Positions 1 to 58,968 of a stretch of DNA of 58,968 bases are shown here, one piece after another. The stretch comes from a virus, in the IMG/VR virus record IMGVR_UViG_3300044809_000038, positions 1 through 58,968 of that record; one strand, given 5' to 3'. The position numbers and the translations under genes are program-made. The notes beneath the pieces were generated by a model. That model worked only from the letters and a program-made list of their open reading frames with translations, searched no databases and had not been told where the DNA came from. Within the stretch, counting starts at the first letter, position 1. Every line of letters starts with the position of its first letter.

Positions 1-30
1 CCGGGGCCCCCCCCCCCTTCCGGGCCCCGT
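1..30. other. Contig-end artefact: degraded copy of the right end
   Basis: Bases 3-26 (GGGG, then eleven C, then TTCCGGGCC) align to the right end of the window (GGGGCGCTCCCGCCTTCAGG, 58946-58965) if most G/T positions of the latter are misread as C. Together with the gene that is split between the two ends, this indicates low-quality sequence at a circular join and not a real terminus. Reading frames in these bases should not be trusted. Confidence 0.7.
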
Positions 31-286
31 GGCCCGCGCCGAGTCGACGCGCGACGCCGGACAGCGCCTGGTAGCTGGCCTCGGCCGCCTCGTACTGCCA
101 CTTCCGGCCGCGACCGGACAGCATCTGCGCGCGGCGGCGCTCATGTGCGGCCTCCGTCCGGTAGTGCACGATCTGGCGCTCCAGCTCGGCCACGACCGCA
201 GCCCGCGCCTCGTCGAGCGCGGCCCAGGCGTCGCCCTCCATCCGGGCCAGGTACGAGTCCTCCGACTCCGGGTCGACGTCACTCAT
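1..286 (-). CDS. Coiled-coil protein, 5' part of a gene split by the contig ends
   Basis: The ATG at 286 overlaps the stop of the upstream gene by 8 nt. The product begins MSDVDPESEDSYLARMEGD and continues as a charged helical segment (AVVAELERQIVHYRTEAAHE). It is a clear paralogue of the 74-residue protein at 58720-58944: both share D-[DE]-ARAAVVAELE-x-Q and a VxRRL near the C-terminus. The frame runs into the damaged first ~30 bases. Its natural end, DLKAGAPL plus stop, lies at 58941-58968. Function unknown; the sequence suggests a small coiled-coil protein. Confidence 0.8.
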   Translation of the reverse strand, partial: MSDVDPESEDSYLARMEGDAWAALDEARAAVVAELERQIVHYRTEAAHERRRAQMLSGRGRKWQYEAAEASYQALSGVARRLGAGHGARKGGGAP

Positions 287-698
287 GGCCGCTGATCGCC
301 CCATCCCATGCTTCGGGCAGGAAGCCACCGCTGGTGAGCCAGCCGTCGAGCGCCTCGACCAGCTCGGCGAACTCCTCCGGGTCGACTCGGCCCGTGCCGC
401 CCTGTACGCGCATGACCAGCTCGCGCAGTTTGCGCAGTGTCGCGTTCGGGTCCATCAGCGTGTTGAGGCGCAACGCAGTCAGGCCGGCCTCGGTGAGACA
501 CCATGCGTGGCCCTCGCCCAGGTCTCGCCAGGTGATCCAGCCGGCGCCCTGCAAGTCGTGAGTGATTCTCGCCCTGACGGCCTTGGCGTCCCGGCTCATC
601 GGCGGCTTAGTGTAGTGGAACAGGGCGTCAACGTGTTCGTCGGTGATGGCGCTGGGCGCGGAGCGGGAGAAGGCCGTTCCGGATTCGGGTGTGCTCAT
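279..698 (-). CDS. Hypothetical protein, winged-helix-like
   Basis: This 139-residue soluble protein begins MSTPESGTAF. Residues ~20-80 look like a helix-turn-helix/wing arrangement (HVDALFHYTKPPMSRDAKAVRARI, then GWITWRDLGEGHAWCLTEAG), which would suit a small DNA-binding protein; this is inference from pattern only. The ATG (698) sits 7 nt after the -10 TAGAAT of the promoter at 706-734 with no Shine-Dalgarno, so the mRNA is probably leaderless. It is the first gene of the unit that continues across the contig junction. Confidence 0.75.
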   Translation of the reverse strand: MSTPESGTAFSRSAPSAITDEHVDALFHYTKPPMSRDAKAVRARITHDLQGAGWITWRDLGEGHAWCLTEAGLTALRLNTLMDPNATLRKLRELVMRVQGGTGRVDPEEFAELVEALDGWLTSGGFLPEAWDGAISGHE

Positions 699-705
699 GG
701 CCCCG

Positions 706-734
706 ATTCTACACCCCGAATCGGGGTGTGTCTA
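706..734 (-). promoter_or_regulatory. Promoter with palindromic operator in the spacer
   Basis: On the minus strand: -35 TAGACA (734-729), a 17-nt spacer made of the inverted repeat CACCCCGATTCGGGGTG, and -10 TAGAAT (711-706). The expected start of transcription coincides with the ATG at 698. This is the best copy of a motif repeated across the genome. Confidence 0.8.
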
Positions 735-762
735 ACTCAGGTGAGATGACAGCGCGGGACGG

Positions 763-1017
763 CTACTTGCCGAGCGCCTTCGCGTGCTCGGCCGTCGTCA
801 TCCCCGTGGCGGCGATGTGCATCTCCGCGCACAGGCCGTGTGCGCCCTTCGGCGTGTACTTCTCCAGCTCGGCCACGCACCGGTCGTAGTCGCCCGGTTC
901 GCCCCAGCCGACCTTCGCTGCGCCCTCGCCGTGCACCCAGTAGTCCCAGAGCTTGCGACCCTTGGGGCTCGTCTCCAGGCCGCTGACCGCGAAGTCGGGC
1001 GACAGCACCAGGGCCAC
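763..1017 (-). CDS. Small head-associated domain protein (YWxxGEGAAK type)
   Basis: An 84-residue product with the pattern KLWDYWVHGEGAAKVGWG.PGDYDRC, then KGAHGLCAEMHIAATGM. This compact domain is frequent in actinophage head genes, often fused to the protease or portal, and has no established enzymatic role. It lies directly downstream of the capsid maturation protease. The GTG at 1017 was chosen because no ATG is available; a start up to 40 nt further upstream in the same frame is possible. Confidence 0.75.
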   Translation of the reverse strand: MALVLSPDFAVSGLETSPKGRKLWDYWVHGEGAAKVGWGEPGDYDRCVAELEKYTPKGAHGLCAEMHIAATGMTTAEHAKALGK

Positions 1018-1061
1018 GAGCTCGGCCCAGGCGCCCGGTGGGCCCGATCCTGCCGGGCCGA

Positions 1062-3437
1062 TCAGAAAGGGTTCGCGGCCAGCACGATGTCGCGGCGTGC
1101 CGTCGCCGCCCTGGTGGCATCGTCCAGGCCGAACGTGGCCAGGGCGGCCAGGCGCTGCTCGGCCAGTGCGCTGGTACCGGTCGCGTCGCCGCCCGTGTCC
1201 AGGCCGTCCTGCTCGGCGGCCGGCGCCGTCTTGCCGTTGAGGCGTAGCGCGATGGCGTCGGCCAGCTGGTCGTAGTCCAGGACCACGGCGCCCGAGGCCG
1301 GGGGTGCCTCGACGGGTGTCGACTTGACCGCGCCGGCCGCGACGAGCGTCTCCACTTCGCCGCTGGCGATGCGGGCACGGGGCACGGGGAAGCCGCCGAC
1401 GTTGACGCCCAGGGCGGCCACGAGTTCGAGTCGGCCGCCGATCTTGCGCCAGTCGCCGGACAGGGCGTGCGCGCGGAGCAGGTCGAGGTCGGCGCCTGGG
1501 CGTGCGCGGCCGGCGACCCAGATGCCGTACTGGTCTTCGCCCGCAGCGACGTCGGCGACGGCGGAGCCCGTGTTGTCGTAGTGCTCCGCTGCTGGACCTG
1601 AGGACAGCCGTGTGCTGGCGTGACCGGTTCCCATGGTGATGTGCCCGACGGCGACCGTTCGCAGCTCTCCGTCGTCGTCACGTACCCGTACGGCTCCCGT
1701 GGCGAAGTACGCGTAGTCGGACGCGCTGCGTGGCGGCGTCACGCACTGGCCGGCGAAGCCGATGTGGCACGTGCCCCAGGTCGCCAGGTGGCCGTACACG
1801 TGGCCGTCCTCGCCCACCGTGAGCGCCGTCGGGCCGCTCAGCGCCGGGTTGGCGAACCAGTGCGCCGCGGGCAGATCGGCCAGGGCGCTGGCTGCGACGC
1901 TCTTCAGGCTGCCGTCGGGCGCCCAGTTGTCGGGGATCTTGCTGGACAGGCCGAGCTTCTTCGCCGCGGAGATGATGTGCTTGCGGATGGCGTCGTGGCC
2001 GGCGCCGCCGCGACCCACGGCCCGGATGGCGTTGTCGAGGTCGGCCGCGTTCTCGACGGGGTAGCTGGCTTCGCCAGCCGGCTTGCCCTTCGCCGGTGGC
2101 ATGGCCAGGCCCTTCTTGAGCGCGCGGGCCCGCTTCTCGGCGTTCGGCGCCTTACCGGCTGCGTAGCCCTCGGCGTCGAACTGCTCGGCCGATGCCAGGA
2201 GTTCGCACAGCAGGCAGTCATCGCCGAGTTCGGCCGACGTCCAGGCACTGGCCGCGACGGCATCCAGGTCGGCCGCGGGCACCATCTCCTGGCCGTCGAT
2301 GACCACGTAGGCCTCGGCGAACGCCGGAATCGCCACGAGCGTCGTCGCGGCGATCTTGCCGCCCGTAACGACCAGGCGCTGCTCGGCGTCGATGTAGTCC
2401 ATCTTCGCCTGCTCGTCGCCGGCCTCGGCCTTCGCCATCAGCTCGGCCATGCGCTCCGAGTCGATGAACTCGTACTCGGCCTGCATGTCGGACAGGTCGG
2501 CCGAGTTGCCGGTCAGGTACCCGCGGCGGGCCAGGGTCGTCGCGGCGGCATCGGGGTCGAGCTCGCCCTTGCCGGTCCACACGAACGAGCCTTCGGGGAA
2601 CGGCTCGCCGGTCTCCTTGCTGATGACGTCGGGGCCGGCGACGCGCGTCAGCTCGGTGATCTTGCCGACGATCGTGGCTCCGGTGTGGCCGTCGCCCGTG
2701 TTCTGCACCTGGGCCAGGACGGGGATCGGGAGGGCGCGGTGGCTCAGGGCGCCCGGCTCGATGTAGCGGTGGTCGCTGGTCTCGACGCCCTCGACGATGA
2801 CCACCGGGAAGGTGGCCGGCACGCCGTCGGCGTAGTCGGGTAGGTCGAGCGGCTGAGTGTCGCTGTCCGGTTCGTCGGCTGCTGCGTACATGGACTGGCC
2901 TCCGGTCAGCGGGTAGTCGGTCACGGTGCCGCCCAGGGCTAGGCGCAGCCGGTCGAAGGTGACGGGTCCGACACAGTTCGGGTCGAGGTCGGTGACCGGC
3001 ACGCCGTAGCCGGCGGTGACGTGCTGCACGAACGGGTCGTGCTGTGCGGGCATGAACGCACCCATGATGATGTTGGCGCCGTCCTGGGCGCGCTCGCGCA
3101 GCGGCGTGATCATGTCGCCCTCGGCGGCGTTGCCGACCATGTAGACCGTGGCGGCCTCGGTCTCGCCGACTGGTCGAGCATCCGGGTTGAACACGGCCCA
3201 GCCGAAGACGTTTGCCGCGCACGGACCGCAGTGGCTGGCCAGTCCGCCGGCCAGCGTGGCGAGCTGGGCGCCGATCTCGGGCGGCCAGGTGCTGACGTCG
3301 TCGCCCAGATACAGCAGCGTGAGGTGCAGCTCGTCGGGCGCGTCGCCGCCAGCCACGGTGAGCCGGCTGATGTCCGCCTGGCTGGGCACCAGGGCGATCA
3401 TGCCGCCGGTATGGGTCTGCTCGTCCTCGTCAGCCAC
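1062..3437 (-). CDS. Capsid maturation protease with N-terminal 2H phosphoesterase domain
   Basis: A 791-residue multidomain protein. Residues ~10-190 resemble a 2'-5' RNA ligase/2H phosphoesterase, with both HxT motifs present (HLT at 38-40, HVT at 139-141). Residues ~215-400 resemble a prohead-protease-type domain. Residues ~450-510 carry the ENAADLDNAIRAVGRG...KHIISAAKKLGL motif seen in phage head proteins. The C-terminal half has the actinophage maturation-protease signature (YGHLATWGTCHIGF, MGTGHAS, EHYDNTG, SGDWRKIGG, GGFPVPRARI). It probably processes capsid or scaffold during head assembly. The 2H domain could hydrolyse cyclic or 2'-5'-linked nucleotides. It overlaps the upstream gene by 8 nt and follows the portal region, as usual for a head operon. 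Confidence 0.85.
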   Translation of the reverse strand: MADEDEQTHTGGMIALVPSQADISRLTVAGGDAPDELHLTLLYLGDDVSTWPPEIGAQLATLAGGLASHCGPCAANVFGWAVFNPDARPVGETEAATVYMVGNAAEGDMITPLRERAQDGANIIMGAFMPAQHDPFVQHVTAGYGVPVTDLDPNCVGPVTFDRLRLALGGTVTDYPLTGGQSMYAAADEPDSDTQPLDLPDYADGVPATFPVVIVEGVETSDHRYIEPGALSHRALPIPVLAQVQNTGDGHTGATIVGKITELTRVAGPDVISKETGEPFPEGSFVWTGKGELDPDAAATTLARRGYLTGNSADLSDMQAEYEFIDSERMAELMAKAEAGDEQAKMDYIDAEQRLVVTGGKIAATTLVAIPAFAEAYVVIDGQEMVPAADLDAVAASAWTSAELGDDCLLCELLASAEQFDAEGYAAGKAPNAEKRARALKKGLAMPPAKGKPAGEASYPVENAADLDNAIRAVGRGGAGHDAIRKHIISAAKKLGLSSKIPDNWAPDGSLKSVAASALADLPAAHWFANPALSGPTALTVGEDGHVYGHLATWGTCHIGFAGQCVTPPRSASDYAYFATGAVRVRDDDGELRTVAVGHITMGTGHASTRLSSGPAAEHYDNTGSAVADVAAGEDQYGIWVAGRARPGADLDLLRAHALSGDWRKIGGRLELVAALGVNVGGFPVPRARIASGEVETLVAAGAVKSTPVEAPPASGAVVLDYDQLADAIALRLNGKTAPAAEQDGLDTGGDATGTSALAEQRLAALATFGLDDATRAATARRDIVLAANPF

Positions 3438-3699
3438 GGTCGTCCTCCAGTGCCCTCGGTGTGTCGCCGTCCCACGGATCGGTCGGCTGCGTGATCGACC
3501 GGACCATGAGCATGAAGCCGGTCCGGATCAGCCGGCGTGCCTGCTTCAGGTCTTCGCTGTGGATCTCGTCCTGGCCGGCGATCTCGCGCCAGAGGTCAGC
3601 CACGCCGGCTTCGCACATCTTGACCGTGTTGACCAGGCCGATGGTGGCGTTGTCGAGGTCGCGGTAGCCGGCGATCCGGCGGTGCTGGTTGTCGACCAT
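3430..3699 (-). CDS. Acb2/Tad1-hairpin-like protein, candidate anti-CBASS cyclic-nucleotide sponge
   Basis: An 89-residue protein beginning MVDNQHRRIAGYRDL. It has the layout of the Acb2 family: N-terminal HRxIxGYRDLxxxxIxLxNxxK, a helical hairpin, and a C-terminal LIRTGFMLMVRSITQP segment. Known Acb2 proteins bind cyclic di/trinucleotides made by CBASS (and some Thoeris signals) and so block abortive defence. Identification rests on recalled motif similarity and length. The ATG at 3699 is preferred over upstream in-frame codons because it gives the family N-terminus and leaves a 2-nt gap after the preceding stop. It overlaps the protease start by 8 nt. Confidence 0.75.
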   Translation of the reverse strand: MVDNQHRRIAGYRDLDNATIGLVNTVKMCEAGVADLWREIAGQDEIHSEDLKQARRLIRTGFMLMVRSITQPTDPWDGDTPRALEDDRG

Positions 3700-3701
3700 G
3701 G

Positions 3702-3914
3702 TCAGTCGTCTCCGTTCGTCTCGGCGCGGCTGGCCTGCCAGGCCGACCAGTGTCCGATGATCAGCGCGTAGACGCTGATCAGAGCCACGTACAGGATGGA
3801 GTTGTGCCACCACAGCACGGTCGGTACCGCCATGGCCAGCCAGAACAGTGCCAGGCCGGCGTGCAGCCGGCGCAGCCTGATGGCGTTCGCTGCGGCCTGT
3901 CGGCTCGCTGCCAT
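3702..3914 (-). CDS. Small membrane protein, two TM segments
   Basis: A 70-residue protein with two hydrophobic helices (LFWLAMAVPTVLWW and SILYVALISVYALIIGHW) joined by a short loop, with a basic N-terminus and acidic C-terminus. A GGAGAG ribosome site precedes the ATG at 3914. Function unknown; it sits just before the Acb2-like gene. Confidence 0.75.
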   Translation of the reverse strand: MAASRQAAANAIRLRRLHAGLALFWLAMAVPTVLWWHNSILYVALISVYALIIGHWSAWQASRAETNGDD

Positions 3915-3985
3915 GGTTACTCTCCGTCGCGAGATGATCTTGCTTACCGGTTACCCGCCCGTGAGCGAGGGAGCCTTTTGCCTGG

Positions 3986-4744
3986 TCAGAGGCTCAGATA
4001 CTCTCCGTGTTCGTTGGCCGGAATATGCCGTATCGGGGTGTCTTCCCCGATCGCGGCGTCGCCGGCCATCGCCTGCTCCGGGCGCTCGTGGCGACGCCAC
4101 AGCTCCTCGTAATGCTGCTGCACCCGCTCGCCCAGCAGCAGGTGCAGATCCAGCAGCGTGTCGAATTCGGGCACGTAGCGGCGCATGTCGTCGTTCTGCT
4201 TGAGCCGCAGCTGCGCGAACTCGACCGGGTCGATGCCCTGCGCCAGGACGCCCCAGGCGCCGCCGACCAGCACCACGACGCTGGTCATCACCTTGTCCAA
4301 GCCCCTCACGTACCGGGCCTCGGGCATCTCCTGGCGCTCGTACTCGCCCAACAGGTTGCCCACCCACGGCAGCGTGCCCCGGAACTGGTCGTTCAGCGCC
4401 TCGGCGGCGGCGTGCTCGCGCACCTGCTTGCGCAGCCGCTCCTGGTCGCTGATGCGCAACGTGGGGGTGTCGCCCGCGTACACCTCGGGCATGTCGTGGA
4501 TCAGGGCGAACTGGGCCACGAGGCCGCGGTCCAGGTGCGGGTAGTACCGGGCGGCGAACGCGCACGCCGTCCAACCCAGCATCACCGTGTGATCGGTGTC
4601 CGACTCCGGAGTGAGCTGGTCGGCATGGAAGCACGAGTTGCGGGCGATGCCGCCGAACGCCAAGGCCAGGGAGCCCAGCTCGACCAGGGCATCCGCGGTG
4701 TCGTGCAGGTCGGTGCCGACGTCTCGCCTGGCGATGGCCGTCAC
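3986..4744 (-). CDS. HD-domain phosphohydrolase (YfbR/HD_3-like)
   Basis: A 252-residue protein. Residues ~50-100 show the HD-superfamily pattern: ESDTDHTVMLGW, FALIHDMPEVYAGDTPTL, then a conserved GLDKVMTSV helix. This matches 5'-deoxynucleotidase (YfbR-like) proteins that hydrolyse dNMPs, and related HD enzymes in phages adjust nucleotide pools. Metal ligands would be the first His, the HD pair at ~83-84 and the later Asp of GLDK. The 70 nt downstream, before the next gene, show nothing obvious. The start overlaps the upstream stop by 4 nt. Confidence 0.75.
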   Translation of the reverse strand: MTAIARRDVGTDLHDTADALVELGSLALAFGGIARNSCFHADQLTPESDTDHTVMLGWTACAFAARYYPHLDRGLVAQFALIHDMPEVYAGDTPTLRISDQERLRKQVREHAAAEALNDQFRGTLPWVGNLLGEYERQEMPEARYVRGLDKVMTSVVVLVGGAWGVLAQGIDPVEFAQLRLKQNDDMRRYVPEFDTLLDLHLLLGERVQQHYEELWRRHERPEQAMAGDAAIGEDTPIRHIPANEHGEYLSL

Positions 4745-5007
4745 TTGGCGGCCTCGGGCTTGACGCCGTGCAGGTCGTCGTCGTGGCGCTGGAACGTGAG
4801 CTCGTAGTTCCAGCCGGCCTCGAACTGGTCGGCCACGTCACCGTTGACCGTCATGGTGACGGACAGGTTCGGGCTGGCCGCAGCCCAGGCCTTGTTGCGG
4901 TCGTCCCGGTAGTCGGGCGTGAACATCAGCGTCGCGCTACCGGGTCCGCCCCAGCCGGGAGACTGCTTGCCGGTGCAGGTGACTCGGGCCGTGATGTGCT
5001 TGTGCAT
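4741..5007 (-). CDS. Conserved small phage protein, beta-rich
   Basis: An 88-residue protein beginning MHKHITARVTCTGKQ and ending in an ELTFQRHDDD region. Short strands with alternating hydrophobics (SATLMFTPDY, NLSVTMTVNG, NYELTF) suggest a small beta fold. Similar ~90-residue proteins are common in actinophage structural regions but have no assigned function. An ATGA overlap links it to the HD gene. Confidence 0.75.
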   Translation of the reverse strand: MHKHITARVTCTGKQSPGWGGPGSATLMFTPDYRDDRNKAWAAASPNLSVTMTVNGDVADQFEAGWNYELTFQRHDDDLHGVKPEAAK

Positions 5008-5032
5008 GGCTGCTTCCCTTGTGTCGCTGGGC

Positions 5033-5137
5033 TTACGGGACTCGGCGGAACGGGCCGACGCCGATCATGATCAGGAACAGGAACAGGATGATGGCGATCA
5101 CGATCAGCAGGATGTTCGTCGTGGTGAGAGTGTCCAT
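5033..5137 (-). CDS. 34-residue single-TM protein
   Basis: A short ORF: MDTLTTTNILLIVIAIILFL, followed by FLIMIGVGPFRRVP. One long transmembrane helix is followed by a basic tail. It starts at a TGATG junction with the portal-MuF stop and has a near-perfect AGGAGGTG ribosome site, which argues that it is translated. Function unknown; small membrane peptides of this kind sometimes act in lysis. Confidence 0.7.
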   Translation of the reverse strand: MDTLTTTNILLIVIAIILFLFLIMIGVGPFRRVP

Positions 5138-7947
5138 CAGGTCACCTCCTTCGGGTTGCGGTCCAGGAATCGCTGCCGGAGCTCCTGAATGCGGTTGCGC
5201 TCGGTCAGTGTCGCCTGCGCCACGGTGCCTGTCCGGCCGGCCGCGGTATCGCCCTCCGCCAGCGCTCGCACGTCGGCCATGGCCTGCGTGTCCTCCTGGT
5301 GGACCTGAGTCTGCTCCCGAGCTTCGGGAATGGCCCAGACGGCGACGTAGTCGCACAGGCAACCGTCGTGGTCGCCCGGATGGCGGTAGGGCCCAACCCA
5401 CTCGCACGGCGGGCTGGCGATGGCGCTGCTGAGCTTCTCGTCGCGCCAGCCGCCGAAACGCAGGCCGTCGAGCTCCTCGTGCGGATGGAACCCGCGTGGG
5501 CTCGGCGTCGGGCCGTAGCGCCACTCGTAGCCCAGGTGTGAGCCGCCCTCCTGGGCGACGACCTGGTGCACGGTGTCGCCGACGAGGCCGCCGGCCGGCG
5601 TGCCGTTACCCGCCGCGCCGGTGCCGTTGCTGCTGGCGCCGCCCGAGCCGGGCGTGATGCCGCCGACCTCGGCCAGCGCCGCCCGGACCGCACCCGGCGG
5701 AACGAGCGTGTCCGACTGCTCGCCGAGCTCGTCCTTCGTCGGGTGGAACAGGTGCCGCTCGGCCGTCTTGAGCAGGGCGGCTTCCAGCCGGTTCCAACCG
5801 GCGCGCTTGCGGCCCGTCATGGCGAGCTCGATGGTGCGGCCGATGCGCTTGGCCTTGTCGCTGGCCGGGTCGAGGCGCAGCAGCTTGACGACAGCCGCCG
5901 CGAGCTGAGTGACGGCCTGGGCCACCCACTTGTCCCACTTGACCTGGAGGCCGGCGAAAGCGGCCTCCAGGAGCTTGCTGGCAGGCAGGCCCAGTGCCAT
6001 GACCGTGTCGGGTCCGAGGATGGCCGCGAAGTCCTCCACGGCAGCGTCAGCCAGCTTGGCGCGCACCTCGGGCTTGCCGTTGGCGTGACTGCGGATGCGG
6101 GCGCCGGCCTTCTCCAGTGCGCGCTCCATCGCGGCGTCGGCCGCCACCAGGATGCGGTCGCGCAGCGCGGCCTCGATCGCCGCCAGTTCGCGACTGGCAT
6201 CGACGTCCACAGACCAGTCCACACCTGTGGACAATTCGCCGGCCGCGGTGAAGCTCTCGGCGATGGCCGTCAGCACGTCGGTCTCCATGCCGGTGGCCTG
6301 CTCGTCGGTCAAACCCAGCTGCCCCAATGCCCAAACCCGTTGCGCCGCAAGTCCGGAAGGCTTCTGCGCCGGCTGCGTCGTGCCCGTCGCCGGCTGCGTG
6401 GCCGGCTGGCCGCCGGGCGTGGCCGGCACCTTCGCGGCGGGAGCCGGCGGTGCCAACGGGCCGTTCGTGCCGCCGCCCTCGTCCTGCGGCGCCTGGCCGA
6501 TCTCCTTGTCGGCGATCGTCTCCCGCGTCGGGTACATGAGCGGCTGGTCCGGGTTGAGCAGGCGCTGGATCAGCAGGGCGCTGGTCGAGGAGTCCATGCC
6601 CGTCTTCAGCATGATCTGCCGGAAGACCTCCTCGTCGCTGGGCGCGTCCTCGTCGGTGAAGCCCAGGGCATCGCGCAGCGCGCGGTCGCCGATGGCCAAC
6701 CGGTCGTGAGCATCCTTCGCGTCGCTGCCCCGGTTGGGGTTCTCGGTGAGGTTGCCGGCGTCGAACCACACCTGCACCTGGGAGATCTCGTCCAGGGTGA
6801 ACTGGTCGCGCGCCACCAGCATCGGCCACAGGTAGCCCTCGGTGAAGCTGTCGGCGATGTTCCGCAGTCGCGGGTCGATGTGGTAGCGGTAGGTGTTCTG
6901 GTCGATCTGGGCACCGGACCAGTGGTTGGTCTGACCGATGCCGCTCAAGATCTCGGGCGGCATGTCCAGGCCCGTGCCGAGACGGTTGAGCGCGTTGTCC
7001 AGCGACTCCAGCAGTAGCTTGCTGTCCTCGCGGACGAACGTGATGTGCCGGACCTCCCGCAGGTCCTCCGGGTTGCCCTTGAGCACCATCGGGACGACCG
7101 CGCCGGGCTCGCCCTCATTGTTGATCGGCGCCAGCATCGCGCCCATGAACTCGCTCATGAACTCGTCGGAGTCCGGGTCCTGGTCCTCGGCGTCGCGTGT
7201 CGCCGGCAGCAGCGACAGGCCTTCGGGCAGCAGCAACATCCCGTTCGCGGCGGCACGGGAGCGGCGGACGGCTCGGCGCTCGCGGCCGTTCAGGACGATC
7301 TCGCCGCACAGGTCCTGCATGGCGCGCATCGGGCTGTCGGCGAAGTCGGAGTACCGCGGATGCGGCAGCCACAGCCGCAGCATCTCCTCTTTCGCGGGGT
7401 CGACCTGGTGTCGGATCTGGCCCTTGCCGTTCTTGAGCAACAGCACGCCATCGGGCTGCACCTGCACCTCGTCGACCGACAGCACCTCCCAGCGCTCGCG
7501 CGCCAACTCGTCGATGTAGCCGTGCAGCCAGCACTCGCCGGTGATGTCGAAGTTCTCGGCCACCGCGCCCTGAAACTTCGCTCCGCTGGCGATCGGCAGC
7601 CGGCTCAGCTCGTCCTCGACCGCGGCCATCAGCTCAGGCGAGATGCCCTCGGGCTTGGCACTGAACAGGATCGGGTCGTCGCCCTCGACGTTCACGACAG
7701 CACCGACGAAGCGTGCCCGGCCGACGGCGTTGGCGATGAACTTGCCGGCGAACCTGAGCTCGGGAATCAGGTCGCGGTACACCCAGGCGTCGGACTGCCA
7801 CACCTGCTTGGTGCCGATCAGGACACGCACGCTGTCGCGGTTGCGGACGTCGATGCGGGCGCCGGCCGCGCGGAGCAGGACCATGCCGCGACGGGTCGGA
7901 CGCGCGGATGCGGCGATCTGCTGGTCCTGTGGCACGGCCAGGGTCAT
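5137..7947 (-). CDS. Portal protein fused to a MuF-like minor head domain
   Basis: A 936-residue protein. Residues 1-~520 have portal character: RDLIPELRFAGKFIANAVGRAR, long ordered alpha/beta segments, TGLDMPPEILSGIG, YLWPMLVARDQF. A linker rich in Ala, Pro, Thr and Gly (~520-570) leads to a helical domain. The last ~120 residues have a MuF-type signature (FHPHEELDGLRFGGW, PGDHDGCLCDYVAVW). The dodecameric portal is the DNA gate of the capsid, and MuF domains associate with it inside the head. In many phages these are separate genes; here they are one polypeptide. It overlaps the 34-residue membrane gene at TGATG. Confidence 0.9.
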   Translation of the reverse strand: MTLAVPQDQQIAASARPTRRGMVLLRAAGARIDVRNRDSVRVLIGTKQVWQSDAWVYRDLIPELRFAGKFIANAVGRARFVGAVVNVEGDDPILFSAKPEGISPELMAAVEDELSRLPIASGAKFQGAVAENFDITGECWLHGYIDELARERWEVLSVDEVQVQPDGVLLLKNGKGQIRHQVDPAKEEMLRLWLPHPRYSDFADSPMRAMQDLCGEIVLNGRERRAVRRSRAAANGMLLLPEGLSLLPATRDAEDQDPDSDEFMSEFMGAMLAPINNEGEPGAVVPMVLKGNPEDLREVRHITFVREDSKLLLESLDNALNRLGTGLDMPPEILSGIGQTNHWSGAQIDQNTYRYHIDPRLRNIADSFTEGYLWPMLVARDQFTLDEISQVQVWFDAGNLTENPNRGSDAKDAHDRLAIGDRALRDALGFTDEDAPSDEEVFRQIMLKTGMDSSTSALLIQRLLNPDQPLMYPTRETIADKEIGQAPQDEGGGTNGPLAPPAPAAKVPATPGGQPATQPATGTTQPAQKPSGLAAQRVWALGQLGLTDEQATGMETDVLTAIAESFTAAGELSTGVDWSVDVDASRELAAIEAALRDRILVAADAAMERALEKAGARIRSHANGKPEVRAKLADAAVEDFAAILGPDTVMALGLPASKLLEAAFAGLQVKWDKWVAQAVTQLAAAVVKLLRLDPASDKAKRIGRTIELAMTGRKRAGWNRLEAALLKTAERHLFHPTKDELGEQSDTLVPPGAVRAALAEVGGITPGSGGASSNGTGAAGNGTPAGGLVGDTVHQVVAQEGGSHLGYEWRYGPTPSPRGFHPHEELDGLRFGGWRDEKLSSAIASPPCEWVGPYRHPGDHDGCLCDYVAVWAIPEAREQTQVHQEDTQAMADVRALAEGDTAAGRTGTVAQATLTERNRIQELRQRFLDRNPKEVT

Positions 7948-7954
7948 GGCGCTC

Positions 7955-8278
7955 CTACTCCTGGTCGTGGGCAGCTAGGTGTCCGACTACCGTGCTGAAG
8001 GCCAACGGAACCGCCACGACGGGCCAGAGCGACGGCAGCAGCGACATGATCACTGCGACGCCGGCACTGATCCAGAAGCCGATGCACCACGGACAGTCGA
8101 CTAGGTTGACCAGCGGGTGTTCGGTTGGACGGTTGCGGTTCAGCCTTTCGATCACAGTATCGCGCCAGCGCGGCAACGGCGGCAGGGAGTCGCGGGTCCA
8201 CAGTCGAGTCAGGCGCGCGGCGGCCAGCGCGTTCACGGCCAACCAGACCGGATCGTGCAGCCAGTTCAGGCTGGCCAT
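7955..8278 (-). CDS. DUF1360-like membrane protein
   Basis: A 107-residue protein beginning MASLNWLHDPVWLAV. It has an N-terminal amphipathic/TM helix with AARLTRLWTRD, a central LVNLVDCPWCIGFWISAG segment and a final hydrophobic helix. The (D/E)CPWCxGFW motif after a TM helix is typical of DUF1360, a small membrane family often encoded just upstream of actinophage portal genes. Function is not established. Start chosen at 8278, where the ATG overlaps the previous gene by 13 nt. Confidence 0.7.
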   Translation of the reverse strand: MASLNWLHDPVWLAVNALAAARLTRLWTRDSLPPLPRWRDTVIERLNRNRPTEHPLVNLVDCPWCIGFWISAGVAVIMSLLPSLWPVVAVPLAFSTVVGHLAAHDQE

Positions 8279-8619
8279 TCGAGCAGCCTGCCCGCCCAGC
8301 TCGGATGCCAGCCCTTCAGCGGGTTGCCGCAGCCGCAGCCTCCGCCGCCCGTGATCGTCAACACTTCGCCGGTCTCCAGCGTGACCCACCAACCGGTTGA
8401 GGCCTGCCCCATCGGGCGACGAGTGGCCGCCATGTTGACCTCGGCCCAGAACGCCGGCTCAGGATCGCCCGGTCCGGTCGGGGCCGCCCGGTAGATGAAC
8501 AGGCCCTGGTCGGTGGCGTACGCCTTGCAGCGGTGCCACACGGTCCGGTCCGGCAGTACGACGGAGGTCGGGTAGAAGGTGGCGTAGACGCCGGCCGGCA
8601 CCGGAAGCGTGGTGGTCAT
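8266..8619 (-). CDS. Conserved head-region protein with GCGCG motif
   Basis: A 117-residue protein beginning MTTTLPVPAGVYATFY. Beta-rich N-terminus (VVLPDRTVWHRCKAY), then GEVLTITGGGGCGCGNP near the C-terminus. Proteins with this Cys-Gly motif just upstream of the portal are common in actinophages and uncharacterised; the two cysteines could bind metal or pair. The ATG at 8619 forms an ATGA overlap with the preceding small ORF. An alternative ATG at 8643 would lie inside the upstream hairpin and is less likely. Confidence 0.7.
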   Translation of the reverse strand: MTTTLPVPAGVYATFYPTSVVLPDRTVWHRCKAYATDQGLFIYRAAPTGPGDPEPAFWAEVNMAATRRPMGQASTGWWVTLETGEVLTITGGGGCGCGNPLKGWHPSWAGRLLEWPA

Positions 8620-8804
8620 GCTGCTGATGATACGACGATGCACCCGGCTCCGGGGTATGAACCCAGAGCCGGGTGCATCGCACCAATGCCGGCCGCCGCA
8701 AGCACGAAGCCGATCTTTATGGACAGCGGCAGCGTCGGCGTCTCGGCCTTCGGGGTCAGGCTGCCTCGGCGAACCGGCCGATCAGGTGATGAGCCGCGGT
8801 CCAC
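8616..8804 (-). CDS. Possible small membrane protein spanning a hairpin
   Basis: A 62-residue frame with one hydrophobic stretch (IKIGFVLAAAGIGAMHPAL), ending in an ATGA overlap with the next gene and starting 23 nt inside the previous one. Against it: a perfect 14-bp hairpin at 8637-8679 occupies its last third, and there is no good ribosome site. It may be non-coding spacer. Confidence 0.4.
   Translation of the reverse strand: MDRGSSPDRPVRRGSLTPKAETPTLPLSIKIGFVLAAAGIGAMHPALGSYPGAGCIVVSSAA
8637..8679 (-). terminator. Strong stem-loop ahead of the portal-region genes
   Basis: A perfect 14-bp inverted repeat (GATGCACCCGGCTC / GAGCCGGGTGCATC) with a further GGGT/ACCC pairing inside the loop. 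There is no U-tract in either direction. It lies 17 nt upstream of the ATG at 8619 and may be a terminator of the actinobacterial U-less type, or an mRNA processing/stability element. Confidence 0.6.
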
Positions 8805-9090
8805 GGGGCACCTCCTGCTCGGCCTTGATCTTCACCAGTTCGGCGCTGTAGGCAGCAAACAGGCCGTTGATAGCGCCCGAGACGTCCTGCTGGGCCTGCT
8901 GGGCCCGCCGGTCCTTCTCGGCCGTCACCAGGCCGCCCTGCTCGAACATGGCCAGCGGGAGCGCCACAATCTGCATGATCATGTCGCGGCCGTTCGGGTG
9001 CGCCATCTGGAGCAGCATCGTGGTCGACGGCTCCAGTCGCCGCATGACTCGTGCCGCGATCTCCTCATCCGTCGGCTGCTGGCTTGTCAC
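8782..9090 (-). CDS. Hypothetical helical protein
   Basis: A 102-residue, almost entirely helical protein (TSQQPTDEEIAARVMRRLE at the start, QDVSGAINGLFAAYSAELVK towards the end). The GTG at 9090 overlaps the upstream stop (GTGA), with GGAG 7 nt before. No family recognised. Confidence 0.65.
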   Translation of the reverse strand: MTSQQPTDEEIAARVMRRLEPSTTMLLQMAHPNGRDMIMQIVALPLAMFEQGGLVTAEKDRRAQQAQQDVSGAINGLFAAYSAELVKIKAEQEVPRGPRLIT

Positions 9091-9470
9091 TGCATTGCTC
9101 CTTCCATGATCGGGAAGTGCTCGACGGCCGTGGCGCCGTTCGGGTGGTGGATGGCCAGCAAGTGGCCCTGCCGAAAAACCCACACGGCGTTCTTCGTGTA
9201 GGCGTACGCGTAGTCGGTTTCCGCCGACGTCGCGTGCTCGTGCGGCCAGGTGCGCTGCGTCGCCCAAGGCGAGCGCGGCCAGTGGGCGTCCTGGTTGGCG
9301 TCCAGCATGATCTGCCGGACGCGCTCCAGATACGAGTCCTCGGTGTAGTTGCCGCGCGCCTCACGGAACAGGTTCTCGCTGGCCACGTCGGCCGGCGAGC
9401 CGTAGTCGGTCACGCTGCCCAGCCACTGGGCGCCCGGTCCGCGGCCCAGGTAGAAGTCTGCCTTCGCCAT
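9087..9470 (-). CDS. Conserved actinophage protein (FYLGRGPGAQWLGS type)
   Basis: A 127-residue protein beginning MAKADFYLGRGPGAQWLGS. This N-terminal signature recurs in actinophage head-region proteins of unknown role, followed by a helical TEDSYLERVRQIMLD segment. The C-terminal part (NAVWVFRQGHLLAIHHPNG) is a short beta segment. AGGAGA precedes the ATG. It is probably co-transcribed with the portal operon. Confidence 0.7.
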   Translation of the reverse strand: MAKADFYLGRGPGAQWLGSVTDYGSPADVASENLFREARGNYTEDSYLERVRQIMLDANQDAHWPRSPWATQRTWPHEHATSAETDYAYAYTKNAVWVFRQGHLLAIHHPNGATAVEHFPIMEGAMQ

Positions 9471-9479
9471 GATCGTCTC

Positions 9480-9899
9480 CTAGAGCTGCGTGGCCGTCCA
9501 CACGTGGCCGTCGTCCCCGCGAAGCAGCAGCCCCCGCTGGGTAGTACCGATGCACTCGAACAACGCGCCGACCGAGGCCGGCGTCACCCTGGTCTGCTCC
9601 TGCTTGGCTGCCTCCGCCCTGGCTGCGTACGCCCGGTCGGCGCGGCCGACGTCGCGTGCGGCACGAGCAGCCGCGTTCGTCTCGGTCGTAGTGAGCTTCG
9701 GGCCGCGGTAGATCCAGGCTCGACCCTGGCTGACGATCTCGATCTCCAGGCTGTCGGTGAGCTGCAACACCGTGCGCTGCATCGAACCGCGATTCACTCC
9801 TGAGAACCGCGTCAGCAACTCCTCAATGCTCACGACGGCGTCGCGCCTGCTGTCCAGGTACGCGGCGACGTCGCCGATGATCGTTACCCCTCGTGACAT
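9480..9899 (-). CDS. Hypothetical protein with winged-helix-like N-terminus
   Basis: A 139-residue protein. Residues ~10-68 (VAAYLDSRRDAVVSIEELL, then VNRGSMQRTVLQLTDSLEIE, then GRAWIYRGP) look like a helix-turn-helix with a beta wing, as in small DNA-binding proteins. An Ala/Arg-rich coiled coil and a short C-terminal strand pair follow. The start at 9899 is supported by GGAAGGAC and by the repeated leader element at 9900-9928. It overlaps the 3' end of the upstream frame by 77 nt. Confidence 0.65.
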   Translation of the reverse strand: MSRGVTIIGDVAAYLDSRRDAVVSIEELLTRFSGVNRGSMQRTVLQLTDSLEIEIVSQGRAWIYRGPKLTTTETNAAARAARDVGRADRAYAARAEAAKQEQTRVTPASVGALFECIGTTQRGLLLRGDDGHVWTATQL

Positions 9900-10143
9900 T
9901 TTCAGTCCTTCCCTCAGTGGGTTGTCCCATCTCGCCGGCCGTGTGCCGGGAAGTCTTGTTGGCGACATGCCAGTAGCCGCAGCCGCCCTGGTGGAGACAC
10001 TCGTAGGTGACGAACTCGGCCTGCTCCATGCCGCGCAGTCGCTGGGCCATCTCGTCCATCCGGGTGATGCCGCGCGCCGCGTCGTCCCGCGACAGGTACT
10101 TGATCTTCCCTGGCGTCAGCTCGCACTGCGGTCGACGCTGCAC
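9823..10143 (-). CDS. Conserved small protein, zinc-knuckle-like
   Basis: A 106-residue frame starting GTG at 10143, 2 nt after the upstream stop. The first ~70 residues are the credible part: CELTPGKIKYLSRDDAARGI, TYECLHQGGCGYWHVANK. The CxxGGCGYWHV pattern after a KIKYxSxxDAxRxI stretch is seen in many phage and actinobacterial proteins that look like small zinc ribbons. The last ~35 residues (Arg-rich) overlap the next gene's start, so the protein may in fact be shorter. Confidence 0.6.
   Translation of the reverse strand: MQRRPQCELTPGKIKYLSRDDAARGITRMDEMAQRLRGMEQAEFVTYECLHQGGCGYWHVANKTSRHTAGEMGQPTEGRTENVTRGNDHRRRRRVPGQQARRRREH
9900..9928 (-). promoter_or_regulatory. Repeated leader element (variant)
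   Basis: On the minus strand GGGACAACCC, a spacer and GGGAAGGAC sit just upstream of the ATG at 9899. This is one copy of a leader that recurs before at least six other genes (see 11132, 19082, 19356, 33798, 56616, 56944). The GGAAGGA part doubles as a Shine-Dalgarno site. Confidence 0.5.
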
Positions 10144-10145
10144 CG

Positions 10146-10484
10146 TCAGCCGTCCGCCGTCAGGCCGTTGGCCGTGCTTTCAAGGTCAGTCTTGGCGCCC
10201 TCCAAGGTCTCGGCCAGGTGGGCGCTCAGGTCCAGCGCGGTCGCCATGCGCTCCTCGATCTGGTCGATGAAGTCAGTAGCACGCGAGAACCATTCGCCGA
10301 GGTCGGCCTGCTGCTTGCCGCCGACCAGGCCGAGGTATCCACGTATCGCATCGACCCTGGCCCGAACCATCTCGATCTTGTCCAGGTGCAGGTCGGAGCG
10401 CACGCGTTGGGCCGTCCTCACCGCGTCCTGGCACAGCTCGGCCGCTGCCCTGAGGGCACTGGCAGCCTCGTCTGTGGCGCCCAC
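10146..10484 (-). CDS. Small helical protein, MGxxDEAA family member
   Basis: A 112-residue all-helical protein starting GTG at 10484: MGATDEAASALRAAAELCQD. Its N-terminal signature M-G-x-x-[DE]-[DE]-A-[AG] is shared with five proteins encoded at 15515-17432, so it is an outlying member of that paralogous family. The rest reads as two or three amphipathic helices (QRVRSDLHLDKIEMVRARVD, then DFIDQIEERMATALDLSAHL). Function unknown. Confidence 0.7.
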   Translation of the reverse strand: MGATDEAASALRAAAELCQDAVRTAQRVRSDLHLDKIEMVRARVDAIRGYLGLVGGKQQADLGEWFSRATDFIDQIEERMATALDLSAHLAETLEGAKTDLESTANGLTADG

Positions 10485-10762
10485 TACAGCAGCCCTCCGT
10501 CGAGCTCGCTGGCCTGGGCGTGATTACAGATCCAGCCTTCTTCCGTCATGCGGACCATGTCGCCCTCCTCGAAGCGCTGGTGGCACTTCTTGCTGGAGCA
10601 GCGGCCGGCGAACCGCGCGGGCACCCAGCTCGGCGACGTGACGACTTCTGGCTCTGCTGGCTCGTCGAGCCAGCTCGGGTCGAGGTCGGGCAGCCCCTTG
10701 CACCATGAGCAGTCGCGCAGCACCATCTCGTGCTTACATCTCTCCTCGTCCACGGTGATCAC
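10484..10762 (-). CDS. Zinc-binding small protein
   Basis: A 92-residue protein with two Cys/His clusters: CKHEMVLRDCSWCKGL at the N-terminus and GRCSSKKCHQRFEEGD...WICNHA at the C-terminus. This is the layout of small actinophage zinc-ribbon proteins (CxHG...CxxC, then CxxC...C) often linked to nucleic-acid transactions. GTG start at 10762 with AGGAG 7 nt upstream; the start overlaps the upstream stop (GTGA). Confidence 0.7.
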   Translation of the reverse strand: MITVDEERCKHEMVLRDCSWCKGLPDLDPSWLDEPAEPEVVTSPSWVPARFAGRCSSKKCHQRFEEGDMVRMTEEGWICNHAQASELDGGLL

Positions 10763-10932
10763 GAGTTTCTCCTGTCGATGGCGCGATAGAGCTGGTAGGC
10801 GCCCACGCACACTCCGGTCAGGGCCATCAGTACGACAGCAGCCATGACGATCACCTCGGCGAGGCCGACGAAGATCATGACGCAGACGGTCCATAGCACG
10901 ATGCGCGCCGGGCCGATGTGATGGCAGTGCAC
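10759..10932 (-). CDS. 57-residue two-TM membrane protein
   Basis: A short ORF: MHCHHIGPARIVLWTVCVMI, then FVGLAEVIVMAAVVLMALTG, then a basic C-terminus (YRAIDRRNS). Two hydrophobic helices are obvious. The GTG at 10932 abuts the previous TGA exactly, and the stop overlaps the next GTG, which together support translation. Function unknown. Confidence 0.65.
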   Translation of the reverse strand: MHCHHIGPARIVLWTVCVMIFVGLAEVIVMAAVVLMALTGVCVGAYQLYRAIDRRNS

Positions 10933-11130
10933 TCAGACCACCCAGCCGAAGACCCACAAGACGGCGGTGAGCAGGTGGTTGAGCATGTTCAGCGCGAACC
11001 AGCCGGTCGTCCGGACGACGTACCAGACGTACGCGTCGGCTAGGTGGCCTGGCTCGGTGGCGGCGAAGAACAGCACGATCAGTGCGACGATGCTGATCGC
11101 CGCGGTGCGTCTGGTGGCCTGCTCGGTCAT
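10933..11130 (-). CDS. 65-residue membrane protein
   Basis: It begins MTEQATRRTAAISIVALIVL and has two hydrophobic helices separated by a polar EPGHLADAYVW loop. It is the first gene after the promoter at 11167-11195, is preceded by the repeated leader element, and has a GGGAGA ribosome site. It heads the unit that continues to the portal genes. Function unknown. Confidence 0.7.
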   Translation of the reverse strand: MTEQATRRTAAISIVALIVLFFAATEPGHLADAYVWYVVRTTGWFALNMLNHLLTAVLWVFGWVV

Positions 11131-11131
11131 T

Positions 11132-11156
11132 GGGTTCTCCCGTGTCCGGTTGTTCC
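11132..11156 (-). promoter_or_regulatory. Repeated leader element
   Basis: Minus strand: GGAACAACCGGACACGGGAG followed by AACC, ending next to the ATG at 11130. It is nearly identical to the leader at 56944-56970. It lies between the palindromic promoter and the start codon. Confidence 0.6.
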
Positions 11157-11166
11157 GTACAGCTCG

Positions 11167-11195
11167 ACTCTAGACCCCGAATCGGGGTGTGTCTA
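11167..11195 (-). promoter_or_regulatory. Promoter with palindromic operator in the spacer
   Basis: -35 TAGACA (11195-11190), spacer CACCCCGATTCGGGGTC, -10 TAGAGT (11172-11167). The TAG of the -35 is also the stop codon of the upstream cytidylyltransferase gene (11193-11195), so the unit boundary is compressed to zero. Confidence 0.8.
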
Positions 11196-11690
11196 GCCTT
11201 CGCGCATGAGCCGGATCGACTCGTCGGCGTCGAGGTCGGCCGTGACTCGCCGGCGCAGGTCGGTCGTCGAGATCTCGCGCTGTCGGTTGACGTAGCACAG
11301 CTCTATGCCGTGCTCGTAGAGCCACGTCGGCGTGAACTGCATCTGCGCGTAGTAGTCGCGGCCCGTCTCGGGTGCCCAGTCCGAGCCGATGATCACCAGG
11401 TCCGGCTTCGCCTCCAGGATGGCCGGCTTGCTGTCGGCGCCGCTCACGTTGGGTATCACCTTGCTCACGTAGCGGATCGCCTGGAGCACCTCGGCGCGCT
11501 CCTCGTAGCTGCACACGGGGCGCCGACCCTTGAACTCTTCGACGAACTCGTCCGTGTTCAAGCCGACGATGACCTGGCCGTACGGGTGCCCGGCGGCGAT
11601 ATAGCACTGCCGCAGGAAGTCGACGTGGCCGGCGTGCAACAGGTCGAACGTGCCGCCGGTGTAGACGACGAACGATGTCCGCGGTCGCAT
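11193..11690 (-). CDS. Cytidylyltransferase-like nucleotidyltransferase (TagD/RfaE type)
   Basis: A 165-residue protein with the nucleotidyltransferase signature YTGGTFDLLHAGHVDFL (HxGH at residues 19-22) and ISTTDLRRRV near the C-terminus, the ISSTxIR-type motif of glycerol-3-phosphate cytidylyltransferases. The family condenses CTP or ATP with a phosphorylated alcohol or sugar to make an activated donor. Next to two glycosyltransferases, it probably supplies a CDP- or ADP-activated group for modification of phage DNA, virion or host envelope; the substrate is not readable. ATG at 11690 is coupled by ATGA. Confidence 0.8.
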   Translation of the reverse strand: MRPRTSFVVYTGGTFDLLHAGHVDFLRQCYIAAGHPYGQVIVGLNTDEFVEEFKGRRPVCSYEERAEVLQAIRYVSKVIPNVSGADSKPAILEAKPDLVIIGSDWAPETGRDYYAQMQFTPTWLYEHGIELCYVNRQREISTTDLRRRVTADLDADESIRLMREG

Positions 11691-12412
11691 CACGCCACGC
11701 TCCGTTCCAACTCGCGCCGCAAAGCCGCGACGTCGTCCATCAACCGGGTCGCCTCGTACCGGTAAAAGATCGCCTGGTCGCCGTTCGGATCCTGCTGGCG
11801 GTAGGTGTCGTCCCACTCGCCCTTGTTGACCAGCGGATGCAGGTGCTCGATCACGACGTCGGCGCGATAGGTGAGGTTCGTCGACTCGCCCCAGAGTTTC
11901 CACACGTTGTCGACGTACAGGTGGCCGAGCTCGGGCGGTGCGATGTAGCCCAGCGCGCCGAACACGGTCGAGGTCATCATGCAGGAGGTGGGGATGGACG
12001 CTCCGTGCACGAGGTCGTTGCCGTAGGCGAAGCTGACCGGCCGCTCCCTCAATTCGCCCCAGAGCCGCCAATCCCAGGCTTCGGCACGGGGCACGTGGTC
12101 ATCGCCCAAAACAGCCAGAGCGAAGGACTCAGGGGCCGCTAAGGCCGCCATGCGGTTGAGCGGATAGACAAAACCGCGGTGCACGACGGGGGCCGGCATG
12201 ATCATCAGCCGAACGTCGAGATTGGCGTAGCCGCCCATCTGATTCACTACCCAGCGGTAGCCGCCCATGTCGTCGACCATCGGATCGTCGTCACACACGC
12301 CCACCAGCAGCTGCACGTCCTTCAGGGCACAGGTGCTGTGACATGCCTCGATCAGTCGGGCCAGGCCGCGCGGCCGGCCGCGCGTCGGCACCAGGATCGT
12401 CAGCTCTCTCAT
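11690..12412 (-). CDS. Glycosyltransferase, GT-A/family-2-like
   Basis: A 240-residue protein. The N-terminus MRELTILVPTRGRPRGLARL is the nucleotide-binding start of family-2-like glycosyltransferases. Acidic motifs DDDPMVDD (~41-48) and LGDDH (~102-106) are candidate donor/metal-binding DxD sites. No TM segments, so it is cytosolic. It is the second GT of the 11.2-14.7 kb cluster and adjoins the cytidylyltransferase, which suggests transfer of an activated sugar or polyol. Acceptor unknown. Confidence 0.75.
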   Translation of the reverse strand: MRELTILVPTRGRPRGLARLIEACHSTCALKDVQLLVGVCDDDPMVDDMGGYRWVVNQMGGYANLDVRLMIMPAPVVHRGFVYPLNRMAALAAPESFALAVLGDDHVPRAEAWDWRLWGELRERPVSFAYGNDLVHGASIPTSCMMTSTVFGALGYIAPPELGHLYVDNVWKLWGESTNLTYRADVVIEHLHPLVNKGEWDDTYRQQDPNGDQAIFYRYEATRLMDDVAALRRELERSVA

Positions 12413-12522
12413 CAGAAGACTCCGTTCTCGCCGACGCCCCAGCAGTCCACTGCCAGGAACAGCACCGCCAGTAGCCAGGCGCCGAGCAGACAGAGTTTCG
12501 GCTGGCGCAACAGGATCGTCAC
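12412..12522 (-). CDS. 36-residue single-TM peptide
   Basis: A short ORF: MTILLRQPKLCLLGAWLLAV, then LFLAVDCWGVGENGVF. It starts as GTG overlapping the esterase stop (GTGA) and ends in TGATG with the glycosyltransferase. The tight coupling on both sides and the clear hydrophobic helix support it as a real gene. Function unknown. Confidence 0.6.
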   Translation of the reverse strand: MTILLRQPKLCLLGAWLLAVLFLAVDCWGVGENGVF

Positions 12523-13511
12523 CGGTCCACCAGCGTCCAGTGCGACCAGGCCAGCATGATCACGTCAGCCAGGGGCGACACGTACGACAGCTGGATGTCG
12601 TGGCCGCTCGATACCAGCACGGTCGTCAGGTGCGTGTGGAAGTAGGGCGCCTCCGACGCGCGGAACGTCGCCTGGCTGGCGCAGTTGTCGACGTCGGCTC
12701 CGCAGTAGTGATCGTCCGTGTTGCCGTCCATCAGCAGCACCGGTACCCGGATCTTGATGGACAGGGCGCCCTGGTCGGTCGGCCGGGTCTGCGCCTCACC
12801 CAGGGCCAGCGTGTCCTCCGTGGCCTCGTCGTAGGCGATGACGCGCGGATCAGCCTTCGTCGGGTCGTACACCAGCGCGGCGCGCGTGCCGGGCCTCGAC
12901 GTCAGGTAGCCGGCGTCGAGGCCGGCGAAGCGCTCCAGGTTGCTGGCTGGGTACGTCGTGGCCTTGCTGACGGCGTTGATGACCGAGGTCGTGGTGTGAC
13001 CTGAGCCGGTCAGGATCACCGCATCGGCGTCGTGCGGGTGGGCGGCCAGGTCGCCCTCGACGTACAGCGACCCGTAGCTGTGACCGACGAGCTCGACCGG
13101 ACCGGCGTGCAGCCGGCGAGCCTGCTGGATCACCTGGTGCAGCGCGTCGACCTGCACGGCGTAGGTGTCGTTCGCTGCCAGCTTCGGCCGGAACGAGGCG
13201 CCGTCGCCGATGCGATCGAGGTTCAGCGTGGCGTAGCCGGCTGCGTTCGCCTTGTCGACGTAGGAGTAGGCGCCGCCGAACTGCCGCCAATCCCAGTAGT
13301 CGTGGTTGTAGGTGCCGCCGTGCACCAGGACCTGCAACACCCGATTGGCGCGGCGGGGCACGCAGTACTGCGCCGACACCGCGCCCTGCGTTGTGCCGAG
13401 GCGCACTGTCGAGCAGCTGCGGCCATGGTCGGCTGCCTGGGCGACGGGACCGGCCAGCGGCAGTAGCGCCACCGCCAGCGCGACCGTCAGTAGCTTCTGT
13501 CGGATCTTCAT
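12519..13511 (-). CDS. Secreted alpha/beta-hydrolase (esterase/lipase)
   Basis: A 330-residue protein with a classical signal peptide (MKIRQKLLTVALAVALLPLA, cleavage near AQA-AD). The alpha/beta-hydrolase core shows an oxyanion HGGTYNHDYW motif, nucleophile elbow VGHSYGS (Ser of GHSYG), candidate Asp in LLMDGNTDDHYCG and His in LVSSGHDIQLS. It is predicted to be exported from the infected cell or carried with the particle and to hydrolyse an ester. Actinophage LysB enzymes cleave mycolyl esters, but they usually lack signal peptides, so this may instead act on envelope lipids or competing-phage receptors. AAGGAGAG precedes the ATG at 13511. Confidence 0.85.
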   Translation of the reverse strand: MKIRQKLLTVALAVALLPLAGPVAQAADHGRSCSTVRLGTTQGAVSAQYCVPRRANRVLQVLVHGGTYNHDYWDWRQFGGAYSYVDKANAAGYATLNLDRIGDGASFRPKLAANDTYAVQVDALHQVIQQARRLHAGPVELVGHSYGSLYVEGDLAAHPHDADAVILTGSGHTTTSVINAVSKATTYPASNLERFAGLDAGYLTSRPGTRAALVYDPTKADPRVIAYDEATEDTLALGEAQTRPTDQGALSIKIRVPVLLMDGNTDDHYCGADVDNCASQATFRASEAPYFHTHLTTVLVSSGHDIQLSYVSPLADVIMLAWSHWTLVDR

Positions 13512-13894
13512 CCAGCTCTCCTTGAGGCCTCGGCCCAGGTCTCGATCCGGTAGGACGGCGCGACCAGGAATGGCTTCAGGTCGGCCGGGCAGGTGATCAG
13601 GTGTGACGCGCGGCGGACCCGGACGGCGCGCACGATCCGGAGGGCGTGCTCGTCGGTGAAGCCATCGGCCAGCACCGTGACCCCGTTGGGCCACTGGTGG
13701 AAGTGTTGCGCCGGCTCGCTCAGCGCACCCAGGATGATCTTCTCGGGCCGAGCCGGAATGTAGATCTTCGGCTCGGCGCTGCCGTAGCGACGCCGGTTGA
13801 CCCGTGCCCGGTACCACCCTGGCGGCCTGATCGCGAACAGGTAGCCGGCCACGACAGTGGCGAGCGCCAGCACAATCTGGACAAGGTCACTCAT
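13508..13894 (-). CDS. Membrane-anchored hypothetical protein
   Basis: A 128-residue protein with an N-terminal TM helix (MSDLVQIVLALATVVAGYLF) and a basic juxtamembrane segment. A soluble domain follows (PKIYIPARPEKIILGALSEP, CPADLKPFLVAPSYRIETW). The domain resembles no family I can name. ATGA overlap with the esterase gene and an upstream GAGAGGA site suggest co-expression with the envelope/glycan cluster. Confidence 0.65.
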   Translation of the reverse strand: MSDLVQIVLALATVVAGYLFAIRPPGWYRARVNRRRYGSAEPKIYIPARPEKIILGALSEPAQHFHQWPNGVTVLADGFTDEHALRIVRAVRVRRASHLITCPADLKPFLVAPSYRIETWAEASRRAG

Positions 13895-14106
13895 ATCCGG
13901 CTTCCTCTCTTCGGCATCGGCGTGCCCAGGAGCAGCAGCGCACCCAGGTCGGGCGCAGCAATCTTCAAGTAGGCATCCAGGGCCTGGGCCACGACGAACG
14001 CGCCGGCCGCGGTCTGTGCAGCGCCCACGAAGATGTCCTGATCGCCCTCGTCCGGCTCGATGTAGACGGCACAGCTGTTCTTCGTGCCGGTCCTGCCACG
14101 GCTCAT
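13891..14106 (-). CDS. Hypothetical 71-residue protein
   Basis: It begins MSRGRTGTKNSCAVYIEPDE and continues with an Ala-rich helix (AQTAAGAFVVAQALDAYLK) and a hydrophobic C-terminal stretch (LGALLLLGTPMPKRG). ATGA overlap with the next gene. No recognisable family. Confidence 0.55.
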   Translation of the reverse strand: MSRGRTGTKNSCAVYIEPDEGDQDIFVGAAQTAAGAFVVAQALDAYLKIAAPDLGALLLLGTPMPKRGSRI

Positions 14107-14111
14107 GTCGA

Positions 14112-14714
14112 CTACCACCTGTCCGGTTGGCCTGATGTGTTCGCGCCGTGGTGATACCAGAGCCACGAGCGATCGGGACGGTGCACGATCTTGGCGCCGA
14201 GCTCGATACAGCGCAAGGTGAAGATCCAGTCCTCGCCGCCGGACAGGCCGGCCTCGGGCGTGTCCGGCGTAGCGGCCGGCCACGCGAAGCCAGCTTCCTT
14301 CGCCAGCTCTGTCCGGACCAGCGTGACGATCGTCGTCTGGTGCGGACTGGCCGGGTCGAACGTCTTACCGAAGTGGCCGAGCGGATCGGAGCCGAGCGGT
14401 GAGCCATCGGCATCGACCACGACGTAGTAGCTGTAGACGTAGTCGGCGCCGGTCGCCTCGGCCGTCTCGGCCAGGCCCTCCAGGTGCCAGGGCATCATCG
14501 CGTCGTCGTCGTCGAGAAAGGCCGTCCAGGGCGTCGAGGAGTGCGACAAGGCGAGTCCGCGGTTGATGGCCGCGCCTTCGTGCTCCTGGTCCATACGGAC
14601 GGACAGGGCCCCAGGACAGAGCACCTGAGACCGCACCGACTCGACGGCGCGCTGGAGCATGGCTTCGCGGGTCGGAATCGTCGGAATGACCACCGTGATG
14701 TCCTGGCCCCTCAT
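14112..14714 (-). CDS. Glycosyltransferase family 2-like
   Basis: A 200-residue GT-A protein. It has MRGQDITVVIPTIPTREAML at the N-terminus, acceptor-region GAAINRGLALSHS, the FLDDDDAMMPWHL motif (~66-78) providing the DxD metal/donor site, and GGEDWIFTLRCIELG (~160-174) as the GT2 ED motif region. Cytosolic. It probably works with the second GT and the cytidylyltransferase in one pathway. Overlaps the previous gene by 4 nt. Confidence 0.85.
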   Translation of the reverse strand: MRGQDITVVIPTIPTREAMLQRAVESVRSQVLCPGALSVRMDQEHEGAAINRGLALSHSSTPWTAFLDDDDAMMPWHLEGLAETAEATGADYVYSYYVVVDADGSPLGSDPLGHFGKTFDPASPHQTTIVTLVRTELAKEAGFAWPAATPDTPEAGLSGGEDWIFTLRCIELGAKIVHRPDRSWLWYHHGANTSGQPDRW

Positions 14715-15085
14715 TCTCGACCGCCCTTCACGTCACCGATGATCGCTACGAGTCGATCGTTCATCTGGTCGGCGCTGGAGCGCGTGCCGACATTGATCAT
14801 GAGGGCGTTCTCCAGGCGCCGCACCAGTGCGGCCTGGTCACTGGGCAGCGCGGGCGGCACCGCCTCATAGAAACCCAGCTCGTCGAGCTTCACCGTCCAG
14901 CCGCCACGCCGGTTGCCGTCGGCCAGCACCTCGTCGGCGAGCTGGCACGCGGACGTCCTATCGCCGTTGCGGAGCCACTCCATCGTGAGGTACCGCAGCG
15001 CACCAACCACCATGGCCGGGTACATCGCCTCGGCCAACACTGCGGCCTGCTCGATCTTCAGTTGCTCATCCCTCAGGTCGGGCAT
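14711..15085 (-). CDS. Hypothetical helical protein
   Basis: A 124-residue, mainly helical protein: DEQLKIEQAAVLAEAMYPAM, MEWLRNGDRTSACQLADEVL, DQMNDRLVAIIGDVKGG. Start at 15085 overlaps the upstream gene by 20 nt. It belongs to the same operon as the MGxxDEAA paralogues but lacks their N-terminal signature. Function unknown. Confidence 0.65.
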   Translation of the reverse strand: MPDLRDEQLKIEQAAVLAEAMYPAMVVGALRYLTMEWLRNGDRTSACQLADEVLADGNRRGGWTVKLDELGFYEAVPPALPSDQAALVRRLENALMINVGTRSSADQMNDRLVAIIGDVKGGRE

Positions 15086-15518
15086 CGCCGGTCCCCTTCG
15101 TTCCGGGCCACGGGCCGTCGAGCTCGTGGCGGACATGATCGTCGATGCGGGCCCGCCACAGTCCGGGCCAACCCTGCGGCTCGTCGGGGAGAGCGGACCC
15201 GGTGAGCCCCAGCTGCTCCAAGAGGCGTGCCGGGTCGATCGGCGCCTGCTCGACGGCCGTAGCCAGCGCGGCACGCGTCTGCTCGACCTCCGAGCGGTAC
15301 CGATTCAGCATGGCGTTGATCAGCGTCTGGGCGTGCGCACGCTCCATGCCGAGCTCCTCGACGGCTTCGTCCAGGCCGATGAACCACTTCACCCAGCACT
15401 CGACCCAATAGCGGAACAGGGATGTCTTGTTGAACTTGTCGCGGTCCTCGTCGCTGGACAGGATCGCTCGCATCACGGCGTCGCGAATCTCGATCGCCCG
15501 ATCCATTCGACCGCTCAT
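15066..15518 (-). CDS. Hypothetical protein
   Basis: A 150-residue protein. A helical N-terminal half (MSGRMDRAIEIRDAVMRAIL, LFRYWVECWVKWFIGLDEAV) contains a Trp-rich amphipathic segment. A coiled coil (NRYRSEVEQTRAALATAVEQ) and a Pro/Gly-rich tail follow. ATGA-type overlap with the upstream paralogue gene. No family recognised. Confidence 0.65.
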   Translation of the reverse strand: MSGRMDRAIEIRDAVMRAILSSDEDRDKFNKTSLFRYWVECWVKWFIGLDEAVEELGMERAHAQTLINAMLNRYRSEVEQTRAALATAVEQAPIDPARLLEQLGLTGSALPDEPQGWPGLWRARIDDHVRHELDGPWPGTKGTGDARPEG

Positions 15519-15766
15519 GAGCCGGCCAGGCGTCGCGCTGCCTGCTCCAGGTCGGAGCCGAGCTGGAGCATCAGCGAAATCAGCCCTTCGAGCTCGCGCA
15601 TCGCCTCGCCGAATCGGCTGCCGAACTGCCGAAGGTACTCGTCGCCGGCCGCATCGACGAAGGTCACGCCCGACGACAGAGCCTCCCTGACGATCTGGAG
15701 CGGGTTCGTGTCGCACGTGTCGCTCGCGGCGGCCAGCGCCACCGCGGCCTCCTCCATGCTGCCCAT
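15515..15766 (-). CDS. MGxxDEAA-family small helical protein
   Basis: An 83-residue protein starting MGSMEEAAVALAAASDTCDT, followed by two longer amphipathic helices (FVDAAGDEYLRQFGSRFGEA and LISLMLQLGSDLEQAARRLA). Same signature and length as the products at 16275, 16629, 16906 and 17175, and as the longer one at 10146. The helix-turn-helix hairpin layout superficially recalls WXG100/ESX-like proteins, but no WXG motif is seen. Confidence 0.7.
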   Translation of the reverse strand: MGSMEEAAVALAAASDTCDTNPLQIVREALSSGVTFVDAAGDEYLRQFGSRFGEAMRELEGLISLMLQLGSDLEQAARRLAGS

Positions 15767-16278
15767 CAGTCGGTCCTCTCGTCTCGTCCACTGAACTGCT
15801 TGTTGACGTGCCGCACGAGCTCCATCCAGCGGGCCCGAGTAAGCAGCACGCTCGACTCTTCCGGCACCTCGCCGACGAGGGCCGTCAGGACGATCTCGAC
15901 CACGGCCCGATCGGTGGCCGAGCCGCGCTCGTGCACTGCGGCCTTGATGCTGGTCCTGGCGCCGTCGTAGCTCCAACCGAACCATCCGCCATCCGTGATG
16001 GCTGCCGCCGCGGGATCGGTACCGCTCCTGGCTGGCTCGCTGCGCCCAGCGCGCTCCCCGGCCACGAGCTTTGCGGCCAGGTTGTCGTAGACATCCTGCA
16101 CAGCCTGCGTGATGATCATCTTGGCGATCAGCACCTGGCCCGCCTGGCCGGCCTTGCCCTCGTCGGCCAGGTCGCCGGCCTGGAGCTCCAGTGTCGACAG
16201 CGCCTCGGCGATCGGCTTCAGCAGCTCGCGTTCACGGTGTAGGTCGGCCAGCGCGGCCGTCTCGTCGTAGTCCGTCAT
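15766..16278 (-). CDS. Hypothetical protein within the paralogue array
   Basis: A 170-residue protein: a helical N-terminal half (ETAALADLHRERELLKPIAE, IAKMIITQAVQDVYDNLAAK), an Ala/Ser/Pro linker, then WFGWSYDGARTSIKAAVHER and a helical C-terminus. ATGA overlaps on both sides tie it to the array. It may interact with the small helical paralogues; no function can be assigned. Confidence 0.65.
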   Translation of the reverse strand: MTDYDETAALADLHRERELLKPIAEALSTLELQAGDLADEGKAGQAGQVLIAKMIITQAVQDVYDNLAAKLVAGERAGRSEPARSGTDPAAAAITDGGWFGWSYDGARTSIKAAVHERGSATDRAVVEIVLTALVGEVPEESSVLLTRARWMELVRHVNKQFSGRDERTD

Positions 16279-16541
16279 CGGCCCATCCCTCCGCCTTGCA
16301 GCAGCTGGGCGGAGGCCTCGTCGAGCTCGGCTCGCACCGCCCCCATCTCGGCCTGCACCTCGTCCAGGTTCTCGATGAAGCGCTCAATCTTCGAAGCCCA
16401 GTTGGTGTACGCGGCGTCGCCGACGACAGGCAACAGCCGTAGTGCCTCCCGCAGATCACTACCGACGGCCTGGAGCGCGTCGTCGCGAACGAGTGCGCCG
16501 ATGGTGCCCAGCAGCGCGCCTGCGTCTTCCCAATGTCCCAC
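16275..16541 (-). CDS. MGxxDEAA-family small helical protein
   Basis: An 88-residue protein with GTG start: MGHWEDAGALLGTIGALVRD, then a long amphipathic helix (WASKIERFIENLDEVQAEMG). It is the first gene after the promoter/hairpin at 16561-16631, with AGGAGAC 5 nt before the GTG. Member of the six-protein paralogous family. Confidence 0.7.
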   Translation of the reverse strand: MGHWEDAGALLGTIGALVRDDALQAVGSDLREALRLLPVVGDAAYTNWASKIERFIENLDEVQAEMGAVRAELDEASAQLLQGGGMGR

Positions 16542-16560
16542 TTTTGTCTCCTGGTGACGG

Positions 16561-16597
16561 GCGCTCCAGCGGTCCCGATCCTGTACCGCTGGAGCGC
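16561..16597 (-). other. 5'-UTR stem-loop between promoter and first gene
   Basis: A perfect 13-bp inverted repeat, GCGCTCCAGCGGT / ACCGCTGGAGCGC, with an 11-nt loop. It starts about 6 nt downstream of the -10 TAAAGT, so it would be the 5' end of the transcript and ends ~20 nt before the GTG at 16541. Placement suggests mRNA stabilisation or attenuation and not termination of the upstream gene alone. Confidence 0.65.
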
Positions 16598-16602
16598 GCC
16601 TG

Positions 16603-16631
16603 ACTTTACACCCTTGCTAGGGGTGCGATTA
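16603..16631 (-). promoter_or_regulatory. Promoter/operator of the palindromic family (imperfect -35)
   Basis: -10 TAAAGT (16608-16603), spacer CACCCCTAGCAAGGGTG containing the shortened inverted repeat ACCC...GGGT, and a weak -35 TAATCG. The stop codon of the gene at 16629 overlaps the -35 region. Confidence 0.6.
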
Positions 16632-16901
16632 GACGGAGCCGCTCAAGCTGCCGCCGGCCGCGATGACTTCGCCCGCCTGCTGGAATGCCTCCTGGCTGGA
16701 CAAGATGATGGCCTGGAGCTCCTCCGCCGCTGCCTGGATCTGCTGGAGCCTGGGCGCGCACTGCTGTGCGACGATCTCGCCGGCCTGGGACATGTACCCG
16801 TTGCAGGCCTCGACCTGCCGCAGCACCTCCTGGCACGGCGCGGCGTTCAGCTCCTGGCTGGCGGCGATGATGGCGTTGGCGGCGTCTTCGATGTGACCCA
16901 T
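16629..16901 (-). CDS. MGxxDEAA-family small helical protein
   Basis: A 90-residue protein: MGHIEDAANAIIAASQELNA, then Gln-rich amphipathic helices (APRLQQIQAAAEELQAIILS, QEAFQQAGEVIAAGG). Contains two cysteines (PCQEV, EACNGY). Terminates in the promoter of the next unit. Part of the paralogue array; function unknown. Confidence 0.7.
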   Translation of the reverse strand: MGHIEDAANAIIAASQELNAAPCQEVLRQVEACNGYMSQAGEIVAQQCAPRLQQIQAAAEELQAIILSSQEAFQQAGEVIAAGGSLSGSV

Positions 16902-16905
16902 TTGC

Positions 16906-17175
16906 TCACTCTCCTGATATCGACATGCCCGCGCGCACGCGGTGCGATGCCGTTCGTAGTTGATCGTTCAGGTTGTAGATCAGCGGCAGCATCTGGTCGG
17001 TCAGCGCGACGATCTGCTGGAGGTCTTCGTTGAAGGCGTCGACCGCCGGCTGGCCGAGCAGAATGAGCGCGTCGTACACGGCGCCCAGGTCCTGTTTCTG
17101 GGCGTAGATGTGGCCGTTGTGCAGGATGCCTGACGTGCGCATCAGCAGGTCGGCAGCGTCGTCGAGCGCGCCCAT
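16906..17175 (-). CDS. MGxxDEAA-family small helical protein
   Basis: An 89-residue protein: MGALDDAADLLMRTSGILHN, followed by two helices (DLGAVYDALILLGQPAVDAF and QQIVALTDQMLPLIYNLNDQ). TGATG-type contact with its neighbour at 17175. Paralogue-array member. Confidence 0.7.
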   Translation of the reverse strand: MGALDDAADLLMRTSGILHNGHIYAQKQDLGAVYDALILLGQPAVDAFNEDLQQIVALTDQMLPLIYNLNDQLRTASHRVRAGMSISGE

Positions 17176-17432
17176 CAGGTCCCCCTTGAGGTGAGCTTGG
17201 CGACCTCGTCCAGCATTTCCTGGTAGGCCTGCCGCAGCATTTCGGCGTGCTGTTTGAGCGTCATCGCCGAGTGGCCGACACCGATGCCCCAGTGGCGCGA
17301 ATAGGCCTCACCGGCGACGTCGATGAACTGCTGAGCCGTTTCCAGCTCGTCGGCGATTCGGGCTATCACCTCGGGCTGCATCAGGTTGCCGGCCCGCACC
17401 AGCATCTGGGCGGCCTCGTCCGTACTACCCAT
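17175..17432 (-). CDS. MGxxDEAA-family small helical protein, first of the array
   Basis: An 85-residue protein: MGSTDEAAQMLVRAGNLMQP, then ARIADELETAQQFIDVAGEA and a C-terminal helix (KQHAEMLRQAYQEMLDEVAK). The ATG at 17432 has GAGAGG 9 nt upstream. It is the first coding gene after the tRNA-like region, so array and tRNA-like genes may share a transcript. The frame continues open upstream through the tRNA-like gene, but that extension has no coding character. Confidence 0.7.
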   Translation of the reverse strand: MGSTDEAAQMLVRAGNLMQPEVIARIADELETAQQFIDVAGEAYSRHWGIGVGHSAMTLKQHAEMLRQAYQEMLDEVAKLTSRGT

Positions 17433-17463
17433 TACGGGCCCCTCTCTCGGCTGTCTCGCACGG

Positions 17464-17551
17464 GGGGACGCCAGGATTCGAACCTGGAACCTCGGTCGCA
17501 CCGGTTGCCCGGCGGGCCCTGCCGCGCTCTGCCGCTTTGAGCTACGTCCCC
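17464..17551 (-). tRNA. tRNA-like gene 1, atypical anticodon region
   Basis: 88 nt on the minus strand. Acceptor GGGGACG/CGTCCCC is perfect, the D arm TAGCTCAAAGCGGCAGAGC is normal, and the T arm CCAGG-TTCGAAT-CCTGG is perfect. The 38 nt between D and T arms are abnormal: no 5-bp/7-nt anticodon arm with U33 is present. The best local fold is CGGC-AGGGCCC-GCCG followed by a CGGT-GCG-ACCG hairpin like a long variable arm. No 3' CCA is encoded. Isotype cannot be assigned. It shares an internal motif with tRNA-like gene 2. Confidence 0.6.
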
Positions 17552-17555
17552 AGGT

Positions 17556-17586
17556 GGCCGTCCCCGCCCGAGTTCGGGAGACGGCC
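17556..17586 (-). other. Strong hairpin between the two tRNA-like genes
   Basis: GGCCGTC...GACGGCC outer stem with an inner TCCCG-AACT-CGGG stem. It lies immediately 5' of tRNA-like gene 1 on the minus strand. It may guide processing of the tRNA-like transcripts or terminate. The remaining ~100 nt up to 17689 hold no gene that I can see. Confidence 0.5.
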
Positions 17587-17689
17587 CGTGAGCCTTGTCG
17601 CCGTCGCTCCATCCTGTCCCGGCGACCGAAGTCTGTAGGCGCTGCGGAAGGCGTGCGGGCAACCGTGCACGGGTGGCTCTGTGTTGCGT

Positions 17690-17785
17690 GGTGGCGCCCG
17701 GAGTTGAACCGGGACACAGGGACTCGCGTCGATCGCGGCCGGGAGTTGCCCCGCCGCCCTGGCTCTGCCGTTGAGCTACGCCACC
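17690..17785 (-). tRNA. tRNA-like gene 2, enlarged anticodon region
   Basis: 96 nt on the minus strand. Acceptor GGTGGCG/CGCCACC and T arm CCCGG-TTCAACT-CCGGG are perfect, and the D arm TAGCTCAACGGCAGAGC is normal. A 5-bp stem CAGGG/CCCTG in the anticodon-stem position encloses a 35-nt loop instead of 7 nt. That loop contains the motif CGGCGGGGCAAC and a CGCG-ATCGA-CGCG hairpin. It could be a tRNA with a ~28-nt insertion or a class II-like relic. No CCA is encoded and the isotype is unassignable. Confidence 0.6.
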
Positions 17786-17791
17786 GTGGTT

Positions 17792-17832
17792 GTCGGGCCC
17801 CTGGCCGGGGGAGGCGCGGCCAGGGGCCCGAC
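17792..17832 (-). terminator. Very strong 15-bp stem-loop after the DUF932-like gene
   Basis: A perfect repeat GTCGGGCCCCTGGCC / GGCCAGGGGCCCGAC with an 11-nt loop, starting 6 nt after the stop codon at 17839. No U-tract. Probable terminator or processing stem separating the DUF932-like mRNA from the tRNA-like genes. Confidence 0.75.
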
Positions 17833-17838
17833 AGGCTA

Positions 17839-19080
17839 TCAGGCGTTCAGCAGGTGCAGGGCCCGCATCGCCACGTTCTCCAGGCCCTCGGCCCGGTCGG
17901 CCGACTTGAGGGTCTGGCTGAACGAGGTGATGGCGTTGGCGATACCGCCGGCCGTGGCCTGGCCCGAGCGCAGGAAGTGGCTGATGATGCCGACCTGCTC
18001 GTCCTGGCTGAAGCCCAGCTTCGGCGCCAGCACCTTGACGGCCTGCTCCGGGTTGGCGACCGGCTTGCCGGCCAGGCCTTCGATCTCGGCCACCTGCTGG
18101 CTCAGGAACTCGGGCGACAGCCACAGCTTGACCAGGTCACGAGTCTTGCCGGTGATGACGTCGAGCATCTTGCGGTTGGTGTCGTCGCTCCACACGACGG
18201 CGCCTTCGTTGAGCCGGCTGCCCAGGTGCACGCGGTTCTCGGCCAGCAGCGGGATCGTCAGGCCGTTCTTGCACAGGGCCACGACCAGGCGCGGCATCAG
18301 CTCGAAGCGGCCGTTACCGGTCTCGCTGTTGCGGAACTGGAAGCCGGCGTGCACGACCGGCTCCTTGCCCGGCTCGTAGTCCATGCCCTCGGCCTTGGCC
18401 GCCGCGCGCCATTCTTCGACCGTGCGGCCGTGATGGCGCTGCTGCTCGATCGCGGGGTTGCGGAACGGCGACTCGTAGTCGCCCAGCAACACGGGTGCCA
18501 GCGCGGCCACGGCCGGCGCGTGCAAGTTGACGTACATCGACCGGTCGGTCAGGTCTGCGGAGGTGACCTGCACGCTCACGCCGGCCTCCTTGATGCCCTG
18601 AAGCGATGCCATCAGGACGTCCAGGTGGTCGATGATGCCGAACCGGTCGGACAGGAAGGCGCGCAGTACGCCCTCCCCGCCCTCGTCGCCGCGGAAGCAG
18701 CGGAGCAGGAACGACCGATCGTCGGCCGGGAACAGCACCTCGCGGTCCTCGCCGCGGACCATGGTCTTGCCGCGCAGCCAGCCGTTCACGTTGGCGTCGT
18801 ACAGGTACGGCCGACTACGCAGGGTCCGCATGTACGTGGTGGGGATGCCGAGCTTGCTGCCGATGCCCTCGTCAGCGATCGAGGTCGGGCGGTACACGCC
18901 GTCGACCTGGGTCACGCCGGTCTCGTCGACCCGTGCTTCGACGCCCTTGACGATCAGGTTGCCGTCCTGGCTGCGGATCTTGCTGGCCGGCACGTTGATG
19001 TCCAGCTTGCGCGCCTGCTGCTCCGACAGGATCTTGACAAGCTCACCGGCGGTGGCGTTGCGGGCGTTCGTGGCGATCAT
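17839..19080 (-). CDS. DUF932-like phage protein
   Basis: A 413-residue protein. Features typical of DUF932 (phage/plasmid proteins of unknown function) include GIPTTYMRTLR, RCFRGDEGGEGVLRAFLSDR, FGIIDHLDVLMASLQ, FQFRNSETGNGRFELMPRLV and a helical C-terminus. Some members are suspected to act in DNA metabolism or late infection; none of this is settled. ATG at 19080 with GAGGAAGA, part of the repeated leader element. Downstream lie strong hairpins and the tRNA-like genes. Confidence 0.75.
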   Translation of the reverse strand: MIATNARNATAGELVKILSEQQARKLDINVPASKIRSQDGNLIVKGVEARVDETGVTQVDGVYRPTSIADEGIGSKLGIPTTYMRTLRSRPYLYDANVNGWLRGKTMVRGEDREVLFPADDRSFLLRCFRGDEGGEGVLRAFLSDRFGIIDHLDVLMASLQGIKEAGVSVQVTSADLTDRSMYVNLHAPAVAALAPVLLGDYESPFRNPAIEQQRHHGRTVEEWRAAAKAEGMDYEPGKEPVVHAGFQFRNSETGNGRFELMPRLVVALCKNGLTIPLLAENRVHLGSRLNEGAVVWSDDTNRKMLDVITGKTRDLVKLWLSPEFLSQQVAEIEGLAGKPVANPEQAVKVLAPKLGFSQDEQVGIISHFLRSGQATAGGIANAITSFSQTLKSADRAEGLENVAMRALHLLNA

Positions 19081-19081
19081 T

Positions 19082-19104
19082 GGTTCTTCCTCTCGGGTTG
19101 TCCC
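19082..19104 (-). promoter_or_regulatory. Repeated leader element
   Basis: Minus strand: GGGACAACCCGAGAGGAAGA followed by ACC, directly before the ATG at 19080. It is almost identical to the leader of the GH76 gene at 56616-56639, although the genes are unrelated. Confidence 0.6.
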
Positions 19105-19115
19105 GGACGTCGGTC

Positions 19116-19352
19116 TCAGGCGTCCTTTACGTCGATAGCCAGGATCCGGCTGGTGGCGACATGGCCGGCGATGGGTCCGCTTGGACGCTGCACCATAACC
19201 GTGTCGTTCGGGCTGGGCAGGATGTTGCCGGCGACCACCTGGAGCGTGTCCAGAATCAGCTTGCCGGCGAAGCCCAGGGCCAACCACTCGGCGATTTCGG
19301 CCTGGTCGGTGATGCGCACCGCACCCTTGGCGAGTCGTAGAGTGCTCAGCAT
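19116..19352 (-). CDS. Hypothetical 78-residue protein
   Basis: It begins MLSTLRLAKGAVRITDQAEI, with a helical AEWLALGFAGKLILDTLQVV segment and a short strand-rich C-terminus (DTVMVQRPSG, SRILAIDV). First gene after the promoter at 19395-19423. No recognisable family. Confidence 0.65.
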   Translation of the reverse strand: MLSTLRLAKGAVRITDQAEIAEWLALGFAGKLILDTLQVVAGNILPSPNDTVMVQRPSGPIAGHVATSRILAIDVKDA

Positions 19353-19355
19353 GTC

Positions 19356-19380
19356 GGTTCTCCCTCGCGGGTTGTTCCTG
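19356..19380 (-). promoter_or_regulatory. Repeated leader element
   Basis: Minus strand: GGAACAACCCGCGAGGGAGA followed by ACC, just upstream of the ATG at 19352. It lies between the palindromic promoter and the start codon, as at 11132 and 56944. Confidence 0.6.
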
Positions 19381-19394
19381 GCCTGACAAGAACG

Positions 19395-19423
19395 ACTCTA
19401 CACCCCGGTTCGGGGTGTGTCTA
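19395..19423 (-). promoter_or_regulatory. Promoter with palindromic operator in the spacer
   Basis: -35 TAGACA (19423-19418), spacer CACCCCGAACCGGGGTG, -10 TAGAGT (19400-19395). Near-identical to the copies at 706 and 11167. Drives the 78-residue gene and the DUF932-like gene. Confidence 0.8.
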
Positions 19424-19426
19424 GTC

Positions 19427-19918
19427 TCAGATCGGCAGGCCCAGCGCCACGCGCCTGGCCTTCACTTTTGCCACCATGTCCGTCTCGGGCCGGTATGCCC
19501 GGCCGCCGGGCGAGCGCCAGCGGCCGTCCTCCAGCTTGACCCAGTCCCCTGGAGCGGATGTGTCGGGTCGACGCTGACCCGGACCGTAGCCCACGCCGGG
19601 CGGCGGGTAGTCGCGGCGGCTCGGGCGCACGCGCGGCGGCGCCATCGGGTCGCCGGCCAAGGCCGCGGTGAGCTCGTCGAGATCGTAGGCGTCGCCCTTC
19701 CAGCGCGAGTACGCCGCGACCTGCGCTTCGGTGAACGCCGAGCCGACCGCCCTGGCCAGGTCGTGCTCTGTCCGCACGGTGACCGCCCAGCCTCGGGCGG
19801 CCGGCGTGCTGATGCGCAGGTGTCCGGTGGACAGCTCCTCGATCTGGACGAGCACCGACCGCACCTGATGCGCTACCGGTGCAGGACCCTGGACAGTAGG
19901 ACGCTCGATGCGCGCCAC
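19427..19918 (-). CDS. Conserved phage protein of the terminase region
   Basis: A 163-residue protein with GTG start at 19918 (AGGAGG 5 nt upstream). Contains QIEELSTGHLRISTPAARGW, TEAQVAAYSRWKGDAYDLDE and a C-terminal WVKLEDGRWRSPGGRAYRP motif. Proteins of this type sit beside terminase genes in several actinophages and remain uncharacterised. Longer upstream extensions of the frame overlap terL and are rejected. Confidence 0.75.
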   Translation of the reverse strand: MARIERPTVQGPAPVAHQVRSVLVQIEELSTGHLRISTPAARGWAVTVRTEHDLARAVGSAFTEAQVAAYSRWKGDAYDLDELTAALAGDPMAPPRVRPSRRDYPPPGVGYGPGQRRPDTSAPGDWVKLEDGRWRSPGGRAYRPETDMVAKVKARRVALGLPI

Positions 19919-19926
19919 GCCGCCTC

Positions 19927-21705
19927 CTAGGGCCGTGTGCGGATGTTCATGCCGTGGACGGTCGACGACACCTTCGTTTGGATCTGGCGCTCCCTGGTGG
20001 CCTTGGGAGCCTGGAGTGAGCCCGTGCCGGCGCGGCTCAGCTCGGTGATCAGGTGGACGTCGGCGTCCATGCGGTCGGGGGAGTCCTGGCTGGGTAGCCA
20101 GGTTGCCATCTGGTGCTCCAGCTCCATGAAGTGCCCGACATGGTGCACGGCGCCCGACGAGTACATGGGCGCGATGAACTCGGCGCGCAGCCGCTTGTTC
20201 ACGATCGGGTTGACCTGGCGCGTCGGCGGACCGGCGGCCGGCCAGCTCAGCAGGATCGGCACATTCGGCCACATCATCCGCAGCTGGTCGTCGATCGCCC
20301 AGCGGTCCTGGAGGCTGTCCTCGGGCACGACGAGCTGAGCCAGGGCGTGCTCAGCGGCCATCTTGTCCGGGGCGACCGGCCAGGGCTGCCGGGTGATCGA
20401 GCGGTAGCACTCGTCGAGGATGCGCGCCTGGCGCCTGATCAGCTTCCACTCGGTGCGGATCGAGCGGCGCAGCCCGGACAGCGACTTCTCGTAGGCCAGG
20501 GCCGAGCCGCCCCACTTCGCCATCGCGAAGATCGCTCGCCTGATCCACTCGCCGACCGTGTAGTGCCCGGAATCGTCGGCCAGCACGTAGTAGTCCCCGT
20601 CGGCCCCGATGCCGCCGGTGATGATGCCGGCCTCGTCGCCGGCTCCCGTGTTGTCGGCCGGGTCGACCATCGTCAGCACGCTGGCCATCTCGGGCGCGGC
20701 CGACACCCGGTTGCGCTCGAACCATTGGCGCTTGAAACTTCCGCCCTCGGGCGCACTGGGAACGCCCTGGTACAGCGCGTTCCACCAGCGGACGCCGATC
20801 TGGTCGGGCTTCGCCTCCCACTCCTCGCGGGTGCGACCGCGGGCCGAGACGAGCCACTCGCCCGGCTCGCGGCCCAGCGGATCGTTCTGGCCGGCCTGCG
20901 CCGGGATGTTGAGCCGGGCGTAGATCGGCGTGACCCGCGCGTCGTCCTCCTTGATCAGCCAGCCGGACAGGTCGTCCTCGTGCCAACGGGTTTGGATGAC
21001 GATCACGATGGCGCGGCCAGACAGTCGCGCGCTGGCCACCGCCTGGAACCAGTCCTTCGCGGCCTGCCGATAGACCGGGCTGTCGGCCTGCTTGGCGTCC
21101 TTCAGCGGGTCGTCGACGATCAGCACGTCGACGGGCCGGCCGGTGAACGCGCTGCCGACGCCGACGGCCAACATGCCGCCGGCACCCTTGCGGCCCGGTA
21201 TGTCCGTCAGGGCCCAGTTGGTCTGCTGTGCGCGGTCCGGGTCCAGGGTGAGGCCGAGCACGTCGACCCGGTCGAGGTCCTTCCGCTCGCCTTTGTAGCC
21301 GGCGCCGTGCAGCTCGATGAACTGCCGCACGGCCAGGGTCGGCTGGCTGGCGATGCCCTGCTCGTAGCTGGCCACGGCGATGCGGAGGCTCGGGTCGCGC
21401 AGCAGCAGCCATAGGCTGCCGTCCTGACTGATGCGGGTGGTTTTGCCCTCCTGCGGCGGCGTGCTGATGATCCAGCGGCGCTGCACGCCGTGCCACGCCT
21501 GGGTAATGACCTCGTCAAGCTTGTCCAGCAGCGGCGTCTGCACGCTGTCGCGGCGCAGGAACTGGGCCAGGTGGCCCGGCATCGGGAACCGCGCGATGGC
21601 CTCACGCCGGCGCAGCACCCGGTCGAGCCGGGTCTGGAACAGCTTCCGCTCCGTGGCCGACAGGTCGCCCACAACCTGCTGGACGACGTCGCCGGTCGAG
21701 GTCAC
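19927..21705 (-). CDS. terL: Terminase large subunit
   Basis: A 592-residue packaging motor. N-terminal ATPase: Walker A-like TPPQEGKT (82-89) and Walker B VLIVDDP (194-200), followed by the coupling region IQTRWHEDDLSGWL. C-terminal RNase-H-like nuclease: acidic residues in VLTMVDPADNTGAGDEAG, ALAYEKSLSG and DSPDRMDADVHL. The protein cuts concatemeric DNA and pumps it through the portal. ATGA overlap with terS. Confidence 0.95.
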   Translation of the reverse strand: MTSTGDVVQQVVGDLSATERKLFQTRLDRVLRRREAIARFPMPGHLAQFLRRDSVQTPLLDKLDEVITQAWHGVQRRWIISTPPQEGKTTRISQDGSLWLLLRDPSLRIAVASYEQGIASQPTLAVRQFIELHGAGYKGERKDLDRVDVLGLTLDPDRAQQTNWALTDIPGRKGAGGMLAVGVGSAFTGRPVDVLIVDDPLKDAKQADSPVYRQAAKDWFQAVASARLSGRAIVIVIQTRWHEDDLSGWLIKEDDARVTPIYARLNIPAQAGQNDPLGREPGEWLVSARGRTREEWEAKPDQIGVRWWNALYQGVPSAPEGGSFKRQWFERNRVSAAPEMASVLTMVDPADNTGAGDEAGIITGGIGADGDYYVLADDSGHYTVGEWIRRAIFAMAKWGGSALAYEKSLSGLRRSIRTEWKLIRRQARILDECYRSITRQPWPVAPDKMAAEHALAQLVVPEDSLQDRWAIDDQLRMMWPNVPILLSWPAAGPPTRQVNPIVNKRLRAEFIAPMYSSGAVHHVGHFMELEHQMATWLPSQDSPDRMDADVHLITELSRAGTGSLQAPKATRERQIQTKVSSTVHGMNIRTRP

Positions 21706-22169
21706 CCGGCACTCTCCAGCGGCACCGCGGTCAGCCGGCGCAGCGGCTGCACGTCACCGGGCGCGCCGTCGGTCAGCTCGACGATACGAGTGATGGCGTC
21801 CTCGACCTTGCTGGCCTGCACTTCGATCTTCATGGCGGCGTCGAGGCCCAGGAACTTCCGGTACTCGCGGCCCAGCGCGATCATGACCTCGATCGAGCGC
21901 GGCTCGCCACGCAGGGCCCGCGGCATACCGGCCTGGCGCAGCAGGCGCATGTTCTCCAGCTCCTGGGCGAACACCTGTTCCCGCAGGTCGGCGCTGTCGT
22001 CGATGACGCGCTGCATTTCGCGGCCGAGCAGCGTCCGGGCTTGCTTCTCCGAGAGGTTGAGCGAACGAGCAGCATTCGGCACGGTGCTGCCGCTCGCCAC
22101 GAGCTCCATCATCTTCCGGGCCAGGCCGAGGTTCTTGACCCTGGTGGCGACGCCGTCCTCCTTCGTCAT
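21702..22169 (-). CDS. terS: Terminase small subunit
   Basis: A 155-residue protein. N-terminal helix-turn-helix (MELVASGSTVPNAARSLNLS, then EKQARTLLGREMQRV), central helical oligomerisation region, C-terminal segment with KVEDAITRIVELTD. Genome-recognition subunit, directly upstream of and coupled to terL by ATGA. The ATG lies 6 nt after a TAACCT -10-like hexamer, consistent with a leaderless start. Confidence 0.85.
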   Translation of the reverse strand: MTKEDGVATRVKNLGLARKMMELVASGSTVPNAARSLNLSEKQARTLLGREMQRVIDDSADLREQVFAQELENMRLLRQAGMPRALRGEPRSIEVMIALGREYRKFLGLDAAMKIEVQASKVEDAITRIVELTDGAPGDVQPLRRLTAVPLESAG

Positions 22170-22175
22170 TACCCC

Positions 22176-22204
22176 AGGTTAGCACCCTGCGGCGGGGTCG
22201 ATAC
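22176..22204 (-). promoter_or_regulatory. Degenerate member of the promoter/operator family before terS
   Basis: -10-like TAACCT (22181-22176), 17-nt spacer with an imperfect repeat (GACCCCGCCGCAGGGTGC), weak -35 GTATCG. The spacing to the ATG (6 nt) equals that of the other leaderless promoters, which is the main support. Confidence 0.4.
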
Positions 22205-22807
22205 CTACCAGCCGATGATCTCGGCGAGCCGCTCGGTGCAGCCCTGTAGTCCTGCCGAACCCAGGTTGCTCATCTCGTGCACGTGCAGCAGCGGGCGCTC
22301 CAGGGCGGCGTGCTCGGCGTATTCGAAGAAGTTGCGCGACCGCGTGAACTGCCCGCGCACCCATGATTCCTTCTGGTGACTGCCGCGCTCCTGGCAGCGG
22401 CGCTCGACGATGTCCGGCGACGCCGTGACCAGCACCACGTGCGCCTCGATCTCGGCTGCCATGAGCGCCTCTACGAAGCGGCGCACGCCGAGCCGGGCGC
22501 CCTCGCCGAGCAGCACGGGCGCCTCGGCCGCCGCGACCCCGCTGACGATCCACTCCTCGACCGGCACGATGGCGCTCATCGCCATGGCGTCGGTGCCGGG
22601 GAAGCCGGCCGGGTGCTTGCCGGCACGGGCGCCGAGCTCGACCGCGATGGCACCAGGATCGTGCCGATGGGCCGGCTGGAACAGCCACTCGCGGCGCGGC
22701 TGCCCCTCGTCGGGCGTGCTCTCGACCCGGCCGTAGGGACTCGTGAGGCGACTCATGATCGCCGACTTGCCGACCGCCGGGCCGCCGGTCAGGTACAGGG
22801 CCTTCAC
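22205..22807 (-). CDS. P-loop kinase, candidate hydroxymethyl-base DNA kinase
   Basis: A 200-residue protein with GTG start. P-loop LYLTGGPAVGKSA at residues 4-16; a Mg-binding/lid region is suggested by VVLVTASPDIVERRCQERG. It resembles small nucleotide kinases. In hypermodification clusters a P-loop kinase phosphorylates 5-hydroxymethyl groups on DNA so that an amino acid can replace the phosphate. Its place beside the dioxygenase, transferase-like and PLP genes supports that role; an ordinary nucleotide kinase remains possible. GTGA overlap with the PLP gene. Confidence 0.7.
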   Translation of the reverse strand: MKALYLTGGPAVGKSAIMSRLTSPYGRVESTPDEGQPRREWLFQPAHRHDPGAIAVELGARAGKHPAGFPGTDAMAMSAIVPVEEWIVSGVAAAEAPVLLGEGARLGVRRFVEALMAAEIEAHVVLVTASPDIVERRCQERGSHQKESWVRGQFTRSRNFFEYAEHAALERPLLHVHEMSNLGSAGLQGCTERLAEIIGW

Positions 22808-23700
22808 GCTTTCACCTTTGCTTTCGTGCCGATCTGGCCGCCCACGATCCACAGGGCGGTAGTGCCGTCGCGCCGCATCCACCAGGGCGGCTTCGTCTCG
22901 TCGAGATACCGGACGACCTTGCCTTCGTAGGTCGGGTGCAGGTCAATGCCATCAGCCTGACCTGGCATCCGCTGGGCGTAGCTGGCGTAGCGCATGGCGT
23001 GCAGGTCGATGACCTCGATGCGCACGGGTGTCAGGTCGAAGTCGACGCCGAGCCGGTCGAGGCGCTCGTGCAGCCAGGCGCGCCGGCTCGGGCCGATACC
23101 GACAAGCACGACGCGCCGAACGCCGACCGGGCCGTACCGGTGCAGGCCGTACAGCACGCCGGCCGCCGAGTTGCCTGAGCCGAAGGGGATCACCAGTGTC
23201 TCGACGTTCACCGGCAGGTTGTGCACCTGCTCGGCGGCGGAGCGATGGAACGCCTCGACGTCGGCCGGCGTGGCGTCGCCCGGCGGCGTGATGCCGTAGT
23301 TGAGCACGTAGGAGCCCGGCTCGTTCGCCTGGCGGATGCGCGCGGCCCGCTGGAGATACGGGTTGAAACCCACCGGCACGAACTCGAACTCGCCGCCGGC
23401 CGAGGCCGCGATGACGGGCGCGATGTGTCGCACGACTGTCTCAGGTCGGGTGGCGCCGTAGATCAGCGTGCAGGGCAGGCCCAGGTCGCGGGCCACGACG
23501 GCGGCCATGGCCGATTGTGGGCTGAGCACCGAGCTGGCCGAGACGATGCGGGTGGCGCCGCGCTCGGCGGCCAGCTGGAGCAGGTGTTGGCAGGCCCTCA
23601 GCTTCGAGCCGTTGACGCCGAAGTCTGCGCGATGATGATCTTCTCGTTTGTACCACCGCCCGTTGCGTAGCTCGACAGGGGTGAGGTTGACGGTGGGCAT
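22804..23700 (-). CDS. PLP-dependent enzyme, fold type II (ACC deaminase/D-cysteine desulfhydrase-like)
   Basis: A 298-residue protein. Candidate PLP-binding Lys33 in the motif VNGSKLRACQHLL, preceded by RWYKREDHH. The phosphate-binding loop IPFGSGNSAAGVLYGL lies around residues 165-180. Fold type II PLP enzymes catalyse beta-elimination, replacement and deamination. In phage DNA-modification pathways PLP enzymes trim or decarboxylate the amino acid attached to the base. ATG at 23700 has a GAAAGGA site. It overlaps the upstream frame by 103 nt, an unusually long overlap. Confidence 0.8.
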   Translation of the reverse strand: MPTVNLTPVELRNGRWYKREDHHRADFGVNGSKLRACQHLLQLAAERGATRIVSASSVLSPQSAMAAVVARDLGLPCTLIYGATRPETVVRHIAPVIAASAGGEFEFVPVGFNPYLQRAARIRQANEPGSYVLNYGITPPGDATPADVEAFHRSAAEQVHNLPVNVETLVIPFGSGNSAAGVLYGLHRYGPVGVRRVVLVGIGPSRRAWLHERLDRLGVDFDLTPVRIEVIDLHAMRYASYAQRMPGQADGIDLHPTYEGKVVRYLDETKPPWWMRRDGTTALWIVGGQIGTKAKVKA

Positions 23701-24785
23701 CGGTCGTCCTTTCTGGTGCCGAACGCGCCAGCGGCCACGCGGGCGCCGAAGTCGTTCTCGAAACACGGCCAGTCGCCGTCCATCACGATGACCTGGCCCG
23801 TGTTCAGGTAGTGGTTCTGCTTGTCCGGCACGACGCCGGGGTCCAGCGGGTTGCACTCCAGCCGTAGGCGCGGCGGCAGCTCGGCCGCGCGGGCGTCCCA
23901 GATGGCTTCGAAGCGGGTGCCGAACTTCGACTCGGCCCGCACGAGCCGGTTGTAGAGCAGGTCGTTGTAGACGTTGGGGTAGCGGCGCTTCGGCCGGTGC
24001 CAGCTCTTGTACGTGCACAGCGCCGACTCCAGCGTCAGGTAACCCACGTCCGGGTTGTCCGGGTTGCGCACCCTCGCAATCGACAACAGGTGCTCACCCA
24101 GGCGCTCCAGCTCGCCGAGCACCTCGGGCGGATAGTCGCCCCGAAAGTTCGGGTTGCGGTCCCACCAAATCCACTCGTCGAGGCCGTGCACCAGGGCCAG
24201 GCCATTGCGGTGGCTCTTGCTGCCGTCCTTGTCGCGCAGCAGCAGCGTGTCGGCGTCGGGCAACCAGTGTCGGCCGCGGGCGCCGACGCCGAGCAGCCGG
24301 ACGTACTCCAGGTAGCTCCAGGCGCTCAGCCGGCCCATGGTGTAGATCTCGTTGGCGGCCCGCCACACGCCGGTCCAGTCACCGGCGGCGGCATGGCGCC
24401 AGTACGCGTCCTGGCCGGCGCGCGTCAGGTTGAGGTAGCTGCCGACCGCCTCCGCGAACTTGCTTTTGTGGTAGCGGCGATCGGTGTCCCATTCGAGGTC
24501 GCGGTAGTGCTGCCGCCAGAACTTGACCACGCGGCCGGCCTGCTCGGGCCGGCTGCCCTGCTGCATCAGGAGCAGGGTCGTCACGGGGTTCTGCGTGTTG
24601 CCGTTGATGAACGCGGCCCAGGCGCGCTGCTCGACGTCCCAGTTCAGCTCACGGGCCAGGTAGGGCAGCACGTAGTAGACGGCGCCCGGATGGCTGCGGT
24701 AGCGCAGATGGAACGTGTAGAACCGCTGGAACACCTCGTGCCGGTACTGGGTGAGCCGGAAGTCGCTGCCGGCCTTCAGGTCCAT
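23598..24785 (-). CDS. Amino-acid:DNA transferase-like protein (aGPT-PPlase/ADDT superfamily)
   Basis: A 395-residue, largely helical protein: YRHEVFQRFYTFHLRYRSHP, GAVYYVLPYLARELNWD, WAAFINGNTQNPVTTLLL, WDTDRRYHKSKFAE, GRLSAWSYLEYVRLLG, KDGSKSHRNGLAL, CTYKSWHRPKRRYPNVYNDL. This pattern matches my recollection of phage proteins called amino acid:DNA transferases/alpha-glutamyl-putrescinyl-thymine pyrophosphorylases, which attach amino acids to activated 5-hydroxymethylpyrimidines in DNA. The final ~40 residues look like read-through into the PLP gene and may be non-essential. ATG 24785 (TGATG) preferred to GTG 24788. Confidence 0.65.
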   Translation of the reverse strand: MDLKAGSDFRLTQYRHEVFQRFYTFHLRYRSHPGAVYYVLPYLARELNWDVEQRAWAAFINGNTQNPVTTLLLMQQGSRPEQAGRVVKFWRQHYRDLEWDTDRRYHKSKFAEAVGSYLNLTRAGQDAYWRHAAAGDWTGVWRAANEIYTMGRLSAWSYLEYVRLLGVGARGRHWLPDADTLLLRDKDGSKSHRNGLALVHGLDEWIWWDRNPNFRGDYPPEVLGELERLGEHLLSIARVRNPDNPDVGYLTLESALCTYKSWHRPKRRYPNVYNDLLYNRLVRAESKFGTRFEAIWDARAAELPPRLRLECNPLDPGVVPDKQNHYLNTGQVIVMDGDWPCFENDFGARVAAGAFGTRKDDRCPPSTSPLSSYATGGGTNEKIIIAQTSASTARS

Positions 24786-25753
24786 CACGTCTCCAGTTGG
24801 TCGAGGTAGGCGTCTTCGATGGCGGTCGGATCACCGCTGAGCGCCGCGCCCGAGCGGCCACCAATCAGCCGGCCGGACTGCTTCTTGCGCATCGACGTCG
24901 CCGAGCGGCCGTTAGCCGGACTCAGATTCCCTTCGGCAACACGACTGGCAATGTCACGTTCGCGCTCGGTGCGCCGCCGTCGGGCGTAGGTGGCCTCGAC
25001 GGCGGCGCTGAAGCAGTCCTTCAGGCCACGGAGGGAGTAGTAGACGATGCTGTAGCGATAGCCGTCGACCGCGGTCTGGCGCATCGGCGTGACACCGTGG
25101 ACGAGCTGCTGGCCGGGGAAGAACACGGCCCAGCCGTCGCGGCACGGCACGACCAGGTCGTACTCGGGCACCGACAGGTAACCGCCGGTGACGCCTCGGC
25201 GCAGCACCGGCATCGCCGACCACACAGGGTAGTTGAACACGTCGCGGTGATAGGGCAGCTGTGCCGACCGGTTGATGACGCCGCTGGTGTAGTGCGTTTC
25301 GCCGAGCTTCCAATCAGCATCGACGGCCGCGACCGTGGAACGGTCGGCCTCGACCCGGTCGGGCACGATCTCGCGCAGCATGTCGATCAGCCGGCTGGCC
25401 CATTCGTCCAGGACGCGTTCGGTGTCCGGGTTGTCGATGGCCATGCTGGCCGGCTGGCAGCCCTCCCGGCCGTACAGCGGGCGCCGCGGTGTCCAGCCGA
25501 AGGTCCTGCTGGCGTTGCGCAGGCCGGCCCGGTACGCGGTGTAGCTGGCGCCGCTGGTGGCGAGCACGGCCCGGCGTAGGTCGCCGACCGCGGTACGGTC
25601 CAGCGGCAGGTAGGCCAGCACCGGTTCGCCCGTGTCGCCATCGACGACGAGCTGCGCCGAGTGGATGTTCGGCAGCAGCGTCGGCACGGTCTCGCCGATC
25701 ATCTTGCCGGCGACGTCGGCCGCCATGGTGCGGCCTGTCCCCACGAAGTCCAT
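24785..25753 (-). CDS. TET/JBP-family 2-oxoglutarate/Fe(II) dioxygenase
   Basis: A 322-residue protein. Double-stranded beta-helix core at ~160-250: QLPYHRDVFN supplies the HxD metal ligands (H169, D171), GGYLSVPEYDLVVPCRDG and VFFPGQQLVHGVTP supply the distal His (H219), and GYRYSIVYYSLRGLKDC supplies the 2-oxoglutarate Arg (R233). This arrangement is diagnostic of TET/JBP enzymes, which hydroxylate 5-methylcytosine or thymine in DNA. No cytosine C5-methyltransferase is encoded in the window, so thymine to 5-hydroxymethyluracil (JBP-like) is the more likely reaction. ATGA overlap with the ParB-like gene. Confidence 0.85.
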   Translation of the reverse strand: MDFVGTGRTMAADVAGKMIGETVPTLLPNIHSAQLVVDGDTGEPVLAYLPLDRTAVGDLRRAVLATSGASYTAYRAGLRNASRTFGWTPRRPLYGREGCQPASMAIDNPDTERVLDEWASRLIDMLREIVPDRVEADRSTVAAVDADWKLGETHYTSGVINRSAQLPYHRDVFNYPVWSAMPVLRRGVTGGYLSVPEYDLVVPCRDGWAVFFPGQQLVHGVTPMRQTAVDGYRYSIVYYSLRGLKDCFSAAVEATYARRRRTERERDIASRVAEGNLSPANGRSATSMRKKQSGRLIGGRSGAALSGDPTAIEDAYLDQLET

Positions 25754-26427
25754 CAGTCGGCCTCGGGCGCCTGGGCGCCGGTCGCGTCGGCCAGCAGCCG
25801 CACCAGCACGTCGGGCGAGTTGTCGACGTCCCAGCGTTCGGCCAGATCCTTGAGCTGCTCCACCACCCACACGTAGACCGGGTTGCTGAACATCAGCATG
25901 ACCATGCGGGTCTTCGTGGTCTCGTACTGGGTGGCCATCTCGTCGATGGTCTTGCGGCTCGCGGTCTGGATCGGGTCGCCGAGCGCGTCGGCGACGGCGG
26001 TCCCGCCGGTCTCCTCCAGCGCGGCGGCCAGGTCGTCGAGGTTGCCCTGGTCGTAGCCGGCCAGACTGAGACTGCCGTTCTGTTCGATGGCCGTCAGCAG
26101 CTCCAGCAGGCTGGACTGGTCGTAGCCGAGCGACTTGTCTCGGGCCCGGTTGTCCCATGCCAAGATCTCCAGGGCGCGCTCGTCGCTGCACCGCACGAAC
26201 TCGGCCCGGATGTGCGTCCAGCCCAGCTGGTCCCTTGCGGCGCGGTAGGTCGAATTGCCGGCCAAGATGTGCCCCGTGTCGGCGTGCACGACGATCGTCC
26301 GGTACTGGCCCATCTCGCGCAGCCGGGTGGCGATCTCCCCGATGTTGCCGCGGTTGGCGTTGCGCGGATGTTCCGAGATCGCGGTGACCGGCACGTCCCG
26401 CACCTCAACGACATGAACCTTCTCCAT
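25753..26427 (-). CDS. ParB-like N-terminal-domain protein
   Basis: A 224-residue protein. Residues ~8-110 form a ParB/sulfiredoxin-type domain: VTAISEHPRNANRGNIGEIA, QYRTIVVHADTGHILAGNST, ARDQLGWTHI, EILAWDNRARD. A helical C-terminal region (TIDEMATQYETTKTRMVMLM) follows. Phage ParB-like proteins range from DNA-binding factors to nucleases and are frequent neighbours of TET/JBP genes. It may target or protect modified sites. Start at 26427 overlaps the RusA-like gene stop by ATGA. Confidence 0.8.
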   Translation of the reverse strand: MEKVHVVEVRDVPVTAISEHPRNANRGNIGEIATRLREMGQYRTIVVHADTGHILAGNSTYRAARDQLGWTHIRAEFVRCSDERALEILAWDNRARDKSLGYDQSSLLELLTAIEQNGSLSLAGYDQGNLDDLAAALEETGGTAVADALGDPIQTASRKTIDEMATQYETTKTRMVMLMFSNPVYVWVVEQLKDLAERWDVDNSPDVLVRLLADATGAQAPEAD

Positions 26428-26903
26428 CAGCCTTCGCTCTCGTCGGTGATGACCACGTAGAGGCGTGGCTCCTTGCTGTATTCCGAATCCTCGTGCCGAG
26501 AAACAATGCTCTGGCTGGCGCGGACGATGTGGCGCGAATTGTCGTCGGGCACGACGCCGTAGCCCACCAGGCAATCAATGATCGGCTTCAGGCTGGGCGC
26601 GATGTTGTCGGCGTCCATTTTGCGATTGTTGCCGGGATAGTAGACAAGCTCCACGCTGGCCTTTTCCAGGCGCAGCGGCGGCAGGTTAGCCTGCTTCGCC
26701 GAGAGCAGGGTGATCAGCTTGAGGTCGTTCTGCAAGTCGCGCAGCTGGGCCCAGTGCATCTTGCGCTGCTCGTTCGCGGTGATGGTGGGCCGGTCGATGA
26801 GCAGTCGTAGCTTCCATCGCCGCTGGCCGGGCGGTCGCTCGGGCGTAACCACGTGGGCACCCTTCATGCACCAGCAGCTCGTGGGCCGATGCGGTTGGCT
26901 CAT
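26427..26903 (-). CDS. RusA-like Holliday-junction resolvase
   Basis: A 158-residue protein. RusA signature: NRKMDADNIAPSLKPIIDCL, then GYGVVPDDNSRHIV, with the conserved acidic residues DxDN and DD. Cleaves branched recombination/replication intermediates; together with ERF and SSB (33.9-37.5 kb) it completes an annealing-resolution pathway. The ATG at 26903 is 6 nt after the -10 TATGGT, so translation is probably leaderless. First gene of the hypermodification operon. Confidence 0.85.
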   Translation of the reverse strand: MSQPHRPTSCWCMKGAHVVTPERPPGQRRWKLRLLIDRPTITANEQRKMHWAQLRDLQNDLKLITLLSAKQANLPPLRLEKASVELVYYPGNNRKMDADNIAPSLKPIIDCLVGYGVVPDDNSRHIVRASQSIVSRHEDSEYSKEPRLYVVITDESEG

Positions 26904-26909
26904 GGCGCT

Positions 26910-26938
26910 ACCATACACCCCTAAATGGGGTGCAGACG
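26910..26938 (-). promoter_or_regulatory. Promoter/operator before the RusA-hypermodification operon
   Basis: -10 TATGGT (26915-26910), spacer CACCCCATTTAGGGGTG (inverted repeat) and a weak -35 CGTCTG. Leaderless spacing of 6 nt to the ATG at 26903. The terminator at 26940 abuts it directly. Confidence 0.65.
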
Positions 26939-26939
26939 G

Positions 26940-26977
26940 GCCGGTGCCCCTCCGAATCCCGACGGAGGGGCACCGGC
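26940..26977 (-). terminator. Terminator hairpin after the 27 kb gene
   Basis: A perfect 15-bp repeat GCCGGTGCCCCTCCG / CGGAGGGGCACCGGC with an 8-nt loop. It lies 12 nt after the stop codon at 26990 and 1 nt before the next promoter. No U-tract. Confidence 0.8.
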
Positions 26978-26989
26978 GTGCGAGCCTAC

Positions 26990-27304
26990 TCAGCGCTGCT
27001 GGTTCTCGGCCGGGTTGGCCGGGTCCGTCGGCTGAATCTGCGGCGCCTGGGTGGGCGTCACCTGGTCGGCCGGCTTCGCTGCGTTGCCAGCAGCTGCCGA
27101 GACGTCGCCCTCGGCGACCTTCAGGTCCGCCGAGGCGTCGGCCTCGACCGTGTGCACCAGGTCGGCCACCTGGCCCCGCGCGGTGTTGACGAGGCTCACG
27201 GCGTCGGCCTTGATCTCGTCGGCCACGGTGCCATGCAGCATCCCGCCCAGCTTGGTCTCCAGCTCGTTGAAGAACTCGTGCACCTTGTCGACGAAGTTCG
27301 ACAT
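26990..27304 (-). CDS. Small helical protein downstream of the tail-fibre-like gene
   Basis: A 104-residue protein: MSNFVDKVHEFFNELETKLG, then VADEIKADAVSLVNTARGQV and VEADASADLKVAEGDVSAAA, ending in a Pro/Gln-rich tail. An amphipathic, Ala-rich helix with a disordered tail. It may be a lysis or virion accessory protein because of its place after the endolysin and fibre genes; function unknown. GTGGGACGACC precedes the ATG. Confidence 0.65.
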   Translation of the reverse strand: MSNFVDKVHEFFNELETKLGGMLHGTVADEIKADAVSLVNTARGQVADLVHTVEADASADLKVAEGDVSAAAGNAAKPADQVTPTQAPQIQPTDPANPAENQQR

Positions 27305-27355
27305 GGGGTCGTCCCACTTTCTCTCGTACGGCGCCCGATCGGTTGTCGAGCGTGG

Positions 27356-28666
27356 CTACTGGTGGTTGTTGAACAGGTTGAAGTCGACCGGGATTGCCGG
27401 GCCCATCTCCAGTGAGCCGGCGCCGGTGGACTTCCAGGCAATGCAGAATGTGACGGCGCCGCCAGCGATATCGCCGGACGTGGCGTTGAACCAGGGATTG
27501 ATGGCCGGCCCGAAGAACTGGTTGGGCTGGTCCGGGTTGGCCTCGGGCATCCCCTCGTAGGCCGGGTCCGGCGGGAACGTCGGCGAGTTCAGCAGGCGCA
27601 CGATCGCGCCCGCGACGACCACGCCGATGTCGTAGTAGGTGCTGGCGCCCGCGTTCGTCAGGAAGCCGTACTCGGCGCGCACCTGGTCGCCGAGCGCAGC
27701 AGCGATGGCCTGGGCCGTGCCGGCGATCGGCATCCACAGGCCGCCCGTGTTCACGGCGGAGACGTTGCCCGAGGTGATGCTGCCCGAGGTGATGGCCATC
27801 CGGGCGCCGCCACCTCCAGCTGCTGGCGCCCAGGCGACGCCGGCTGCCTGGGCCGAGCTGGCGGTCAACACGTTGGCGTCGGCGCCGACCGGTAGCCGCA
27901 CGAGCGCACCGGCGCCGGTCGCCACGAACAGGTCGCCCTTGGCGGTGGCCAGGCTGGTCTGCACGGCGCCCGCGATTCGCGCATCGTTGCCCTGCGCCGC
28001 GGTGCCGGCCGTGGTGCCGTAGGTGATGGCCAGCGTTCGGTCGGCCGTCAGGTCGCCGCCGCCCGTCAGGCCACCCGCCGTGGCGATGACGCGTCCGCTG
28101 GTGGCCTTGCTGGCCACGCCGGCCGCGAGTGTCGCCAGGTCGGACACAAGGCCCGTGACGGAGCTCTCCGGGACGATACCGACCGCGGCCTTGGGGTTCT
28201 GCGGATCGGTGTTGTCGACGACGATCGTGCCGTTCGTGGCCGTGACCGACTGGACGCCGGCCGCCGTACTGGGCAGGAAGCTCTGCGGCACGTGGCCGGT
28301 CCCGTCCAGCGGTGCGACACCATTCGGCGTACCGCGCTCCGAGGCGAGCAGGTACAGGTTGGCGGCTGTCGGCACCGAGCGCGGCGCGGTTGACAGGTCG
28401 AGCGTGCCGCCATGGCAGGTGACCGTGTAGGGCGCCGGATTCTCCGCGCCGTTGATCTGCTCGACGATCTCCAGCTGCATACCGTCGATCGTCGTCAGCG
28501 CCACCGAGAAGGCGCCGTTGACCAGCGTCTCGACGACACCCAGAACGGGGATCAGCGAACCGGGCGTCACGGCTTCGGCCACCGGCGTAATGGTGACCTG
28601 GCCGGTGGCCTGGCTGCCGTTGATGAGCGGCCAGTTGCCGGTGATCGTCGTCGAGATGGTCGGCAC
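27356..28666 (-). CDS. Tail-fibre/receptor-binding-like protein
   Basis: A 436-residue protein. N-terminal domain with beta strands (ISTTITGNWPLINGSQATGQ, VTITPVAEAV, GVVETLVNGAFSVALTTIDG), a middle fibre-like region (DGTGHVPQSFLPSTAAGVQS, SGRVIATAGGLTGGGDLTAD, RTLAITYGTTAGTAAQGNDA) and a C-terminal beta domain (QVRAEYGFLTNAGASTYYDI). The GGLTGGGDLTADRTL motif recurs in phage fibres. It may be the receptor-binding or minor tail protein, here placed after the endolysin gene and away from the main tail operon. Confidence 0.7.
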   Translation of the reverse strand: MPTISTTITGNWPLINGSQATGQVTITPVAEAVTPGSLIPVLGVVETLVNGAFSVALTTIDGMQLEIVEQINGAENPAPYTVTCHGGTLDLSTAPRSVPTAANLYLLASERGTPNGVAPLDGTGHVPQSFLPSTAAGVQSVTATNGTIVVDNTDPQNPKAAVGIVPESSVTGLVSDLATLAAGVASKATSGRVIATAGGLTGGGDLTADRTLAITYGTTAGTAAQGNDARIAGAVQTSLATAKGDLFVATGAGALVRLPVGADANVLTASSAQAAGVAWAPAAGGGGARMAITSGSITSGNVSAVNTGGLWMPIAGTAQAIAAALGDQVRAEYGFLTNAGASTYYDIGVVVAGAIVRLLNSPTFPPDPAYEGMPEANPDQPNQFFGPAINPWFNATSGDIAGGAVTFCIAWKSTGAGSLEMGPAIPVDFNLFNNHQ

Positions 28667-28676
28667 GGAGACTCCC

Positions 28677-29546
28677 TCAGATCAGGTACAGCGCACGCAG
28701 GGTGATCGGGCCCGCGATGCCGTCGACCGCCAGGTGGTCCCTGGACTGGAACTCGCGCACGACAGCTTCGGTGGCCGGTCCGAAGTCATTGTCCACGGCC
28801 AGGTGGCTGTAGGCCGGGTACTGCGTGTCGAGCGCCCGCTGAAGCACGCCGACGGCCGACCCGCGGTTGCCGCGCCGCAGGTAGGTGTTCGGCGGGAGCT
28901 TGCCGGTCACCGGGTGCGGCACGGGTGGTGGCCCAGGTGTCGGCGCCGGTGCGGGCGCACCCATCCGGATCATGTCGACGGCGGGCGTCCAACCGTTCTC
29001 GAACTGACTCTCGTCAACGTGACCCACGACGCCGGCCACGTTCGCCGAACTGGTGTTCTGCCACAGCTCGACGCCCGGATGACTCCAGGCCAGAGCTGAC
29101 GCGTACTGCGCCGGCCACAGCGACGTGTAGGCGTCGAACCAAGGATCGACGTTGAGCGTGTGCGTGAACAGGTAGACCCCGGAGTATGACCTGAACCAGG
29201 CGTGGCCCGTCCGGCTGCGGAACTGGTTGCGGAAGGCGACGTGCCAGGCCGGCGTGACGTTGGAGCCTTCGTCGTCCAGGACGGGCAGCAGTTCCCAGCG
29301 GGGCACCGACAGGTAGACGTCGGCGAAGTGGTTGGCTTCGGTGACGGGGTTGCCGTGGTCGGCGTAGTGGTAGGCGCCGCGCGGGATGCCTGCGGCGCCG
29401 GCTGCGGCGTAGTTGTCGCTCCAGTACGGGTTGACGTAGCCGTTGCCCTCGGTGAGCTTCTCGATCATGCCGAGCACGCCACCCGCCTTCGCGACCGGCC
29501 AATCCACGCGGCCTTGATAGCTGGCCACGTCCAGAATGAATCCCAT
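28677..29546 (-). CDS. lysA: Endolysin: GH25 muramidase with peptidoglycan-binding domain
   Basis: A 289-residue protein. GH25 catalytic domain at residues 1-~195: GFILDVASYQGRVDWPVAKA, GMIEKLTEGNGYVNPYW, GAYHYADHGNP, LLPVLDDEGSN, VELWQNTSSANVAGV. A Pro/Ala/Gly linker at ~210-225 is followed by a PG_binding_1 domain (LRRGNRGSAVGVLQRALDTQ, then DNDFGPATEAVVREFQ). Hydrolyses the glycan backbone of the host wall at lysis. AGGAGG precedes the ATG. No signal peptide, so it needs a holin, with the membrane protein at 38368 as a candidate. Confidence 0.9.
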   Translation of the reverse strand: MGFILDVASYQGRVDWPVAKAGGVLGMIEKLTEGNGYVNPYWSDNYAAAGAAGIPRGAYHYADHGNPVTEANHFADVYLSVPRWELLPVLDDEGSNVTPAWHVAFRNQFRSRTGHAWFRSYSGVYLFTHTLNVDPWFDAYTSLWPAQYASALAWSHPGVELWQNTSSANVAGVVGHVDESQFENGWTPAVDMIRMGAPAPAPTPGPPPVPHPVTGKLPPNTYLRRGNRGSAVGVLQRALDTQYPAYSHLAVDNDFGPATEAVVREFQSRDHLAVDGIAGPITLRALYLI

Positions 29547-29564
29547 CGGTCCTCCTGTTCGGGT

Positions 29565-29611
29565 GTGACCGGCCTGCCCGGTCGGGGGTATCAGGCGGGC
29601 AGGCCGGTCAC
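29565..29611 (-). terminator. Terminator hairpin after the helicase-loader gene
   Basis: A perfect 16-bp repeat GTGACCGGCCTGCCCG / CGGGCAGGCCGGTCAC with a 15-nt loop, 4 nt downstream of the stop codon at 29616. It separates the replication and lysis units; no recognisable promoter remains between it and the endolysin ATG, so lysA may depend on read-through. Confidence 0.8.
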
Positions 29612-29615
29612 GGTG

Positions 29616-30269
29616 CTACCAGGTCTCGCGAGCGATCACCTGAGGTGGCGCGCTGGTGATCCGCAGAACCTGGCAGTTCTCGGTGATGCGCCGGGCGATG
29701 CGGTCGCCGTAGCGCTCGGTGAGCTCACGGGAGCTCAGGTTGGTGGTCACGATCATGGGCAGCGAGCGCGCGTTGCGGTAGTTCGTGAGCCGGTACAGCT
29801 GCTCCAGGCTCCAGTCGGTGACCTTCTCGGCGCCCAGGTCGTCGATCAGCAGCACGGGCGTGAGCTGGAACGTGCCGATGTCGCTCGCCCCGTCGGCGTT
29901 CGGCCGCAGGCTGTCGATCAGCGATGCGACCTCGACGTAGGTCACCGGCACGCGGTGGTCCATCAGCAGCATCCGGGCCAGGGCGCTGGCCTCCCAGGTC
30001 TTGCCGACGCCGGCCGGGCCGACGATGACCATGTTGCGCCGCTGGCCGGCGAAGTAGCCCAGCAGCCAGCGTTCCGTCTCCGGGTGGCGCGGCTCGGCGC
30101 CGCGGTAGTTGTGCGGCAGGCGCGACAGCAGCACGCGCGACTTCTCCTCGCGCCACTCTTCGCGCGCCCGGTCCTCGGCTGCCTGCATCTCAGCGTCCGT
30201 GGCGAACCGGGTGCCGTGCCGGGCGATGAACTCGCTCAGGCGTGCATCCAGGTCTCGACTCGCGTTCAC
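29616..30269 (-). CDS. DnaC/IstB-like AAA+ ATPase (helicase loader)
   Basis: A 217-residue protein. Walker A GPAGVGKT (84-91), Walker B VLLIDDLG (139-146), sensor-1 VTTNLSSRELTERYGDRIAR. An N-terminal helical DNA/helicase-interaction region precedes the core. Such proteins load the host replicative helicase at the phage origin, which fits the absence of a phage helicase or polymerase. The GTG at 30269 lies 6 nt after -10 TATGCT, so this is a leaderless GTG start. Confidence 0.85.
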   Translation of the reverse strand: MNASRDLDARLSEFIARHGTRFATDAEMQAAEDRAREEWREEKSRVLLSRLPHNYRGAEPRHPETERWLLGYFAGQRRNMVIVGPAGVGKTWEASALARMLLMDHRVPVTYVEVASLIDSLRPNADGASDIGTFQLTPVLLIDDLGAEKVTDWSLEQLYRLTNYRNARSLPMIVTTNLSSRELTERYGDRIARRITENCQVLRITSAPPQVIARETW

Positions 30270-30275
30270 GTCCCA

Positions 30276-30304
30276 AGCATACCCCCCGAAATGGGGGTCC
30301 ACAC
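30276..30304 (-). promoter_or_regulatory. Promoter/operator before the helicase-loader gene
   Basis: -10 TATGCT (30281-30276) and an inverted repeat (GGACCCCCATTTCGGGGGG) in the spacer, with a poorly conserved -35 (GTGTGG). Leaderless spacing to the GTG at 30269. Confidence 0.6.
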
Positions 30305-30330
30305 CTGCATTCACGGTGAACTCTTCCTGC

Positions 30331-31233
30331 TCAGAAGTACGTGGGCGTCGGCTCGGCGTTCGCCGCCGCTTCCGCCTCCTCGGCGGCCACCCCGTCCCAG
30401 TAGTCCTGGTTGCTGATGTTGAGCGTCGTGCCACCGTTGGCGACCGGCCGCGACGCCGGCTCGTCCAGCCAGCAGTCCTGGTTGAGCCAGGTCGAGGGAT
30501 GCTTGGTGTAGGTCTTGTCCTGGCCGGCGCGCTCGCCCGCGTACCGCCGGCAGCCTTCCATGATCAACTCCGGATTAGCTCCACGCCGGATCGCCGCCAA
30601 CCAGGAGCGCTCCGCGCCCTTGCGTCCTACGTGCCTCGGGTAGAGCGCGTAGAACGCAGCGAAGCCGACGAGCGGGTCGGGCTTCGGCTCTGGGCTGCCC
30701 TTCGGTTCTGGCTCCAGGTCGGGGAGCAGGCTCGCCTGGCCGTCGCTCGACTCGTCGAGCAAGATCTGTTGATCAGTTTGGTCTTCTGGTAGATCATTGA
30801 TCTTCTTCGAAGAACTGGTCTTCTTATGTTCCGGGTTTTCCCCGGTTGGGGATGGCCCGCGCTGGGCTTCCCCGCCTAGGTCGCTCGGCCTAACCTGGAT
30901 TTTCTGGGTTAGGGCCTCTCGCTCCTCCGTGCTGAACTCGATATCGCTGATCAGGAGCTGTGTGCCTACCCGGTGGCCGAGCTTGTTGCGCACCTCGTTG
31001 CGGATCAGGAAGCCGAGCTTCTCCAGCTCGCGCAGGCAGTTGCCGACCGTGTCCGGATTGATGTGCAACACCTTGCCGACCGACTGGTGAGTGATCTCGA
31101 AGTCGACCGTGTTGGACATCAGGTAGCAGGCCACGTGGAAGGTGTGGCCGCTGCGGTATGGGCGCCGGATGAAGCTGTTCGCGACCTTCGTGTGCCGCTC
31201 TGGCCGGACGTACCGGCGGGCCGTCATCGCCAT
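30331..31233 (-). CDS. Replication-initiator-like helix-turn-helix protein
   Basis: A 300-residue protein. N-terminal winged helix (VANSFIRRPYRSGHTFHVAC, HQSVGKVLHINPDTVGNCLR, ELEKLGFLIRNEVRN) is followed by an acidic, low-complexity linker (~125-195). The C-terminal domain (FAAFYALYPRHVGRKGAERS, TYTKHPSTWLNQDCWLDE) is found in phage DnaD/O-type replication proteins. Encoded immediately upstream of the helicase loader, as typical initiator-loader pairs are. Start at 31233 (TGATG). Confidence 0.75.
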   Translation of the reverse strand: MAMTARRYVRPERHTKVANSFIRRPYRSGHTFHVACYLMSNTVDFEITHQSVGKVLHINPDTVGNCLRELEKLGFLIRNEVRNKLGHRVGTQLLISDIEFSTEEREALTQKIQVRPSDLGGEAQRGPSPTGENPEHKKTSSSKKINDLPEDQTDQQILLDESSDGQASLLPDLEPEPKGSPEPKPDPLVGFAAFYALYPRHVGRKGAERSWLAAIRRGANPELIMEGCRRYAGERAGQDKTYTKHPSTWLNQDCWLDEPASRPVANGGTTLNISNQDYWDGVAAEEAEAAANAEPTPTYF

Positions 31234-31523
31234 CAGGAGGCCACCTTGACCCAACCGTGCAGCTCCAGCCAGGCCAGGGCTGTCGTCAGCTCCCCCAGGT
31301 CGCCCTTGCCTGCCAGCAGGGCAACCGGCACGGCCGTGGAACCCTCCCCTGCGTACGAAGCCAGGCACCAGGCGACGCCGGTGACCTCTATCGGACTGGT
31401 GAAGTCGAGCAGCATTCGGCCGATCTCGCTGTCGCGGTCGACCAGCGTGCTGTTGGCGAAGTTGCCGACCTCCAGCCAACGATCGTCGAGCCGGACAACC
31501 GAGCGCTCATGGACCTGTGTCAT
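31233..31523 (-). CDS. Hypothetical 96-residue protein
   Basis: It begins MTQVHERSVVRLDDRWLEVG, with a helical C-terminal half (LGELTTALAWLELHGWVKVA) that looks like half of a winged-helix domain. Coupled to the initiator gene by TGATG and probably acts with it. It is the first gene after the terminator at 31562. Confidence 0.6.
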   Translation of the reverse strand: MTQVHERSVVRLDDRWLEVGNFANSTLVDRDSEIGRMLLDFTSPIEVTGVAWCLASYAGEGSTAVPVALLAGKGDLGELTTALAWLELHGWVKVAS

Positions 31524-31561
31524 ACTGGCTTCCGTCCTACGCAGGGGACTACTGGATGTAC

Positions 31562-31590
31562 GAACGGCCGGGTAGCAAGCCCGGCCGTTC
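31562..31590 (-). terminator. Terminator hairpin
   Basis: A perfect 11-bp repeat GAACGGCCGGG / CCCGGCCGTTC with a 7-nt loop, 37 nt after the stop codon at 31628. It separates the small-gene unit from the initiator unit; no palindromic promoter is seen between it and the ATG at 31523. Confidence 0.7.
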
Positions 31591-31627
31591 GCCGTGTCTG
31601 AACCTATCTTGCGCCCCGGTCCCGTGA

Positions 31628-31852
31628 TTACAACAGAGTGGGTTCACTCTCCGTGTCGGCGGCCGGCAGCGTCGGGGCGACGAAGTGCACGCCGGCCTCG
31701 GCGCCGCCCAACTCCAGCTCGTGCAGCACGGTGTCGAGCTCGTGCCGCAGTCCAGCGGCTAGCGCCGGCCGATCGGTGGCCGGCGCCGTGTCGAGGTTCG
31801 CAGCAAGCTGGCGCGCACGCAGTGTGGCCGCGTAGGCGTCGCCGATCGTCAC
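31628..31852 (-). CDS. Hypothetical 74-residue helical protein
   Basis: GTG start at 31852 (GTGA overlap): VTIGDAYAATLRARQLAANL, then RPALAAGLRHELDTVLHELE. Two helices and a short disordered C-terminus. No family recognised. Confidence 0.6.
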   Translation of the reverse strand: MTIGDAYAATLRARQLAANLDTAPATDRPALAAGLRHELDTVLHELELGGAEAGVHFVAPTLPAADTESEPTLL

Positions 31853-32325
31853 TGTGCGAGCTTCGCCGCGAGAGTGGCCGGATCGACCCCCAGCATCCTC
31901 GCTGCGGCCTCGATAGAGCTGCCCTGGGGCGAGGCGCCCAGGTTGGCCAACGGGGCCACGCTGAGCAACTGAGCTCCCTCGCACGGCCATGTCTGGCCGC
32001 ATCCGCCGCAGGTCGCACCGCTGGCGCCGGCCGCGATCACACCGAAGTGGGCGACGCCCTGGCCATCGACATTGCTCGGCGCCGCCGACAGGTCGAGGTC
32101 GTGCGGCTCGGGCACGGACAGCTGCGGCTCGCTCAGGTGCGGCTGCGGCTGGGCCGGCGCGCGCCCCTCGGCCATGTTCGCCACGTCGGCGTTCGTCCAC
32201 AGGTGGCCGGTCGGCGGCTCCGGGATCGGCGCCGTGTGCGGCTCGCCGGTCCGGTGGTCGATGTAGTCACCCGTCTCGCCGTGTCGGGCGGCCGGCTCCA
32301 GGTCGATGTTGCGTTCGGGCGTCAT
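31849..32325 (-). CDS. Hypothetical protein with CxxC pair
   Basis: A 158-residue protein. Pro- and His-rich disordered N-terminal half, then a GATCGGCGQTWPCEG metal-binding-like segment (~103-117) and a C-terminal helix with AARMLGVDPATLAAKLAQ resembling a short helix-turn-helix. ATGA coupling on both sides. Possible nucleic-acid-binding accessory protein; function unknown. Confidence 0.6.
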   Translation of the reverse strand: MTPERNIDLEPAARHGETGDYIDHRTGEPHTAPIPEPPTGHLWTNADVANMAEGRAPAQPQPHLSEPQLSVPEPHDLDLSAAPSNVDGQGVAHFGVIAAGASGATCGGCGQTWPCEGAQLLSVAPLANLGASPQGSSIEAAARMLGVDPATLAAKLAQ

Positions 32326-33002
32326 CTCGGCTTCTTCCTGCTCAGGTCGACCCCGGTAAGCTTCTTCTTCGTCCGGATAGCATCGCGCACCGTGGCCGCC
32401 ACCGAGTCCTGTCCGGCCCGCGCAAGGTCGGTTGCCAACTCGCGCACCTTCGTGACCAGCGGCTTGTAGTTCACCAGACCGGTCGAGCGGCGCATGGCCG
32501 TCACGAGCATCTCGGCCATCCACTCCTCGTAGGTGGCCACGTACTCGGCGTCGGACTCCTGGCCGCCCTGCGCCGGCTCGGTGCCGCGGTACTCCTCCAG
32601 GATGGCGAAGGCCAGCGCGGTGAACACGTCATCGGTGTCGATGTCGTGCTCATTCTGGATCTTGCGGGTGAGCTGCACATCGCCGTCGGCGCTGGGTATC
32701 GTGAGGTTCTGCGTCGGGATGCCGTCCTGTTCGCCGACCGCCTCCAGCAGCTCCTCCTCGGCGTACGCCTTGATCGTCGCAGCGGCCGACGCGAACGCCC
32801 GGCCGTAGTCCTCCAGGCGCTCGACCGTGGCCATCATCCAGCGCCCGGTGGCGTAGATGTCCTCCTGGCGGTGGACTGCGCCGCGCTCGCGACGCAGTCG
32901 GGCCATGGTCTCGTTCGCGCCGCCGCGCAGCGCCTCGGCCAGCTCGTGGTGTGTGGGGAACCGCTGGAGAACCGGCTCCAGCTCGGCGGCGTCATGCTCC
33001 AT
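32322..33002 (-). CDS. Hypothetical protein of the replication region
   Basis: A 226-residue, mostly helical protein: MEHDAAELEPVLQRFPTHHE, ANETMARLRRERGAVHRQED, YGRAFASAAATIKAYAEEEL, an insert with short strands (NLTIPSADGDVQLTRKI) and a basic C-terminus (RTKKKLTGVDLSRKKPR). The tail could bind DNA. Located between recombination and initiator genes. ATG at 33002 has an AAAGG site. Confidence 0.6.
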   Translation of the reverse strand: MEHDAAELEPVLQRFPTHHELAEALRGGANETMARLRRERGAVHRQEDIYATGRWMMATVERLEDYGRAFASAAATIKAYAEEELLEAVGEQDGIPTQNLTIPSADGDVQLTRKIQNEHDIDTDDVFTALAFAILEEYRGTEPAQGGQESDAEYVATYEEWMAEMLVTAMRRSTGLVNYKPLVTKVRELATDLARAGQDSVAATVRDAIRTKKKLTGVDLSRKKPR

Positions 33003-33246
33003 CGGATTCAACCTTTCTGACCGCTTCGCGCAGGTCGTTCGCAACCTTCGGCTCGATCCCGGCCAGGCCGTCGGCGATCTGAAGCATCATGTGCCGGCGC
33101 AGGTCCGGCTCAGCGGCGCGCAGGGCCTCGGTGGCCACGCGTAGCGCCTGCTCGGAATCCAGCAGCCCGGACGCGACGCGCTGCGCAGCCCTGGCTCCCT
33201 TCGCCAGCGCCTCGACGAGGCGCGCGTCAGGTTCGTTCGAGGACAT
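32992..33246 (-). CDS. Hypothetical 84-residue helical protein
   Basis: It begins MSSNEPDARLVEALAKGARA and is wholly helical (QALRVATEALRAAEPDLRRH, GIEPKVANDLREAVRKVE). Overlaps its neighbours by 11 and 20 nt. No family recognised. Confidence 0.6.
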   Translation of the reverse strand: MSSNEPDARLVEALAKGARAAQRVASGLLDSEQALRVATEALRAAEPDLRRHMMLQIADGLAGIEPKVANDLREAVRKVESDGA

Positions 33247-33451
33247 CGCGCAGCCTCGTCATCGCGTCGCGGAACTCGCCCTGGTCCACCCGCAGCAGCA
33301 CGGTCTCGTCGCCGACCGGCTTGAACCGCTCCGTGGCTTGTCGAGCAAGCCGGCGAGCCGCAGATTCGGCTCGCCGGTCGTGCGCCCGCAGAATGCCGGC
33401 GAACGCACAGGCACCCGCGAAGATGATCGGGTACCACAGCAGAACGTGCAT
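33227..33451 (-). CDS. Membrane-anchored small protein
   Basis: A 74-residue protein with an N-terminal TM helix (MHVLLWYPIIFAGACAFAGI) followed by a basic helical cytoplasmic tail (DRRAESAARRLARQATERF). Function unknown. Confidence 0.65.
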   Translation of the reverse strand: MHVLLWYPIIFAGACAFAGILRAHDRRAESAARRLARQATERFKPVGDETVLLRVDQGEFRDAMTRLRDVLERT

Positions 33452-33693
33452 CAGTCCTTGCCCTCCTCGTATTCGATCAGGTTGTTGTAGTAGCCGCGCA
33501 GCACTCGGTAGTTGCGCGGCGTCTGGTACCGAGCGAATTCCGGTCCGATTCCGGTCAGGACCTCCTCGGCGCGCTTGATCTCGTCGCGCACGATGCCCGG
33601 CCGGCGGTTGATGGTGACCATGGCGCAGTGCTGGCCCAGCCGGTAGTCCGAGTCGTCGGAGTTGATCAGCACGACCACGTTGGCCGCGCTCAT
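33451..33693 (-). CDS. Hypothetical 80-residue protein
   Basis: It begins MSAANVVVLINSDDSDYRLG. Basic middle (NRRPGIVRDEIKRAEEVL) and a Tyr/Asn-rich C-terminus (NYRVLRGYYNNLIEYEEG). ATGA coupling to the upstream 34-residue ORF. No family recognised. Confidence 0.6.
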   Translation of the reverse strand: MSAANVVVLINSDDSDYRLGQHCAMVTINRRPGIVRDEIKRAEEVLTGIGPEFARYQTPRNYRVLRGYYNNLIEYEEGKD

Positions 33694-33794
33694 CGGTCGC
33701 CCGCTGCGTCGTAGGCGTCGTCCGGGTCGGACCAGTTCTCCGGATCCAGCGGGTCGATCTCGAACTGCGCGATCACGACGAACATGTCGTCCAT
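33690..33794 (-). CDS. 34-residue acidic peptide
   Basis: A short ORF: MDDMFVVIAQFEIDPLDPEN, then WSDPDDAYDAAGDR. Strongly acidic (11 Asp/Glu of 34). It is the first gene after the promoter at 33834-33863, has GGAGG 6 nt upstream and a repeated-leader copy, and ends in an ATGA overlap, all supporting translation. Confidence 0.6.
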   Translation of the reverse strand: MDDMFVVIAQFEIDPLDPENWSDPDDAYDAAGDR

Positions 33795-33797
33795 GGC

Positions 33798-33823
33798 GTC
33801 CTCCGGTGGTGTGCCGTTGTCCC
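33798..33823 (-). promoter_or_regulatory. Repeated leader element (diverged)
   Basis: Minus strand: CGGGACAACGGCACACCACC then GGAGGAC, upstream of the ATG at 33794. Shares the GGGACAAC block and a purine block with the other leader copies. Confidence 0.45.
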
Positions 33824-33833
33824 GATTCTCGAG

Positions 33834-33863
33834 ACTTTACACCCCGATTCGGGGCCCTGTCGA
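33834..33863 (-). promoter_or_regulatory. Promoter with palindromic operator
   Basis: -35 TCGACA (33863-33858), 18-nt spacer GGGCCCCGAATCGGGGTG, -10 TAAAGT (33839-33834). It lies ~30 nt downstream of the SSB stop and drives the block of small genes. Confidence 0.75.
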
Positions 33864-33892
33864 CTCAGCGGCAGCAGACCCGAACCCGTGTC

Positions 33893-34327
33893 CTAAAAGG
33901 GTGGCTCCTCGCTCTGGGCGGCCGGCGTGCCACCGCTCCAATTCTGCTGACTGCCCTGCTCGCGGGTCGCACGCAACACCTTCGCCATGGCGTAGCGCAG
34001 CGACGGCCCGACCTCGTCCACCTCAAGCTCGACCACGGTCCGCTTCTCGCCCTCCTTCGTCTCGAACGAGCGCTGCTTCAGCCTGCCCTGCACGATCACC
34101 CGAGCGCCCTTGGTGAGACTCTCGGCGACGTTCTCCGCCGGCTGGGACCACTGGTTGCAGCGCAGGAACAGCGCGGCGCCGTCCTTCCATTCGCCGCTGG
34201 CCTTGTCGAAGGTGCGCGGCGTCGAGGCCACGGTGAAGTTCACGACCGCCTTACCGGCCGGCGTGAATCGCAATTCGGGATCGGCAGTCAGATTCCCCAC
34301 AACGGTGATAACGGTATCGCCAGCCAT
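33893..34327 (-). CDS. ssb: Single-stranded DNA-binding protein
   Basis: A 144-residue OB-fold protein: [92 protein letters not shown], with the acidic tip SEEPPF that recruits partners. Coats single strands for replication and for ERF-mediated annealing. AAAGGGA precedes the ATG at 34327. Confidence 0.92.
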
Positions 34328-34337
34328 CGGTTCCCTT

Positions 34338-35318
34338 TCAGATATCGAACGCGTGCCGCCACAGCGGCAAGGTGTGTTTGATGCTGAACTTCTCGGCATA
34401 TCGACGAGCCGCCGCGCCCATTTCCAGCCGCATCGCCTCGTCGTGCACGAGGTCGTTCACATAGGCGTACGCCTCGGCGCTTGATCGGTACAGGTAGCCG
34501 GTGACTCCGTGGTACACCGCCTCGGTGTACGGCTCGATCTTGCGGGCCACGATCGGTATCCCGAGCGCCGCCATCTCCATCGCCTTGATGGCCGACTTGC
34601 TGGCATTGAACACGTGGCGCTGGAGCGGTATGACCGCAACGTCGAAATCGATCGTCCGCAGGTACGCCTCGACGCCGCTGACCCACGGCGTGTGCCGCAC
34701 GTTCGGCTCGTCACTCGGTACCCAGGCCGACTGCCCGCCGATCACGTGTGTCTCGACGCCGTCACGCGCTGCCCAGTGTGCCCACCAGGGCTTCATCCAG
34801 GCGACGTCCATGGCGTGCGTGTCGCTGCCCGCCCAGCCGATCACAGTCCGGTCGCGCCGCGGTCGCTCGTGGCTCAGCAGCCAGTCGGGTACCGCGTTCG
34901 GCACCGGCACGATGTCGTCGTTGTACTTCCCCAGAGCCTGCGCCAGCGACCTGGTGCTCACCGTGACCCGATCGGCCAGGGCCAGCCCCAGCTCCAGCGT
35001 GCGGAGCACCTCGGGCCGCGAGTACACCTGATAGGCCGGCGATGACGGGTCGACGTGGAACAGGTCATCGTCAAGGTCGACCACCAGGCGCGGCGTCGCC
35101 CGGCCGGCCCACTCCTGCCAATACGTCGCCACCTCGGGATCGGCGATCCGCTGGCCGAACAGGACGCCGCTACTGGTGACGTCCTGTTCGTAGATGCGGT
35201 GCCGGTACGTGACGTCGTCGCCGGCCGCAGTCATCGCCTCGAACGGCACCTTGACCCGGTAGTAGGCGCAGCCGTCGGTCTCCGGATCAGCCGAACACCA
35301 GCCGAACACCGCGGCCAT
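34338..35318 (-). CDS. Glycosyltransferase, GT-B/GT4-like
   Basis: A 326-residue protein. N-terminal domain [37 protein letters not shown]-terminal domain [51 protein letters not shown]. Similar to phage and bacterial GT4 proteins using nucleotide sugars. Its location between SSB and ERF, away from the other GTs, makes DNA (for example hydroxymethylated bases) a plausible acceptor. This is inference. ATGA-type coupling upstream. Confidence 0.8.
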
Positions 35319-35977
35319 CAGAAGTGTCTCCCGTCTCGCCGGCCCGGATCGGTCTGGTTCGTGGCGCCGTAAGCCGCCGCGACCGACTTGGCTACCGACT
35401 GGTACGACGACAGCACCGAGCGCAGGCTGTGCGTGGTGGCCTTCATCGCATCGCGTGCCCGCACGGCCACGATCATGTTGACGTACTGCTCCTCGCAGGC
35501 GACCAGGGCGCGCGCCTCGCGCTGCTTCGCGTCGCCGCCGGACAGCTGCACCAGCACCTTCGCCTTCGCCAGCTCGAAGTCCATCGTGGCGGTGTGTGCG
35601 GCGGCGATCAGCGCGGCCTCGTAGACGATGCCGCGCTCCAGTCGGGCCGCCGAGTCGATGATGTGCAGCTCGACCTCCTTCGGCCCGTACGGCTTCGTCG
35701 GGTCGATGAGTGCGATCTGGGCGGTGATCGGGTCAACCTCGTGACCGACCATGCCCCGACCCGAGACGACCAGCGCGCTCTCCGCCTCGGCCGACGGCTC
35801 GGGTATGGCGATCTCGGACAGCTCGTCCCACTCGGGCACCCGGATGTCCAGGACGGCGCGGCACCCGCACACCACGCCATCCTCCGGGTCGTAGTAGCCC
35901 AGGCCATGGCGATCGTGACCACCGACCTCGGCCTGGATGGCCAGCAGCCGGTCGGCCATCTCCTGTGTGTCATCCAT
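35318..35977 (-). CDS. Conserved protein downstream of ERF
   Basis: A 219-residue protein: an N-terminal Cys/Gly turn (DPEDGVVCGCRAVLD), a middle with KEVELHIIDSAARLERGIVY, and a long C-terminal helical region (VACEEQYVNMIVAVRARDAM, SVLSSYQSVAKSVAAAYG). It is translated between ERF and the GT gene and may be a recombination accessory protein; function unknown. Confidence 0.65.
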   Translation of the reverse strand: MDDTQEMADRLLAIQAEVGGHDRHGLGYYDPEDGVVCGCRAVLDIRVPEWDELSEIAIPEPSAEAESALVVSGRGMVGHEVDPITAQIALIDPTKPYGPKEVELHIIDSAARLERGIVYEAALIAAAHTATMDFELAKAKVLVQLSGGDAKQREARALVACEEQYVNMIVAVRARDAMKATTHSLRSVLSSYQSVAKSVAAAYGATNQTDPGRRDGRHF

Positions 35978-37527
35978 CAGTTGTCCGGCCGGTGCTCGAC
36001 CGGCGCCAGAGTGCGACCGATGGCCAGCAGGTGGCTCCGCAGCGTCATGCCCTGCACCTCAAGGGACAGCAGGCCTTCGCCGCTGGCCTGGCCGATGATG
36101 GCGTTCAGCTTGCCCAGGTCGGTACCAGGCGTGCGTGCCGCAGCCAGGGCGGCCGTGGCGCGCACCAGCTTCGGATCGGCCGGCTGCTCGACAACGGGCT
36201 GCGCCGGCTCGGCCAGCGGTAGGCCCGTGTCCCAGGGATCGGCCGGCTGATCGTGAGCACCCGCATCGTCGGGCGACGAACCCGGCTGCTCGACCTGGCG
36301 AGCGCCGAGCTGGTCGGCCAGCTGCTGCTGTGCGGCGGCGAACTGGTCCACCGGCGGCTGCGCTGTCGCGGCGTCGCGCGCCTGCTCGGCGACGCTGGGC
36401 CCTGTGTCCCCCGTCGGCGCCTGCGCGGGCGCGGTGGCCGGTGGCTGCTGGGTAGCAGCCGCGCGGCGTGCCTCGAACGCCTCACGGGCAGCGCGGGCCG
36501 CGTCGGTCTCGTTCGCCGACACCTTCACGTTCGGCTGCACCTCGTCGTCGCCCGGCCGCTCGGCATCCGGGTCGTCGTCGCCGTTGCCCAGGGCGAACGC
36601 CTGATCCAGCGCAGCCTTGAGCGCCATCGTCATCGCCTTGCGGGTGGCCTTGTCGGTCAGGTCTCGGCCTTCGCCGGCTGCCTCGAACTCGACCGTGCTG
36701 CCGTCGACCAGGCTGGTGAAGATGTAGCGCACGATCAGGTGACAGCTCGTCCACTCCTGGGCGCCATCCTTGATCGGCCGGTAGTGCTGCCGCATCTTCA
36801 GCACGCGGGATTGGATCATCACGCCGTGGCGGCGGAACTCGGCGCCCAGCTCGGCGATCATGTCGTCGTACTGGCGGTATTTGTACCGTTCGCCGCTCTG
36901 CATCTGACCGTGCTTGCCGATGCCCTCGACGGTGCGCATCGTCTCCCAGATCGCCGTGAGGATGTGTCGCGGCGACGGCGGGTAGACGCCAGGCCAAGGT
37001 CCGGCGCTGCCGCTCGGGATCGTCTGCGTCGTGCCGGTCTGATGACCCAGCACCTCGTCGACCGCGGTGCCGAGCGTCTCCAGCTCACGGTGGATCTTCG
37101 CGATATCGTCGGCCATGGAGGTCCCGCCGGCCGGCACCTGCTCCACCATGGTCAGCCGGTTGTGCAGACTGTTCAGCTCGGCGGGCACGTTGCCGACAGC
37201 CAGTACCAGGTCGGACAGCTCGGCGGTGGCCTCGGTCAGCGTGTTCAGCCGGTTGCCCAGATCCTGGTCGCGCTCGACGCCCTGCTGATCGAAAGCCGCC
37301 AGGGTCGAGGTGAGGTCACCGGCGATGGCGTCGACCTTGCGGTGCAGATCGCCCTTGATGCCCTCCAGCTTGGTGTCGATGCGCTTCTCGACGACGGCAA
37401 TGGCGGGTCCGAACATGCTGGCCTTCTCGGCGACCGGCTCGGCGTCGGGCAGCTGCACGTCGACCACCTTCGGCGGCTCGGGCTGCGCAGCTTCGGCCTG
37501 GTCAGCCGCGCGGGGACGTGGGGGCAT
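35977..37527 (-). CDS. erf: ERF-family single-strand annealing protein
   Basis: A 516-residue protein. A coiled-coil N-terminus (~30-180) precedes the ERF core (~195-345): ILTAIWETMRTVEGIGKHGQ, YKYRQYDDMIAELGAEFRRH, GVMIQSRVLKM, TVEFEAAGEGRDLTDKATRK, AMTMALKAALDQAFALG. A long disordered Ala/Gln/Pro C-terminus follows. ERF proteins anneal complementary strands in phage recombination and can circularise or repair terminally redundant genomes. Works with SSB and the RusA-like nuclease. Confidence 0.88.
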   Translation of the reverse strand: MPPRPRAADQAEAAQPEPPKVVDVQLPDAEPVAEKASMFGPAIAVVEKRIDTKLEGIKGDLHRKVDAIAGDLTSTLAAFDQQGVERDQDLGNRLNTLTEATAELSDLVLAVGNVPAELNSLHNRLTMVEQVPAGGTSMADDIAKIHRELETLGTAVDEVLGHQTGTTQTIPSGSAGPWPGVYPPSPRHILTAIWETMRTVEGIGKHGQMQSGERYKYRQYDDMIAELGAEFRRHGVMIQSRVLKMRQHYRPIKDGAQEWTSCHLIVRYIFTSLVDGSTVEFEAAGEGRDLTDKATRKAMTMALKAALDQAFALGNGDDDPDAERPGDDEVQPNVKVSANETDAARAAREAFEARRAAATQQPPATAPAQAPTGDTGPSVAEQARDAATAQPPVDQFAAAQQQLADQLGARQVEQPGSSPDDAGAHDQPADPWDTGLPLAEPAQPVVEQPADPKLVRATAALAAARTPGTDLGKLNAIIGQASGEGLLSLEVQGMTLRSHLLAIGRTLAPVEHRPDN

Positions 37528-37879
37528 CGGTGTCTCCTAGGGTGTATGTCCCATATCGGGCGTAGTTTTCGAGGCCAGCCTCCAGGGCCGAGGCGACACT
37601 CCTGCCGCTGGCCCTGATCCGGTCGCGGGCGACCCGGTAGCTGGACTCGGGAATGGTGAGCCGAACGCGGTGACGCTTGGCGTTGGTGGGACGCCGAGCC
37701 GGATGGGCTACCGTGGCCCCGTTGGGCTTCTGGGCCTGCATCGATGCTCGCCAGATCACTTCGCGTGCGACGGCCGACAGCGGTTGGCCTGCCCGCTTGG
37801 CGCGGATGAGCGCGGCGGCGTAGACCTGTTCGAGTACGTAGATCTCCACTGTCTTGATCGGTCCTCGTGCTCCGGTCAC
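37502..37879 (-). CDS. Ribbon-helix-helix-like regulator (candidate operator-binding protein)
   Basis: A 125-residue basic protein with two similar halves: KTVEIYVLEQVYAAALIRAK, then AGQPLSAVAREVIW; and RVRLTIPESSYRVARDRIRA, then SGRSVASALEAGLENYA. Each has a strand-helix-helix pattern like MetJ/Arc repressors. It is the first minus-strand gene beyond the divergent operator at 37912-37940. RHH proteins bind inverted repeats in DNA, so it is the best local candidate to bind the GGGGTG palindromes. GTG start with GGAGGAG upstream. Confidence 0.65.
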   Translation of the reverse strand: MTGARGPIKTVEIYVLEQVYAAALIRAKRAGQPLSAVAREVIWRASMQAQKPNGATVAHPARRPTNAKRHRVRLTIPESSYRVARDRIRASGRSVASALEAGLENYARYGTYTLGDTDAPTSPRG

Positions 37880-37911
37880 GGTCTCCTCCTCTCGGGTGTG
37901 TTCACCGTGCT

Positions 37912-37940
37912 AATATACACCCCGGTCAGGGGTGTGTCGA
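37912..37940 (-). promoter_or_regulatory. Divergent promoter/operator region
   Basis: Minus strand: -35 TCGACA (37940-37935), spacer CACCCCTGACCGGGGTG, -10 TATATT (37917-37912). On the plus strand an extended -10 (TGCTAATAT, 37908-37916) could serve the HNH gene, so one palindrome may control both directions. Confidence 0.75.
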
Positions 37941-37951
37941 CGGGAGTCCAC

Positions 37952-38371
37952 GTGAACGAGAAGCAGGCACGCGAGATCGTCTACGAGAGGTCAGAAGGAT
38001 GGTGCGAGGTCGCGGTGAACGGCTTCTGTCTCGGCCGCGCCGGCAACTGGCACCATCGGGGCACCGTCGGACGTATCTGGACGCCGGCCAACGGCCTGCA
38101 TCTGTGCGGCTCGGGCACGACCGGCTGCCACGGCTGGATCACGGAGCATCCGAAGATCTCGCTGGCCATGGGCTGGTCGGTCAGCAGCTTCACCGATCTA
38201 GACGCCGTGCACCTCGTGCCGGTCGTCGTGCGACCAGGTCGGCGGCTGCTGCATCCGCACGAGCCGCGCTATCTACGGCTCCCGGCGCGGCGAGTCCGGC
38301 CGCAGGTCACCACTCCGCGGCCGGACTCTGGGACCGATGCCGACCCCGCGAAAGGGTCGGTCTCAGGTTAG
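37952..38371 (+). CDS. HNH-endonuclease-like protein, only plus-strand gene
   Basis: A 139-residue protein with GTG start at 37952 (GGGAG upstream). N-terminal half: EIVYERSEGWCEVAVNGFC, GRAGNWHHRGTVGR, WTPANGLHLCGSGTTGCHGW. The C...C...WHHR...CGxGxxGCHxW layout matches HNH-type zinc-stabilised nucleases of actinophages. The C-terminus (~85-139) is Pro/Arg-rich and disordered. It may take part in packaging, homing or host DNA breakdown. Its isolation on the opposite strand marks the boundary between early and late regions. Confidence 0.75.
   Translation: MNEKQAREIVYERSEGWCEVAVNGFCLGRAGNWHHRGTVGRIWTPANGLHLCGSGTTGCHGWITEHPKISLAMGWSVSSFTDLDAVHLVPVVVRPGRRLLHPHEPRYLRLPARRVRPQVTTPRPDSGTDADPAKGSVSG
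38340..38360. terminator. Convergent hairpin inside the HNH 3' end
   Basis: CCGACCC-CGCGAAA-GGGTCGG. It lies where the plus-strand HNH gene meets the minus-strand late operon and could end both transcripts. Only 7 bp, no U-tract. Confidence 0.45.
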
Positions 38372-38667
38372 CCGACCTTGGCCGGCTCGGGCGTCGGATA
38401 GCTCGGCGCCGTGTTCGCGCCGAGCACCAGCCGGGTGAACCAGGGCGGTAGCTTGCCCTCGATCCAGTGCCACACCGCGTACCAGGCCGCGACCGCCGCA
38501 CTCATGACCAGCCACTGGCCAACGCCCATTACGGCCGGCGACAGGTGCAGGCCCAGCGATGTCAGCCAACCCAGCGCGGCACCCCAGGCCGACGGAACCG
38601 CGGTCCGCAGCAGGGCTACGCCGTAGGCGAACACCCTGTCGGAATGGCCAGCTTCGGTTGCGTGCAC
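38368..38667 (-). CDS. Membrane protein, holin candidate
   Basis: A 99-residue protein with two or three hydrophobic helices (VALLRTAVPSAWGAALGWLT, MGVGQWLVMSAAVAAWYAVW) and a C-terminal WFTRLVLGANTAPSYP tail. This pattern (IRTxxPAxxGAxxGWL...YxVxxxxE) is common in small actinophage membrane proteins at the end of the tail operon, some annotated as holins. Last gene of the late unit; lysis role is inferred. Confidence 0.6.
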   Translation of the reverse strand: MHATEAGHSDRVFAYGVALLRTAVPSAWGAALGWLTSLGLHLSPAVMGVGQWLVMSAAVAAWYAVWHWIEGKLPPWFTRLVLGANTAPSYPTPEPAKVG

Positions 38668-38676
38668 GTCGACAGC

Positions 38677-39546
38677 CTACGTGCAGGTGTAGGTCGCGGC
38701 GTTGTCCGGCGAACCGGCATCCCGCGTGCAGGTGTGCGGCATCCCCAGCGCATCGGTGAACGTCCAGCCCGCGACGGGCGGCCCGGCCGGGCCGGCGACA
38801 CCGCTCGGTCCCGCTGGGCCGGTTGGGCCCGGTTCGCCGGTCGGGCCACCCGCTCCACCCGGACCGGTCGGGCCGGCGCATTCGGCGTGCACGGCACAGT
38901 AGTCAGCCACTGCTGACGCCACCTGCGCGCTGGTCGCGTTCTGGCCGGCGGGACCGAGACATCCGCCGTTGGCCTGGCAGTAGTTCACCACTGCCGCAGC
39001 CACCTCGGCCGTCGTCGGTGGACGGCCGGGCGTCGGCGGGTTCAGGTCCAGGAACGCAGCCACGGCGGTCGCAACCTGCTCAGCAGTAGCGTTCTGGCCT
39101 GGCGCTGGCGGGTGCACGGCCAGGTAGGCATTGACGGCCGTGTCGATCTGCCCCTGACTCGGCCCAGGGCCGGGCGGCCCGGAAGCACCCGGCGGCCCGG
39201 ACACTACGACCTGCTGAACCTTGCTGGCCTGAGCGCACGCGCCCGCCGACGACAGCTGCGCCGCAGCCGCCCCTCCCTCGCCGCACACCGCCTGCACCTG
39301 GCCGGCCAGCGGCGCGGCCTGGCTCTTGACGGCGGCCAGGCCGCTGTTTGCCGTGTCGGCGCTGGTCTGGCTGGCGTTCGCGTGCGACGTCATCAGGATG
39401 GACAGGGGGATCAGCGCGGCCACGGTGAGCGCGCCCAGCGCCAGCAGCAGCCACGCGGGAATGCTCCGTACAACGGTGGCCGCGCGACCGGTCGGCGGCA
39501 CCGGCGGCTGAAACGCCTCGGTCGGTACTTCGTGCTGGCCGGTCAT
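38677..39546 (-). CDS. Membrane-anchored collagen-like protein
   Basis: A 289-residue protein. A cytoplasmic N-terminus is followed by a TM helix at ~28-52 (IPAWLLLALGALTVAALIPL). Gly-Pro-rich collagen-like segments (SGPPGASGPPGPGP at ~116-129; GPTGPAGPSGVAGPAG at ~240-255) separate small repeated units (QNATAEQVATAVAAF, QNATSAQVASAVADY, each ~15 residues). The C-terminus has four to five cysteines. It may be an infection-time surface protein or a virion fibre; similar genes occur in actinophages near the tail end. Confidence 0.75.
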   Translation of the reverse strand: MTGQHEVPTEAFQPPVPPTGRAATVVRSIPAWLLLALGALTVAALIPLSILMTSHANASQTSADTANSGLAAVKSQAAPLAGQVQAVCGEGGAAAAQLSSAGACAQASKVQQVVVSGPPGASGPPGPGPSQGQIDTAVNAYLAVHPPAPGQNATAEQVATAVAAFLDLNPPTPGRPPTTAEVAAAVVNYCQANGGCLGPAGQNATSAQVASAVADYCAVHAECAGPTGPGGAGGPTGEPGPTGPAGPSGVAGPAGPPVAGWTFTDALGMPHTCTRDAGSPDNAATYTCT

Positions 39547-39881
39547 CAGTGCGTACCTCCCGTCGAGCCACCGGGCGGGACCAGGCCACTGGCGAGTTGT
39601 GCGAGCTGGGCCAGTTCGGGGTTCCCCTCGCCCTCGGCCTTGCCTGCAAGGTACTCGGGAGTCATCTCTTTCGGCACGGTTGGCAGATCCCAGCCGTGCA
39701 CCGCCGCCAGCACCTGCACCTGATAGGCCCAACGCAGCGCGGCCACATTCGTAGCTCGGACAGCCCGCAGGTCGCGCGCCTCGTTGCTGGTACGTCGAGA
39801 CCGGAACGACAGCAATGCCAAGATCACGAACAGTAGCGCCGATAGGCCACTGACCAGCGCACCAGTCGTGTTGGCATTCAC
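39546..39881 (-). CDS. Single-TM hypothetical protein
   Basis: A 111-residue protein: TM helix (TGALVSGLSALLFVILALLS), then a basic helical segment (RRTSNEARDLRAVRATNVAA) and a soluble C-terminus ending GSTGGTH. Coupled to the genes on both sides by ATGA. Function unknown. Confidence 0.65.
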   Translation of the reverse strand: MNANTTGALVSGLSALLFVILALLSFRSRRTSNEARDLRAVRATNVAALRWAYQVQVLAAVHGWDLPTVPKEMTPEYLAGKAEGEGNPELAQLAQLASGLVPPGGSTGGTH

Positions 39882-40282
39882 TGTCTTGCCTCCCGGCCCG
39901 CACCCTCATTGTAGCTGGCGGCCAGGATCACATGGATAGCGACCAGAACCGTGGTTACTGTCGGGTAAAACACCGTACCGTGCGGCTTGTCCGCGAGAGC
40001 GCCGATCCACAATGCCACCGCGTACACCACCCAGACTCCAGCGCAGGCTAAATGTCCGTAGTGCACGCCTCGGCGACGCACCAGGGCAACGCTCAGAATC
40101 AGCGATGTGATACCGAACGCCAACACCCATAGCGGACCAAGGTCCTGGATGTAGGCCACGATCCTGGTCGTGCTGCGCCCTAGTCGCGACGCATACACCA
40201 AGCCCGGCACCGCGTGCAACGCCATAGCCGCGACCTGAAGGCTCAGCAACGTAAGCGACGCTTGGAGCCGATGGCGCGACAC
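39878..40282 (-). CDS. Four-TM membrane protein
   Basis: A 134-residue protein with four hydrophobic helices (LLSLQVAAMALHAVPGLV; LGPLWVLAFGITSLILSVAL; LACAGVWVVYAVALWIGALA; TVTTVLVAIHVILAASY). Small polytopic proteins are frequent after actinophage minor tail genes. Slightly lower GC than its neighbours. Could contribute to lysis or superinfection exclusion; not provable here. Confidence 0.7.
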   Translation of the reverse strand: MSRHRLQASLTLLSLQVAAMALHAVPGLVYASRLGRSTTRIVAYIQDLGPLWVLAFGITSLILSVALVRRRGVHYGHLACAGVWVVYAVALWIGALADKPHGTVFYPTVTTVLVAIHVILAASYNEGAGREARQ

Positions 40283-40287
40283 CGCGA

Positions 40288-41151
40288 TCAGAACCCTTCA
40301 AGCTGTCTATTCGTCCACAATGTGACGTTATGAAAGTAGACCGGCCAGAGCTGGAAGCAATTCGAGCTACCGCCGGTCATCCAGGCATTCAGGTTGACGT
40401 TCATGAAGTCGCTGGCCAGGTTCGGCATCCACGACGCGCCCAGGTCGAGCGTCGTATTGACGAAGGCGCCAGCAGTCGCCGTCGAGTTGGCGCTGGTAAC
40501 GGTGTTCGCCCCGATTGACACGCTGATGTTCCAGGTGATCTGGAAACCGGCGTTCGGGCCGGCCGTGAACAGTGGCAGGCTCACGTTCGCGAAACCGGCC
40601 TGCGCCTGGACCGGCCACAGCGGGTAGCCGCCGACCTGGAACATGAAATCGACGTGCCGGCCGACGACCTGGGACCGGCCGAACAGGGTCGTGCCGACAG
40701 TCGTGTTCGTGTTGATCGCGTTGACCTGGCCCATGACGATGGGCAGCCGAGGCCAGCCCCAGCCGCCCGACTCGCCCTCGCGCCACATCGTCCGGCCGTC
40801 GGCGTCCTGGAAGCCGAACTTCTGGCGCAGCGGACCGCCCAGGTACGGGTCCCAGTCGTACATGGCGAACGTGCTCATGTGCTTCGGGTCGTCGCGAACC
40901 AGGCTGAACGCCCTCTGTGGCAACGCGTTACCCGAGGCGTCGAGCTGGTTCGGGTCCGCCGGGTTGAACTCGCCGATCCACAGGAACATGCCGCCGTACC
41001 GGCCCACCCACTGCATCAGGCCGGCGTTGGTGATGGCGTTCGTCAGCGGGTTGCTGGTGAGGATGCCGCGGGCGATCCGCTGCGTCTCGGCCACGGTCTG
41101 GAGAATGCTGGGCGGCGCCGGCAGGAACGTCGGCAGGCCGATGTCAGCCAC
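40288..41151 (-). CDS. Minor tail protein
   Basis: A 287-residue beta-rich protein: PLTNAITNAGLMQWVGRYGG, MSTFAMYDWDPYLGGPLRQK, TMWREGESGGWGWPRLP, with Asn/Thr-rich strands in the C-terminal half (NISVSIGANTVTSANSTAT). No enzyme motifs. Last of the contiguous tail-tip genes; possibly host contact. GTG or ATG coupling to the gene at 41144. Confidence 0.7.
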   Translation of the reverse strand: MADIGLPTFLPAPPSILQTVAETQRIARGILTSNPLTNAITNAGLMQWVGRYGGMFLWIGEFNPADPNQLDASGNALPQRAFSLVRDDPKHMSTFAMYDWDPYLGGPLRQKFGFQDADGRTMWREGESGGWGWPRLPIVMGQVNAINTNTTVGTTLFGRSQVVGRHVDFMFQVGGYPLWPVQAQAGFANVSLPLFTAGPNAGFQITWNISVSIGANTVTSANSTATAGAFVNTTLDLGASWMPNLASDFMNVNLNAWMTGGSSNCFQLWPVYFHNVTLWTNRQLEGF

Positions 41152-42901
41152 CGAGGTTCCCTCCGTTCGCCAGGATCGACACGAGCTCGCTCTTGCCGCC
41201 CTCGGGCGGCGTGACGACGTAACCGGTGACCCGCGTCAGCACGCTGATCTGCCGAGCGCCGGGCGTCTGGTCGGGCCAGATCCAGTCGTCCATCGTGACC
41301 AGGATGTCGTCGCCGATGCTGTAGGTGTCGAGCGTGGGCGGCAGGTCGCCGCGCACCGTGAGGCCCGAGAAGAACCGTTCGTTTTCCAGCTCGGTGACGA
41401 TCAGGGCGTCGCTGTAGGCCTGGAGCGTGGCCTGCACGCTGACGTTCGGGTCACTGCACTGGCCCTCCGTTTGCAGGAAGCCGTTCGTCCAGTCGAGGCT
41501 GTTCGTGCTCAGGCTCTGGACCTGGCTGGACTGGTAGCCCTGGCCGGCGCCCCACACGATGTTCGCGACGTTCGTGCCGTCGTAGCTCACGCCGTAGCTG
41601 ATGACGTTGCCGGTGCCGTCGATGCGGGACTGGAAGTTCTGGAGCGGCTGCCCCAGGGCTGCCTGGGCGCCGCACCGCGGGTAGCCCAGGATGAACTGGA
41701 GCCGGTACACGGAGGCGTCGAGCGGGTTCCCGCCGGTCAGCACCCGCAGTGTCGTGTACCACTCGTAGCCGTTGATGACGGTCGAGCGGTCGACGTGCGC
41801 CGTGAGCAGGTTGACCTGCGCATTCAGGGTGTAGGACAAGTCGCGCAGCACGTTGGTCGGCACGGTCGGCGGGTCCACCGTGATCCAGCCCGGAAAGGTG
41901 CCGGTGTTGACCGGGATCTGGGACCACTTCGCCGGATTCAGCAGGTCGGCAGCGATGGCCTGCTGGTCGGCCTGGTGCCACTGCGGCGCAGTGGACACGA
42001 TGGCGTTCGTCGACAGCACCGCCGTGGTGATGAAGCCGGTCGCCGTGGCGGTGGTCGTCGAGGTCACGCTGGCGAAGTCGCTGGCGTTGCCGGTGAGTGT
42101 GCTGGCATTGAGCGCCGACCAGCCGGACAGGTCCGCGCCCAGGAAGTTGAAGTTGGAAATGAAGTTCGTAGTCGTTGCGGCCGGCCCGAAGAACACATTC
42201 GTGATCGAGACGACGGCGCCGATCGGCATCGCGTTGACGTAGATCGATACGCGTACGCCCGTGGCGCCGGCCGGCGCGGTGTGCGTGGTGGAGATCGTCA
42301 CGGCACCGGTGGGTATCGCACCGGGACTCTGGATCGTCGGAGGCAGCGGGGTTGTGCCGGCGAACCAGTCGCACTGCATCTGCGGCGTGAAGGTGGCCGT
42401 GCCGTTGTAGGTCGAGCTGAAGGTGTACGACGCGCCCGGCGTGATCTTGACCCTGATCGCCACCGTCCCGGTGATCAGGCGCTTCGCCCAGGCCGATTCG
42501 ACCGTGTTCGCGGTGATGGACATGCGGCCCGTGGTCGGATCGGTCGGCGCCGCCCACACGATGTAGTGCGCCATGGCCTTGCTGGTCTGGGCGCCGGTCG
42601 TCGGGTCCGTTACGGTCCTGATAACCACGATGCCCGTTTTTCGGGGTATCACACAAGCCCAGGGGTTCATCGCCCGCACGCCCGCGTCCGCCAGCTGGAG
42701 CGACGCCGTGAGCTGTCCTACGCCGCGCAGGCCCAGGCTGTACTGGACGCCCGACAGCAGCAGCGGCGTCTGCGCGATGACGGTCGGGTCGCCGTTCTGG
42801 TAGCTCACCGGCCAGTAGGTGTAGGCCACCTGCTGCGGTTGCCGCAGCGTCGGGTCGACGACGACCGGCCGCGCCAGCGCCTTGCGGACGATGGTCGTCA
42901 T
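41144..42901 (-). CDS. Minor tail protein, baseplate-hub-like
   Basis: A 585-residue protein. N-terminal hub-like domain (SGVQYSLGLRGVGQLTASLQ, MNPWACVIPRKTGIVVIRTV), a jelly-roll-like insert at ~160-300 (TSKAMAHYIVW precedes; SYTFSSTYNGTATFTPQMQC, AGATGVRVSIYVNAMPIG), and a C-terminal hub segment (YSIGDDILVTMDDWIWPDQT, SVLTRVTGYVVTPPEGGKSE). Matches Gp37/Siphovirus-tail hub proteins of actinophages; the insert resembles a carbohydrate-binding module. Confidence 0.75.
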   Translation of the reverse strand: MTTIVRKALARPVVVDPTLRQPQQVAYTYWPVSYQNGDPTVIAQTPLLLSGVQYSLGLRGVGQLTASLQLADAGVRAMNPWACVIPRKTGIVVIRTVTDPTTGAQTSKAMAHYIVWAAPTDPTTGRMSITANTVESAWAKRLITGTVAIRVKITPGASYTFSSTYNGTATFTPQMQCDWFAGTTPLPPTIQSPGAIPTGAVTISTTHTAPAGATGVRVSIYVNAMPIGAVVSITNVFFGPAATTTNFISNFNFLGADLSGWSALNASTLTGNASDFASVTSTTTATATGFITTAVLSTNAIVSTAPQWHQADQQAIAADLLNPAKWSQIPVNTGTFPGWITVDPPTVPTNVLRDLSYTLNAQVNLLTAHVDRSTVINGYEWYTTLRVLTGGNPLDASVYRLQFILGYPRCGAQAALGQPLQNFQSRIDGTGNVISYGVSYDGTNVANIVWGAGQGYQSSQVQSLSTNSLDWTNGFLQTEGQCSDPNVSVQATLQAYSDALIVTELENERFFSGLTVRGDLPPTLDTYSIGDDILVTMDDWIWPDQTPGARQISVLTRVTGYVVTPPEGGKSELVSILANGGNLGG

Positions 42902-44007
42902 GCCGGCATGATCTCGACGTCGAAGCGCCAGGTCCCGTCAGCGTTCAGCGCGCCCACGCTCAGGTTGCTGGCCGCGCCCGTGTGCACGATCAGGTTCACG
43001 GTGTGCGCACCGGTCCAGGTCGCGATGCTCGGTGTCATCGGCACGTTGAACTGGCCGAAGCTGGCAGTCGTGAAACCGATGTACGCGGCACCGACCAGGG
43101 CCGCCGAGCCGGCCGACGGCTGCGTCGAAGTGTCCACCGCGATCACGATCTGGTGGCTGAAGCTGGCCGCGACCAGGTTCGCGTCCACGTTGTGGACCAG
43201 GAAGCCGCCGCCGGCCCGGATGTAGTACGGGAAGCCCGGATCGGGGACGCTCACGCTGGCGACGACCTGCTGCGTGTTGGCGGCGATCGTGGCCGGCGAC
43301 GAGTTGCCGAAGGACGGAGTCGGCCGAGCCAGCCGGAAGGACTGCACGCCGTGCCAGAGAGCGTCCGCGCCGTAGGCCCCCAGCAGGTTCTGCGGCAGTC
43401 CGCCGGCGCCGGCCGTCAGGTGCGTACGGTATTCGCCGGTGAAGGCGCCCGCGTCGGCCAGCTGGAGCGCGTTGAGTATCGGCCCGATGCCGCCGGCCGC
43501 CGCCACCGTGCGCCGTACGTCTGTGACCGTGGGCGTGGTCGACAGAGCCGGGATGGACGCCTGGAGGATCGGCACGAAGCTCGCCGGCAGCGTCGGCACG
43601 GTGGGCGCGCCCGCGCTGTTCGTGCCCTGCACGATGACCAGGCTGCCCGTGTTGATCACGCCGCTGTAGAACGCGTCCTGCACCTGCACGCCGATCACGT
43701 CGATGCGGTTCTGGGTGCCCGAGCTCCCGGCGTGCGTCAGGTTCTGGTTGGCGGTGTTGATCGCCACGTATTCGCCCTGGTTGGCACCGAACGTGTTCTC
43801 CACGATGCCGGTGAACAGGCCGATGGTGGCGACGAAGCCGGCGTAGCTGAAGCTCGGCGCCCGGCCGGGCAGGAAGCCGCCGCGGGCCCCCTGGTTCAGG
43901 GTATCGACGAGGGAACGCTGCATCGACGCCGTCGTGACGGCGCGCCGCAGGTCGGCCGCCGCGTAGCTGGAGGCCTGCTCGAACGGTATCGGCGTGATGA
44001 CGGTCAT
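42898..44007 (-). CDS. Minor tail protein
   Basis: A 369-residue protein: ITPIPFEQASSYAAADLRRA, FSYAGFVATIGLFTGIVENT, then a hub/collar region and C-terminal beta domain (WTGAHTVNLIVHTGAASNLS). The N-terminal YSADDLR-like motif and position between the Dit-like and hub proteins are typical of upper baseplate proteins. ATGA coupling. Confidence 0.75.
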   Translation of the reverse strand: MTVITPIPFEQASSYAAADLRRAVTTASMQRSLVDTLNQGARGGFLPGRAPSFSYAGFVATIGLFTGIVENTFGANQGEYVAINTANQNLTHAGSSGTQNRIDVIGVQVQDAFYSGVINTGSLVIVQGTNSAGAPTVPTLPASFVPILQASIPALSTTPTVTDVRRTVAAAGGIGPILNALQLADAGAFTGEYRTHLTAGAGGLPQNLLGAYGADALWHGVQSFRLARPTPSFGNSSPATIAANTQQVVASVSVPDPGFPYYIRAGGGFLVHNVDANLVAASFSHQIVIAVDTSTQPSAGSAALVGAAYIGFTTASFGQFNVPMTPSIATWTGAHTVNLIVHTGAASNLSVGALNADGTWRFDVEIMPA

Positions 44008-44010
44008 CGG

Positions 44011-44934
44011 TCACTCCATCGTTGAACGCCAGGTCAGCGTCAGGTTGGCGGCAGCATTGAACGTACCGGTCGTGGCCCGCCAGCGGATCGCGTTCGCACC
44101 GGGCGCCAGGCCGAAGGGCACGCCGAGCAGGCGGTAGTTGCTGGGCGTGACGACGCCGGTCTGCGCGTCGATCGTCACCGTGACGCCCGAGGGCACCGTG
44201 GCGTTGATCAGGAAGCTCTGGCCCGTGGTGTCATCGCTGATGAACGGCATCGGGATCGGCCCAGTAACGGCGAAGATCGGGTAGGCGGGGATGTTGCCCT
44301 GGTTGTTGGCGATGCCGGCGCCGCCGGGGTTCGTGGTGGCGCCGAAGTTGAACGGGAACGTGATCGGGAAGGTGAAGCCCGAGACGACGTCGACCGGCAT
44401 CGCCAGACTGAGCGACTCGGCCACGCCGCCCGAGACGAACCGCCAGGGCGTGCCCGCAATGAGGCTGAAGTGGATGACGCACGCCTCGCCGCCGGCTGCC
44501 CGGCCGAAGGGTGACCCGACGTCGAACAGGCCGCCAGGGGAGCACTGAGCCCCCAGGAGCAGGCCCGTGCCGGGGTCGAACGCCTCGAATATCGTGACCT
44601 TGCGCGGTCCGATCAGCGCCCGCAGGGCCGCGACCTTGAGCCGCAGCTGCTGCGCCGACGAGCCGATGATCATCGCCGAGAAGTCCAGCTGCTTCGGTCC
44701 GACGCTCGACGGACCGATCAGGCCGCCGTCGTGGCCGCCGACCGTGTCGATGGGCGTGATGAACTGGAGGCTCTCCCAGCCGACGGGCTCGGCACAGATC
44801 GTCACGTTGCCGAGCGCGTCCGTCGCGTTCCAGATGAAGTCGCCCGGCTGCGGGACGAAGCTCGACCCCATGCGGTACTGCTGCTGCGCCGGGATCACCG
44901 GCAGCTGGTAGTACGGGTTGAGGGCGGTCGTCAT
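44011..44934 (-). CDS. Distal-tail (Dit)-like minor tail protein
   Basis: A 307-residue protein. N-terminal beta domain (NPYYQLPVIPAQQQYRMGSS), middle GLIGPSSVGPKQLDFSAMII and LRLKVAALRALIGPRKVTIF, then a galectin-like C-terminal region (NIPAYPIFAVTGPIPMPFIS, SFLINATVPSGVTVTIDAQT, GANAIRWRATTGTF). Encoded directly after the tape measure, the canonical position of Dit. ATG at 44934. Confidence 0.8.
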   Translation of the reverse strand: MTTALNPYYQLPVIPAQQQYRMGSSFVPQPGDFIWNATDALGNVTICAEPVGWESLQFITPIDTVGGHDGGLIGPSSVGPKQLDFSAMIIGSSAQQLRLKVAALRALIGPRKVTIFEAFDPGTGLLLGAQCSPGGLFDVGSPFGRAAGGEACVIHFSLIAGTPWRFVSGGVAESLSLAMPVDVVSGFTFPITFPFNFGATTNPGGAGIANNQGNIPAYPIFAVTGPIPMPFISDDTTGQSFLINATVPSGVTVTIDAQTGVVTPSNYRLLGVPFGLAPGANAIRWRATTGTFNAAANLTLTWRSTME

Positions 44935-47825
44935 ACCAGGCTCCCCGCGGCGAGTGTCTTGTTCGTCATGCCCAGGCGGGCAGCCTGCGGACTCGTCGCG
45001 ACGACTCGCGAACCGCCGGCCCCCAGCGCCCGACCCATCGCGGCGGCGGACTGTGCCGCGAACTGGAACGGGTCCGTCCCCGGCAGCATCTGGTTGGTCT
45101 GGTGCACGATGATCGGCGAGCTCGCGCCGCCCTGCGCCGCGCTGGTCGCACCGAGACCGGCCAGGTTGACCTGGGCACCGACGTCCCCGCCGAACGCGCC
45201 GGCCACGGTGTCGCTGACGCCGGCCAGGAAGCTCTCCAGCGGACCCATCTGCTGCTTGAGGCCGTGCAGGAAGCCCTCCAGGACCGCGTTGCCGTGCGGG
45301 ACGAGCAGCTGGCGGTCGAACTCCAGCGGACCCTTGTGCGCCTGGATCCAGTTGGCGATGCCACCGAAGAAGTTCTTGACCGCATCGAAGGCGGACTCCA
45401 GTCCGTGCAGGAAGCCCTCGATGATGGCCTTGCCGGCGTTGAGCAGGATCGAGCCGACGTCGCCGAGCGCGCGCAGGATCTTGCCGCCGATGCCGCCGAC
45501 GAAGCTGATCACGTGGCCGATGCCGTCGGACACCGCGTTGGAGACGTTGTTCCAGACATCCCGGAAGAAGCCGACGATAGGCCCGAAGACCGCACGCACC
45601 TGGCCGACGATGCCGTTCCAGACCGACGACAGGAAGCCGCTGATCACGTTCCACACGGCAGTGACGACCTCTTTGACGCCCGCCCAGATCGAGGAGAACA
45701 GGGCGACGATCGGATCCCACACGGCGTGGAAGATCGCGAGAATGCCGGCCCACACCGCACCGAGGAAACCCAGGATCGCGCCCCACACGATCTGCACCGC
45801 TGCGGTGACCGCGTCCCAGATTATCTTGAAGCCGATCACCAGCGGATCCCACACCGCGTGGAACACAATCAGAATGCCGGCCCACACGGCCTTCAGTACG
45901 CCGAGTATCACATTCCAGGCAGCGATCGTTCCATCCTTGATCGCATTCCACACGGCGATGGCGATAATCGCGATGCCGCCGAATACGATGATGAACAAAT
46001 CCTTGATGATCGCAATGATGTCACCGAGAATGTGAACGATCGGCTCCCAGATCGGCCTCGTCGCGGCGACGATCTTCTGCCATATCTCGGTGAGCACGCG
46101 GGCCACGGTGTCCCAGGCCGATCGGATCGCCCCAGTGATCGTATTCCACAGACCCGTAAAGAAGCTGGCGATCGAGTTCCAGGCACCCACGATGGCGCCC
46201 GTAATGGCGTTCCACAGGTCGGTGAAGAAGCCGGCGATCGAACTCCACACGGCACGGGCAACAGCCAGGATGGCGCGCCACACGTCGGTCAGGAAGCCGA
46301 GAACGCTCTTCCAGTTCTTGATCAGCAGGAACACGGCGACGCCGACAACAGCGATCGCGGCGACGATGGCGGCGACGATGAGCGTGATCGGTGCCGTCAG
46401 GATGGCGATCACGACTTCGAGCGCCGAGCCGGCCACGGTGGCCACGACCTCGGCGATGCTGAATCCGAGCAGGGCCGTGCGCGCGATGGTGAAGAACTCG
46501 GCGACAGTCTTCAGGATCGAGAACAGCTTGAAGGCGCCGATCAGCCCCACGGTGATGCCGGTCAGCACCGTGGTGGCGGTGGCGTGCTGGCCCATCAGGG
46601 TGGTGAGTCCGTTGAGTAGTGGCGACACCGCCGTGATCGCGCCGACCAGCAGGACGCCGAGCGCGTTGGCCAGGGTGACGACGAACGGCGACAGGTTGAC
46701 CAGCGTCGAGGCCAGCACCTGGAGCAGCTTGAGTAGCACGGGCCCCAGGTTGTTGCCGATCGCCGCCATGGCCGCGCCGATCGCCTGGAGCGCGGCCTGC
46801 CCCTGGGCCGACCTGAGGAACGCGGCCATCTGACCAGTAAGCGATCCGAGCACGGACAGGAAGTTGCCGCCCTGGCTGCCCAGGCCCTGGAGGATGGTAA
46901 TGACGATCGAGCCGACGTTCACCACGACGGTGAGCAGCTGCTTGAACGCCACGACGCCCTGCTGGATGAACTGGGCCAGCTGGCCCGAGTCGCGGGCGCG
47001 CTGCACGAAGTCGGCCAGCTTCTGGGTGGCCCGGCCGGCGTTGGCGGTGATGTCGGCGAACGAGCCGGCCGCCACCACGGTCAGGTTCTGGAAGATCGAG
47101 AGCAGCGGCCTGATCGCGTTCGACAGGTTGAACACCGCAGCCTGGCCCGAGTTGAACACCGCGGCCAGGTCGGCCTTCGTCCCGGCCTGCTGAAAGAACT
47201 GCGCGAAGAAATGGCCGGCCCGGTTGAGGCTCGCGGCGAAGCCGTCCATCCCGGTGCGGACGATCGGCAGCACCTGCACGCCGAGCGACTTCAGCTCGCC
47301 GGCCATCCCCTCGAACAGGGTGTTCTGCACGTCGAGGCGCAGCCCCTTGAGCGCGGGCTGCATCTTCTGGAAGGCGATCGCCGTGGCCGCCGCGTTCGGA
47401 GCCAGGTTCTTCAGGTCGGCGGCGAACTTCTTGGTGTTGCCGACGTCGGTGAGCGCTTTGCCGAAGCCCTTCATGCCGACGACCAGGGTGGCCATCGCGC
47501 CACCGGCGGCGGCGAACACGCCCGGTATCAGGCCAACAACGCCCACAACAGGCAGCAGCGCGTTGGCCAGCTGCGGCGCGATCGCCACCAGCTCGGTGAT
47601 CGCCGACGCCCTGACGGCGGCCCACAGGCCGGTGAAGATCGCGCCGGCCTGTTTGGCGAACGCGCTGAGGTTGTTCTTGTTCTTGTTCAGTCCAGGCTTC
47701 AGCTCGTCGCCGGTGAGCGACTTCTCCAGGTCCTTCTTGATGCTCGCGCCGGTACTGGTGCTGAAGCCTGTCGTGTCGGACGTGACCTTGACGGCGGCCG
47801 TGCCGATGATGCGCGCGCCGGCCAT
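44931..47825 (-). CDS. Tail tape measure protein
   Basis: A 964-residue protein, the longest in the genome. N-terminal coiled coil with TGASIKKDLEKSLTGDELK, central hydrophobic helices (VVGVVGLIPGVFAAAGGAMA, IAAIVGVAVFLL-like), and a run of Trp-rich repeats (AVWDPLVIGFKIIWDAV; AVWDPIVALFSSIWAGV; GFFTDLWNAITGAIVGAWNS). It ends in MGPLESFLAGVSDTVAGAFG. Sets tail length and is ejected into the host envelope. A rough 1.5 Angstrom per residue gives a tail of about 145 nm. Confidence 0.92.
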   Translation of the reverse strand: MAGARIIGTAAVKVTSDTTGFSTSTGASIKKDLEKSLTGDELKPGLNKNKNNLSAFAKQAGAIFTGLWAAVRASAITELVAIAPQLANALLPVVGVVGLIPGVFAAAGGAMATLVVGMKGFGKALTDVGNTKKFAADLKNLAPNAAATAIAFQKMQPALKGLRLDVQNTLFEGMAGELKSLGVQVLPIVRTGMDGFAASLNRAGHFFAQFFQQAGTKADLAAVFNSGQAAVFNLSNAIRPLLSIFQNLTVVAAGSFADITANAGRATQKLADFVQRARDSGQLAQFIQQGVVAFKQLLTVVVNVGSIVITILQGLGSQGGNFLSVLGSLTGQMAAFLRSAQGQAALQAIGAAMAAIGNNLGPVLLKLLQVLASTLVNLSPFVVTLANALGVLLVGAITAVSPLLNGLTTLMGQHATATTVLTGITVGLIGAFKLFSILKTVAEFFTIARTALLGFSIAEVVATVAGSALEVVIAILTAPITLIVAAIVAAIAVVGVAVFLLIKNWKSVLGFLTDVWRAILAVARAVWSSIAGFFTDLWNAITGAIVGAWNSIASFFTGLWNTITGAIRSAWDTVARVLTEIWQKIVAATRPIWEPIVHILGDIIAIIKDLFIIVFGGIAIIAIAVWNAIKDGTIAAWNVILGVLKAVWAGILIVFHAVWDPLVIGFKIIWDAVTAAVQIVWGAILGFLGAVWAGILAIFHAVWDPIVALFSSIWAGVKEVVTAVWNVISGFLSSVWNGIVGQVRAVFGPIVGFFRDVWNNVSNAVSDGIGHVISFVGGIGGKILRALGDVGSILLNAGKAIIEGFLHGLESAFDAVKNFFGGIANWIQAHKGPLEFDRQLLVPHGNAVLEGFLHGLKQQMGPLESFLAGVSDTVAGAFGGDVGAQVNLAGLGATSAAQGGASSPIIVHQTNQMLPGTDPFQFAAQSAAAMGRALGAGGSRVVATSPQAARLGMTNKTLAAGSLV

Positions 47826-47829
47826 GGCG

Positions 47830-48192
47830 CTACCGGGCCGGCTGGGCGGTCGGACCGCGGTCGGGCATGACGGGCGCCTCCTGGGCTGCGGCGAACGTCC
47901 CGGCCATCGACTGGTGCTCGGGCAGCAGACCCCAGGTGTCCGGATCCGGTGCAGCCCGAGTGCCGGCGACGATCAGCCGTTTGTTCAGCTGCTCGATGAT
48001 CTCGTGCGGTGCATCCGCCAGGATGGCGTACACGGCGTCGAGCCAGCCACCGCAGTCGCCACGCAAGTCGAAGTCGGCCAGGGCCAGCCGGCCGCGCACG
48101 TAGGGCCCGAGGGTCGAGCTGCGGGTGACCGCCAGCGAAACTAGGACGCTGACGGTGCCGTAGGGCGGTTGGCCGCCAGCCCGATGATCCAC
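47830..48192 (-). CDS. Tail-assembly chaperone, frameshifted C-terminal part (gpT-like)
   Basis: An overlapping frame (120 residues if read alone). Its coding character starts at SLAVTRSSTLGPYVRGRLAL and continues ADFDLRGDCGGWLDAVYAIL, EIIEQLNKRLIVAG. It is in the -1 frame relative to the gene at 48141-48758 and lies just before the tape measure, the normal arrangement of G-GT chaperones. A slippery heptamer in the 52-nt overlap is not obvious; CGCCCTACG is the best weak candidate. Independent initiation is less likely. Confidence 0.7.
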   Translation of the reverse strand: MDHRAGGQPPYGTVSVLVSLAVTRSSTLGPYVRGRLALADFDLRGDCGGWLDAVYAILADAPHEIIEQLNKRLIVAGTRAAPDPDTWGLLPEHQSMAGTFAAAQEAPVMPDRGPTAQPAR

Positions 48193-48758
48193 TTGCCGAT
48201 GTCGGCAAGATCCTCGGCGTCGATCACCGCCGTCTCGTCCTGCTCCATCAGGTAGTTCCAGCGGCGCCGCGAGCTGCCCGCCTCGACCGCCAGGAAGCCC
48301 TTCAGGGTGCCCTCGTCGCTCAGCAGGTAGATCTTGCCGTCCGGCCCGCGATAGGCCGGCTCGTACACCTGGGCGGCCGGAACGTCGGCCGGTGTCGTCG
48401 GCCAGGGCACCAGGGAGCCGTCGTCCTCCCGGTACGCCGTTGTGCCGACCGGCACGCTATCGGTGTCCTGCGGCACGACCACGCCGAGCAGGTCGCCGGC
48501 CGTCTTCTCGGGCAGCGGTGTCGGCTTCCACTGCGCCGGCACGCCGTCATCGTTGACGAGCGACTTCTTGATGAGGCCGATCATCGCCTTGACCGCCTGC
48601 TCGCCTTCGCCGCCCGACATGGCCATCAGCATGTCGGTGGCGCTCAGGCGTGGCGCGACCTTGAACCGCAGTGCCTCCCGTACGCCGTTACGCTCCAGCC
48701 AGAGCTCGAACTCGTCACGGGCTACGGGAGTCGCGACGCGCTTGCCGAATGTCTTCAT
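48141..48758 (-). CDS. Tail-assembly chaperone (gpG-like)
   Basis: A 205-residue protein: MKTFGKRVATPVARDEFELW, LSATDMLMAMSGGEGEQAVK, AMIGLIKKSLVNDDGVPAQW, then a Pro-rich middle and RRRWNYLMEQDETAVIDAED, IGKWIIGLAANRP. The C-terminal quarter resembles the region of actinophage chaperones that precedes the frameshift. Chaperones the tape measure during tail assembly. AGGA precedes the ATG. Confidence 0.75.
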   Translation of the reverse strand: MKTFGKRVATPVARDEFELWLERNGVREALRFKVAPRLSATDMLMAMSGGEGEQAVKAMIGLIKKSLVNDDGVPAQWKPTPLPEKTAGDLLGVVVPQDTDSVPVGTTAYREDDGSLVPWPTTPADVPAAQVYEPAYRGPDGKIYLLSDEGTLKGFLAVEAGSSRRRWNYLMEQDETAVIDAEDLADIGKWIIGLAANRPTAPSAS

Positions 48759-48772
48759 GTCATTCCTATTCT

Positions 48773-49264
48773 CTACGCGCCGAAGCCCATTTCCAGGCCG
48801 CGAGTAATGAAGTCGTTCGACTTCGTGCCAGGGTGATGCACAACGGTCGCGAATACGACCCGGCCGCCGGACACGAATCGCAGATGCGTGTTCTGGACTC
48901 TCTTGCGCTTCACCTTGTGACCCTTGATTTCGGGGCCCTCGAATACCTTGACCATGTGGGCGCCGCGCGGCGTGATGATGTGCGGCACGGTGCCGTCGAG
49001 AATGTAGCCCAGGTAGGGCGTGAGACTGGAGCTACCGACGGTGATCGTCATGCTGACCTGGCTGGCCGAGCTGCGACTGAAGGCCAGCGGCTGCTTGCGC
49101 ACGGTGGCGGCCAGTAGGCCCGTCATCCGCGGTGTCTCGCCCCTGATCGCCAGGTGCACGCGGTCGCCGCGCCGCTCGACCTCGTGCGCCAGCGGCCCGA
49201 TCGGGTCCATCCAGAAGGCGTCGAGCAGCTCCCGGCTGATGTCGACCTTGACCTTGGCGGCCAT
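48773..49264 (-). CDS. Head-tail connector/tail component (HK97 gp10-like)
   Basis: A 163-residue protein: MAAKVKVDISRELLDAFWMD, GETPRMTGLLAATVRKQPLA, SLTPYLGYILDGTVPHIITP, VHHPGTKSNDFITRGLEM. The SSLTPYxxYxxxGTxPHxIxP and HPGTK motifs define the HK97-gp10 family of head-tail joining proteins. The two start codons overlap by ATGA-type coupling. Confidence 0.8.
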   Translation of the reverse strand: MAAKVKVDISRELLDAFWMDPIGPLAHEVERRGDRVHLAIRGETPRMTGLLAATVRKQPLAFSRSSASQVSMTITVGSSSLTPYLGYILDGTVPHIITPRGAHMVKVFEGPEIKGHKVKRKRVQNTHLRFVSGGRVVFATVVHHPGTKSNDFITRGLEMGFGA

Positions 49265-49800
49265 CAGCTCAGGTCCATCGCGCTGATGTAGAACGGGCAG
49301 TTCACGGCGACGTAGCCGCCCTGCGGGCCCTTCGTGGTGACGATGCCGGGCCGGACGATCGCGCCGACCGCCAGCCCGTGGCGCAGCTCGGCGGCGAACG
49401 CGACTGTGGCCTGGCTCATGAGGCCGCAGTCGCGCAGGTACGACAGGCCGAACTCGTTGAGCGCCGCCAGGTCGGGTACGCCGTTCTTGAGGCCGGTCGT
49501 CGGTAGGCAGCGCAGCAGCTCGATCTCGTAGACGGCGTGCCGGGTCACCAGGGCCATGGCGTTCGCGCCGACCTGCACGTTCTGGGGGTAGCTCTCCTCG
49601 GCCACGCCCCAGGCGATGCCCTGGAGGCACACCGTGAGCTGCTCGGCGTCCCACGCGACGTCGTTCGGGTCGCCGGCCGCGACGTACTGCCGGGCCGGTA
49701 GCGCGTTCGCGGTCGGACCGGCGGCGAAGTGGTCGTTGATCGTGTCCAGCAGTGACTGGGCCAGTGTGTCGACCCGCAGGCCGGTGCCGAGACTCGTCAC
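49264..49800 (-). CDS. Head-tail connector / tail terminator-like protein
   Basis: A 178-residue protein with GTG start at 49800: LAQSLLDTINDHFAAGPTAN, QLTVCLQGIAWGVAEESYPQ, HAVYEIELLRCLPTTGLKNG, VAFAAELRHGLAVGAIVRPG. Located between the gp10-like gene and the structural block, consistent with a connector or tail terminator. No diagnostic motif. Confidence 0.65.
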   Translation of the reverse strand: MTSLGTGLRVDTLAQSLLDTINDHFAAGPTANALPARQYVAAGDPNDVAWDAEQLTVCLQGIAWGVAEESYPQNVQVGANAMALVTRHAVYEIELLRCLPTTGLKNGVPDLAALNEFGLSYLRDCGLMSQATVAFAAELRHGLAVGAIVRPGIVTTKGPQGGYVAVNCPFYISAMDLS

Positions 49801-50090
49801 AGCGCCTCCCGTACGGCATCCAGGGCGGCCAGGCTGCTGTCGAGCTCCTCGTCAGCGGGCGCAACCGGTATGGCCGGTGCCGATGGCCGGCGAGCGGTCG
49901 TCGGGCGCTTGACGGGCTTCCTGGCTGCCTTCTTCGCGGCCGGCTTCCGGGTCGCCTTGGCTGGCGCCTTCGGTGCCGGCGTCGCGGCGGCCGGCTCGGC
50001 TGCCCTCGGCAGCGGTAGGGGCTCGACGAAGACGGGCGCGGCCGGGAACACCGCCACATGCGGGCTGAACGGGTCGTACCCCTGATTCAT
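49797..50090 (-). CDS. Lys/Ala/Pro-rich basic protein
   Basis: A 97-residue protein: MNQGYDPFSPHVAVFPAAPV, then a histone-H1-like tract (PAKATRKPAAKKAARKPVKR) and an acidic C-terminus. Low-complexity; could bind DNA or be a virion accessory. The ATG at 50090 is 7 nt after TAGACT (50103-50098), so it may be leaderless, downstream of the diverged palindrome at 50109-50127. Confidence 0.65.
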   Translation of the reverse strand: MNQGYDPFSPHVAVFPAAPVFVEPLPLPRAAEPAAATPAPKAPAKATRKPAAKKAARKPVKRPTTARRPSAPAIPVAPADEELDSSLAALDAVREAL

Positions 50091-50097
50091 GCACCGG

Positions 50098-50127
50098 AGT
50101 CTAGCAAGACACCCCTCTACGGGGAGT
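50098..50127 (-). promoter_or_regulatory. Diverged palindromic operator with shifted -10
   Basis: The inverted repeat ACTCCCCGTAGAGGGGTGT (50127-50109) is present, but the -10-like TAGACT lies 5 nt further downstream than in the other copies and no -35 is recognisable. The palindrome also contains the stop codon of the upstream gene (50117). Confidence 0.5.
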
Positions 50128-50911
50128 GAATGCCCGTGGGCAGGTCGGGCGAGTAGACGCGCGCCCGCTGGTGTCGGCCGCCCGGATTCACCGCCTGTAG
50201 CCACAGGTCGACCCGGTAGATGCCGGTCTGGTTCAGTGGCAGGAACGTCATCGGGTCGAGCACCGCGAAGCTCACGCCCTGACGGGTGATCGAGGTGACA
50301 CGCTCGGGCAGCTTGCAGTCCAGGCCCAGATCCGACTTCGCGAACTCGCCGGCCAGCAGGCACGCCGCGCCGATGCCGCCGGGCGGTGGCGCCTTGCCGA
50401 AGCTGTAGGTGACGACGATGTTCTGGGCCGACAGCGACCACGGCAGGTTGTCCAGGCGCTCCAGCCAGCCGTTCGGCGACAGCCGCCAAATGGACGGGTC
50501 GAGCGTGACCCCGCCGACCACCACGCTCGACACAGCGGTGATCGCGCCGCGCGGCAGCCTGATCGCCATCGGCTGCAAGCTGGTCGCCGTGAACATGTTC
50601 ATCGGCGGGAACAGCCAGTTGTCCATGAACGTGCCGGCCGGTATCCAGCCCCAGCGACCCCACGTGCGCTGGTAGGGCCAGTTGCCCTGGCCGGCGCCCT
50701 GCGGGAACTGGCGCAGCACTGCGGTCTCGGTGCAGGCGCCCGCACCGAGCCAGCGCCGGCCCGACAGCATGTAGAGCAGCTCGCTGGCCTGGAGCAGGTA
50801 CATCGACCACTGGTCGGGAGTGACGTTCTCCAGCTCGCCGACCAGCGCGCTCGGCAGGTCGGAGGGAGTCGCCCAAGGCCGACACAGCAGGTTGGCTGCT
50901 GGGCTGCTCAT
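50117..50911 (-). CDS. Head-to-tail adaptor-like structural protein
   Basis: A 264-residue protein: LLCRPWATPSDLPSALVGEL, DQWSMYLLQASELLYMLSGR, WLFPPMNMFTATSLQPMAIR, LERLDNLPWSLSAQNIVVTY, GIGAACLLAGEFAKSDLGLD. The helical-bundle ASELLYxLSGRRW motif is typical of gp6/gp15-type adaptor proteins that seal the portal exit in actinophages. GGAGGGAG precedes the ATG. Confidence 0.75.
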   Translation of the reverse strand: MSSPAANLLCRPWATPSDLPSALVGELENVTPDQWSMYLLQASELLYMLSGRRWLGAGACTETAVLRQFPQGAGQGNWPYQRTWGRWGWIPAGTFMDNWLFPPMNMFTATSLQPMAIRLPRGAITAVSSVVVGGVTLDPSIWRLSPNGWLERLDNLPWSLSAQNIVVTYSFGKAPPPGGIGAACLLAGEFAKSDLGLDCKLPERVTSITRQGVSFAVLDPMTFLPLNQTGIYRVDLWLQAVNPGGRHQRARVYSPDLPTGIHSP

Positions 50912-50956
50912 GGTCGACTCCCTCCGGTTTCAATGCCTTTCCTGCCGCTGTAGAGC

Positions 50957-51868
50957 CTACGGGCTGATGACCGCCGCGGTGCCCGGCATCGTGCCGAACG
51001 TCGCCGTGATCGTCGCCGAGCCGGCCGACACGCCCTGCGCGAGACCGCCCGAGCCGACGACGATGCTGGCCGGGTTGGAGCTCGTCCAGGCCGCGATGCT
51101 GGTGACGTCGCGGACCGTGCTGTCGCTCATGTGCGCCTTGGCCAGCAGCTGCGCCTCGGCGTCCAGGGCGACGTGCGACGTAGCCGGCGTGACCGTCACG
51201 CTCGTGACGGTCGGCGGGACCGGCACATTCGCGTAGCCCTGGGACAGGTTCGGGATCGTCGACACACGCGCGTACTGCCACACGCGCGACGAGTCCCACT
51301 GCCACAGGCCGTCGGGACCGGCGCCCCAGTTCGGGTTCTGTTGCGCGTCGGCCGCAAACTCCGGGATGCCGGCGTTGGCGGCTTCCAGCTTGGTGTCCGC
51401 CGACAGGGTGAAGCTCGTGCACCGCGGGAACACCCACCAGAAGTACGGGTACTGGTTGGCGAACGCGCCGTCCTGCACGGCCCGCGTATACAGCTCCAGG
51501 CTGACGCCGTTCGGGTTCGGGGTCGACCCGATCGCCGGTGCCTGGTAGCCCACCTCGACGTTGTTCACGTCGAGCAGGATGTTGCCGCCCAGCAGGAACT
51601 GCAAGATGATCGGGTCGGGCACACACACCTGCATGGAGGCGATGTGGGCGCCCGACAGGCTGGCCGGCGCCGCGTAGCTCACGCAGACCTGGCCGGCGCC
51701 GTTCTCCTGGGTGACGATGTTCGGCTTGGTGTAGTCCAGGCCGGTGGACACCGTGACCAGCGAGCTCGACATGTAGCAGCTCGTCGTGCCGGGAATCGGG
51801 GCCCCCGACGCGTCGAGCTTCGTCACCCGGAAGCCCAGCGCGAACAGGGTTCCAGAACCGTCGTACAT
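50957..51868 (-). CDS. Major tail protein with C-terminal Ig-like (Big2) domain
   Basis: A 303-residue protein. Core: FALGFRVTKLDASGAPIPGT, VTVSTGLDYTKPNIVTQENG, VCVPDPIILQFLLGGNILL, DGAFANQYPYFWWVFPRC. This resembles major tail tube proteins. C-terminal ~70 residues (VTSVTVTPATSHVALDAEAQ, IAAWTSSNPASIVVGSGG, SAGSATITATFG) are a bacterial Ig-like domain that would project from the tail surface and may bind carbohydrate. Confidence 0.75.
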   Translation of the reverse strand: MYDGSGTLFALGFRVTKLDASGAPIPGTTSCYMSSSLVTVSTGLDYTKPNIVTQENGAGQVCVSYAAPASLSGAHIASMQVCVPDPIILQFLLGGNILLDVNNVEVGYQAPAIGSTPNPNGVSLELYTRAVQDGAFANQYPYFWWVFPRCTSFTLSADTKLEAANAGIPEFAADAQQNPNWGAGPDGLWQWDSSRVWQYARVSTIPNLSQGYANVPVPPTVTSVTVTPATSHVALDAEAQLLAKAHMSDSTVRDVTSIAAWTSSNPASIVVGSGGLAQGVSAGSATITATFGTMPGTAAVISP

Positions 51869-51887
51869 GATCTCTCCTCCTGTTCGC

Positions 51888-52766
51888 TCAGCCGAGTCCG
51901 GCGGTGCTGACCTGGGCGGCGAAGTGCACGCACGGGTCGAATGTGGCCGCGAAGTAGCGCTGGGCCCAGATCTCCCGCGTGTTCATGCCGCGGTTGATGG
52001 TCTGTACCTCCGTGTCGAGCACGTCGATTGTCGACGTGCGCACCGTGACCGGGCCGGTGGCGTAGATCCACACGGCGGCGGCCGGCAGTGCCCCGGTCGG
52101 GCCGGTGCCGGGGTAGCCGGCGTCGACCACCACGACGGAGTCCTGCTCGGTCAGCAGCAGAGATCCCTCGCGCCGGAAGTTGTACGGGTCGAGCTGGGCC
52201 ATCGTGCTGGGCATGTGAATGAAGATCTGCTGCCCGCGCGACGCTGCCCTGGCTGCCTGCTCCAGCGCGCCCAGTGCCTCGGCCGGCGACGTGTACGCCG
52301 TCCCACTGTTGATCTGTGTCGCCGTCGAGCTGGCCAGCCAGTAGTTCATGGTCTGGGTGCCCGTGGGCGTCACGTACGGATCGGTCTGCGTCTCAGTGCC
52401 CGACCACAGCTCGGCCGCCACGGCGTAGTCGGTGGCGGCGTCGCACTGCCGGCGCGCCTTGTCCAGGTCGACGTCGCGCACCTGCCGGGTCGGGCAGATG
52501 TGGACGACCCGGAACGCGGGTGGCCGGCAGTAGACGAGGTCTTCGGGGTCGGGCGTCGGGAAGCTCCCGATGTCCTGGCACTGGCTGAAGGTCTGCGGCT
52601 CAATGCAGATCTCGGGTCGCCAGGCGAAGCCCTGCTCCCAGCGCTCACCGGGATTGTCGGGCGCGACGGCCGACGCGAGTAGCCCCAGGCGCGGCGGCTT
52701 CGCGTGCACGCCCTCGACAGGCTGGAATGCGTTGAACGTGGGGCTGAATGGTTGCGCGGCGCTCAT
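51888..52766 (-). CDS. Conserved structural protein downstream of capsid
   Basis: A 292-residue protein: GERWEQGFAWRPEICIEPQT, RQVRDVDLDKARRQCDAATD, YAVAAELWSGTE, SPAEALGALEQAARAASRGQ, GYPGTGPTGALPAAAVWIYA. Similar to an actinophage family encoded just after the major capsid protein, sometimes predicted as head decoration or cupin-like; role unproven. AGGAGGTG precedes the ATG. Confidence 0.7.
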   Translation of the reverse strand: MSAAQPFSPTFNAFQPVEGVHAKPPRLGLLASAVAPDNPGERWEQGFAWRPEICIEPQTFSQCQDIGSFPTPDPEDLVYCRPPAFRVVHICPTRQVRDVDLDKARRQCDAATDYAVAAELWSGTETQTDPYVTPTGTQTMNYWLASSTATQINSGTAYTSPAEALGALEQAARAASRGQQIFIHMPSTMAQLDPYNFRREGSLLLTEQDSVVVVDAGYPGTGPTGALPAAAVWIYATGPVTVRTSTIDVLDTEVQTINRGMNTREIWAQRYFAATFDPCVHFAAQVSTAGLG

Positions 52767-52788
52767 GTGTCACCTCCTTCGGTGATCG

Positions 52789-52819
52789 GGCGCCGGCCGA
52801 TTGGACTTCGGCCGGCGCC
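52789..52819 (-). terminator. Hairpin after the capsid gene
   Basis: A perfect 12-bp repeat GGCGCCGGCCGA / TCGGCCGGCGCC with a 7-nt loop, 8 nt after the capsid stop codon. Partial termination here would give capsid protein in excess over the downstream structural proteins. Confidence 0.75.
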
Positions 52820-52827
52820 GGGACACG

Positions 52828-54633
52828 TCAGGAGTTGATGAACGCGGCGTTGATCGTGCCCACCGTGGCGCCGGTCGGCTGGCCGGTGAACATGCCCAGG
52901 CGCAGCGACTCGATACCGCGGAAGGCCAGGCCCTCGAAGTTCTCGGTGAAGGTGCGGTACCGGTTGCGCGCGTTGAGCGCCGAGTCCCGCACCAGGCCCA
53001 GGTCGAGGGTGCCGCCGTCGAGGTACAGCCAGTCGCCGGTCGCGTACAGCGCCGAGTCGACCATGGTCGGGAACAGCGGGACGACCGCGCCGGCCGCGCC
53101 GTTGTTGTAGAACTGCTGCGGGATGGTCTGGCCCGCCGAGCCGCCGACCTGCGTCGAGGACAGGCCGTCCAGGTGCCACACGACGTTGACGCCGCGCGCC
53201 CGGAACCAGCCCATGATCATCTCGTCAGCGACGGCCATGGCCTCCAGGTCGTAGCTGAAGCCGCGCGTCATGTCCGCCCGGACCAGGTCCAGGACCCAGC
53301 GCGGCGCGACCCACGTCAGCGGCACCATCGTGTCGAGGCGGTGCCGGTTGCGGTAGTAGGCCACGGCCCGGTCCATCGTCACCAGAATGTCGCGCGCCGA
53401 GCTGACGTTGCCGCCGTTGCTGGTGGCGCCGGGCTGCACGAACGTCGCGCCCGGACCGAGCATCAGCTTCGAGCCGGGGTCACCAGTCTGGGTGCCGTCG
53501 GTCGAACCGTTCAGCAGCCTGGTCAGCAGCTGGTTCTCGGCGAACCGCGCCGCCGCGACCAGCGCGGCCTGCGTGGTGGCGTCGGCCCACTCCGGGTCGA
53601 ACCGGCTGGTGAAGTTCGGGAACTCCAGGCACAGGTACGTGCTGTAGACGCTGGCCGACAGCAGGCCGGGGCAGTTGACGACCGCGCAGCCCTTCTGGGT
53701 GGCTGCGTCGGAGCTGGACACGTTGACGTCGTCCGTCGCCGTCCAGATACCGAGACCGCCCGTGTGGCCCGACTCGCCGAGCACGTCGGAACCGAGCGCG
53801 TCGAACGGCGGCCGATAGGTGATGCCGCCGCGCTCCACCTGGAACCGGTTGAGCGAATTCATCACCGGTCGGTTGGTGATGCCGATGTTGTCGATGTCGT
53901 ACAGGATCTCCAGCGGTGCGCAGTACCCGCCGGCCGCGACGATCGCCGTCGGCTCCTGGCCGGCCTCGATCTTCCGGGTGTTCGTCGCCCAGGTCGCGTC
54001 CTTCTGGAGTACGCGGTCCTCGGGGTAGGTGAGCTGGAAGCTCACCACGTCGTGGCGGCTGCCATCAGAGCCGGCGCCCGAGACGAACACGGCGTTCATC
54101 TTGTTGGCCATAGCCTCGGCGAGCTGCTCGCGGTCGACCTCGGCGCCCGTGGTGAAGTGCGGCACGTTGCCGGACAGGACCCGCTTGGCGTTGATGACGC
54201 CTACGGCCGTCTCGGGTGAGCGCGCCTGGGTGGCGGCGCCGAGCGGTGCCCGCCCGGCCGCTGCGGTGACCGCGGTCGTGCCGTCGGGCTTCTTGCTGGT
54301 GGGACTGGTCTTGTGGCCCTTGGACTCCTCCAAGTCCTGCGCCAGGTCGCCGTCGATCGGGTCGCCGCCGTTGTCCGACTTCATCGCCAGGTCGGCGTCA
54401 GCGGTGCCGACCTCGGCGAGCGCGGCGGCGCGGCTGGCGGCCAGCTCGGCGCGCCGGCTCAGCTCGGCCTTGATCTGCTTCGCCTGGTCGGCGTAGCCCA
54501 CCAGCGTGTCGACGTCTTCCTTCGAGGTCGCGGCGGACAGCTCGGCTGCCTGCCCCTGAAGGTGCGTCAGCCCCGCGGACAGTTCGGCGTCGGTCGCCTT
54601 GTCCAGTGCGGCGAGAAGGGCTTCGATATCCAC
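52828..54633 (-). CDS. Major capsid protein, HK97-fold, with N-terminal scaffold-like region
   Basis: A 601-residue protein, GTG start. Residues 1-~115 are helical and charged (LTHLQGQAAELSAATSKEDV, DQAKQIKAELSRRAELAASR), like a delta/scaffold domain that the maturation protease could remove. Residues ~170-600 form the capsid fold: ATNTRKIEAGQEPTAIVAAG, YCAPLEILYDIDNIGITNRP, MNSLNRFQVERGGITYRPPF, FAENQLLTRLLNGSTDG, VPLTWVAPRWVLDLVRADMT, RNRYRTFTENFEGLAFRGIE. AGGAG 7 nt before the GTG. Confidence 0.92.
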   Translation of the reverse strand: MDIEALLAALDKATDAELSAGLTHLQGQAAELSAATSKEDVDTLVGYADQAKQIKAELSRRAELAASRAAALAEVGTADADLAMKSDNGGDPIDGDLAQDLEESKGHKTSPTSKKPDGTTAVTAAAGRAPLGAATQARSPETAVGVINAKRVLSGNVPHFTTGAEVDREQLAEAMANKMNAVFVSGAGSDGSRHDVVSFQLTYPEDRVLQKDATWATNTRKIEAGQEPTAIVAAGGYCAPLEILYDIDNIGITNRPVMNSLNRFQVERGGITYRPPFDALGSDVLGESGHTGGLGIWTATDDVNVSSSDAATQKGCAVVNCPGLLSASVYSTYLCLEFPNFTSRFDPEWADATTQAALVAAARFAENQLLTRLLNGSTDGTQTGDPGSKLMLGPGATFVQPGATSNGGNVSSARDILVTMDRAVAYYRNRHRLDTMVPLTWVAPRWVLDLVRADMTRGFSYDLEAMAVADEMIMGWFRARGVNVVWHLDGLSSTQVGGSAGQTIPQQFYNNGAAGAVVPLFPTMVDSALYATGDWLYLDGGTLDLGLVRDSALNARNRYRTFTENFEGLAFRGIESLRLGMFTGQPTGATVGTINAAFINS

Positions 54634-54644
54634 TTCGCACTCCT

Positions 54645-54699
54645 AGATGCTCACGGTCGGATGGCGGGCCAGCGGTCGCTAGGCGATCCGTGAGCATCT
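54645..54699 (-). other. Long stem-loop in the capsid 5' leader
   Basis: AGATGCTCACGG / CCGTGAGCATCT, a perfect 12-bp stem with a 31-nt loop. On the minus strand its 3' arm ends directly at the AGGAG ribosome site of the capsid gene. It could protect the abundant capsid mRNA or control its translation. The remaining ~80 nt to 54778 hold only a short GGCAC/GTGCC repeat and no promoter I can recognise. Confidence 0.6.
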
Positions 54700-54778
54700 G
54701 GCACTAGGTGCCGGCTGCTGCCCTACTGGTGAGCAGCATACGAGCACCGGTGACGGTTGGGGTGCAGTGTCGCGTGGA

Positions 54779-55012
54779 TCAGTACGTGTCGCCGACGAAG
54801 ACCAGGTCGCGGTCGATCGGCTCGGCGACACGTAGCCAGCGGGTGCCGTCGCGCTCGCTGCGGTGGCGGCCGGGCGTCGTGCGGGCAGCGTGCGGTCTCG
54901 ATACCGGGCGCAGCGTGTGCCGCCCGTAGCGGCAGGCCTTCAGCTTCCAGCGGCGGACGGCGACGATCGCCGGCACGCCGGCCGCGAGCTCCACCAGTAG
55001 CAGCCAGATCAT
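54779..55012 (-). CDS. Membrane-anchored small protein
   Basis: A 77-residue protein: N-terminal TM helix (MIWLLLVELAAGVPAIVAVR), a strongly basic segment (RRWKLKACRYGRHTLRPVSR) and a soluble tail (RWLRVAEPIDRDLVFVGDTY). ATGA coupling to the upstream gene. Function unknown. Confidence 0.6.
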   Translation of the reverse strand: MIWLLLVELAAGVPAIVAVRRWKLKACRYGRHTLRPVSRPHAARTTPGRHRSERDGTRWLRVAEPIDRDLVFVGDTY

Positions 55013-55506
55013 CAGTGCTCCTCGTCTTCGAGCCGGTGGAACGACACTCCCATGGACATGACCAGGTTGGCGCCCAGGTTCAGGCACTCGGTGAAGGCCC
55101 TGCTCGGATCGTCGTACTCGGTCTGGATGGCGTCAACAATGCGCACAGCGGCAGCGAGGTCGCCGCGCATCGAGCACTCGAAGAAGGCCTGCATCGCCGA
55201 GTGGCCGAGCTCGCGGCGTGCATCCTCCAGCGGCGCGACGTGCACGTGTGCGTCTTCGCGTGTGCGGTCCTGGATCAGGTTGCCGATCTCCCACAGGACC
55301 TCCTTGGCGGCCTGGAACGGCATCGGCGTGTCGCAGTGCGCAGTGAGGCTGAACAGGCAGCGGGCGACCATGGCCGGCGCGACGGGCGGCAGGCCGCCAG
55401 CGTCTTCGCTGCAATGGGCGATGCCGGCCAGGAGCGCGAGATGGCTGACGTGCCCGTTGATGGACTCGGCTTCGGTCTGGCGCTCGGCGAACGGGTTGGC
55501 CTGCAT
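55012..55506 (-). CDS. Hypothetical 164-residue protein
   Basis: Helical protein: ESINGHVSHLALLAGIAHCS, APAMVARCLFSLTAHCDTPM, QAAKEVLWEIGNLIQDRTRE, LNLGANLVMSMGVSFHRLED. Several cysteines, no signal peptide. Coupled to the secreted glycanase gene by ATGA, so it may act in the same step. No recognisable family. Confidence 0.6.
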   Translation of the reverse strand: MQANPFAERQTEAESINGHVSHLALLAGIAHCSEDAGGLPPVAPAMVARCLFSLTAHCDTPMPFQAAKEVLWEIGNLIQDRTREDAHVHVAPLEDARRELGHSAMQAFFECSMRGDLAAAVRIVDAIQTEYDDPSRAFTECLNLGANLVMSMGVSFHRLEDEEH

Positions 55507-56615
55507 CACTTCTCCACGGTGGCGTTGAGCAGGTCGACAGCGCTGGCCTGCGTTGAGGTGTTCAGGCCACGCGGCGCGGCGGCCCAGGACTGGCCGTAGA
55601 ACGCACCCGCGGCCTGGTCGTGCTTGATCATGGTGTCGGCCTGCCGGTCGAGGTAGGCGGTCAGCGGTCGGTCGGCGAGCGCCCGGTTGAGCTGGCCCCA
55701 GCCGCGCACCGCCGCGCCCTTGAATGTCCAGCCGTCGGCCGCGCACGTCCCGGTGTCCTCGCACACGTCCTTCAGCGTGCCGCCAGGGTTCAAGAAGGCG
55801 CTCGTGGTGCTGGCGGTCGCCAGCCGGCGCGCGATCGTCAGGTAAGGACCCAGGCCGGTTGCGCGGGCCATCGCCGCGAGCGCCGCCGCGACCGTGCCCT
55901 GGTTGTAGCTCCAGGGCGGCCCGGCCGGCCGACAGTTCTCCAGGTGGTCGAGCACCATGCCGTCGGCGCGGACGAGGCCGCTACGGCTCAGCCACTGCCA
56001 TGCCGACCGGGCACGGTCGAGGTACGCGCGCTGGCCGGTGATCGTGAACAGGCTCGCCGAGAGCTGCACGTACAGCGCGTTCGTGATCGAACCCTTCTGG
56101 TCGCCGTTGTGGATGAACGGCAACGCCCATGTGACGCCCCCGCCACAGCTCGACGTCCAGCCGCCAGCCATGAAGTCGTCATCCACCTCGGCCACGTGCA
56201 GGAACAGCGGCTCGCCGGTCGCCCGGTAGGCGTCGAGCCAGGCCAGCGCCCACCAGCCGGCATCATCGTGGTAGTTACCGGTGAAGAACGGGCCCTGCTT
56301 GTTGACGTTGCGGTTCCACGTGTTGTCGATCATCGCGACCGGCACGGGCTGGCCCAGGGCACGAGCGCCGTCGATCACGGTCGTCAGCGTGTTCGCGCTC
56401 GACCACCAACCCGACGTCACGATCGGCCACAGGCCGGTCTGCCAGCTGTATTCGCCCTCCAGCGTCTTGAGCGCGGCGGCGTCGGCCGCCCGGTAGTCGA
56501 CGACCCTCACGATCACGCGCGCCGGCACGGTGTCGCCCTGCGCGGTCATCGGGTAGCCGGCGATCGTCAACGCCAGCGCGGTCAGCGCCAGCGTCCAGCG
56601 GACTGCGGTCCTCAT
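55506..56615 (-). CDS. Secreted glycoside hydrolase family 76-like (alpha-1,6-mannanase type)
   Basis: A 369-residue protein with an N-terminal signal peptide (MRTAVRWTLALTALALTIAG). The (alpha/alpha)6-barrel core shows GH76 features: NVNKQGPFFTGNYHDDAGWW with the catalytic-type Asp pair D117-D118, GGVTWALPFIHNGDQKGSIT (the family SxxGGxxW-type loop), and PWSYNQGTVAAALAAMARAT. GH76 enzymes cleave alpha-1,6-mannan, which in actinomycetes includes lipomannan/lipoarabinomannan cores. A phage copy could digest host surface glycan to free progeny or to remove receptors. No carbohydrate-binding module. The repeated leader precedes the ATG. Confidence 0.8.
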   Translation of the reverse strand: MRTAVRWTLALTALALTIAGYPMTAQGDTVPARVIVRVVDYRAADAAALKTLEGEYSWQTGLWPIVTSGWWSSANTLTTVIDGARALGQPVPVAMIDNTWNRNVNKQGPFFTGNYHDDAGWWALAWLDAYRATGEPLFLHVAEVDDDFMAGGWTSSCGGGVTWALPFIHNGDQKGSITNALYVQLSASLFTITGQRAYLDRARSAWQWLSRSGLVRADGMVLDHLENCRPAGPPWSYNQGTVAAALAAMARATGLGPYLTIARRLATASTTSAFLNPGGTLKDVCEDTGTCAADGWTFKGAAVRGWGQLNRALADRPLTAYLDRQADTMIKHDQAAGAFYGQSWAAAPRGLNTSTQASAVDLLNATVEK

Positions 56616-56639
56616 GGTTCTTCCTTCTCGGGTTGTCCC
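56616..56639 (-). promoter_or_regulatory. Repeated leader element
   Basis: Minus strand: GGGACAACCCGAGAAGGAAG followed by AACC, ending at the ATG at 56615. Nearly identical to the leader of the DUF932-like gene at 19082-19104. Confidence 0.6.
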
Positions 56640-56646
56640 AGCGGTC

Positions 56647-56673
56647 GGCCGGGCGACGGAGTGTCGCCCGGCC
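56647..56673 (-). terminator. Hairpin before the GH76 gene
   Basis: A perfect 11-bp repeat GGCCGGGCGAC / GTCGCCCGGCC with a 5-nt loop, 12 nt after the stop codon at 56686. Separates the 84-residue gene from the glycanase gene. Confidence 0.7.
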
Positions 56674-56685
56674 TGGTTCGGTCGA

Positions 56686-56940
56686 TCAGTTGTTGCCGTA
56701 GTGCTCCGGGCCGTTGCACAGGGAGAGCGACAGGCCGTGCGGGCACGTCGGGTACATCACTTCGAGCAGCTGCGGGTAGCGGTGTTCGTTGATCTGGTCG
56801 TCGCCCTCCAGCTCACTGAAGTCGTGAGTGGCGGCCTTGCGGGTGAAGAAGTCGATGGCCATGGCCTCGGCCAGCGGGCCCTCGAAGGTGACGACGTAGG
56901 TCTGGTGAGCGGCGCAGACGTTGGCCAGCAGCTTGATCAT
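56686..56940 (-). CDS. Conserved small actinophage protein
   Basis: An 84-residue protein beginning MIKLLANVCAAHQTYVVTFE. The C-terminus (YPTCPHGLSLSLCNGPEHYG) matches a motif recurrent in small actinophage proteins of unknown function and may bind a metal through CPH...C...H. First gene after the promoter at 56981-57009; repeated leader before the ATG. Confidence 0.7.
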   Translation of the reverse strand: MIKLLANVCAAHQTYVVTFEGPLAEAMAIDFFTRKAATHDFSELEGDDQINEHRYPQLLEVMYPTCPHGLSLSLCNGPEHYGNN

Positions 56941-56943
56941 TTC

Positions 56944-56970
56944 GGTTCTCCCGTGATGTCCGGTTGTTCC
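56944..56970 (-). promoter_or_regulatory. Repeated leader element
   Basis: Minus strand: AGGAACAACCGGACATCACG then GGAGAACC, just upstream of the ATG at 56940. Same arrangement (promoter, leader, start) as at 11132 and 19356. Confidence 0.6.
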
Positions 56971-56980
56971 TGTGAAGGCG

Positions 56981-57009
56981 ACTTTACACCCCGGTCCGGG
57001 GTCTGTCTA
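56981..57009 (-). promoter_or_regulatory. Promoter with palindromic operator in the spacer
   Basis: -35 TAGACA (57009-57004), spacer GACCCCGGACCGGGGTG, -10 TAAAGT (56986-56981). Drives the 84-residue gene and probably the glycanase region. Confidence 0.8.
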
Positions 57010-57151
57010 GCGCTGCGCGTCTCAGCCCTCCAGGGTTCGGGGTGTGTCTAGTCGGAGGCTCGCGCCAGCGCGGCGGCCACAGTCGCGGGTACTCGCAACC
57101 GCAGTAGCCGCCCTCGATCTCGCGCTCATCTTCCCGCCACTGCTCGGTCAC
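56984..57151 (-). CDS. Possible 55-residue protein reading into the promoter
   Basis: GTG start at 57151 overlaps the upstream stop (GTGA). The first ~30 codons look coding (MTEQWREDEREIEGGYCGCE, then YPRLWPPRWREPP), after which the frame crosses the half-operator and the promoter and stops in the -10. The CGC pair and coupling are in favour; the tail is probably fortuitous. Confidence 0.45.
   Translation of the reverse strand: MTEQWREDEREIEGGYCGCEYPRLWPPRWREPPTRHTPNPGGLRRAALDRPRTGV
57034..57050 (-). promoter_or_regulatory. Orphan half of the promoter/operator motif
   Basis: The -35 and first arm (TAGACACACCCCGAACC on the minus strand) match the family exactly, but the second arm and -10 are missing (GGCTGA at the -10 position). 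It lies 41 nt upstream of the complete copy. Possibly a decayed promoter or an extra regulator-binding half-site. Confidence 0.55.
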
Positions 57152-57492
57152 CGACGTCGGACCGCCTTCTTACGAGTCCGGCGCTCGCCGCCCTTCGTCG
57201 TCTTCGCGAACCCGTAGCCCGTGGTGTTCTTGCTCCACTTGTGGGCCATCGGGCACGTCAGGGCGTGGCGCAGGTACAGCGGCAGGCCGGCCGCGCGCAT
57301 CCCGTCGGCGGCCAGCTTCGTCGGCCGGCCCAGCAGCAGCTCGCGACCGCGCGGCGTCAACGTCAAGTTGCCATTGGGCTGCGGCTCGGCCGTCACCGGG
57401 AATCGTGACTCGTCCTCGGTGACCCAGACGATGTCTGCCGGGCAGTGCGTGCACTTGCGCACGAAGTCAAAGATCGCATCGGGAACGCTCAC
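57148..57492 (-). CDS. Hypothetical basic protein with Cys motif
   Basis: A 114-residue protein with GTG start at 57492 (GTGA coupling). CTHCPADIVWVTEDESRFP suggests a small zinc-binding N-terminus. It continues NGNLTLTPRGRELLLGRPTK, LYLRHALTCPMAHKWSK, ending in a basic tail (RRTRKKAVRRR). This is a common actinophage small-protein pattern; function unknown. Confidence 0.65.
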   Translation of the reverse strand: MSVPDAIFDFVRKCTHCPADIVWVTEDESRFPVTAEPQPNGNLTLTPRGRELLLGRPTKLAADGMRAAGLPLYLRHALTCPMAHKWSKNTTGYGFAKTTKGGERRTRKKAVRRR

Positions 57493-57710
57493 CTGCGTCG
57501 CCGAGGGACGCCGACATGCACCGGATTCGTGTCGCCCAGGCCGCACTCGCGGCAGGCCCTGTCCCTATGGCCGCCATCCGGCCGCTCAGGCCGCTCGAAG
57601 TCGTGCCGGCTGATCGGCCCCAGTCGCCTAGAAAGCGGCTTCTCCGTCCCATCCGGCGGCTTCTGCAAGCCGTGCCAGATCGTCGGCGATACCGGCTGCT
57701 CGTGCTGCAC
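57489..57710 (-). CDS. Small Cys-motif protein, start uncertain
   Basis: A 73-residue frame if the ATG at 57710 is used, overlapping the preceding gene by 83 nt. The credible part is the C-terminus: DGGHRDRACRECGLGDTNP, then VHVGVPRRRR, with a CxxCG motif seen in small phage proteins. The true start may lie after 57628. Stop coupled to the next gene by GTGA. Confidence 0.5.
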   Translation of the reverse strand: MQHEQPVSPTIWHGLQKPPDGTEKPLSRRLGPISRHDFERPERPDGGHRDRACRECGLGDTNPVHVGVPRRRR

Positions 57711-57903
57711 TGTCGCTCACCTCCCGTTCTCGATACCACTCCAGATCGGCCTCGGGCAACGTCTCGTGCGTGTCGCCCTGGTAGCGCTCGGGCTGGTACA
57801 CGCACCGCGGGCACTCCCGGACGCGCTCGGCGTGATTGGCCTGGCGCCACGAGATGAGTCGCGGCGCCGGCCGATCACACTTCGGACAGATCGTGTCGCC
57901 CAC
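57628..57903 (-). CDS. Small zinc-finger-like protein
   Basis: A 91-residue protein, GTG start at 57903. Two CxxC pairs at the N-terminus (TICPKCDRPAP and RECPRCVYQPERY) form a likely zinc ribbon, followed by an acidic helical half (SAARAAGIADDLARLAEAAG). Possibly nucleic-acid binding; function unknown. Confidence 0.65.
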   Translation of the reverse strand: MGDTICPKCDRPAPRLISWRQANHAERVRECPRCVYQPERYQGDTHETLPEADLEWYREREVSDSAARAAGIADDLARLAEAAGWDGEAAF

Positions 57904-57905
57904 GG

Positions 57906-58481
57906 TCAGATGACGGCGATCGGCTCACGCAGCAGCGCGACGAGGTGCGCGACGGCGTCCGGGTAGTTCAGGTCGAGCACGAAGCCGACGGACAGCACTG
58001 TGGCGGCCTGCCAGAGGACGCCAGCGTCCTGCGCGTCCGGATCGTGGGCGAACGTGAGGGCGATCCGGTGCCGACCGGAACCGGGGCCCTGAAGGCGCCC
58101 CACGGTGGCCGGGTAGAACGCGCCGGGCCCGTACGCCAGCCAGGCACCGGGATTGTCGGCGATCGCGTCGGAGACCTCGGCCATGGTGTCGGCGTGCACG
58201 ACAGCTTCCGGGTGCAGGTGGACGTCGAGCACGTGCCGCACCGGCGTGCCCGGCTCGACGCCGAGCGTGATCAGCATTGACATCGGGCCAACCTCTCGTT
58301 TCGGTTCGTGCGCCTCGACGCGTCGCGCCAAGCGCTCACGGGTCATCGACTCGACCTGGAAGTGGGCTACGCCGGCCTTGCTCAGGGCCTTCGCGACCAG
58401 GAGTGACGCCCTGTCCGGGGCGATGCCGGGCGCGTCGTCGGGGAACTCCACCAGGATGACGTACTCGGTGAACGGCTTCAC
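57906..58481 (-). CDS. Hypothetical 191-residue protein
   Basis: Alpha/beta protein: TEYVILVEFPDDAPGIAPDR, LLVAKALSKAGVAHFQVESM (the first part looks like a small ferredoxin-like fold), later HRIALTFAHDPDAQDAGVL and a helical C-terminus. No catalytic motif recognised. ATGA coupling upstream. Confidence 0.6.
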   Translation of the reverse strand: MKPFTEYVILVEFPDDAPGIAPDRASLLVAKALSKAGVAHFQVESMTRERLARRVEAHEPKREVGPMSMLITLGVEPGTPVRHVLDVHLHPEAVVHADTMAEVSDAIADNPGAWLAYGPGAFYPATVGRLQGPGSGRHRIALTFAHDPDAQDAGVLWQAATVLSVGFVLDLNYPDAVAHLVALLREPIAVI

Positions 58482-58723
58482 ATCAGCTCCTCGACCTTGA
58501 CCGTGACCCGGAAGCGCTGGCGGTCGGCCGGCGGGTCGCCCTCTCGCACCAGGCTGGTGAACTCGTAGACGTCGTCACCCGACGTGTCGAGCAGCCGCAC
58601 CCGCCACTGAATCGGCTCGCCATTCGGGCCCGTCCCGCCATCGTCGGCGCCCGTGTAGCCCTGGAACCACTGCTGCAACGTGCCCTTGGCGAAGTCGGTG
58701 ACCGTCTCCAGGCTGATCCTCAC
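58478..58723 (-). CDS. Hypothetical 81-residue protein
   Basis: Beta-rich protein: MRISLETVTDFAKGTLQQWF, EPIQWRVRLLDTSGDDVYEF, QRFRVTVKVEELM. ATGA coupling on both sides. No family recognised. Confidence 0.6.
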   Translation of the reverse strand: MRISLETVTDFAKGTLQQWFQGYTGADDGGTGPNGEPIQWRVRLLDTSGDDVYEFTSLVREGDPPADRQRFRVTVKVEELM

Positions 58724-58944
58724 AACGCCACTCCCGCCTCCAGGTCGATCACGCGGGCCCGTAGCCGGCGCTCAACGTCAGCCAGGACCTGAGCCGCCGT
58801 CAGTGCGTTCTCGTACATCCGCTTCGGCGCCGACTTGGCCAGCCGGTGGGCGCGTTCCCGCTGCTCGCCGGCCTCCTTCTTGTAGTGGTCGAGCTGCTGC
58901 TCCAGCTCGGCCACTACAGCGGCGCGCGCATCGTCGATCTTCAC
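58720..58944 (-). CDS. Coiled-coil protein, paralogue of the contig-end gene
   Basis: A 74-residue protein, GTG start overlapping the stop at 58941: MKIDDARAAVVAELEQQLDH, then EQRERAHRLAKSAPKRMYEN and VERRLRARVIDLEAGVAL. It aligns along its whole length with the product of the split gene (positions 286-1 plus 58968-58941), so the two are adjacent tandem duplicates once the contig is closed. Confidence 0.75.
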   Translation of the reverse strand: MKIDDARAAVVAELEQQLDHYKKEAGEQRERAHRLAKSAPKRMYENALTAAQVLADVERRLRARVIDLEAGVAL

Positions 58945-58968
58945 AGGGGCGCTCCCGCCTTCAGGTCG
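58941..58968 (-). CDS. 3' end of the gene split by the contig ends
   Basis: The codons DLKAGAPL and a TGA stop match the C-terminus DLEAGVAL of the adjacent paralogue. This is the expected end of the gene beginning at 286. The GTGA overlap with the next gene mirrors the coupling used throughout the genome. Confidence 0.7.

Follow-up and report, generated by a model that had tools for sequence, protein, structure and literature searches.

The minus-strand frame at 3430-3699 of the window (the whole 58,968-nucleotide stretch analysed, an IMG/VR virus record) encodes an 89-residue member of the Acb2 (Vs.4) family. The protein's family, fold, pocket residues and gene position together point to a sponge for cyclic di- and trinucleotides that would block CBASS and is probably expressed late as part of the portal-protease operon, a reading to which we assign a probability of roughly 0.8. 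The family itself is already known, and as actinophage sponges annotated as Acb2 have been published, the window protein adds one more member to it in a less usual place, among head genes. On this reading, an actinobacterial virus lineage carries a true Acb2-type sponge within its late head operon. The features concerned are as follows.

1062..3437, minus strand: head maturation protease with an N-terminal 2H phosphoesterase domain, 791 aa (head-protease PHROGs; 62% identity to the L018 protein, MAFFT)
2898..3437, minus strand: 2H phosphoesterase domain of the protease, with HLT and HVT motifs (motifs, Pfam, model, fold search)
3430..3699, minus strand: gene for the Acb2-type hairpin (putative cyclic-oligonucleotide sponge), 89 aa (PF24729, phrog_717, 8h2j, residue mapping, fold)
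3702..3914, minus strand: 70-aa frame with hydrophobic stretches (translation; phrog_24082, unknown function, E 2.7e-6)
3986..4744, minus strand: HD-domain phosphohydrolase in the portal-protease junction (PF13023 HD_3, E 3e-18)
5137..7947, minus strand: portal protein, bordering the junction on its upstream side (phrog_776, E 4.8e-97; 59% identity to the L018 portal, blastp)
52831-54633, minus strand: major head protein (phrog_777, E 4.3e-59)

Family, predicted fold and pocket residues of the 89-residue protein

The frame is stop-free on translation, and the GYRDL...N.VK and TGFMLMVRSITQP stretches that the earlier note quoted as family hallmarks are present in its product. PF24729 (Acb2_Tad1_hairpin) is the sole Pfam family matched (E 9.5e-8, 32.6 bits against a curated gathering cut-off of 27), and the protein also matches PHROG 717 (E 2.2e-9), the set of Vs.4 homologues used in PMC10097602. 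The best solved chains in a phmmer search of the PDB are those of p26/Acb2 (8h2j, E 9e-6). A 14-row profile (A4) finds 8h2j at E 5.6e-22 and T4 Vs.4 (7uq2) at E 7.1e-9; the eight chains that it matches at E<=1 include 8h2j, 8ixz and 7uq2, and none is named Tad1. The profile match to Acb2, the absence of which had been named beforehand as one part of a refutation, was found with PF24729, 8h2j and 7uq2. A profile of 14 Acb2 proteins built without the window protein scores the frame at 74.8 bits (E 2.3e-22), the only match at E<=10 among 932 window frames, and shuffles of the protein (958 scored of 1000) reach at most 7.3 bits. With PF24729 over its cut-off and 74.8 bits set against this maximum, the family match is not due to chance. 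The position of the protein within a 29-row Acb2 tree was not resolved; PADLOC gave no match for the three proteins tested, and NCBIfam none of note.

The single-chain model predicts a short N-terminal helix and a two-helix hairpin (residues 17-41 and 48-70), the arrangement that defines the Acb2 fold, with core pLDDT >90 and an unsure C-terminal tail. The first eight Foldseek rows are all Acb2/Vs.4 chains, at E values from 2e-3 to 0.1 and none below 1e-3. VIA-align likewise places Acb2/Vs.4 chains at ranks 1-3, namely 8h2j_A (Z 7.9, 73 aligned, rmsd 2.3), 7uq2_B (Z 7.6, 71 aligned, rmsd 2.3) and 8h2x_B (Z 7.5), in contrast to an unrelated long-helix row with Z 7.0 and rmsd 8.6. These model-based matches agree with Acb2 membership but are no proof alone, Z values below 8 being modest for a helical hairpin.

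Acb2 of the Pseudomonas phages PaMx33/PaP2 (8h2j), the top fold match, shares with the window protein both the two-helix hairpin and the DNQH..I.GYRDL, N..K and TG..M...R.I.QP core. Compared to PaMx33 Acb2, the window protein has a shorter inter-helix linker and a longer C-terminal tail, with a tryptophan near where the PaMx33 protein ends in phenylalanine. T4 Vs.4 (7uq2) is more distant, at 23% identity. In Vs.4, cGAMP is held by Y8, H11, K23 and R79 and stacked by Y8 and F82 (PMC10097602). Three of these five contacts are kept, with Y8, K23 and R79 corresponding to Y12, K27 and R67 of the window protein, and across a 15-sequence alignment the tyrosine and lysine are present in 15/15 and the arginine in 14/15. 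The corresponding Y...K/R spacing occurs as a pattern in 67 of 69 distinct frames or fragments (E<=1e-8, fetched loci), the two exceptions being C-terminal fragments of split domain matches. The claim of Acb2 membership is thus supported by sequence, fold and pocket residues.

The two remaining contacts are replaced, H11 by L15 and F82 by T70. PaMx33 Acb2 is likewise without both (alanine at the F82 position), and as T4 is the one member of the 15-sequence alignment to have H11 and F82, their absence does not set the window protein apart from PaMx33 Acb2. Y8 and F82 mutants of T4 Vs.4 do not inhibit CapV (PMC10097602), so affinity is not readable from sequence. These replacements bear on an alternative that we regard as improbable though deserving of some weight: that the sponge mainly captures something other than cyclic dinucleotides, be it the cyclic trinucleotides of CBASS or of type III CRISPR or a signal used by actinobacteria. 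The absence of H11 and F82 would fit this, as would the varying ligand range of Acb2 homologues described in a review. However, the main dinucleotide contacts Y, K and R are kept, and p26/Acb2 in 8h2j holds 3',3'-cGAMP according to the structure title, despite PaMx33 Acb2 also being without H11 and F82.

The earlier note had further described the protein as anti-Thoeris. The same review attributes gcADPR capture to Tad1/Tad2 and cyclic di- and trinucleotide capture to Acb2, and for this reason the term should be dropped. Tad1 is described there as an N-terminal beta sheet followed by the hairpin; no such sheet precedes the hairpin in the 89-residue protein, which consists of helices only in the model. 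What it has in common with Tad1 is the name of the Pfam family, which covers both the Acb2 and Tad1 hairpins.

Under the preferred reading of an Acb2-type sponge, we infer from homology that six copies would form a hexamer of two-helix hairpins, with cyclic dinucleotides held at the subunit interfaces and cyclic trinucleotides at a second site, as reported for Acb2. By lowering the free signal, the sponge would keep CBASS effectors from being triggered. Such binding has a known cost, as the Panoptes defence in E. coli is triggered by Acb2 nucleotide binding (PMC12657218).

The head operon and its portal-protease junction

The proposed location in the head operon, just before a protease bearing a 2H domain, is borne out: the 3' end of the Acb2 gene lies within the start of the protease gene 3437-1062 (-), with an 8-base overlap, the protease matches head-protease PHROGs, the portal gene lies upstream and the major head protein is encoded on the same strand. 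The HD-domain gene and the 70-aa frame lie between the portal and Acb2 genes, the 70-aa frame being upstream of the Acb2 start with its stop two bases from the Acb2 ATG. From portal to protease, the minus strand showed neither a candidate promoter (sigma-70 consensus scan) nor a candidate terminator. Given this and its place between portal and protease, the Acb2 gene is probably expressed late together with the head proteins, which would fit a signal arising late in infection. PaMx33 Acb2, in contrast, is encoded beside a structural gene on the other strand, and the T4 Vs.4 gene lies in the vs region near regB. The HD_3 gene (3986-4744, minus strand) is without counterpart in the comparison with the related locus L018; its putative substrates could be nucleotides.

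In the order of matches to L018, the protease is followed directly by genes close to the opposite end of the window. This order suggests a circularly permuted genome whose cut, at window 1 and 58968, falls within the head operon. The first 12 kb have no near match among phages. Among named genomes, the protease alignment reached only Amycolatopsis taiwanensis and two Mycobacterium MAGs (3 loci). This agrees with an actinobacterial host, and the virus probably infects actinobacteria.

Single-sequence scans yielded two loci with P0001 and, with the 2H segment alone, none in viral_contigs; the alignments A1 and A2 were used instead. A portal alignment search returned only L018 again and one distant contig. 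We compared eleven loci carrying both a window-type portal and a 2H-protease (the window, L018, L105-L112 and L131), a set that leaves out loci with more distant portals and two repeats of L018. At four of the eleven, the portal-protease interval contains a hairpin gene; the content of the interval could be read in all but L110. Besides the window, these are L018, with an Acb2 50-52% identical to that of the window and adjoining the portal; L112, with an Acb2-type hairpin that does not have the DNQH start; and L105, where an 82-aa protein (7760-8005) is over the PF24729 cut-off. The L105 protein, unlike that of the window, looks like the other hairpin type. It has no credible PDB sequence match, and we label it Tad1-type from the Pfam match together with motifs that we take to resemble that type. 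Portal and protease abut without any insert in L106, L107, L108 and L131, and other small frames lie between them in L109 and L111. As gene place and hairpin type change among the junctions, the interval looks like a cargo site repeatedly holding hairpin genes, the four occupied junctions not being independent events because the loci are related. The junction is hence marked as a place to seek further anti-defence genes. In records G017 and G018, a hairpin gene is located elsewhere in the genome, outside the junction.

The 2H domain of the neighbouring protease

The protease's 2H phosphoesterase domain is genuine, with two HxT motifs on a 2H fold. Both motifs are invariant in 26/26 aligned 2H members, for which Pfam reports 2_5_RNA_ligase2 in 25, LigT in 17 and, weakly, Acb1 in 5. 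The window segment matches 2_5_RNA_ligase2 only, weakly (E 0.014), and has no Acb1 match; the full 791-aa protease has no Pfam match at E<=1, the domain emerging only as a cut segment. The domain model (pLDDT 93) has RNA cyclic phosphodiesterases as its nearest folds (1iuh, Z 16.4; 5h7e, Z 15.5), followed by rotavirus 2',5'-phosphodiesterase chains and then by Acb1 (7t26, Z 10.2, 129 aligned, rmsd 3.6), which ranks below the LigT/CPDase rows. Acb1 has the 2H fold and HxT/HxT tetrad in common with the domain, whereas the latter is fused to a protease and closest to LigT/CPDase enzymes. Because RNA cyclic phosphodiesterases are closest and Acb1 lies further down, the modelled fold allows cleavage of cyclic signals without indicating it.

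Among actinophages the 2H segment is common: 328 records of phages of Mycobacterium, Gordonia, Streptomyces, Rhodococcus and Mycolicibacterium contain it, either as a head-protease domain or as a stand-alone gene with an RNA ligase or LigT annotation. The separate form, with either annotation, lies downstream of the portal in Rhodococcus phage E3 (L100, 4992-5501) and Mycobacterium phage Tonenili (L102, 4767-5486). In L108, the 2H domain is split across two frames (3392-3802 and 3600-5783), so that either the gene is broken or frameshifted or the sequence contains an error. What substrate is acted on by the 2H domain fused to many head proteases is a testable question, general to actinophages.

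The earlier note raised the possibility of a pair in which one protein, Acb2, binds the signal while the other, the neighbouring protease with its 2H domain, cleaves it. Such a pair would be a single-operon counterpart to Acb1 plus Acb2 of T4, which carries both (PMC11722364). The part of this proposal that stands is a 2H domain with both HxT motifs and the Acb1 fold; the overlap of the two genes, the weak Acb1 matches in 5/26 members and the hairpin genes in 4/11 junctions also speak for it. The pairing itself we consider unlikely, since the domain is nearer to LigT-type RNA enzymes (1iuh above all) and the genes are usually apart. A PF24729 search covered 35 complete records, all 2H-bearing except L133, a sample that includes near copies and in which EMoore probably figures twice. 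Of the 34 other 2H-bearing records, 5 have a hairpin gene that exceeds the cut-off and 29 do not; none of the six named actinophages is among the 5. Conversely, among 80 Acb2 loci the 2H domain occurs in L018 only (1/80, within the DNA examined, many loci being short), and there Acb2 adjoins the portal and not the protease. The tblastn matches to Acb2, which fall in 85 records, include no 2H-phage genus names among the ten names and 60 rows listed, six further names lying outside the listing. No description of Acb2 beside a 2H-protease was found in the literature covered, outside which most subscription journals lie, and no paper on the phage BCSR5 phosphodiesterase was among the matches listed. 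More speculative still is the junction as a dedicated counter-signalling site, where two hairpin types sit beside a 2H nuclease that is tethered to the protease and breaks down the very signals they bind, with capture and cleavage at, perhaps within, the assembling head; we consider this very improbable.

Acb2 genes at other positions and in other phages

Hairpin genes also occur among or near head genes elsewhere: after the major capsid gene in a Leptolyngbya phage, before the portal in a Microcystis phage, in the interval from terminase to portal in L022, and, in L002, upstream of the genes for portal and major head protein. Together with the window, L018 and L112, these placements could suggest a hairpin protein recruited as a head-assembly or portal-associated factor that has lost nucleotide binding, but we hold this to be quite improbable, as the pocket residues Y, K and R are kept, relatives in other phages are found close to lysis genes or at a distance from the head genes, and the four insert-free junctions argue that the gene is dispensable for the head.

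The Acb2-type sponge reading has counterparts in other actinophages, likened by annotation only: putative Acb2 proteins are annotated in Microbacterium phage Statler (gp57) and in mycobacteriophages Xandras/BigBubba (genes 101/102) (PMC13348362, PMC11953737). Unlike the window gene, Statler gp57 lies far from its capsid protease gp24.

Two frames depart from the compact hairpin. In L134 (925-1704), from the 58.9 kb record G017 that is probably the Amycolatopsis prophage of L141, the last part of a 260-aa open frame is an Acb2-type hairpin (66.5 bits), which makes a fusion no more than possible. The Acb2-type protein of L002 (23-436) is 137 aa long and carries a long insert between the two helices.

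Follow-up and report, generated by a model that had tools for sequence, protein, structure and literature searches.

A candidate thymine hypermodification cassette that joins a TET/JBP-type dioxygenase to a ViI-type transferase and PLP enzyme in an uncultivated phage

General pathways of base hypermodification have reportedly been set out by Lee (2018, 2022) and by Iyer (2013), and in Salmonella phage ViI, as Lee et al. in 2022 are said to have found, serine is attached and a PLP enzyme decarboxylates the attached serine. In Pseudomonas phage M6 (5-NedU) the transferase (gp51), a PALP-family enzyme (gp52) and the 5-hmdU kinase (gp54) are encoded together, and the same cassette contains gp53, which we take to be a radical-SAM-type enzyme and which sets M6 apart from the locus described here. 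The DNA of ViI carries 5-(2-aminoethoxy)methyl-dU (5-NeOmdU; PMC6449724; PMC11721090), and 5hmdU has been described as a shared intermediate that is built into DNA (PMC6449724). The five-gene thymidine hypermodification system of Rhodococcus phage Tonitrus consists of ParB, a TET-like protein, aGPT-Pplase2, a 5-hmU kinase and a hypothetical protein (PMC11955845).

The window analyzed here is the whole of an IMG/VR virus record, a linear contig of 58,968 bases. Its minus strand encodes, from 26903 to 22205, a RusA-like protein, a ParB-like protein, a TET/JBP dioxygenase, an amino acid:DNA transferase (ADDT), a fold-II PLP enzyme and a P-loop kinase, in that reading order, and two terminase genes follow:

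26427..26903, minus strand: RusA-like Holliday junction resolvase, 158 aa (phrog_34, 3e-13; PF05866, 5e-4)
25753..26427, minus strand: ParB-like N-domain protein, 224 aa (phrog_723, 9e-32)
24785..25753, minus strand: TET/JBP-family Fe(II)/2-oxoglutarate dioxygenase, 322 aa (catalytic residues, profile, predicted fold)
23598..24785, minus strand: amino acid:DNA transferase (ADDT), 395 aa, ViI-like ("serine-type") class (PF18724, 2e-15)
22804..23700, minus strand: fold-type II PLP enzyme, 298 aa (PALP, PF00291, 3e-13)
22205..22807, minus strand: P-loop nucleotide kinase 3, 200 aa, Walker A GGPAVGKS (Ploopntkinase3, PF18751, 6e-20)
21702-22169, minus strand: small terminase-like gene, next after the kinase (gene order)
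19927-21705, minus strand: large terminase, after the small terminase-like gene (gene order)

The first-pass annotation had proposed a base-hypermodification cassette of these genes in this place and order, and the proposal is supported: the six genes are real and tightly coupled, with stop/start overlaps from RusA to the kinase of 1, 1, 1, 103, and 4 bases, their third-position GC (0.84-0.93) is strongly coding, and family matches give every gene the counterpart it had been assigned. RusA is probably an upstream neighbor that lies outside the modification chemistry. The high GC content and the closest terminase match, at 34% to that of Tonitrus, indicate an actinobacterial host, and a host search in species genomes returned a single good locus, in an Actinomycetota MAG. 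No end repeat was found at the ends of the record, and joining them gives an in-frame ORF without a clear single gene. A tRNA-Ala (GGC) is predicted downstream of the terminase region (17462-17551, minus strand), and PADLOC returned a weak ParB-domain match and nothing else. The same phage has several sugar-related genes (11193-12412, 14112-14714, and 34338-35318, minus strand), with glycosyltransferase matches in PHROGs and Pfam and a cytidylyltransferase-like protein among them; these could serve virion-protein glycosylation, with DNA glycosylation less likely.

Tonitrus and Gordonia phage Wooper share the ParB-TET start and the kinase type with the window (the TET and kinase of Tonitrus are 48 and 44% identical to those of the window), but they have an M6-like transferase and a flavin/NAD-type fifth gene where the window has a ViI-like transferase and a PLP enzyme. 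The Mycobacterium phages of the JAMaL/Zemanar group (Bclasvirinae) have ParB, TET, transferase, kinase and terminase in the same order, with 58% identity in the transferase and 46-48% in TET, but their cassette is without the PLP gene. Glutamicibacter phage Montesquieu has homologs of the ADDT (46%), the PLP enzyme (36%) and the kinase (31%) in a row, but its front end is annotated as "thymidylate synthase/pyrimidine hydroxymethylase" together with aGPT clade 1, and both TET and ParB are absent in the region read. It also encodes two tandem PF18751-like kinases (L005, 8878-10071) that are 40% identical to each other. The ViI transferase Vi01_199 and PLP enzyme Vi01_182 are homologous to those of the window (25-31% identity), but the ViI genes are scattered, while M6 differs in its transferase class, in its kinase family (PF18748) and in its thymidylate-synthase-type front end. 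What is distinct here is a TET front end joined to a ViI-type transferase and PLP pair, which is a less common combination and is widespread in uncultivated phages.

The dioxygenase had been singled out by the first-pass annotation for the residues H169, D171, H219, and R233, and these are readable as claimed and invariant across 39 aligned sequences, in which H169, D171, and H219 of the HxD...H triad are the iron ligands and the downstream R233 is the 2OG contact. The match of this protein to Tet_JBP (PF12851; E 0.0023) lies below the cut-off at 17.6 versus 34.9 bits, a cut-off that is exceeded in 24 of 27 long related records, and a profile of the dioxygenase finds Naegleria Tet first (5e-4). 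Its AlphaFold model (pLDDT 85) is best matched by NgTET1, CcTet, TET2, and CMD1, and as the TET structures and CMD1 rank above AlkB/ALKBH5, the closest solved fold is that of TET. Relatives are present in 86 phage records, the best being about 45-51% identical. The enzyme is predicted to convert thymine to 5hmU in DNA.

The transferase is assigned to its family by PF18724 (57.5 bits versus a cut-off of 26.2) and by its fold. A sequence search against the PDB gave no match, and it was the fold search alone that found one: the model (pLDDT 91) has as its sole convincing solved matches 8z2m and 8z2n, the 5-phosphomethyl-dU (5-PmdU) glycinyltransferase of phage PaMx11, with a Foldseek probability of 1.00 although the E-values are 0.02-0.13, and with TM scores to 8z2m of 0.49 (query length) and 0.64 (target length). 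The phage transferases fall into two classes, one like M6 gp51 (Wooper, Tonitrus, Reprobate, Kozie) and one like ViI Vi01_199 (the window, JAMaL, Montesquieu). A profile built from ViI and Cygsa01 only places the window protein with Vi01_199 (8e-23) whereas the M6 gp51 profile gives no match, and a profile comparison of the window protein with M6-like transferases gives 97.6% probability and aligns an E..LC..KS motif. In dereplicated TET loci the class of the transferase goes with the enzyme that accompanies it, as the ViI-like class is accompanied by a PLP enzyme at 43 loci (including that of the window, L001) and never by a flavin-type enzyme, while the M6-like class is accompanied by the flavin-type enzyme at seven and never by a PLP enzyme; one further TET locus combines the two transferase classes and also has a PLP enzyme.

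Whether the base to be modified is thymine or cytosine can be approached through the genes that precede this transferase. In three IMG/VR scans and the phage records, a ViI-like transferase was found at 145 loci, which form 89 clusters at 90% identity, and within 8 kb of the transferase 52 clusters have TET, 24 have a thymidylate-synthase (TS)-family gene, 13 have neither and none has both (Fisher 1e-12). For clusters with at least 4 kb on each side the corresponding numbers are 26, 17, 4, and 0. The transferase, the PLP enzyme and the kinase stay while the front gene changes. In whole records PF12851, an independent check on the weak TET matches, is found in 27/27 of the TET-type and 0/18 of the TS-type, and PF00303 in 0/27 and 18/18, respectively, although these 45 records were picked by local label (one, L163, by the ParB cassette alone) and the test therefore shows only the absence of the other front end. 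On the ADDT tree the front-end label changes at least four times, at least two of these changes being forced by well-supported branches, and a synthase-type actinophage group that includes Montesquieu is nested among the TET-type sequences; the exclusivity of the two front ends could partly reflect phage lineage. The simplest reading of this exchange is that both front ends would deliver 5hmU in DNA, the TS-family genes acting, to judge from their annotation and from M6-type phages, as dUMP hydroxymethylases. An aGPT-PPlase1-like gene accompanies the TS front end in 23/24 clusters (e.g., L119, L186, and L209) and TET in 0/52, and it may serve the nucleotide-pool route only. The idea that TET-route phages are those without their own polymerase was rejected, as 14/27 records of the TET type and 10/18 of the TS type have a family A polymerase (Fisher p = 1), and family B polymerase was not found above the cut-off.

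The possible source of 5hmU in the window record is TET, and the earlier statement that neither a cytosine methyltransferase nor a hydroxymethylase is encoded is borne out, as a C5-cytosine methyltransferase (C5-MTase) and a TS-family gene are both absent from the record, an absence that is not absolute for a linear IMG/VR contig. That annotation had allowed either a thymine route or one that starts from 5mC, and of these the thymine route is favored by the exchange of TET and TS beside the same back end. In the cytosine route, 5mC made by the host or by an unseen phage would be oxidized to 5hmC by TET and then phosphorylated and decorated. We regard this route as improbable, even though the solved structures nearest to TET are 5mC dioxygenases and phage TETs that act on 5mC have reportedly been described by Burke et al. 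in 2021. The C5-MTase that would be expected beside a phage TET converting 5mC to 5hmC occurs in only 3/27 related TET-bearing and 2/18 synthase-bearing records, which is no association, the same ADDT, PLP enzyme and kinase stand behind TS-family front ends that lead to hydroxymethyl-uracil in characterized phages such as M6, and the characterized relative of the ADDT acts on 5-PmdU.

On the thymine route, the nature of the end base depends on the ADDT and the PLP enzyme. The latter is 31% identical to Vi01_182, and its match to the ViI/Cygsa01 profile (2e-58) is far stronger than that to M6 (7e-5), so that with the transferase match above, which also used ViI and Cygsa01 alone, the window has both members of the ViI-type (5-NeOmdU) back end. 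The first-pass annotation had suggested that a fold-II PLP enzyme might mean a chemistry unlike the described end products. This suggestion is not upheld, as 346 phage records contain homologs, most of these records being ViI-like Ackermannviridae, which have 5-NeOmdU as their base, and the M6 cassette also has a PALP-family enzyme; the enzyme is the expected partner of a ViI-like transferase and hence gives no sign of new chemistry. It is predicted to be the decarboxylase of the attached amino acid. Elimination or deamination is the usual chemistry of fold-II PLP enzymes, and the closest solved structures by profile are D-cysteine desulfhydrase and ACC deaminase, K33 falling on the GGNK-motif lysine of the former in the alignment. 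In addition, the identity between the ADDT and its ViI counterpart is only about 26%, and so the attached amino acid may differ. Thymine hypermodification in which a different amino acid is attached, or in which the PLP enzyme carries out elimination, deamination, or racemization instead, would give an end base that is not 5-NeOmdU-like; this is a less likely but still plausible outcome, given that K33 and the C-terminal HPxYEGK motif are invariant with ViI and that ADDT and PLP enzyme, the ViI pair, occur together in 44/52 TET and 23/24 TS clusters.

The kinase belongs to PF18751, in contrast to the HMUDK family PF18748 of M6, and its gene is present in 52/52 TET clusters. Its profile gives generic P-loop matches in the PDB and nothing more specific, its Walker A motif is intact and conserved, and it is predicted to be a 5-hydroxymethyl-dU DNA kinase. 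The public names of these families are of a different kind, as PF18751-type kinases are called "terminase small subunit" (phrog_800) and the TET family "queuine tRNA-ribosyltransferase" (phrog_6059; both PHROGs are seen in L006, 785-1759 and 2834-3460). Such names would suit a cassette that has decayed or has a regulatory function and yields no hypermodified base, as when the kinase-like protein acts in packaging, but they look like propagated misannotations. We consider such a cassette very improbable, since TET, the PLP enzyme and the kinase have intact catalytic residues, the ADDT retains its conserved positions, a distinct small terminase-like gene follows immediately after the kinase, and the set is retained in 52 TET clusters.

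Of the TET clusters 44/52, and of the synthase clusters 0/24, have the ParB-like protein no more than 8 kb from the transferase, and it also adjoins TET in loci without ADDT or kinase, so that it tracks the dioxygenase step rather than the finishing steps. Going by this gene neighborhood, it probably serves that step, for example by targeting. In Mycobacterium phage Vincenzo (L003, 1-3152) the same ParB domain forms one protein with an N4/N6-type DNA methyltransferase, followed by the PLP enzyme and kinase, and this fusion would fit a DNA-targeting role of ParB; as TET and ADDT are not detectable in the whole Vincenzo genome, the cassette genes can occur apart. Tentatively, and with somewhat less than even confidence, we suggest that ParB is devoted to targeting or loading TET, which would make thymine hydroxylation in replicated DNA site-selective on the way to an aminoalkoxy-thymine and would replace the ViI-like nucleotide-pool route while using the same finishing enzymes. 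ParB-TET loci also form a second class, in which kinase and transferase are mostly missing (L013, L018, L040, L041, L046, L051, L054, L059, and others) and a glycosyltransferase-like gene adjoins TET in 13 of the 21 loci inspected. The one such sequence tested is a PF20691 TET-Associated Glycosyltransferase, which suggests a base-J-like end product for that class.

We propose that the cassette likely makes a hypermodified thymine after replication, with TET, kinase, ADDT and PLP enzyme acting in that order to give a 5-NeOmdU-like base. Thymine already present in phage DNA would be oxidized to 5-hydroxymethyluracil by the TET/JBP-type dioxygenase, probably steered by ParB, and the P-loop kinase would phosphorylate the hydroxymethyl group to 5-phosphomethyl-dU. 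The ADDT would then displace the phosphate by an amino acid, for which serine, joined through its oxygen, is the most likely candidate, and the fold-II PLP enzyme would decarboxylate the attached amino acid to leave a 5-(2-aminoethoxy)methyl-dU-like base, which may protect against host restriction. Gene identities, folds, catalytic residues, the class of the ADDT and PLP enzyme and the exchange of TET for TS are observed here, and we infer each reaction, the sequence of steps, which amino acid is attached, the final base and the role of ParB.

The exchange of front ends and the link between ParB and TET are quantified in the present analysis, and they indicate that 5hmU in phage DNA can come from two interchangeable front ends, hydroxymethylation of the nucleotide or oxidation of thymine in DNA, which feed the same enzymes for amino-acid attachment and trimming. 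The substrate of an uncharacterized group of phage TETs, thymine or methylcytosine, thereby becomes directly testable, and the ParB-like protein stands out as one that probably takes part in the dioxygenase step. Decoration of thymine is a known kind of anti-restriction disguise, and enzymes such as these would be useful for the installation of amines in DNA.

Follow-up and report, generated by a model that had tools for sequence, protein, structure and literature searches.

A moron-like GH76 gene in the structural module of an actinophage and its possible role at the host surface

We report a gene for an enzyme of family GH76 that lies beside the capsid gene of an uncultured phage of soil-type actinobacteria, in an IMG/VR virus record of 58,968 bp (the whole of this stretch is referred to as the window). 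Glycoside hydrolases are already known as phage cargo; as a GH76 member this one is ordinary, and only its place is, as far as our searches reach, without precedent. The boldest reading of the data, with a probability of about 0.4, is that the phage secretes a mannanase that strips lipoglycan or capsule from living host cells or from debris, clearing receptors and envelope by means of a GH family that would be new to phages. The coordinates of the relevant features are collected in Table 1.

The GH76 gene and its product

The original prediction had placed a secreted GH76-type mannanase at this locus, with a signal peptide and an HDDAGWW catalytic pair; the gene, its GH76 assignment, the signal peptide and the motif were borne out, with the gene on the minus strand. 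The GC content of the frame by codon position is 0.63/0.56/0.92, and it holds a single, terminal in-frame stop versus 17 and 4 stops in the strand's two alternative frames, which identifies it as a real coding frame. A purine-rich ribosome-binding site precedes the start (gagaaggaagaacc-ATG), and codon usage correlates with that of the rest of the phage at r 0.965 (the median of 32 genes is 0.967). Pfam PF03663 (GH76) matches with 136 bits against a curated cut-off of 25.9 (E 2.6e-39), while phmmer searches of the PDB returned CtGH76 (E 1.2e-28), Lin0763 (E 1.2e-20), Salegentibacter GH76A (1e-17) and Bacillus circulans Aman6 (7e-17). Homology therefore supports the alpha-1,6-mannanase type, with mannosidic hydrolysis as the predicted activity.

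Inspection of the N-terminus revealed the n-, h- and c-regions and the cleavage motif of a signal peptide (MRTAVRW / TLALTALALTIAGYPM / TAQG-D), and the protein is predicted from its sequence to be exported from the infected cell. An AlphaFold2 model, built on an alignment of 35 sequences, has a pLDDT of 86 and a pTM of 0.85, with low confidence over residues 1-36. A structural aligner superimposed the model on CtGH76 with a Z score of 47.5 and an rmsd of 1.6 Å over 326 residues, and gave Z scores of 43.2 to ShGH76 and 40 to Aman6. As modelled, the protein has the (alpha/alpha)6 fold of GH76.

The HDDAGWW motif spans residues 116-122 and contains the GH76 DD motif. In the alignments, W70/W71 correspond to CtGH76 W110/W111, and D223 to D268 of the -2 subsite; the active-site and -1/-2 subsite residues of CtGH76 have been described (PMC12295086). 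The phage protein keeps 91 of the 130 columns conserved among 34 bacterial homologs, even though its branch is very long. Because the core active-site columns are among those retained, we judged an inactive relic unlikely; the fold is complete, and the catalytic and -1/-2 subsite residues are intact. The remaining 39 columns are altered, and specificity may therefore have shifted. We infer that the enzyme cleaves alpha-1,6-mannan via its Asp pair.

Table 1. Coordinates of the GH76 gene, its cassette and other features in the window
Feature	Position	Strand	Remarks
GH76 ORF, 369 aa	55506..56615	minus	ATG start; signal peptide ~1-27, catalytic domain ~40-367
GH76 signal peptide, codons 1-27 (MRTAVRWTLALTALALTIAGYPMTAQG)	56535..56615	minus	Predicted Sec type I, from sequence
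Catalytic pair codons D117-D118, motif HDDAGWW	56262..56267	minus	Invariant in 35 aligned sequences; equivalent to CtGH76 D163/D164
Conserved phage gene bounding the cassette upstream	57148..57492	minus	58% identical in the sister contig
Promoter/operator repeat TAGACA-(17-base spacer holding ACCCCGGACCGGGGT)-TAAAGT	56981..57009	minus	Ahead of the cassette
84-aa gene, upstream partner of GH76 in the inserted cassette	56686..56940	minus	No homolog in the sister contig
11-bp perfect hairpin GGCCGGGCGAC-ACTCC-GTCGCCCGGCC	56646..56673, +/- 1-2 bases	minus	z -3.6
164-aa phage gene	55012..55506	minus	ATG overlaps the GH76 stop (TGATG); ortholog adjoins the capsid gene in the sister contig
Major capsid protein	52828..54633	minus	phrog_777, E 4e-59; marks the viral structural module
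Endolysin, GH25 + PG-binding	28677-29546		
Secreted alpha/beta-hydrolase, StnA-related	12519..13511	minus	Signal peptide; nucleophile motif GHSYG

The phage and its cargo

The carrier encodes capsid, portal, protease, terminase, tape measure, tail and endolysin genes. We regard it as an actinophage because the relatives of its proteins occur in phages of Gordonia, Microbacterium, Mycobacterium, Arthrobacter and Rhodococcus. Its sister contig, G001, measures 58,843 bp and encodes a capsid protein with 68% identity; the two are largely collinear, as a circular permutation, so both contigs are probably near-complete. Searches of the carrier contig revealed neither a tyrosine integrase nor a resolvase, and its length is close to that of the sister, which makes a lytic life likely and the long feeding of a lysogen less so. 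A capsid-profile search for the host among 397 genomes of one order turned up just four matches, all of them distant, and the tetranucleotide signatures of the carrier gave no decision.

On the minus strand, the order is the conserved gene at 57492-57148, the 84-aa gene, the hairpin, GH76, 55506-55012, 55012-54779 and the capsid gene. The genes that flank the cassette are present in the sister at 58%, 34% and 52% identity, and in the sister's slot an unrelated 84-aa ORF (13548-13802) replaces both the 84-aa gene and GH76. A GH76 gene is missing from all 11 related contigs, of which several measure 54-59 kb. The gene is moron-like phage cargo, found in this phage but not in its syntenic relatives.

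One copy of a promoter/operator repeat precedes the cassette, upstream of the 84-aa gene, and there is none at the sister's slot. The window has five copies of the repeat, whose consensus is TAGACA..ACCCCGnnnCGGGGTGTARAGT (minus strand, at 57009, 33863, 19423, 11178 and in the 734 region), and the sister has five as well (at 50023, 35166, 32194, 28379 and 25774), all of them in the direction of the genes. Its palindrome overlaps the -10 element, it is common to two phages only ~68% alike in capsid, and it is likely to be a phage-wide repressor or activator site. The 11-bp hairpin lacks a U-run and sits between the 84-aa gene and GH76, before GH76 rather than after it; it might be an attenuator, a terminator or a processing element, and from its position 5' of GH76 it could lower expression. 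Hairpins without U-runs are also found in the intergenic gaps at 8620-8781 and 26868-26989, with perfect or near-perfect stems of 20 and 15 bp.

Several further features of the window were recorded. A 791-aa protein at 1062-3437 (minus) matches PHROGs for an RNA ligase (at its N-terminus), a portal and a head maturation protease, and we read it as a fused or multi-domain head protein. ARAGORN identified a tRNA-Ala (ggc) of 90 bases at 17462-17551 (minus), upstream of a row of small genes (10146-10484 and 15515-17432, minus) whose products of 83-170 aa have similar starts (MGs.dEAA...) and which look like tandem paralogs. The end genes at 1-286 and 58720-58944 resemble each other (DEARAAVVAELERQ... 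and DDARAAVVAELEQQ...) and may mark a repeat where the assembler cut a circular genome. The phage also has a likely DNA hypermodification set (22205-25753, minus, and also 34338-35318, 11690-12412 and 14112-14714), which includes a P-loop nucleotide kinase 3 (PF18751), an amino acid:DNA transferase ADDT (PF18724) and three glycosyltransferases, of which one has a further match to a PHROG labelled DNA methyltransferase. A match to the TET/JBP-type oxygenase PF12851 is weak and below the cut-off, and PHROGs labels the same gene queuine tRNA-ribosyltransferase. Because of this likely set, the three glycosyltransferases need not decorate a surface.

The secreted esterase that had been predicted at 12519 is real (Table 1). 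Its best solved relative is StnA (E 5e-37), a streptonigrin methylesterase involved in antibiotic tailoring (PMC5225493), and it has homologs in several actinomycete genomes. The original prediction went on to propose that the phage releases two envelope-degrading enzymes and that its host has a mannan- and ester-decorated surface. Neither proposal found support: the esterase resembles StnA, and for GH76, whose closest relatives are secreted by soil actinomycetes, the alpha-mannan of fungi is just as plausible a target. The viral-contig scan, which depends on short conserved peptides, found no relatives of the esterase, and a search of the related contigs, run without a positive control, did not find it either. 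The slot at 12519-14118 (minus) and its counterpart in the sister (29599-30946) lie between two glycosyltransferase genes and hold exported or membrane cargo made up of different proteins. The sister encodes a 278-aa signal-peptide protein there, together with a protein weakly similar to Mycobacterium membrane proteins (Mycobact_memb-like), so that exported cargo seems to be exchanged at this slot.

Rarity and origin

A tblastn search of 50,697 phage records returned one GH76 match only, in a Listeria contig, and no convincing second phage GH76. The match, ‘Listeria phage LM 4-11-1’, was rejected as an unverified and unannotated 1.9-kb contig with 26.5% identity and no phage genes shown. No relative of GH76 emerged from pattern scans that covered 2.9 million viral contigs; the scans need short conserved peptides, which limits their sensitivity, and they therefore show that GH76 is rare rather than absent. 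Among the viral models of BFVD, Foldseek retrieved nothing that resembles GH76 (best TM ~0.5), and a full-text literature search of incomplete coverage found no title or abstract on phage GH76. Together with the 0 of 11 related contigs, these results uphold the earlier description of the gene as an unusual phage cargo.

The best cellular relatives, ~44-48% identical over the catalytic domain, are secreted GH76 enzymes of Streptomyces, Pseudonocardiaceae, Micromonosporaceae and Kribbella. In the GH76 tree, the phage protein stands on a very long branch next to that of a Kutzneria MAG, a weakly supported grouping (91/57) that does not settle the donor. Homologs of the phage esterase occur in 7 of the 20 genomes that hold GH76 relatives, five of the seven being Pseudonocardiaceae, and the sequences hint that the donor or the host may be Pseudonocardiaceae-like.

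Substrate and role

We favour an alpha-1,6-mannose lipoglycan of the host (LM/LAM type) or a mannan capsule as the substrate, at somewhat less than even odds. The lytic-looking actinophage carries in its structural module a moron-like cassette made up of an operator-bearing promoter, the 84-aa gene, the hairpin and GH76. The enzyme would be exported during infection via the host Sec system and would cut alpha-1,6-mannan through the Asp pair, most likely in the LM/LAM-type lipoglycan or mannan capsule of the host. The surface would then be thinned, or phage binding sites destroyed on the infected cell and on debris, before and at lysis. We favour a host surface substrate since the mycobacterial GH76 LamH cleaves LM/LAM (PMC11233589), since lipoarabinomannan is known in Gordonia, Rhodococcus and Amycolatopsis (PMC4365757), groups that are infected by related phages or have homologs of the cargo enzymes, and since a lytic phage would gain more from a changed surface than from feeding. 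Against this substrate, the cellular enzymes most closely related to that of the phage are secreted by saprophytes, and fungal mannan is the substrate of some characterised GH76 enzymes, according to work cited in PMC11233589. The 39 altered columns and the hairpin ahead of the gene also count against this reading.

The main rival to a host mannan is that the gene is an auxiliary metabolic gene, whose secreted product degrades fungal or yeast alpha-mannan in soil so that the mannose feeds the infected cell or the population. We consider this a serious but doubtful possibility. The closest relatives are the secreted GH76 enzymes of soil actinomycetes, GH76 enzymes of Salegentibacter and Bacteroides are cited in PMC11233589 as degrading fungal mannan, and there is precedent in the functional GH5 endomannanase and GH75 chitosanase carried by soil phages (PMC6786970, PMC9485262). 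However, slow extracellular foraging would bring little gain to a lytic phage without an integrase, the phage protein lacks the ~150-aa N-terminal region of most relatives, and carbohydrate-binding or transport genes were not noted in the window. A role in the virion or in lysis, in which GH76 would work with the GH25 endolysin at release or entry, for example by opening a mannan-rich outer layer, is unlikely. The gene does lie in the structural module beside the capsid gene and in the same direction, and the phage encodes an endolysin with a PG-binding part, but GH76 is distant from the tail module, and its own signal peptide and its absence from the 11 related contigs argue that it is no conserved part of the virion.

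A shifted activity on the GH76 fold, such as Dfg5-like transfer or action on a non-mannan glycan, would fit the 39 altered columns and a clade profile that is nearest to the fungal CtGH76, an enzyme whose biological substrate is unsettled. We rate it as very unlikely, given that the core residues of the alpha-1,6-mannosyl subsites, as named for CtGH76, are retained and that Dfg5 resembles the model less than do CtGH76 and hydrolases such as ShGH76. The joining of a bacterial GH76 gene to a phage contig by assembly or contamination is close to negligible in probability. The contig is metagenomic and the gene lies <3.5 kb from its end, but orthologs are syntenic with the sister on both sides, the TGATG overlap couples GH76 to the next phage gene, a phage promoter repeat stands ahead of the cassette and codon usage matches; we therefore rejected a chimera.

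Should the host surface be its target, GH76 would be a natural means for a phage to attack actinobacterial lipoglycans (lipomannan, LAM), and it would allow a test of whether receptors are cleared by exported phage enzymes. If it is fungal mannan that is cut, alpha-mannan would join the polymers to whose breakdown soil phages contribute.

Among known systems, the GH76 enzymes of actinomycetes (Kutzneria MAG L014, Amycolatopsis, Phytohabitans and Streptomyces) fall in the same clade as the phage protein, have a signal peptide and share the invariant DD, WW, YNQG and CGGG motifs. They are cellular, the phage branch is far longer than theirs, and most of them have an extra N-terminal region of ~150-170 aa that the phage protein lacks; the Kutzneria enzyme, like that of the phage, consists of a signal peptide and catalytic domain only. 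CtGH76 from Chaetomium thermophilum (PDB 9R4K) is the closest solved structure and has the same catalytic and -1/-2 subsite residues, but it is fungal, is 31% identical to the phage protein and has an unsettled natural substrate. The alpha-1,6-mannanases Aman6 (B. circulans) and ShGH76 (Salegentibacter) have the same fold and Asp pair, but their identity is 23-25% and they come from free-living degraders. The mycobacterial LamH (Rv0365c), to which the phage enzyme is likened by description, belongs to the same family and makes actinobacterial LM/LAM a GH76 substrate (PMC11233589), but it is a bacterial housekeeping enzyme in which a signal peptide is not detectable. The GH5 endomannanase and GH75 chitosanase of soil phages are likewise phage-encoded polysaccharide hydrolase cargo, with proven activity, but they belong to other families, act on other linkages (beta-1,4-mannan and chitosan) and have a proposed role in carbon degradation.
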